Of a stretch of 19,586 nt of DNA, positions 1 to 19,586 are shown piece after piece. The stretch spans positions 1 to 19,586 of the forward strand of contig JAJYTX010000010.1 in NCBI GenBank assembly GCA_021792815.1, read 5' to 3'. Source of the stretch: Pseudomonadota bacterium (GTDB taxonomy: Bacteria; Pseudomonadota; Gammaproteobacteria; Steroidobacterales; Steroidobacteraceae). Position 1 is the first letter of the stretch; each line of letters starts with the position of its first letter. Position numbers and translations under genes: made by a program. A model generated the notes under the pieces. The model was not told the DNA's origin, searched no databases, and saw nothing but the letters and a program-made list of their open reading frames with translations.

Positions 1-1
1 G

Positions 2-496
2 CCGCAATTCACCCACACGGCCGGATACCAGGCCGGGGTCCTGATCCGCAATGCGCTGTTCCGGCTGCCGGCAAAGGTCGATTACCGTGCGTTGCCGTGG
101 GTGACGTATACCGACCCCGAGCTGGCGCAGGTCGGACTCACCGAACGGCAGGCCCGCGAGCGCTTCGGCCCGGCCGTGCGGGTCGTGGAGGTGGACCTCG
201 CGGACAACGACCGTGCCCGGGCCGGGCGGCAAACGACCGGTCGCATCAAGGTGGTGACCGACAGGCGGGGGACCGTGCTCGGGGCAGGCATTCTCGGCCC
301 GCAGGCCGGGGAACTCATCCCGCTGTGGGGACTCGCCATCACGCGCAGGCTGAGGCTGAGTGCGCTCACGGGAGTCATCTTTCCGTATCCGACGCTCGCA
401 GAGATTTCGAAGGCGGCCGCGAGCGCCTTCTATGCCCCGAAGCTCTTCAGCCCCGGGCCCAGGCGCCTCGTCCGGCTGCTGCGCTCGCTCGCCTGA
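2..496 (+). CDS. Pyridine nucleotide-disulfide oxidoreductase, MerA/lipoamide dehydrogenase-like (C-terminal part, 5' truncated by window)
   Basis: The reading frame is open from base 2 to the TGA at 494-496, so only the C-terminal ~164 residues are present. They form the dimerisation domain of FAD-dependent disulfide oxidoreductases: a stretch reading FTHTAGYQAG, then WVTYTDPELAQVGLTE, which is the family's conserved region. In lipoamide dehydrogenase the C-terminus carries a catalytic His-Pro-Thr...Glu motif. Here the matching segment is FPYPTLAEISKAA, with Tyr where the His would be, as in mercuric reductases. The vicinal cysteine pair at the MerA C-terminus is absent, so mercury reduction is unlikely from what is visible. 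The next gene starts 7 bases downstream, so the two are probably one operon. Cofactor sites and the redox-active cysteines lie outside the window. The family call is firm; the substrate is unknown. Confidence 0.9.
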   Translation, partial: PQFTHTAGYQAGVLIRNALFRLPAKVDYRALPWVTYTDPELAQVGLTERQARERFGPAVRVVEVDLADNDRARAGRQTTGRIKVVTDRRGTVLGAGILGPQAGELIPLWGLAITRRLRLSALTGVIFPYPTLAEISKAAASAFYAPKLFSPGPRRLVRLLRSLA

Positions 497-502
497 TCGG
501 CC

Positions 503-1198
503 ATGGGGTCCGATCCCAGTGCCGGCGTGCCGGATGTTTCGGTCATCATTCCGACGCGCAATGCGGCGCGCCATCTGCCGGTGACGCTGGCGGCATGCCG
601 CGGCGTACGCGAAACCCTCGTCGTCGATGCGGGTTCGGCTGACGGCACCGTTGCGGTCGCGTGCGAAGCGGGGGCGCGGCTCATCGCGTCGGGACCGGGG
701 CGTGGCATCCAACTGCGCGCCGGTGCGGCAGCCGCCGTGGGCGAGTGGCTGCTGTTTCTGCACGCAGACACGGTTCTCAGCCGGGAGTGGCTCGGTGCCG
801 CCCGCGAGTTCATGGCGAGTCCTGCCCATCGGCGCTGCGCCGCGACATTCCGCTTCGGCCTGGATGACGAGAGTCCCGCCGCCCGCCGGCTCGAGCGGCA
901 GGTGGCCTGGCGCGTGCGCCGCCTGGGTCTGGCGTATGGCGACCAGGGACTGCTCATTCATCGTGAGCTGTACGCGGCGCTCGGCGGCTTCCAGCCGTGG
1001 CCGCTGATGGAAGATGTCGATCTCGTGCGCCGCATCGGACGCCATCGGCTGATGGTGCTCGCCCCTGTCGCGATCACTTCGGCCGAGCGGTGGCGCCGCG
1101 ACGGCTGGCGGCGCCGCAGCGCCCGAAATCTCGGTTGCCTCGCGCTGTATTTTCTCGGCGTGCCGCCGCGGCTCATCGCCAGACTCTACGACCGATGA
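503..1198 (+). CDS. TIGR04283-type family 2 glycosyltransferase
   Basis: This 231-residue protein is a cytoplasmic GT-A fold glycosyltransferase. The N-terminus has VSVIIPTRNAARHLPVTL followed by the nucleotide-sugar motif LVVDAGSADGT. HADT near residue 92 stands in the DXD metal position. The later motifs YGDQGLLI and PLMEDVDLVRRI, and a C-terminal NLGCLALYFLGVPP segment, are typical of the TIGR04283 subgroup, whose name links it to arsenosugar synthesis in some bacteria. I see no arsenic genes here, so that role is not supported. The ATG at 503 is 6 bases after the upstream stop, and the length is normal for the family (about 220-240). TIGR04283 proteins often neighbour a MerA-like reductase and a TVP38 protein. 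Both are nearby, but TVP38 is on the opposite strand beyond a TonB receptor gene. Confidence 0.88.
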   Translation: MGSDPSAGVPDVSVIIPTRNAARHLPVTLAACRGVRETLVVDAGSADGTVAVACEAGARLIASGPGRGIQLRAGAAAAVGEWLLFLHADTVLSREWLGAAREFMASPAHRRCAATFRFGLDDESPAARRLERQVAWRVRRLGLAYGDQGLLIHRELYAALGGFQPWPLMEDVDLVRRIGRHRLMVLAPVAITSAERWRRDGWRRRSARNLGCLALYFLGVPPRLIARLYDR

Positions 1199-1240
1199 GC
1201 GCCGGCGCCCGCCACCGTGTGGTTGCCGCGCGCGTCCTGC

Positions 1241-3724
1241 TCAGAAATCATGCCGGTACTGAAGCAGCACCGTCAGGGGGCGCAGCGTCGCGACCTGGGG
1301 AATGACCGTGCCGTTGGCGGTGTACTGCGCGTAGCCGATGTAGCCGATATCGCCGAGATTCGGCCTGGCGTTGCTCGCGTTGCGCACGTTGACCGACAGA
1401 GAGGTCCGGCCGCGCCGAACACCGAAGCGCAGGTTGACCAGCAGGTAGGAAGCGCGCGTCGCGAAAGTGCCGTTGCCGCCGTTGAGCAACGCGCGACTGT
1501 CCCCGGTATAGCTCGCATCCGCTTCGACAAACCCGTCGAATCCGGCGGAGATCGTGCGGGTGTATACGCCGGCGAGGCTGGCCGTCCAGGCGGGCGTTCC
1601 GAGCACGCGCGAACCGGGCGCGACCCCGACGATCGCCAGGGCGCCCGGCTCGGTGATGCGGCTCTGCTCGTAGCTGACTCCGGCCCGCAGCGCCAGAGAC
1701 GGTAGGAGATGACCGTCGAGCTCGATCTCCCCGCCGTTGATCCGTGCCCGCCGGCCATTGATGTCAAATATGGCCTCGCAGGGCAGGGCGACCTGCTGCT
1801 GCGGATTGCGCCAGTCGATGTGAAAGGCGGCCGCGGAAAGCAGCAGGCCGGTCTGCGGGACCTGCGCCTTGCCTCCGAGTTCGTAGCTCCAGAGCGTATC
1901 GGATTTCAGGTGCGTGATGTCATCGATGGGCAGGTTCGGCATCTGGCAGAAGGGCAGATAGGTCTGGGCGGCGCCGGCACGGAAGCCCTCGGACGCCGAT
2001 GCGTAGACCATCGCGCGCGCGTCGATCTGATAGGAGAGCGCGATCTTCGGATCGATGCCGGACTGGCGGCTCGATTCCGGATGGCTCGGCGTGAAGCCGA
2101 AGTTGTTGAAACCGTTGGCGGTGAAGTCCGAGGTCTGGTGGAGCCAGTACTGTCGTGCGCCCAGGGTCAATGTGAGCTGTGCCGCGAGTGGCACATAGAT
2201 CTGCCCGAACAGCGCGGCATCCCGCTGCATCGCCGGGTTGACATCGGTCCAGAGCAGGTCATTCGGCCAGGGGTGCGGGCTCACCACGGCATCATGGACG
2301 GTCGCGGCCACCAGTCCCCGCGCGTACTGCGGCGGAACGGACAGCACCGAGCGGCCGCGTGCATAGAAGGCGCCGACGGTGCCGCTCACGCCGAGCAGCC
2401 GCTTGAACGACACACGCAGCTCCTGCGTGAACTGATTTTCGTAGTTCTCCTGGTCCCACAGAAACGGCTGGGCGGGCAGCGACGTGACGCCGTAGTAATT
2501 CTGCAGGATCTGCTGCGTGCCGTAGGTCGAGTCCTCGATGTCGCGATTGTGGCGGTAGAAGTAGCTGGTGGCGGAGACGAGTCGTACCGTGCCGCGCCGA
2601 TAGTCGATCCCGAGCGACGGCAGCAGCCACGCGTCGGTCGCGCCCGGCTGGATGTCGAAGGCGCGATTGAGGGTGTAGACCGGCTCGAAGGCCGGCAGCG
2701 GCGCGAACGTCGCTGGAAATCCCTTGTCGTGCGTGTCCTGCGCCATGACACGCAGGCGCATTCCGAGGGCCGGAGTGAGCCGCAGGCGGGTCGTAACCGA
2801 CCCGCCGTAGGTGGTCCGGGCGCCCTGATCGCCGACGCGGGTGCGCGCCGCCGGAAGAAAGGGATCGCGGGTCGCCGCGCTCGCCGGCGCCGGATAGGTG
2901 CGGGTCAGGTATCCGGCAGCATGGCTGCCGAAGAGCACGATACGGGTCGCGAGCCGGCCCGGAACGAGCGCGATGTTCTCGATGAGGCTGGCGTCTCCAT
3001 CGGCGCTGCCCCCGCCGGATGTGACACCGGCGTCAGCGGTGTAGCCGAGTTGGTCGCGCCGCAGATCGGGCCGCCGTGTGATGATGCGCACGGTGCCGCC
3101 GAGGGAGCTTTCGCCGAACAGCGTACCCTGCGGTCCTTTGAGCACTTCGATCCGCTTCACGTCGACGATGCGCGGATCAATCGCTTCCGGCAGTGGCGTG
3201 TCGTCGATATAGAATCCCGTCGCACCGGAAGTGCCGAAGAGATTCTGCCCGGTGATGCCCCGGATGGCGACCGTCCGGGCGTTGGAAATTCCGGTCGATC
3301 CGGCGCCGTACGCGAACGACAGGCCGGGCGTCTGGGTCGCATAGCCGTCGAAGGACCGGATGTCGAGCGAGGCAAGCGTCCGGGCTGAGAACACCGTGAT
3401 GCTCTCCGGGACTCTGGCCAGGGACTGTCGCCGCCCCTGCGCCGTCACGATGACGGTGCGCAGCGCCCCTGCGCCCGAAGATGCGTGAGCCGCTGCCGTC
3501 GCAGCCCACGGGCCCGATGCCAGCGCACCGGCCGTCAGGACGCTGAGCAGTCGCAGGCGAGCGTGACGCTCGCGCCGAGAGTGACGGTGGCCCGTTTGCA
3601 GGGTCGCGTGCCGATCCGCGCGGCTGGGCGGCTGACCGGAAGATCCGCGCCGGCAGGCCCGGCCGTCATGGGCGGGCCATGACACGACCACCGGCGTTGC
3701 GGCGGCGACGCCGTCTGCCGCCAT
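1241..3724 (-). CDS. TonB-dependent outer-membrane receptor (first copy)
   Basis: This 827-residue protein is an outer-membrane active-transport channel driven by TonB. After the signal sequence come a plug domain (roughly residues 85-210) with VPESITVFSARTL, VAIRGITGQN and the plug signature VLKGPQGTLFGESSLGGT, then a long beta barrel ending in a C-terminal Phe (YRHDF) as outer-membrane proteins require. The start is uncertain. ATG at 3724-3722 overlaps the stop of the upstream TVP38 gene as TGATG, which favours translational coupling. However, it puts about 56 residues before the hydrophobic signal core (LLSVLTAGALASGPWAAT, then AAAHA). In-frame GTGs lie 11 and 13 codons later; I see no ATG, GTG or TTG near the signal core. 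The ligand cannot be read from sequence. It converges with the glycosyltransferase gene, 42 bases apart. Confidence 0.9.
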   Translation of the reverse strand: MAADGVAAATPVVVSWPAHDGRACRRGSSGQPPSRADRHATLQTGHRHSRRERHARLRLLSVLTAGALASGPWAATAAAHASSGAGALRTVIVTAQGRRQSLARVPESITVFSARTLASLDIRSFDGYATQTPGLSFAYGAGSTGISNARTVAIRGITGQNLFGTSGATGFYIDDTPLPEAIDPRIVDVKRIEVLKGPQGTLFGESSLGGTVRIITRRPDLRRDQLGYTADAGVTSGGGSADGDASLIENIALVPGRLATRIVLFGSHAAGYLTRTYPAPASAATRDPFLPAARTRVGDQGARTTYGGSVTTRLRLTPALGMRLRVMAQDTHDKGFPATFAPLPAFEPVYTLNRAFDIQPGATDAWLLPSLGIDYRRGTVRLVSATSYFYRHNRDIEDSTYGTQQILQNYYGVTSLPAQPFLWDQENYENQFTQELRVSFKRLLGVSGTVGAFYARGRSVLSVPPQYARGLVAATVHDAVVSPHPWPNDLLWTDVNPAMQRDAALFGQIYVPLAAQLTLTLGARQYWLHQTSDFTANGFNNFGFTPSHPESSRQSGIDPKIALSYQIDARAMVYASASEGFRAGAAQTYLPFCQMPNLPIDDITHLKSDTLWSYELGGKAQVPQTGLLLSAAAFHIDWRNPQQQVALPCEAIFDINGRRARINGGEIELDGHLLPSLALRAGVSYEQSRITEPGALAIVGVAPGSRVLGTPAWTASLAGVYTRTISAGFDGFVEADASYTGDSRALLNGGNGTFATRASYLLVNLRFGVRRGRTSLSVNVRNASNARPNLGDIGYIGYAQYTANGTVIPQVATLRPLTVLLQYRHDF

Positions 3725-4404
3725 CAGGCGCGCAGCTCGCGCGCAAGCTCGCGCCGGGCGAAGTGCGTCAGCAGCGCCATCACGGCGATGGTGGCCACCA
3801 GGCCCGACCACAACAGAACGGTGCCCTGCCGTCCGACCTGCGCCTGGCCGCGGATCACCTCGGTGAGATTGGCGGCCGCCGTGCCGGCGTACACGTAGAG
3901 CAGGGTGCCCGGCAGCATGCCGATCCAGGAAGCGAGCAGGTAATCGCGCACCCGGACCGTGGTGATGCCGTAGGCATAGTTGAGCAGGCCATACGGGAAG
4001 AGCGGTGAGAGACGGGTGAGGAGCACGACCCAGAAACCATGGCGCGAGATGGCACGATCCAGAGCACGGAATTTCGGCCAGCGCCCGCTGCGCCGTTGAA
4101 TCCAGTCCCTGGCGATGCTCCGGCCAAGGAAGAATGCCGCCGCCGCCCCGAGCATGCTTCCGATCGACACCAGCACCAGCCCGCGGGCCAGCCCGAAGAG
4201 CACGCCCGCCGCGATCGTGAGCAGGGAATCGGGCAACAGCACCACCGCGGCGAAGGCGTAACAGAGCACAAACGGCAGCGATGCGGCCTCGCGCCAGGCC
4301 GCGACCCGGGCGAGCACCGTCCCGAGTCCATACTTCGCCAGCACCGCCGCGGCGGTGGCGCCAAGCAGAACCAGTCCGCCGGCGAGCGCGAGGCGAGCTT
4401 TCAC
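3724..4404 (-). CDS. TVP38/TMEM64 family membrane protein (VTT/DedA-like domain)
   Basis: A 226-residue inner-membrane protein with about six hydrophobic segments. The central VTT domain is clear: FAAVVLLPDSLLTIAAG, then LFGLARGLVLVSIGSMLGAA, and later LLTRLSPLFPYGLLNYAYG followed by SWIGMLPGTLLYVYAG. DedA/VTT-domain proteins are associated with lipid scrambling and membrane homeostasis; the role of this copy is not evident. Translation begins at a GTG (4404-4402), supported by a good Shine-Dalgarno GGAGG (plus-strand cctcc at 4413-4417) spaced 8 bases away. The stop overlaps the start codon of the TonB receptor gene, so the two are almost certainly one transcript. In other genomes TVP38 genes often accompany a MerA-like reductase and a TIGR04283 glycosyltransferase, both found here at 2-1198 on the other strand. 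Confidence 0.9.
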   Translation of the reverse strand: MKARLALAGGLVLLGATAAAVLAKYGLGTVLARVAAWREAASLPFVLCYAFAAVVLLPDSLLTIAAGVLFGLARGLVLVSIGSMLGAAAAFFLGRSIARDWIQRRSGRWPKFRALDRAISRHGFWVVLLTRLSPLFPYGLLNYAYGITTVRVRDYLLASWIGMLPGTLLYVYAGTAAANLTEVIRGQAQVGRQGTVLLWSGLVATIAVMALLTHFARRELARELRA

Positions 4405-4915
4405 CGCGGGCGCCTCCGGACGGAAAGTGCCCGGAACAGGCTCGCGGCCCGCTGGCGGTCAGGGCGGGCGCGCGTCGGCGCGGGCGTGGTGGTGTCCGGT
4501 GCCATTACCGTATGCGGCGGTGCTGCGGGGAGCGGTGTCGCGGCGGCCCCGACGGCGCCTGTTTTGAGGTCACTACGCATGGTCTGCTGTGCCGCGATCC
4601 TGGACTGAGACCGTCTCGGGCGCAAGATGATTGCGGGCACCGCTTCGGGCGCCGTCGACGCCTTCGGCCGCAGTCCGAGGGGGTGCGGGCGCACACTGTT
4701 GCCCCCCGCGAATTCCGGGCTGAGCGGCCGATGCCATCACCGGCGGCCGGTCGGGATCGGGCCGATCAGCGGACCGACGGCCGCGCAGGGTGCCTCAGCC
4801 TGTACGGCGCGCCCGGCATCCGCGCCGCGGCGCTGAGTCGAGCTCGAGACTCGATCGGTCCCGCGCTGCCGTACGGGCGGTCAACCGGACGACCGGTGCG
4901 CAGAATGGATCGCGG
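4405..4915. other. Non-coding stretch, about 510 bases
   Basis: I see no supportable gene between the TVP38 start and the Rid stop. Open frames exist on both strands, the longest intact one on the minus strand about 97 codons, but they are rich in Arg, Pro, Ala and Ser with no domain-like segments, as expected of chance frames in G+C-rich DNA. It should hold the promoter for the TVP38-TonB transcript, but I find no convincing -35/-10 pair. An imperfect GAGTC-N8-GACTC inverted repeat at 4835-4852, downstream of the Rid stop, has no following T-run and is weak as a terminator. Confidence 0.4.
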
Positions 4916-5320
4916 CTAGTCTACCGCCGCGGTTGCCTCGATCTCGATCAGGAACTCCGGCAGGGCAAGTGTGCTCACGCCGATGAACGTGTTGGGCGCC
5001 GGCAGCGTCTTGCCGTAGAACTGCGCGATTTCCCCGAGCACCGGGCCGAGCTTCTCGGGGGTGTGGTCGACCACATAGGTGCGAAGCCTCAGGATATCCG
5101 CCGGCGATGCGCCGGCGGCCGCAAGCACCGTGCGGATGTTGGCGAGGGCCTGGCGGGTCTGCGCGGCGAGATCGCCGGGACCGACCAGCTTGCCGTCCTT
5201 GTCCCAGGCGACCTGCCCGGCGAGGTGCAGCACGGAGCCGCTGCGCTGGCGTGCCGCGTGCGAAAAGCCGTAGCCGACGCTGTCGTAGAGTTCGGGAGGA
5301 TTGAGTTTGTCCGCGCGCAT
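4916..5320 (-). CDS. Rid family protein (RidA/YjgF/UK114-like)
   Basis: This 134-residue cytoplasmic protein has the chorismate-mutase-like Rid fold. Recognisable segments are LHLAGQVAWDKDGKLVGPGDLAAQ, QALANIRTVLAAAGASPADI and the C-terminal FLIEIEA. Classical RidA hydrolyses reactive enamine/imine intermediates such as 2-aminoacrylate, using a conserved Arg in the P-x-R segment to hold the substrate carboxylate. Here that position reads APNTFIGV, with Asn110 or Thr111 in place of Arg, so it belongs to a divergent Rid subgroup and 2-aminoacrylate deamination is doubtful. The ATG at 5320-5318 has a good GGAGAG ribosome-binding site 7 bases upstream (5328-5333). The gene lies 119 bases after the DapA-family gene on the same strand but has its own operator copy at 5402-5420. 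Context suggests it processes an imine made by the neighbouring dehydrogenase (inference). Confidence 0.9.
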   Translation of the reverse strand: MRADKLNPPELYDSVGYGFSHAARQRSGSVLHLAGQVAWDKDGKLVGPGDLAAQTRQALANIRTVLAAAGASPADILRLRTYVVDHTPEKLGPVLGEIAQFYGKTLPAPNTFIGVSTLALPEFLIEIEATAAVD

Positions 5321-5352
5321 CGCTGCACTCTCCGGTAAAGGGTCGTGCCGGC

Positions 5353-5381
5353 ATGCTCACGCCGGGAGCGGTCCGACTCAA
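5353..5381 (-). promoter_or_regulatory. Candidate promoter of the Rid gene
   Basis: On the minus strand, TTGAGT (5381-5376) is followed after 17 bases by GAGCAT (5358-5353). The -35 is fair and the -10 poor, as expected for an activator-dependent promoter. The -35 begins 20 bases after operator A, putting the operator centre at about -64 from the predicted start near 5347. Support comes mainly from this spacing, which repeats at two other promoters. Confidence 0.4.
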
Positions 5382-5401
5382 TGACTCGTGCGCGCCGACT
5401 T

Positions 5402-5420
5402 CGTTGCGTCTGACGCAACG
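5402..5420. promoter_or_regulatory. Operator A, copy 1 of a 19-bp inverted repeat (probable LysR-type regulator site)
   Basis: The sequence CGTTGCGTCTGACGCAACG has perfect 8-bp arms around a 3-bp centre. Its core GTTGC-N7-GCAAC recurs at 6445-6461 and 10420-10436 and contains the T-N11-A motif of LysR-type sites. It lies between the stop of the DapA-family gene and the Rid gene, about 80 bases upstream of the Rid start. No T-run follows on either strand, so it is not a normal terminator. Confidence 0.8.
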
Positions 5421-5439
5421 TAACCCGGGAGCCCAGCCT

Positions 5440-6363
5440 TCAATTCGGGAGCCGGCCGAGACGGCGCAGCGTGTCCCGGACCCGTGCGCGCCCTTCGGGG
5501 TCGAGCTCGAGAATCGGCGGGCGCGGATAGCCACCGGGCAGTCCCTGCGCGTTCAGCGCCTCCTTGAGGATCGCCTGCGCGGAGGCGAACCGGCCGACCA
5601 GCTTCTCGGTGAACCATTCCTTCATGAGCGTCCGGTCGCGCATCCCGCAGCGCAGCGCCGCCTCGAGGTCGCCGCGCCAGAGGTGATTGTAGAAATCCGG
5701 CTGATCGCGGCCGAGAACCGCGCCGGCGCCCATCGTGCCGTCACCGCCGTGGTGGCGCACGAGGGTGGCGCCGAGCTGATCCATGGCAAATCCGAACACC
5801 CGCAGCCGATCCTTGAGCGCAAAGAACGTTTCGATGAAGTGGTCGAATCGGCCGGTGGAGTGTTTGAGGGCGACGACGTTGTCGAGATCGGCGAGCCGTT
5901 CGAGCAGCGTTCGCGACATGTCGACATTGGTTCCCGGCGGCCAGTTGTACACGCAGATCGGCAGCGCGACGTGTCGGGAAACATGACTGTAGAAGGCGAA
6001 GATTTCCTCTTCGGTCGGAACGATATAGGGCGGCGGCGTGAGCAGTATGCCGTCGAACCCGCATTCGTGCGCCATGCGGGCGTATTCGATGGCCTGATCG
6101 GCGCCGTAGGCGTTGCAGCCCGCGATCAGCGTCCGCTTGCCCCGCAGTTGCCGGCCGGCGATGCGCAGCAGCGTCAGACGCTCCGCGCCGGAGAGACTGA
6201 ACCATTCGCCGGTGGTGCCGGCGACCACGATGCCGTGCATGCCTTCGGCGTCGAGCCATTCGAGGAGGCGGTGCAGACCGCGCTCGTCGAGGTCCCGCTC
6301 CCTGGTGAACGGTGTCGTGATGGCCGGAATGTAGCCGCGCCAGTCTACCGAGTTTCTGTCCAT
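5440..6363 (-). CDS. DapA (dihydrodipicolinate synthase) family lyase/deaminase
   Basis: A 307-residue TIM-barrel enzyme of the class I aldolase-type DapA/NanA family, which forms a Schiff base with 2-oxo acids. Family marks are the GTTGEWFSLS loop (residues 49-58), the Tyr of ICVYNWPPGTNVD (Tyr139) and the Schiff-base Lys of VVALKHSTG (Lys167), all present, so it should be active. True DapA usually lies outside such catabolic clusters. In hydroxyproline catabolism a DapA-family enzyme deaminates pyrroline-4-hydroxy-2-carboxylate and works next to a trimeric flavin dehydrogenase, as seen here, so a similar deaminase is the best guess. An aldolase for a 2-oxo acid is the alternative. It is transcribed divergently from lysR with a shared operator between them. 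The ATG at 6363 has only a weak GGAA upstream. Confidence 0.88.
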   Translation of the reverse strand: MDRNSVDWRGYIPAITTPFTRERDLDERGLHRLLEWLDAEGMHGIVVAGTTGEWFSLSGAERLTLLRIAGRQLRGKRTLIAGCNAYGADQAIEYARMAHECGFDGILLTPPPYIVPTEEEIFAFYSHVSRHVALPICVYNWPPGTNVDMSRTLLERLADLDNVVALKHSTGRFDHFIETFFALKDRLRVFGFAMDQLGATLVRHHGGDGTMGAGAVLGRDQPDFYNHLWRGDLEAALRCGMRDRTLMKEWFTEKLVGRFASAQAILKEALNAQGLPGGYPRPPILELDPEGRARVRDTLRRLGRLPN

Positions 6364-6393
6364 TGGCGTTCCGCTTCTCGAATGATCGGCGGC

Positions 6394-6423
6394 ATTCTAG
6401 GCGGCGGCGCCAATTTGTCACAA
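6394..6423 (-). promoter_or_regulatory. Promoter of the DapA-family gene
   Basis: On the minus strand, TTGTGA (6423-6418) and TAGAAT (6399-6394, five of six matches to the -10 consensus) are 18 bases apart. The predicted start is near 6387, giving a ~23-base leader. Operator B ends 20 bases upstream of the -35, so its centre is at about -66. The -35 overlaps the -35 of the divergent lysR promoter, within the small palindrome TTGTCACAA (6415-6423). Confidence 0.6.
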
Positions 6424-6443
6424 TGAGGGGGGCTGAGTATGAT
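6415..6443 (+). promoter_or_regulatory. Promoter of the lysR-dehydrogenase operon
   Basis: TTGTCA (6415-6420) and TATGAT (6438-6443) are exactly 17 bases apart, each matching the sigma-70 consensus at five of six bases. It is the best promoter in the window. Transcription should start at about 6449-6451, inside operator B, so a regulator bound there would block it (autorepression). Confidence 0.7.
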
Positions 6444-6462
6444 CGTTGCATGAAACGCAACA
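6444..6462. promoter_or_regulatory. Operator B, copy 2 of the inverted repeat, between divergent genes
   Basis: The sequence CGTTGCATGAAACGCAACA shares the GTTGC-N7-GCAAC core (6445-6461) with operators A and C. It lies on the predicted transcription start of lysR and at about -66 relative to the predicted start of the DapA-family gene. This is the classical divergent LysR arrangement: one site represses the regulator and activates the target. It also covers an in-frame ATG at 6450. Confidence 0.8.
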
Positions 6463-6479
6463 AAGTGCCCGGTGGCCCC

Positions 6480-7418
6480 ATGTCGAATCTCATCCTCACA
6501 GATGCGAAACTGTGCTACCTGGCCGAGGCGGCGGCGCTCGGCTCGATGCACGCGGCCGGCGAGAAGCTCGACGTTGCGGTCTCCTCGATCAGCCGGCAGA
6601 TCGCCCAGCTCGAGTCGCAACTCGGTCTGCCGCTCATCGAGCGCGGCAGGCGTTCGATCAAGTTGACACAGGCGGGGGAGATGGCGGTGCGGTACTACCG
6701 CGAAAGCGTCACGCAGCGGGAGACGCTGGTGTCGAGCATCCAGGCGTTGCGGGGCTTGCGTGCCGGCCAGGTCGAGCTCGCCGTCGGAGAGGGTTTCGTC
6801 AATGTCCTCTCGGCGCTGCTGCAGAGCTTCGCGGCGAGTCATCCGGGTCTGCGCATGTCGGTCAAGGTGGCCGGCACGCTCGAGGTGATGCGGCAGGTCC
6901 GCGACGACGAGGCGCACATCGGCCTGGCGTTTCACTCCCCGCCGGATCCGAAGCTCAACGTGCGCGCGACTTTCGCCCAGCCCATACGGCTCATCGCACA
7001 CCCGCGGCATCCGCTCTCGAGCAAGCCCTCCGTCACTCTGAGCGAGGTCGTGCAGCACCGGCTGTGCCTGCCCGAATCGAGCTTTCGGATCGGCCAGATG
7101 ATCAATCTCGCCGGTGAGCACGAGCGGGTGTCGCTCGATGCGCACATGAGCACCAATTCGCTGCACCTGCTGCGTGAGATGGCGAAATCGGGCATGTATG
7201 CCACGCTGCTGCCGGAGATCGCCGCCGCCACCGAGCTCGGTCGCGGGGAATTGACGGCCGTACCCATCGACAGTGCCGCGTTGCAGGATACGGCCCTCAC
7301 GGTGATCTGCCGTCTCGGGCGGACACTGCCGTCGGCGCCGGCGGCGTTCCTGCCGGTGCTCGAGGGCGGTCTGCGCGCGTGGCTCAAGAGACCGCGCATG
7401 GCGGGCAGGGAGAAATAG
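6480..7418 (+). CDS. LysR-type transcriptional regulator
   Basis: A 312-residue cytoplasmic DNA-binding regulator. The N-terminal winged helix-turn-helix is clear: TDAKLCYLAEAAALGSMHAA, VAVSSISRQIAQLESQLG, PLIERGRRSIKLTQAG. A linker helix and a two-lobed effector-binding domain (from about residue 90, QVELAVGEGFVNVL) follow. ATG 6480 is chosen because family members have only a few residues before the HTH and because it leaves a ~30-base leader after the predicted transcription start. GGTGG at 6471-6475 is a close ribosome-binding site. ATG 6450 is in frame and would give a leaderless message. The gene is divergent from the DapA-family gene and 6 bases ahead of the dehydrogenase beta gene, so it is probably co-transcribed with the dehydrogenase. 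It is the natural candidate to bind the three GTTGC-N7-GCAAC repeats. Confidence 0.92.
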   Translation: MSNLILTDAKLCYLAEAAALGSMHAAGEKLDVAVSSISRQIAQLESQLGLPLIERGRRSIKLTQAGEMAVRYYRESVTQRETLVSSIQALRGLRAGQVELAVGEGFVNVLSALLQSFAASHPGLRMSVKVAGTLEVMRQVRDDEAHIGLAFHSPPDPKLNVRATFAQPIRLIAHPRHPLSSKPSVTLSEVVQHRLCLPESSFRIGQMINLAGEHERVSLDAHMSTNSLHLLREMAKSGMYATLLPEIAAATELGRGELTAVPIDSAALQDTALTVICRLGRTLPSAPAAFLPVLEGGLRAWLKRPRMAGREK

Positions 7419-7424
7419 TCCGCC

Positions 7425-8630
7425 GTGAGCACGCGCTACGATGTGGCCGTCATCGGAGCCGGACTCGTCGGGTGTGCTGCGGCGTTCGAGCTCGGCCGCC
7501 GTCGCCGGCGCGTCGTGGTGCTCGACCAGGGGGAGGTCAATCGTGGCGCGTCGGGCCGCAATGCCGGCTCGCTGCACTTCCAGATCGAGCCGCGCATGCT
7601 CGAGCATGGAGGCGATCCCCGGCGCCTCGAGCAACTGATTCCGGTCAACCTTCAGGCGATCGAGGACTGGCGCCGCCTGCCGGCGCTGCTGCAGCGCGAA
7701 CTCGAGCTCGCGATGCATGGGGGACTGATGGTGGCCGAGACCCCCGCGGAGCGTGCGCTGCTCGCCCGGAAATGGGAGGTCGAGCAGCGCGGCGGCCTGC
7801 CTGTCAGGTTGCTCGAGGGTGCGGAGCTGCGCAGCCTGGCGCCCTACCTCGCCGATCAGGTGTGCTGCGCCAGCTATTGTCCTGCCGAGGGACATGCAAA
7901 CCCCCGGTTCGTGACTCCGGCCTATGCGGCCGCGGCGCGCCGGCTCGGCGCCGAGATCATTCCGGGCGCCCGTGTGCGGGCGCTCGAGGCACGGTCCGAG
8001 GGTTGGCGGGTACACGTCGAACGGATGAGGGAAGGCGGCGGCATCCCCGCGGCCTCGTGCCCGGTCGATGTGGAGGCGGTGCTGGTTGCCGCCGGCGCGT
8101 GGTCGACGGAGATCCTGGCGCCCTACGGCGTGCGTGTGCCGCTCGAGCCGGTTGCGCTCGGCATGAATGTGACGGAGCGGTGTATGCCCGTGGTGCATCA
8201 CCTGGTGCAGCATGTGGGCCAACGCCTGTCGGTCAAGCAGGTGGAAGCGGGCAACGTACTCATCGGCGGCGGCTGGCCGGCCTCCCTGCCGGCCAGCCCG
8301 GATCTCGGCCCCGATCCGCAGGTGCGACCGCGGGAGTCCGCGATGATCGGCAATGCCGCGATAGCGATTCACGTGGTGCCCGCACTCGCCGGGCTGCACC
8401 TGATCCGCACCTGGTGCGGAATCGCCTCGGTCTCTCCGGACCATCTGCCCGTGCTCGGCCCGGTCGCGGCGCTGCCGGGTGTGTTCATCGCCGCCGGTGA
8501 GTCTTCGTTTACATTGGGACCAACGTACGCCCGCCTCGTGAGCGAGCTCATCTGTCTCGGTCAGGCCTCGATGCCGCTTCATCTGTACCGGCCCAGCCGC
8601 TTTGAGCGCGCGGCCGATCGGAGCGCGTGA
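7425..8630 (+). CDS. FAD-dependent amino acid dehydrogenase, beta subunit (DAO family; D-hydroxyproline dehydrogenase/opine oxidase type)
   Basis: This 401-residue flavoprotein oxidises a C-N bond of an amino acid or secondary amine. The N-terminal FAD Rossmann motif is YDVAVIGAGLVGCAAAFELG (Gly11, Gly13, Gly16), followed by an acidic strand end (VVVLDQG) and GASGRNAGSLHFQ, a DAO-family FAD loop. VLVAAGAWS (about 219-227) and the C-terminal SVSPDHLPVLGP and GVFIAAGESSFTLGPTYA segments complete the family pattern. It starts with GTG at 7425, 6 bases after lysR, with GGGAG upstream. Its TGA overlaps the ATG of the gamma gene (TGATG at 8628-8632). With gamma and alpha it should form a heterotrimer or larger complex in which beta holds the active site. 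The substrate cannot be told from sequence; hydroxyproline, opines and other imino acids are options. Confidence 0.9.
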   Translation: MSTRYDVAVIGAGLVGCAAAFELGRRRRRVVVLDQGEVNRGASGRNAGSLHFQIEPRMLEHGGDPRRLEQLIPVNLQAIEDWRRLPALLQRELELAMHGGLMVAETPAERALLARKWEVEQRGGLPVRLLEGAELRSLAPYLADQVCCASYCPAEGHANPRFVTPAYAAAARRLGAEIIPGARVRALEARSEGWRVHVERMREGGGIPAASCPVDVEAVLVAAGAWSTEILAPYGVRVPLEPVALGMNVTERCMPVVHHLVQHVGQRLSVKQVEAGNVLIGGGWPASLPASPDLGPDPQVRPRESAMIGNAAIAIHVVPALAGLHLIRTWCGIASVSPDHLPVLGPVAALPGVFIAAGESSFTLGPTYARLVSELICLGQASMPLHLYRPSRFERAADRSA

Positions 8631-8968
8631 TGGGATTTCGCGTCCGTTCGGGCACGGCCCGCCCCCCGCCGATCACCTTCACCTTCGATGGTGTGCCGAT
8701 CGAGGCATATCCCGGCGAAACCCTGGCCGCGGCATTGATCGCGAACGACGTGCGCGGCTTTCGCCGTGACCTGCGCGGGGAACTGCGCGGACCCTATTGC
8801 AACATGGGTACCTGCTTCGAGTGCGTGCTCGAAGTGCGCGACCGGGCGGCCACGGGCAGCAGTGCTGCCGGTGCCTGGTACACCGTGCGGGCGTGCCTGA
8901 CGCGTGTCCAGGCGGGCCTCGAGGTGCGCTCCCGCAAGACGCCCGGGATCAGGGACCTGAGCGCATGA
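8630..8968 (+). CDS. (2Fe-2S)-binding gamma subunit of the amino acid dehydrogenase
   Basis: A 112-residue ferredoxin-like subunit that passes electrons between the flavin sites of the complex. Four cysteines sit in the expected pattern: Cys57-x4-Cys62-x2-Cys65 in GPYCNMGTCFECVLEV and a distal Cys89 in VRACLT. The N-terminal half (FTFDGVPIEAYPGETLAAAL) is the usual beta-grasp ferredoxin start. ATG 8630 overlaps the beta stop. A GTG one codon earlier (8627) is also in frame. The stop (TGA 8966-8968) overlaps the ATG of alpha as ATGA. This small-subunit type accompanies D-hydroxyproline dehydrogenase, opine oxidase and HcnABC-like complexes. Hydrogen cyanide synthase is less likely because of the DapA-family and Rid neighbours. 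Confidence 0.9.
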   Translation: MGFRVRSGTARPPPITFTFDGVPIEAYPGETLAAALIANDVRGFRRDLRGELRGPYCNMGTCFECVLEVRDRAATGSSAAGAWYTVRACLTRVQAGLEVRSRKTPGIRDLSA

Positions 8969-10428
8969 TTCCGGGCGAGACGTGTGACCTGGCGATCGTC
9001 GGCGGCGGCCCGGCCGGTCTTTCCGCGGCACTCGTCGCGAACGAGTGCGGCCTCGACGTGCGTCTGCTCGATGAACAGCCGCGCCTCGGAGGGCAGATCT
9101 ACCGCCAGCCACCCGTCGGCTTCCGGGTGGATGCGTGGCTGGCGGGCAGGGTCTATCGCCGCGGCCGGGCGCTGCTCGAACGCGCCGAGCGTCTGGCGAC
9201 GCTCCGCCATGTCGCCGAAGCGACCGCGTGGGGACTGTTTCCGCCCGAGCCGGCGGCAGGGGACGCCGGCCATCGCCTGCTGTTCGACCAGGCGGGCCTC
9301 CCGGGAGCACTGCAGGCGCGTCAGGTGCTGCTGGCGACGGGATGCTACGAGATGCCCGTGCCTTTTCCCGGCTGGCAGCGGCCCGGGGTCATGAGCGCAG
9401 GTGGGATTCAGACCCTGCTCAAGAGCCAGCGCGTCGCGGCCGGCACCCGGGTGGTGCTGGCCGGCAGCCACCCCTTGCTGCTCGTCGCGGCGGACCAGTT
9501 GCTCGAGGCGGGAGTGCGTGTCGCCGCCGTCGTGTTCAGTCAATCGGCGCATGCTGTCGCCCGATTGCTCGCATCGCCCGCGCCGCTCCTCGGCGCGTTC
9601 CCGCAGCTGCTGCACGCCGCACATTGCCTGGGGCGCATCCGTCGCGCCCGGGTGCCGCTGATGGTGGGTCGGGTGGTCGCGGAGGCGCTGGGCTCGGACG
9701 CCGTCGAAGCCGTGCGAGTCTGCCGCAGCGACTTTCGCGGCGATGCGCAGCACATCGCCTGCGACACGCTGGGGCTGTGCTACGGGTTCCTCGCATCTTC
9801 GGAACTGGCGCGGCAGGCCGGCGCGCACTGCGCCTGGGAATCCGGCAGCGGCTGGGTCGTCACGAGCGACGAGTTCATGCGCACGAGCGTTGCGCACCTC
9901 AGCGTCGCCGGAGAACTCGCCGGGGTGGCCGGCGCGGAGGCCGCGGCGCTGTCGGGGGAAATCGCCGCGCTCGGGATCGCGGCGGATGCGGGCCGCCTCG
10001 GCGCAGCCGAGGCGTCGGCGCGCGCCGCGCCGCTGCGCCGCAGACTGCGGATGCTGCGCCGGTTCGCGGCCGTGCTCGCTGAACTCGCGGCCCCGCCGCC
10101 GCCGCTGCTCGCCCGTCTGGCGACCCCTGACACGCTCCTGTGCCGTTGCGAAGACGTCACAGTCGCTGCCCTCGCGGACGCGCTGCGCACCGAGTCGACT
10201 GTTGAAAGCGCGAGCAGCGCCAAGCTGCTGACGCGCGTTGGAATGGGCATGTGCCAGGGACGCATGTGCGAGCTCGCGGTGCGGCGCCTGATCGGCGAAT
10301 ACCGGGGGCGCGCAATCGAGCAGATCCGCGGTTACGAGCCGCGGCCGCCGGTGAAGCCCATCCGGCTGGCCGCGCTCGCCGGCCGGGCGATCAACGCCTC
10401 GCGCGGCCCAGACGGTCGCGTTGCGTGA
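8965..10428 (+). CDS. FAD/NAD(P)-binding alpha subunit of the amino acid dehydrogenase, with C-terminal BFD-like [2Fe-2S] domain
   Basis: This 487-residue flavoprotein is the electron-transfer partner of the complex. The FAD Rossmann motif is CDLAIVGGGPAGLSAALVA near the N-terminus, with LDEQPRLGGQIYRQP after it. A second dinucleotide fold begins at RVVLAGSHPLLLVAADQLL. The C-terminal domain has Cys393-x-Cys395 (LLCRCEDV) and Cys430-x4-Cys435 (GMCQGRMCELAV), the bacterioferritin-associated-ferredoxin type cluster site of octopine/nopaline oxidase A and D-hydroxyproline dehydrogenase alpha. ATG 8965 overlaps the gamma stop. The last codons and the stop lie inside operator C (10419-10437), so the end of this gene doubles as a regulatory site for the next block. 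The enzyme probably passes electrons to the respiratory chain rather than oxygen (family inference). Confidence 0.9.
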   Translation: MIPGETCDLAIVGGGPAGLSAALVANECGLDVRLLDEQPRLGGQIYRQPPVGFRVDAWLAGRVYRRGRALLERAERLATLRHVAEATAWGLFPPEPAAGDAGHRLLFDQAGLPGALQARQVLLATGCYEMPVPFPGWQRPGVMSAGGIQTLLKSQRVAAGTRVVLAGSHPLLLVAADQLLEAGVRVAAVVFSQSAHAVARLLASPAPLLGAFPQLLHAAHCLGRIRRARVPLMVGRVVAEALGSDAVEAVRVCRSDFRGDAQHIACDTLGLCYGFLASSELARQAGAHCAWESGSGWVVTSDEFMRTSVAHLSVAGELAGVAGAEAAALSGEIAALGIAADAGRLGAAEASARAAPLRRRLRMLRRFAAVLAELAAPPPPLLARLATPDTLLCRCEDVTVAALADALRTESTVESASSAKLLTRVGMGMCQGRMCELAVRRLIGEYRGRAIEQIRGYEPRPPVKPIRLAALAGRAINASRGPDGRVA

Positions 10429-10437
10429 AACGCAACG
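10419..10437. promoter_or_regulatory. Operator C, copy 3 of the inverted repeat
   Basis: The sequence CGTTGCGTGAAACGCAACG has perfect 8-bp arms around GAA and the same GTTGC-N7-GCAAC core as operators A and B. It spans the final codons and TGA of the dehydrogenase alpha gene, 19 bases upstream of a candidate -35 for the VOC-receptor-transporter block. Confidence 0.8.
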
Positions 10438-10456
10438 ATCCCGGTCAGCTCTGTTA

Positions 10457-10484
10457 TTGAGCGATCCCGCCCGCCGTGCAACAT
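10457..10484 (+). promoter_or_regulatory. Candidate promoter of the VOC-TonB-MFS block
   Basis: TTGAGC (10457-10462) and CAACAT (10479-10484) are 16 bases apart, with a predicted start near 10491. Operator C's centre is then at about -63, and the ATTGAG before the spacer matches the Rid promoter. A consensus -35 TTGACA at 10497-10502 is an alternative, but its best -10 (TGCAAA, 10520-10525) is poor and would place the start inside the gene. Confidence 0.4.
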
Positions 10485-10509
10485 TGACGCGCAAGGTTGA
10501 CAAATCGGG

Positions 10510-11034
10510 GTGCGACTCGTGCAAACTGCTCGAACGGCAATCCGCTTCCGCGGCCTGGACCACATCGGAATCACCGTGCCCGATCTCGAGAAGGCGATCG
10601 CCTTCTACCTGGAGGCATTCGGCGGCCAAGTAGTCTATCGCATGGGTCCGCTCGATTCGCGCGACATGCCGCAGGAAGACGGCCGGGACTGGACCGCGGA
10701 TTTCATCGACGTGCCCGATGCGCGGCTGAGCTTCGCCGGGGTGCGCCTCGCCGGCGAGCTGCTGCTCGAGATCTACCAGTACGAGCGTCCGGCGGGCGCG
10801 GCGCGGCCGCCGCGCAACTGCGATCCCGGCGGGCATCACATCGCACTGCGTGTCGATGACGTCGAGGCTGCCGCCGCGCACCTGCGCGCCAAGGGCTGCA
10901 GGCTGATGCGCGGACCGATCGTCGTGCCGGGCGGGCCGTTGCTCGGCTCGCGCTCGTGGTATTTCGCGGACCCGTGGGACAACTACTTCGAGCTGATGGA
11001 ATACGAGCGCATGGCCTTCATGAGCGAAGGTTAG
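10510..11034 (+). CDS. VOC superfamily (glyoxalase/bleomycin resistance/dioxygenase-like) protein
   Basis: A 174-residue cytoplasmic metalloprotein candidate made of two beta-alpha-beta-beta-beta modules. Predicted metal ligands, in the classical order, are His18 (GLDHIGITV), Glu87 (LLLEIYQY), His110 (GHHIALRV) and Glu161 (YFELMEY), so it should bind a divalent metal. VOC enzymes include glutathione lyases, epimerases and dioxygenases; the reaction here is unknown. The start is a GTG. 10510 is listed, while GTG 10519 has GGGG 8 bases upstream and is equally possible; no ATG precedes the domain. It follows the dehydrogenase alpha gene by 81 bases, which carry operator C and a candidate promoter, and precedes a TonB receptor by 87 bases. 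Co-regulation suggests a step in the same pathway. Confidence 0.85.
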   Translation: MRLVQTARTAIRFRGLDHIGITVPDLEKAIAFYLEAFGGQVVYRMGPLDSRDMPQEDGRDWTADFIDVPDARLSFAGVRLAGELLLEIYQYERPAGAARPPRNCDPGGHHIALRVDDVEAAAAHLRAKGCRLMRGPIVVPGGPLLGSRSWYFADPWDNYFELMEYERMAFMSEG

Positions 11035-11087
11035 GCGGCAGAAGCGGCGGGATCGACCGGAAATCAGCGAACCGAACAACGATGAAC

Positions 11088-11104
11088 CGCCTCGGTGCGA
11101 GGCG
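11088..11104. repeat. Inverted repeat / leader stem-loop before the second TonB receptor
   Basis: CGCCTCG-GTG-CGAGGCG has perfect 7-bp arms with a 3-base loop and ends 17 bases before the receptor ATG, just upstream of its G-rich ribosome-binding site. It has no T-run. It could stabilise or process the mRNA between the VOC and receptor genes, or be a chance G+C-rich hairpin. Confidence 0.4.
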
Positions 11105-11121
11105 CCATCCGGGGGGGAACC

Positions 11122-13518
11122 ATGTCGGCTGTATACGTAAAAATTGCCACGAATCCGCTGCTGCGGACGCTGCGGCGGCAGGCGCGCCTCGGCGCGGCAA
11201 TGCTCGGAGTGTGCGGTGTTGCCGCGCATGGAGCGGCATTCGCGCAGGACGGCAGTCCGGCGGCCGGTCACGGCGCGGCGCGACTCGCTGCGAACCAGCT
11301 GCAGGAGGTGATCGTGACCGCGGAGCGGCGCGCGACGACGGTGCAGAGAACGCCGATGAGCATTACCGCGGTGACCGGCCGTTCGCTGCAGGAGCAGGGT
11401 CTTTCGAACATGCTGAGCCTTGCGCAGCGGGTGCCCGGCATTTCCTTCAAGACGGCCGGGCCGGGTCAGACCGAATACGAAATGCGCGGTCTCACCTCGA
11501 GCGGCGGCGAGTCGCCGACGGTCGGCGTGTATCTCGATGGCGTCATATTGACTCCGGCCGCATTCGCGTTGAACGGCAAGACCGTCGTCGATCCGAACAT
11601 GTACGATCTGAATCGCGTCGAGGTGCTGCGGGGCCCGCAGGGCACGCTGTACGGCGCCGGCTCGATGGGCGGCACGATCCGGTTCGAGACCAACCCGCCC
11701 GATCCGAAAAAATTCTCTGGGTCGGCCGAGGCCGTCCTCTCGGACACCGCGAGCGGCGGCGGATTCAATCACACCGAGAATGCGATGCTGAACCTGCCGC
11801 TCGGCGACGGCCGCGCGGCTCTCAGGCTGGTCGGCACGGAGAAGACAGTCGACGGCTGGATCGACCGCATCGTGCTCGATCCGTTTCCGCCGGAGGTCGC
11901 CAACAGCACGGCGCGCGGTGACGTCGCGCAAGCGGCGCCCAGCACGGTCATCCATCATTCCAACACGGAGCTGCTGCGCGGCGGACGCGCGGAGCTGCTG
12001 CTTCGGCCGACGGACAGAATGACGATCGATGCGCTGGTCATGCACCAGCGCATATCGCAGGACGGATCCAGTACGATCGACAGTCCGCCGCTCAACGAGG
12101 CGCACTATCAGCCGTTCAACGTCGCGGAGCCGTTCTCCGATACGTTCAACCTGTTTGCACTGTCGGCCCGGTACGATTTCGAGTCGTTCCAGGTGAAGTC
12201 GGTGACGGGTTACTGGGATCGGGCACAGAACCAGACCCAGGACATCTCCGAAGCGATGCAGTTCTACATCGGCGGTTTCTTTGGCCCGCCGGCGAGCTTC
12301 CCGTACTCGAGCACCCAGACGGTCACCGAGGGTGGCGCCACGTTCTATGGACTGGGGGCGGCCTCGATCAGCGAAAACGAGAGCACGCACCAGTTCAGCG
12401 AGGAGCTGCGGCTCGTATCCAGTGGCAATGGCCGCCTGCACTGGGTTGCGGGCGCCTACTACAGTCACTACGGCGTCGTCGATCATGTCTTTTCCTATTA
12501 TCCCGTTTCGACCACGGGCTTCGATGCCAACTTCGGCACCAATAATCTCGCCGACAATCATCGCGCGCTCGGCCTCGACCAGTATGCGCTGTACGGACAG
12601 GCGACCTACAAGCTGCCGCGCCACCTGCAGGCGACGCTGGGTGCGCGCTACTACACCTACCACAGCGATTCACAGACCAGCGTCAGCGGCGTGTCGGCGA
12701 GCGGCCCCACATCGACGCTGTTCGGCCTTGCGCAGAACTCCGGGGTGACACCGAGTTTCACCCTGGCATACGTCCACGACGAAACGACGACGGTCTACGG
12801 GACGATTTCCAAGGGGTTCCGTCCGGGCGGTCCGAATTCGCCGATCCCGGTGCCGCCGTGCGCGGCCGCCGCGCCGAAGCAATTCGGTCCGGACAGCGTC
12901 TGGAATTACGAGCTCGGCGCCAAGCAGCGTGCGCTCGGTAACCGCCTCAGCGTCTCGGGGGACGTCTATTACGAGAAGTGGACAGGGGTCCAGCAGGAGG
13001 TTTCGCCCGCCTGCGGCTTCACATTTACGGCCAATGCCGGCACGGCGCACGTGGAAGGCGCGGAGTTCCAGCTGAACTGGATCGTCTTCCCGGGGCTCAT
13101 GTTCACTCAGAACGCCGGCTATACCAATGCCTATAACGCACAGACGATTGCGGCCGCGAACGTGGTCGCCGGCCAGAGGCTGCTCGATGTACCGCGCGTG
13201 ACGGCCAACAGCAGTCTCACCTATCGGGTTCCGGTGGGCGCCAACCTGGATGTCATGACGAGCATCAACAACAGCTACGTGGGCTCGATGCAGGACATAA
13301 CCTTCTACCGCAATACCCTGCCGGCGTACGATATCGTCACCCTGCGCGGCGGTGTGGAGGGCAATCGCTGGTCGGCGTATCTGTTTGTCGACAACCTGGG
13401 GAACACCAAGGCACTGCTCGGCAATACCACGGCGCTTTCGGCGAACATCTCCATTCTCAATCGTGTCGCGGTCAACCAGCCGAGGACGATCGGCGTCGAT
13501 CTCAGCTATCATTTCTGA
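11122..13518 (+). CDS. TonB-dependent outer-membrane receptor (second copy)
   Basis: A 798-residue outer-membrane transporter. A signal peptide (basic LRTLRRQARLG, hydrophobic AAMLGVCGVAAHG) ends at about Ala41, in AFAQDG. The mature N-terminus has LQEVIVTAERR, then the plug (about 60-180) with RTPMSITAVTG, YEMRGLTSSGG and RVEVLRGPQGTLYGAGSMGG. The barrel follows and ends in LSYHF with terminal Phe. ATG 11122 is chosen for its strong GGGGGGAA ribosome-binding site and proper signal peptide; a start 27 bases earlier is possible but adds nothing. It lies between a VOC gene and an MFS gene on the same strand, which suggests it is the outer-membrane entry for the compound handled by this island. 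The ligand is not predictable; the receptor is only generally similar to the one at 1241-3724. Confidence 0.93.
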   Translation: MSAVYVKIATNPLLRTLRRQARLGAAMLGVCGVAAHGAAFAQDGSPAAGHGAARLAANQLQEVIVTAERRATTVQRTPMSITAVTGRSLQEQGLSNMLSLAQRVPGISFKTAGPGQTEYEMRGLTSSGGESPTVGVYLDGVILTPAAFALNGKTVVDPNMYDLNRVEVLRGPQGTLYGAGSMGGTIRFETNPPDPKKFSGSAEAVLSDTASGGGFNHTENAMLNLPLGDGRAALRLVGTEKTVDGWIDRIVLDPFPPEVANSTARGDVAQAAPSTVIHHSNTELLRGGRAELLLRPTDRMTIDALVMHQRISQDGSSTIDSPPLNEAHYQPFNVAEPFSDTFNLFALSARYDFESFQVKSVTGYWDRAQNQTQDISEAMQFYIGGFFGPPASFPYSSTQTVTEGGATFYGLGAASISENESTHQFSEELRLVSSGNGRLHWVAGAYYSHYGVVDHVFSYYPVSTTGFDANFGTNNLADNHRALGLDQYALYGQATYKLPRHLQATLGARYYTYHSDSQTSVSGVSASGPTSTLFGLAQNSGVTPSFTLAYVHDETTTVYGTISKGFRPGGPNSPIPVPPCAAAAPKQFGPDSVWNYELGAKQRALGNRLSVSGDVYYEKWTGVQQEVSPACGFTFTANAGTAHVEGAEFQLNWIVFPGLMFTQNAGYTNAYNAQTIAAANVVAGQRLLDVPRVTANSSLTYRVPVGANLDVMTSINNSYVGSMQDITFYRNTLPAYDIVTLRGGVEGNRWSAYLFVDNLGNTKALLGNTTALSANISILNRVAVNQPRTIGVDLSYHF

Positions 13519-13530
13519 GGCTGACGCCAC

Positions 13531-14880
13531 ATGGGGGTGCCGGGCGGCGGCATGAGGTGTGACGCCGCGCGTGGCGCGGCGAGCGAGGAGGCCGGCTATC
13601 CGCCGCGGCCGTATGCGTGGGCGGTGGTGGCGATTCTGGTCGCCACCGCCGTGCTCTCGTATACGGACCGACAGGTGTTGAGCCTGCTGGTCGACCCGAT
13701 CCGCAGGGACCTCGGCATCAGCGACCTGCAGGTGAGCCTGCTGCTCGGCTCGGCGTTCGCGGTGATCTACGGAGTGGCGGGCATCCCCTTCGGGTGGCTC
13801 GCCGACCGGGTCTCGAGGCGCAACCTGATTTTCGCCGGCAGCCTCATCTGGGGCATCGGAACGGTCAGCTGCGCGTACGCGGGCAGCTTCGCGCAGCTGT
13901 TCGCGGCCCGGGTCGTCGTCGGGCTCGGAGAGTCCGTGTTGTCGCCGGCCGCCATCTCGCTCATCAGTGACTACTTCCCGCCGAGCCGACGCGGGCTCGC
14001 GGTGGGTTCCTTCCTCAGCGGCATCGCGATCGGCCAGGGCGCGGCGATCCTGATCGGGGGCGTGGCGCTGCACCTGGTCGAGGCGGGCACGCTCGCCTCC
14101 ACCCCGCTCGGGACGCTCGCGCCGTGGCGCCTCGTGTTGCTCATCATCGGAGCGCCGGCGCTCGTGTGGTCGCTGGCGCTGTTCCTGGTCCGTGAGCCCG
14201 CCCGGCATGGCACGCGGACGATCGCGGGGGCGGCACAGGCGGCCCGGCCCGGCATCGCCTCGATCCTGCGCGGACCGGTGGTGCCGATGTATGCGGTGGT
14301 GGCGGCCGCTTCCCTGGTCGACAATGCGGTCGGCGCCTGGGCGCCGACGCTGCTCATCCGCAGCTTTCACCTGAACGCCGCCTCTGTCGGCCTCGCGCTC
14401 GGGCTGAGACTCGTGGTCGGCTTCGGGGGCGGGGTGCTCCTCGGCGGGTGGCTTTCCGACCGGGCCGGTCGCGGCGGGGGCTGGCCCCGCAAGCTGCTCG
14501 TGTGCCTGGGCGTGAGCCTGCTCATCCTGCCGACCTCGTGGATGATCGACGGGGCGAGCGCGAATCGGGTGATGCTCGCGGTTCCCGCGTACTTTCTGCT
14601 GTCGGGCACCTTTACCGCCTGTGGCTTCTCGGCGATTCTCGATGTGGTGCCCGGGGAACGGCGGGGGCTCGCGATGGCGGTCAGTTTCTTCCTCAACGTT
14701 GCCGTCGGCGCCGGTCTCGGGCCCACGATGGTCGCGCTCGCGAGCGCGCATGTCTTCGGCAGCCAGGCAGGCCTCGGGGCGCCGATCGCGCTGACGGCGA
14801 CCTTCGGCTATGGCCTCAATGCCGCGGTACTGATTGCGGCGCTGATCCTGTTCCGGCGCGACCGCCGCACCCGCGCCTGA
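13531..14880 (+). CDS. MFS transporter, spinster-like
   Basis: A 449-residue inner-membrane permease with about 12 hydrophobic segments. The first is WAVVAILVATAVLSYTDRQV, and the MFS signature loop between TM2 and TM3 is GWLADRVSRRNLIFAGSLIWG. A second-half counterpart is GGWLSDRAGRGGGWPRKLL. The pattern of SYTDRQVLSLL, then LGISDLQVSLL resembles spinster-like MFS proteins, which move varied organic acids and lipids in bacteria. It starts 12 bases after the TonB receptor stop (GAGG overlapping that stop is a likely ribosome-binding site), so they are one operon: outer-membrane then inner-membrane transport of the same compound. ATG 13552 is an alternative start; the extra 7 residues are Gly-rich and non-hydrophobic. 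Import is inferred from context; export is not excluded. Confidence 0.9.
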   Translation: MGVPGGGMRCDAARGAASEEAGYPPRPYAWAVVAILVATAVLSYTDRQVLSLLVDPIRRDLGISDLQVSLLLGSAFAVIYGVAGIPFGWLADRVSRRNLIFAGSLIWGIGTVSCAYAGSFAQLFAARVVVGLGESVLSPAAISLISDYFPPSRRGLAVGSFLSGIAIGQGAAILIGGVALHLVEAGTLASTPLGTLAPWRLVLLIIGAPALVWSLALFLVREPARHGTRTIAGAAQAARPGIASILRGPVVPMYAVVAAASLVDNAVGAWAPTLLIRSFHLNAASVGLALGLRLVVGFGGGVLLGGWLSDRAGRGGGWPRKLLVCLGVSLLILPTSWMIDGASANRVMLAVPAYFLLSGTFTACGFSAILDVVPGERRGLAMAVSFFLNVAVGAGLGPTMVALASAHVFGSQAGLGAPIALTATFGYGLNAAVLIAALILFRRDRRTRA

Positions 14881-14945
14881 GAGCGCTTGATGAGGGCCGG
14901 CGGCGCGCAGCGGCTCTGGGCGGCGGAGCGTCGTTGCGCTACGCT

Positions 14946-14963
14946 GCGCTGCCCGGGCAGCGC
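14946..14963. repeat. Perfect 18-bp palindrome before the amidase gene
   Basis: GCGCTGCCCGGGCAGCGC is fully self-complementary. As RNA it could form a 7-bp stem with a CCGG loop. It lies 65 bases after the MFS stop and 42 bases before the amidase start. No T-run follows, so a rho-independent terminator is not clear. It could be an operator or an RNA hairpin separating the two genes. Confidence 0.5.
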
Positions 14964-15005
14964 TGCTTGCCGGTCGCCACGGGCTGTCCACGGGGAGAAC
15001 AGCGG

Positions 15006-16466
15006 ATGAATCCGATCGTCGCCCTGCCGGCGCGCGACCTCGCCGCGTCGATCGCGCGCCGGGAGTTCGCGTGCGTCGAGGTCATCAGCGCCTTTCTGAG
15101 TCAGATCGAGGAGCACAATCCCCGCGCCAACGCGATCGTCGCCCTGCGCGAGCGCGACGTGCTGCTGGCCGAAGCCCGCGCCCAGGACGAGCAGATCGCG
15201 GCCGGCGTGCGTCCGGGTCCCCTGGGAGGGCTGCCGCTCGCCGTCAAGGACCTCGCCGAAGTCGCCGGCATCCGCACCACGATGGGCTCGCTGCTGTTGC
15301 GTGATCATGTGCCGCAGGCCGAAGGCATCATGGTCGGACGCCTGCGCAAAGCCGGCGCGATTCTGATAGGCAAGAGCAACGTTCCGGAGTTCGGTCTCGG
15401 CTCGCATACCTACAACGCCGTGTACGGCGCCACGACCAATGCCTACGATCCGACCCGGTCCGCCGGCGGCAGCAGCGGCGGCGCGGCGGTGGCGCTCGCG
15501 CTCAGAATGGTTCCGGTCGCCGACGGCTCGGACTTCGGCGGCAGCCTGCGCAATCCGGCGGCCTGGAACAACGTCTTCGGCTTGCGCCCGAGCATCGGTC
15601 GCGTTCCGCAGGAAGGCGCCGAACAGTGGATCCCCAACATGGGAGTCACCGGCCCGATGGCGCGCACGGTGGCGGATCTGGCGCTGCTGTTGTCGGTGCA
15701 GGCCGGGTTCGATCGCCGTTCACCGCTGTCGCTCGAGACCGATACGCGCAGTTATGTCGGGCCGCTGGACGCCGACGTCAAAGGCATGCGGCTTGCGTGG
15801 CTGGGCGACTGGAACCGCCAGGTGCCGCACGAGCCTGCGGTGCTGCAGGTCTGCGCCAGCGCGCTCCCGGTGTTCGAGGACCTGGGCTGCATCGTCGAGG
15901 CGGCGCATCCGGCCATGGACGTCGAGCCGGTATGGCAGGCGGTGCTGACGTTGCGCAGCTGGCTGCTTGCGCCGAAGCTGCTGCCGCTCGCGGATGATCC
16001 GGCTGCCCGCCCGCTTCTGGGTGCCCAGGCGCTGTGGGAAGCGGACAACGCCCGCGGGTTGAGCGGCAGCCGGATCATGCGCGCGTCCGAAGTCCGCACG
16101 GCCTTCTCGCTGCGGATCGAACGGCTGTTCGAGCGCTACGATTTCCTGCTGATGCCCGCGGCGCAGACCTTCCCGTTCCCGGTGCAGGAGCATTGGCCGC
16201 GGCAGGTGGCCGGGCGCGAGATGCGCACTTACCACGAGTGGATGCTGGGCAATCTGCTCATCACCATGACGGGACTGCCGTCGCTCGCGGTGCCGGCGGG
16301 ATTCAGCGCCGCGGGTCTGCCGGCCGGGATTCAGATCATCGGCCGGAACCGTGAGGAGCTCGCCTGCCTGCGCATGGCGCACGCCTACGAGAAGGCACGG
16401 GCCTCGGTCATCGGTCGGTTGCCCGATGCGCTGCGCCCGGCCGCGCGCAGCTCAGCGGCGCGCTGA
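15006..16466 (+). CDS. Amidase-signature family hydrolase
   Basis: A 486-residue cytoplasmic enzyme that hydrolyses an amide bond through a Ser-cisSer-Lys triad. All three residues are visible with the family spacing: Lys81 in LPLAVKDL, Ser156 in the SAGGSSGG loop, and the nucleophile Ser180 in GSDFGGSLRNPA. The lysine to cis-serine distance is 75 residues and cis-serine to serine is 24. Residues after about 200 (NMGVTGPMARTVADLALLL) continue the amidase pattern. ATG 15006 has GGGGAG 8 bases upstream. It follows the MFS gene by 125 bases containing a palindrome, and overlaps the malonate decarboxylase gene mdcH tail-to-tail by 15 bases. Substrate unknown. It could open the imported compound, or, given mdc next door, yield malonate from a malonic amide, as malonamidases of this family do (inference). 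Confidence 0.92.
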   Translation: MNPIVALPARDLAASIARREFACVEVISAFLSQIEEHNPRANAIVALRERDVLLAEARAQDEQIAAGVRPGPLGGLPLAVKDLAEVAGIRTTMGSLLLRDHVPQAEGIMVGRLRKAGAILIGKSNVPEFGLGSHTYNAVYGATTNAYDPTRSAGGSSGGAAVALALRMVPVADGSDFGGSLRNPAAWNNVFGLRPSIGRVPQEGAEQWIPNMGVTGPMARTVADLALLLSVQAGFDRRSPLSLETDTRSYVGPLDADVKGMRLAWLGDWNRQVPHEPAVLQVCASALPVFEDLGCIVEAAHPAMDVEPVWQAVLTLRSWLLAPKLLPLADDPAARPLLGAQALWEADNARGLSGSRIMRASEVRTAFSLRIERLFERYDFLLMPAAQTFPFPVQEHWPRQVAGREMRTYHEWMLGNLLITMTGLPSLAVPAGFSAAGLPAGIQIIGRNREELACLRMAHAYEKARASVIGRLPDALRPAARSSAAR

Positions 16467-17387
16467 AACGACCTCGTTCACCCACTGGACGATGCCGTCG
16501 GCGCCGGCAAAGTCCTCGGCGCTTCTGATGGGCGCATCGGGAAACACGCGGGTGAGCATGTCGGCCAGTGCCCGACCCGGGCCGAGCTCGAGGAAGGCGG
16601 TTGCGCCGTGCTCGCGGGCGGCCTCGAGACACTGCGGCCATTCGATCGTTGCGGCAATTTGCCGGCTCAACGTATCGACATGCTCCTCGAGCGTACGCGG
16701 CAGCGTGCCGTTCAGGCCGTCAAGCAGGGTGATGCCGCGGCGGGGCGCCACCGGGCGGGCGATTTCGATGGCTGCACGCAGCAGCGGGACTGCCGGCGCG
16801 AACCGCGAAGTGTGCGACGCCACGAAAATCGGCAGCCAGGAAAAGTGGCGGGCGCCAGCCGCCAGGGCCGCATCCCGAAAGCCTTCCAGAGCATCCGCCG
16901 GACCGGCGACGATGCACACGGCGCCTGGATTGACGATGGCGAGTTCCACGCCGAGCCGATGCGCGAGCGTCTCGACCGACTGTCGTGCCAGGCCTTGTAC
17001 GACTGCCATCCGATCGCGTTCGTCGCCGAGCTGGTCCATCAGTTCGGCGCGCCGCGCGGTGAGCGACAGCGCCGCGTCGGACTGCAGAATCCCGGCAATG
17101 GACCATGCGGCCAGCTGGCCGACGCTGTAACCGAGCACGAGCAGGCGTTGCGGCACCACGTCGCGGATGACCCGGTGGGTCGCGAGTGCCGTCGTGACAC
17201 ACAGGATCTGCGCCGCCCGGTTGCGTCTCATGCCGTCGAGATCGGTGGACGCGAGCCAGTCGCGCGGATCGGCGCCGAGTACGCGCGCAGCCATGGCAAA
17301 CACGGGCTCGGCGGCCGACTGCGAGCGGGTCAGCCGGAACATGTCCGCATGCTGATGACCCTGTCCCGAGCAGATCAGAGCCAGCAT
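16452..17387 (-). CDS. mdcH: Malonate decarboxylase malonyl-CoA:ACP transacylase, epsilon subunit (MdcH)
   Basis: A 311-residue FabD-like acyltransferase. In malonate decarboxylase it loads malonyl from malonyl-CoA onto the special acyl-carrier subunit to start the catalytic cycle. The N-terminus LICSGQGHQHADMF is typical of MdcH. The nucleophile is Ser88 in LGYSVGQLAAWS (GxSxG) and the partner His192 is in FVASHTSRF. ATG 17387 is chosen because the conserved SGQGHQ start follows at once, with GGGGGAG immediately upstream. It overlaps the end of mdcB by 13 bases and is last in this operon segment. The long upstream extension of the frame (to 17501) lies inside mdcB and is not real. Confidence 0.92.
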   Translation of the reverse strand: MLALICSGQGHQHADMFRLTRSQSAAEPVFAMAARVLGADPRDWLASTDLDGMRRNRAAQILCVTTALATHRVIRDVVPQRLLVLGYSVGQLAAWSIAGILQSDAALSLTARRAELMDQLGDERDRMAVVQGLARQSVETLAHRLGVELAIVNPGAVCIVAGPADALEGFRDAALAAGARHFSWLPIFVASHTSRFAPAVPLLRAAIEIARPVAPRRGITLLDGLNGTLPRTLEEHVDTLSRQIAATIEWPQCLEAAREHGATAFLELGPGRALADMLTRVFPDAPIRSAEDFAGADGIVQWVNEVVSARR

Positions 17388-18226
17388 GACTCCCCCAGCT
17401 GCAGCGCGAAGAGCGAGGCGGCCAGCATATCGGCTGAACCACCGGGACTGAGGTTTCGGGCGATGAATGCGCCATGCACGATTTCGGCATCCCTGCGCCA
17501 CGTGGCGCGTCCGATGCTCCCTTGGGCCAGAAACCCCCTGGCCTGACGGTGCGCAAAGGTCTGTCCGGCGCGACCGCCCCGGTGCAGCAGGTTCGTGTCC
17601 TGCAGCTCGGCAATCAGCGAAAAGCAGCAGTGCACGCGCGCGGCCTCGTCGTCCTGCGGCGCAAGACGTCGTCCCTGCAGCAGGCGCGGCAGTCCGACGT
17701 CGTAGAGGATGGGAAATCCCGCCACCGCCTGATGGCGGGCGCCTCTGGCGCCATAACGGCGGGCGGCCTGCGAACCGTGACTGCGCGGCTGCACCGGACC
17801 GGACAGGATGGCCGGTCCCCAGAGACGTGCGACGATCTCCCCGAGTGGGCGATACACGCGATGCGCCGAGCGGAATCCGGCCGCGGCAACCAGCAGCCCG
17901 AGACTGAACAGAGCGCCCCGATAGGTGTTGACGCCCCGCGTGGCCGCCAGCATGGCTCGCTCGGCCGCCAGACCTATGGTGCGCAGGCGTGACATCGCGG
18001 CACCGGCTGCGCCCGCGCGGGCGAGCTCCGCGAAAAACGGCTGCAACGTGACGGCGCTCGCGTGCAGCAGCGAGGCATCCATGTCGCGATGCGAACCGCG
18101 GTCGATGTGGCTCACCAGGCCGGGTTTCGGGTAGGTGTCGATCTCCAGATGCAGGCAGCCGGAGGCGGACGCGGCGAGTTCCAGCGCGTCATATCGAGGT
18201 TCGGCCGCGCGCAGCGGCAGGCTCAC
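17375..18226 (-). CDS. mdcB: Triphosphoribosyl-dephospho-CoA synthase (MdcB)
   Basis: A 283-residue enzyme that makes the precursor of the unusual prosthetic group (2'-triphosphoribosyl-3'-dephospho-CoA) of the malonate decarboxylase acyl carrier subunit. Family marks are TYPKPGLVSHIDRGSHRDMD (residues 31-50), GVNTYRGALFSLGLL (98-112), HGSQAARRYGARGARHQA and LIAELQDTNLLHRGG. The start is GTG 18226-18224, which shares four bases with the mdcG stop (GTGA). The GAGGA ribosome-binding site 9 bases upstream lies inside a perfect inverted repeat (18227-18242), so translation is probably coupled to mdcG. In Pseudomonas mdc clusters mdcB usually follows mdcA near the front; here it sits between mdcG and mdcH. 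CitG-type synthases of citrate lyase are the related alternative, but the neighbours settle it. Confidence 0.92.
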   Translation of the reverse strand: MSLPLRAAEPRYDALELAASASGCLHLEIDTYPKPGLVSHIDRGSHRDMDASLLHASAVTLQPFFAELARAGAAGAAMSRLRTIGLAAERAMLAATRGVNTYRGALFSLGLLVAAAGFRSAHRVYRPLGEIVARLWGPAILSGPVQPRSHGSQAARRYGARGARHQAVAGFPILYDVGLPRLLQGRRLAPQDDEAARVHCCFSLIAELQDTNLLHRGGRAGQTFAHRQARGFLAQGSIGRATWRRDAEIVHGAFIARNLSPGGSADMLAASLFALQLGESCWL

Positions 18227-18867
18227 GCGAGGAAATCCTCGCGTCGCATCAGCGCGACGCCGTCCGGTTTCTTCACCAGCACTTGCTCGGCCCCGCCCTG
18301 CAGTTCGCGCCACTGGGCCGCGGTCCCGTCGGCGCGAATCAGCTCCCCATCGAGCCGCATGGGCGCGGTGGCGGCAATTTCCGCCAGCTCACGCAGCAGC
18401 CGCTCGCTGTGCTCCCGTCCGTGATGGGTGAGCAGCACATCGAGATCGGAATCCCGGCGCAGGTAAGCGAGCCCGGTTTCCTGCTGCAATGCCAGACTGC
18501 CAAACACGGCCACGTCAGGTGCCGCGTCGATGAGCGCCTCGATGCAGCGTGTCCAGGCCGCAGGAGCGCTGGGCGCGGCCGCCAGGAGCTTCAGAGGCGG
18601 TGCGGCGCGTTCGATGGCGTCCGCGGGCAGCAGCAGCGAGAGGCGCCGGCGGGCCGCACCGGGCGGCAAAGACAGACCGACGGAAACCATCGTGCGCGGC
18701 GTGTCGGGCGAGACACGGGTGGCGATCATCGGCCAGCCGAGTTCGGCCCATGGCTTTACGTAGGGTTGGTCGGCCAGTTCCGTCCGATCGAGCAACAGTG
18801 CGGACCAGGCGGCCGGGTTGACCCGCAGTCGCCAGTGACGCGCCCAGCGCGGCCATGCATCACTCAC
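18223..18867 (-). CDS. mdcG: Malonate decarboxylase holo-ACP synthase (phosphoribosyl-dephospho-CoA transferase, MdcG)
   Basis: A 214-residue nucleotidyltransferase that attaches the MdcB-made prosthetic group to the acyl carrier subunit MdcC. The nucleotidyltransferase core is visible: VFGSLALQQETGLAYL (Gly123, Ser124) followed by SDLDVLL with Asp141 and Asp143 as metal ligands. The N-terminal part (HWRLRVNP, ELADQPYVKPWAELGWPMIAT) matches the family plan. The start is GTG 18867, which overlaps the mdcE stop by 8 bases; no clear separate ribosome-binding site is seen, so coupling to mdcE is likely. Frames extending upstream run through mdcE and are not real. The stop overlaps the mdcB GTG. 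The length fits the family (about 200-215). Confidence 0.9.
   Translation of the reverse strand: MSDAWPRWARHWRLRVNPAAWSALLLDRTELADQPYVKPWAELGWPMIATRVSPDTPRTMVSVGLSLPPGAARRRLSLLLPADAIERAAPPLKLLAAAPSAPAAWTRCIEALIDAAPDVAVFGSLALQQETGLAYLRRDSDLDVLLTHHGREHSERLLRELAEIAATAPMRLDGELIRADGTAAQWRELQGGAEQVLVKKPDGVALMRREDFLA
18227..18242 (-). promoter_or_regulatory. Inverted repeat hiding the mdcB ribosome-binding site
   Basis: On the minus strand GCGAGGA-TT-TCCTCGC abuts the mdcB GTG directly; the arms are perfect 7-mers. The Shine-Dalgarno GAGGA of mdcB, 9 bases from the GTG, is paired with TCCTC in the other arm. The repeat is within the last codons of mdcG, so ribosomes finishing mdcG would open it. 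A 2-base loop means the closing pairs would melt in RNA. Confidence 0.45.
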
Positions 18868-19582
18868 AGGGCTGCGCCGCTGCACACACCCGTGCGGCGA
18901 TCCGCGCGGCCCTTGGTCGCCCCCCGCGCCGCGCGCCGAGGACATCGCGCGCATCGGCGGCAGCAGGTTCGGCGAGCAGCGCGAGCAACTGGGATGCCAA
19001 TGAGCGGCCCGGCGCCCAGGTCTCGAAGACCGCCCCGGTTTCCGCGAGATTGCCCAGGCCCGGCGCGAATACCGGGGTCGCACGCGCCTTTTCCGTCAGG
19101 ACCTCGATCGGCAGCTTGGTGACCCTGGCGATCGAGGGCAGGTCCATCACCTCCGGGTGCGCGTCCGGCAGCGCCACCAGCGTGTCGGCGGCCAGTGCAG
19201 TCGCGATGAACGCTCCGGCGGCGCTGCCTCCGTACAGCAGAGCCACGACGCGATGCCCGCTCGTGCCGGCCAGGATCAGCGTCTTGGCGAGATGCGCGAG
19301 ATACTCGTACAGGCCCAGGAGTTCGTCGCGGCGACTCATGCGTTGCGCCGCGGAATCGACCAGCAGCAGCAGCGGGCGCCGGTCGGCGCGCCGCACGATG
19401 TCGATGACGCGCCCGGCCAGTGTGCAGGCATCCTCGACCCCAAGCGGCTTTGCCGCGGAAATTCCGAGCACATGGATCCACCCCTGTCCGGGGAGCACGC
19501 CGCCGCCGCTCAGCAGGCCATCCGTCAGGTCGACGTCATGGCCGTCGGGAAACAGCGAGGCGAGAATCTCAGCGAGCGTCAT
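18860..19582 (-). CDS. mdcE: Malonate decarboxylase gamma subunit (MdcE), possibly complete
   Basis: A 240-residue carboxyltransferase-fold protein. With MdcD it forms the decarboxylase that releases CO2 from malonyl-S-ACP, leaving acetyl-S-ACP. The crotonase-like core shows VVALLYGGSAAGAFIATALA (oxyanion region) and DAHPEVMDLPSIARVTKLP, both typical of MdcE. The ATG at 19582-19580 is only 4 bases from the window edge. It gives a normal family length, but its ribosome-binding site cannot be seen, so the true start could be further on. mdcA, mdcC and mdcD are expected just beyond the right edge, upstream on this strand. The stop overlaps the mdcG start by 8 bases. Confidence 0.9.
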   Translation of the reverse strand: MTLAEILASLFPDGHDVDLTDGLLSGGGVLPGQGWIHVLGISAAKPLGVEDACTLAGRVIDIVRRADRRPLLLLVDSAAQRMSRRDELLGLYEYLAHLAKTLILAGTSGHRVVALLYGGSAAGAFIATALAADTLVALPDAHPEVMDLPSIARVTKLPIEVLTEKARATPVFAPGLGNLAETGAVFETWAPGRSLASQLLALLAEPAAADARDVLGARRGGRPRAARIAARVCAAAQPCE

Positions 19583-19586
19583 CGGC

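Follow-up and report, generated by a model that had tools for sequence, protein, structure and literature searches.

Three palindromic candidate LysR operators with a polar TTG mark on a bacterial catabolic gene island

In the window, by which we mean the whole 19,586-nucleotide stretch of DNA analysed here, the palindrome GTTGC-N7-GCAAC occurs three times, at 5403–5419 (operator A), 6445–6461 (operator B) and 10420–10436 (operator C). In all likelihood the LysR-type regulator whose gene lies at 6480–7418 recognises these copies, and it would activate the rid, dapA and VOC promoters from about -65 (Table 1). The sites are conserved before related genes in other bacteria, and they keep a fixed spacing to a TTG on one side, which gives them a polarity. 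In this reading, each palindrome would be centred around -65 of its target promoter, and the TTG of the -35 element would come 20–21 nt past the palindrome's inner edge. Once LysR has bound its inducer, for which a pathway substrate or intermediate is the probable candidate, it would activate the three promoters; site B covers the start of the predicted lysR promoter, and from there the regulator would keep its own expression low, along with that of the dehydrogenase genes downstream.

Table 1. Genes, candidate operators and promoter elements of the island
Feature	Positions	Strand	Basis or remark
rid, Rid-family protein (PF01042) lacking the deaminase arginine	4916..5320	-	domain match and alignment
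TTG, presumed -35 element of rid promoter	5379..5381	-	21 nt past operator A
Operator A	5402..5420	-	perfect 8-bp arms; toward rid; centre 91 bp from rid start codon
dapA-family lyase (PF00701)	5440..6363	-	retains the Schiff-base Lys; lacks the substrate Arg of true DHDPS
Predicted dapA promoter, TTGTGA-18-TAGAAT	6394..6423	-	overlapping second reading GTGACA-16-TAGAAT
Predicted lysR promoter, TTGTCA-17-TATGAT	6415..6443	+	operator B directly past -10 hexamer, over expected transcription start
Operator B	6444..6462	-	between divergent dapA and lysR; TTG side toward dapA
lysR, LysR-type regulator	6480..7418	+	HTH_1, LysR_substrate
DAO-fold FAD amine/amino acid dehydrogenase subunit	7425..8630	+	without operator of its own
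[2Fe-2S] subunit (Fer2_4)	8627..8968	+	domain match
SoxA-like FAD/BFD subunit	8965..10428	+	stop codon within operator C
Operator C	10419..10437	+	perfect 8-bp arms; toward VOC; centre 82 bp from GTG start
TTG, presumed -35 element of VOC promoter	10457..10459	+	20 nt past operator C, VOC side
VOC (glyoxalase-fold) protein	10510..11034	+	first gene past operator C
TonB-dependent receptor	11095..13518	+	presumed same transcript as VOC
MFS transporter	13531..14880	+	presumed same transcript as VOC
Amidase (PF01425)	14985..16466	+	possibly same transcript as VOC

The preliminary description of this DNA had reported these three copies and no other, and the count holds for the full 19,586 bases: three copies were reached in 0 of 200 dinucleotide shuffles (mean 0.03 per shuffle), and there is no fourth. 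The longer 19-mer CGTTGCRT-N3-AYGCAACG fits A and C without mismatch and B with one; at up to three mismatches A, B and C are still its sole matches, a number of matches also seen in one of the 200 shuffles (mean 0.47). Compared by eye, the arms are complementary at 8/8 positions in A and in C, as had been claimed for these two, and at 6/8 in B, and the T-N11-A core described earlier (T-GCRTNNNACGC-A) can be read in all three. With spacers of 0–15, the single other GTTGC/GCAAC pair has a spacer of 9 and lies at 1472, within the first TonB-receptor gene. That the palindromes are a chance or dispersed repeat has a next-to-nil probability: a loose form of the pattern does occur 6–18 times per genome in six relatives, no more commonly than a reversed control pattern (5–20), but this reading is already contradicted by the 0.03 copies expected in the window and by the retention of the site before related genes. 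The copies within the locus are 3/7 and 3/6 of the total in two of these genomes, and one or two in the other four.

All copies had been placed at gene boundaries, which is so for A, before rid, and for B, between dapA and lysR, whereas C stands before VOC but overlaps the end of the SoxA-like gene: that gene's stop codon (10426–10428) lies in the middle of C, and 8 of the 17 bp are non-coding. An upstream ATG of lysR (6450) falls within operator B. Several LysR orthologues begin at the residue equivalent to 6480, so operator B would precede the gene.

The window regulator carries the HTH_1 (PF00126, 3.8e-16) and LysR_substrate (PF03466, 5.9e-36) domains, and was compared with the best 80 loci among the LysR matches listed from genome contigs (identity 32–49 %). 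An exact site lies at -200 to +30 of lysR in 34 of these best 80 loci, against 0.50 predicted by how often it occurs elsewhere in these loci, and a site with up to one mismatch in 55; at 34 other LTTR-like genes of those loci the exact site is found in 0/34 and the one-mismatch site in 1/34, although none of these counts is independent, because many of the loci and many of the control genes come from close Pseudomonas relatives. The proposed co-occurrence of the motif with relatives of this LysR is borne out by these numbers. Near lysR in the same best 80 loci, spacers of 3–6 and 8–13 were found in none. No site with up to one mismatch lies near lysR in 25 of the 80 (26 with a slightly altered start estimate); dapA is present in 8 of these 25, with an exact site before it in 4 of the 8, and the other 17 have neither a lysR-proximal site nor dapA. 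Loci that carry the site (up to one mismatch) belong to Pseudomonas, Sphingomonadales, Brevundimonas, Woeseiaceae, Roseobacteraceae, Comamonadaceae, Azorhizobium and others, and the site label requires 10 changes on the tree, so the site was gained or lost several times.

It is improbable that the palindrome serves a different regulator encoded elsewhere, e.g., of the GntR, IclR or MarR families, for which lysR would be just one target. In favour of this, the dyad GTTGC-N7-GCAAC is a generic one, its binding by LysR is a prediction, and 17 of the best 80 loci listed have a LysR relative with neither a lysR-proximal site nor dapA. Against this, the site tracks the LysR clade across families and differing neighbour genes and, in its exact form, is missing from the other LTTR genes, and the Pfam scan, which covered 17 window proteins (1–502 and 4405–4915 lying outside it), found no second regulator. 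The T-N11-A core, the LTTR-like place near -65 and the TTG on only the side away from lysR likewise argue for LysR as the protein that would bind.

Among the matches listed are 34 near orthologues of the regulator (59–99 % identity, one labelled Steroidobacteraceae); by eye, the N-termini of six of them can be read as the site, and 3 of 10 proteins read are without it. Searches of whole-genome samples, which overlap, gave no help toward near orthologues. LysR was searched at E up to 1e-70 in 274 genomes from one class and in 250 from one order, and dapA at E up to 1e-95 in 369 genomes from the class and in 398 from the phylum. Each dapA sample added one new locus, L103 and L105, with dapA at 58 % and LysR at 40 %; the site is present with one mismatch in L105, and in L103 only with two. 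Viral contigs held one irrelevant relative.

The direction of each site can be read from the TTG, which is located 21 nt from A, 21 nt from B and 20 nt from C, in the case of A on the rid side only; because the TTG side gives the direction, A is directed at rid, B at dapA and C at VOC. In relatives, a TTG lies exactly 21 nt past the site in 31 of 44 site-bearing dapA and VOC promoters, any other offset reaching at most 8 (22/30 and at most 7 once near-copies are removed). Among 55 lysR-proximal sites in the best 80 loci listed, of which the dapA-facing ones are the same sites as in the preceding count, the TTG at 21 nt lies on the side away from lysR in 37/55 and toward lysR in 0/55 (19/28 and 0/33 with near-copies removed). 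The 80 loci contain 29 further exact sites, all of which played no part in finding the rule; 21 of them have the TTG at 21 nt on one side but not the other, none has it on both, and 8 do not follow the rule. In L103 and L105, which were found independently of the LysR search, the side facing dapA has a TTG at 21 nt and the opposite side has none. The conserved (A)TTG could be a -35 hexamer, or a half-site serving as a second, weaker activation site near -35.

A position near -65 is the usual place of a LysR activator site; the operator of dapA falls there by promoter prediction, and those of rid and VOC would fall there by the spacing to their TTG. At operator B, whose centre is 90 bp from the dapA start codon and about -66 from the predicted dapA transcription start, the predicted dapA and lysR promoters overlap; the scan at operators A and C returned no sigma-70-like promoter. 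The overlap of B with the lysR promoter, together with a site that in most Pseudomonas relatives begins some 22 bp ahead of where lysR is estimated to start, would also suit sites that serve mainly for repression or autoregulation, with no activation of the pathway genes by LysR. We consider this unlikely, as the TTG lying 21 nt away from lysR in 37/55 sites, and never toward it, places the site for the divergent promoter from about -65 and not for blocking.

Which genes belong to the regulon was judged from loci with dapA (n = 28, within the best 80 listed), counting sites with up to one mismatch at most 260 bp upstream. The site precedes dapA in 22/28 (6 of 28 being without it), VOC in 22/23 and lysR in 20/28, but DAO in 0/27, the soxA-like gene in 0/27 and Fer2 in 1/22. 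Upstream of rid it is found in 2/26, both Roseobacteraceae loci with rid divergent to lysR. The single LysR regulon of the preliminary description is therefore upheld in that the site goes with LysR relatives and stands before dapA and VOC; its regulator/dehydrogenase operon is held more loosely. The dehydrogenase genes (7425–10428) have no operator of their own in the window and are linked only through autoregulation, as they lie behind lysR and operator B overlaps the predicted lysR promoter; since the TTG rule points site B at dapA and not at lysR, this whole part of the regulon rests on autoregulation. Control of the uptake block behind operator C is suggested by gene order.

The products suggest a pathway for an amino compound. 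The best solved relative of the DAO subunit is chain B of 1y56, and chain A of the same structure, which we take to be a proline-dehydrogenase-type complex, ranks third for the SoxA-like subunit. The dapA product reads YNWPPG where 4i7u has YNIPPR, and scores 143.5 bits against a cut-off of 206.15 on the NCBIfam equivalog for 4-hydroxy-tetrahydrodipicolinate synthase, which sets it apart from DapA proper; in an alignment of 29 rows, PPG occurs in 26 and PRG in 3, with the Schiff-base lysine in 29/29. The Rid protein lacks the catalytic arginine (Arg105/107), with PAPNT in the window vs PAR in 2dyy, and the catalytic column holds arginine in 0 of 27 Rid matches of the loci, three of which (L043, L069 and L073) have one two columns earlier. 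Taken together, an amide-bound or peptide-bound substrate may be imported and then hydrolysed, the three-subunit FAD/[2Fe-2S] dehydrogenase would oxidise the freed amino compound to an imine, the DapA-fold lyase would cleave or deaminate the product of the dehydrogenase, and the Rid and VOC proteins may work on intermediates. Imine hydrolysis by Rid was marked down because the arginine is absent.

The cluster has only a slim chance of being the known trans-4-hydroxyproline route under a LysR. Its oxidase and lyase superfamilies are those of that route (DAAO-type oxidase, DHDPS-type deaminase; PMC4113996), and the 1y56 chains are among the best solved relatives of its DAO and SoxA-like subunits, but neither the epimerase (PF05544) nor an aldehyde dehydrogenase is found among the 17 scanned window proteins. 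Of 10 relatives' genomes, only 4 have PF05544 above its cut-off, and in two of those 4 (G525 and G526) it lies on a different contig from the cluster. Canonical hydroxyproline breakdown was marked down for the missing epimerase and the 4/10 count. The island also has Rid, VOC, amidase and TonB receptor genes, in which it differs from the cluster in PMC4113996.

Other known systems are similar in part. GcvA, MetR, OxyR and IlvY (PMC5002191) and MmsR (PMC6441110) are LysR activators with a divergent target promoter, and share with the island a divergent regulator gene, overlapping promoters, a distal T-N11-A-like palindrome and autoregulation; the island differs in its GTTGC-N7-GCAAC with a TTG at 21 nt and in its three separate promoters on a catabolic island. 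CutR of Mycobacterium JC1 (PMC12609908) is similar in having a single inverted repeat near -60 of its target and a related second copy before the regulator gene, but its site is TTAAG-n6-CTTAA with T-n12-A. Like the island, the dad locus of Pseudomonas aeruginosa combines an FAD amino acid dehydrogenase (DadA) with a Rid protein (DadY) (PMC9714295), and RidA/Rid3 genes adjoin FAD amine oxidase genes in general (PMC4433059). DadY is a Rid2 protein (PMC9714295) and RidA/Rid3 have the catalytic arginine (PMC4433059), which the island Rid lacks; in addition, the dad regulator DadR is AsnC-type rather than LysR-type (PMC9714295), and a DapA-fold lyase is part of the island block. The role of Rid proteins without the arginine is an open question (PMC4433059).

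In the literature searched, no match to an effector or pathway of this LysR was recognised, four spellings of the motif gave no match, and no description of the operator or regulon was recognised, which is weak evidence of novelty given the small share of matches covered and the thin representation of subscription journals. The island probably encodes an undescribed nutrient-breakdown pathway under one control unit. More tentatively, and with slightly less than even confidence, we suggest that this catabolic regulon is undescribed and widespread among Proteobacteria, one LysR acting at a palindrome with a TTG exactly 21 nt off to activate genes for amide/peptide hydrolysis and outer-membrane uptake as well as for a three-subunit FAD/[2Fe-2S] amine dehydrogenase, a DapA-fold lyase and an arginine-less Rid. 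If this is true, Rid proteins of groups without known function would gain their first testable catabolic role. Because the arginine-less Rid is a conserved member, its function can be tested directly in genera with named strains, e.g., Brevundimonas and Sphingomonas. The operator and its direction mark form a simple genome rule for finding targets of this LysR clade, from which the components of the pathway can be listed; applied to relatives, it already contributes amidohydrolases, a DUF885 protein, TonB receptors and a hydantoinase.

The palindrome GTTGC-N7-GCAAC is strongly supported, by comparison rather than by experiment, as the operator of the LysR protein of the island. The 19-bp palindrome described in three copies (operators A, B and C) is present as such, and the further claim that the window holds no other copy with a 7-base spacer is correct across its whole length; 200 dinucleotide shuffles of the window contain 0.03 copies on average, and none contains three. 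The extended form CGTTGCRT-N3-AYGCAACG is matched exactly by A and C and with one mismatch by B. Scanning the other spacers from 0 to 15 yields a single further pair, of spacer 9, at 1472. The placement of all three copies at gene boundaries stands for A and B, which are intergenic, but C extends into the 3' end of the SoxA-like gene, and the stop codon of that gene lies at the centre of C.

Features around the operators, from left to right in the window (distances are from start codon to site centre)
Feature	Position	Strand	Relation to operator
Second TonB receptor	1241-3811
VTT-domain protein	3724-4404	-
rid	4916-5320	-	91 bp from A
Operator A	5403-5419		TTG at 21 nt toward rid
dapA-family lyase	5440-6363	-	90 bp from B
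Operator B	6445-6461		TTG at 21 nt toward dapA
lysR	6480-7418	+	27 bp from B
DAO-fold oxidoreductase		+
Fer2_4 protein		+
SoxA-like FAD/BFD protein	stop codon 10426-10428	+	Overlaps C
Operator C	10420-10436		TTG at 20 nt toward VOC
VOC		+	82 bp from C
TonB receptor		+
MFS transporter		+
Amidase		+
Malonate decarboxylase genes	16452-19582	-

Relatives of the LysR protein were searched in one genome per species, and the best 80 loci (32–49 % identity) were used. The exact site lies between −200 and +30 of the estimated regulator start in 34 of these 80 loci, against an expectation of 0.50 from its rate elsewhere in the same loci, and in 55 of them when one mismatch is allowed; none has spacers of 3–6 or 8–13 near lysR. 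The co-occurrence with related regulators that the preliminary description had named as a check is thus observed. Among 34 other LTTR-like genes of these loci, a set that includes many Pseudomonas near-copies, no exact site and a single one-mismatch site occur. Six of ten protein records of near orthologues (P0003, P0004, P0017, P0019, P0028 and P0030) begin before the usual start, and reading their first residues by eye, at the level of residues rather than codons, yields a possible encoded GTTGC-N7-GCAAC at the expected position, which is suggestive; P0001 starts within the site so read, and no site is visible by eye in P0011, P0013 and P0023. In a Pseudomonas locus (L036:6284-9858), a related LysR and the site stand opposite a 3-hydroxyisobutyrate-dehydrogenase-like gene, an aldehyde dehydrogenase and an M20 peptidase; the operator is as in the window, and the pathway is different.

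In the proposed scan of related genomes, the loose pattern occurs 7, 7, 10, 9, 6 and 18 times in six relatives' genomes and the reversed control pattern 5, 9, 14, 10, 17 and 20 times in the same order, and genome-wide enrichment is therefore absent; however, three of seven copies in Brevundimonas and three of six in Novosphingobium lie within this locus, as do two of seven in Blastomonas and 1/10, 1/9 and 1/18 in two Woeseiaceae and the Pseudomonas genomes.

The direction of a site is given by a TTG, presumably the −35 element of the target promoter, which lies exactly 21 nt past the site in 31 of 44 site-bearing dapA and VOC promoters (the next best offset occurs in 8) and, with near-copies removed, in 22 of 30 (the next best in 7). 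Of the 55 sites near lysR, which partly coincide with these promoter sites, 37 have the TTG at 21 nt on the side facing away from the regulator gene and none on the side facing it. Among all 29 remaining exact sites of the 80 loci, none of which contributed to finding the rule, 21 have the TTG on one side only, and no site has it on both; 11 of the genes on the TTG side were scanned, and they encode six amidohydrolases, one DUF885 protein, two TonB receptors, one hydantoinase and one protein that matches no Pfam family. Relatives' genes behind further operator copies (amidohydrolases, DUF885 protein, hydantoinase/oxoprolinase) are located at L070:12691-13989, L005:14657-15967, L005:17568-19400 and L002:11142-13178. 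In the window, the opposite sides of A, B and C have a TTG at neither 20 nor 21 nt. This predicted arrangement matches that of an activator whose centre lies near −65. A sigma-70-like promoter scan of 4800–11200 returns three matches (0.3 expected in shuffles), all at B and none at A or C: two overlapping predicted dapA promoters place the centre of B at about −66, and B begins immediately after the −10 hexamer of the predicted lysR promoter.

A dapA relative is present in 28 of the 80 loci, accompanied by DAO (27), SoxA-like (27), Rid (26), VOC (23) and Fer2 (22) genes. Allowing one mismatch and at most 260 bp, the site is upstream of dapA in 22/28 and VOC in 22/23, and hardly ever upstream of DAO (0/27), SoxA-like (0/27), Fer2 (1/22) or rid (2/26, the two Roseobacteraceae loci with rid divergent to lysR); it therefore identifies the leading gene of a unit. 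In loci L007, L008, L011 and L013, in which lysR and dapA are not divergently arranged, the site is ahead of dapA and not of lysR.

The suggestion of one LysR regulon is backed by comparison as far as the operator is concerned, but the window dehydrogenase genes, which trail lysR by a 6-base gap or by overlaps, have no site of their own. Operator B also lacks a TTG 21 nt away in the direction of lysR, so that these genes would be tied to the operator only through a shared transcript under lysR autoregulation. DAO is immediately downstream of dapA in 25 of 27 loci, and downstream of VOC and Rid in two Woeseiaceae loci; thus, where the site is present, the dehydrogenase genes follow an activated-type promoter. 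The window gene order has no match among these loci. The kind of system is already well known; the operator, direction mark and pathway were not recognised in the literature among the matches listed.

The best solved relative of the DAO subunit is chain B of 1y56, and the SoxA-like subunit is matched best by sarcosine oxidase alpha chains, with chain A of 1y56 in third place. The DapA-fold protein retains the Schiff-base lysine and has YNWPPG instead of YNxPxR, with Gly at the position of the 4i7u Arg after YNxPP (PPG in 26 and PRG in 3 of 29 alignment rows), and scores below the NCBIfam dapA cut-off; it is therefore probably not a dihydrodipicolinate synthase. The Rid protein has Pro-Asn-Thr at the place of the catalytic arginine of imine-deaminating Rid proteins, and the arginine that imine hydrolysis requires is absent from this column in all 27 locus relatives aligned with it; PMC4433059 calls the function of arginine-less Rid groups unknown. 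The hydroxyproline epimerase family is found in only 4 of 10 relatives' genomes, which makes the canonical hydroxyproline route unlikely. Amide-bond hydrolases recur among the targets (the window amidase, behind C by gene order, and the relatives' amidohydrolases, DUF885 protein and hydantoinase), and an amide-bound amino compound is therefore the most likely substrate class. No operator is found upstream of the second TonB receptor and VTT-domain genes, which overlap as called, or at the malonate decarboxylase genes adjoining the island, which comprise mdcE, mdcG, a CitG/MdcB-like gene and an MdcH-like acyltransferase.
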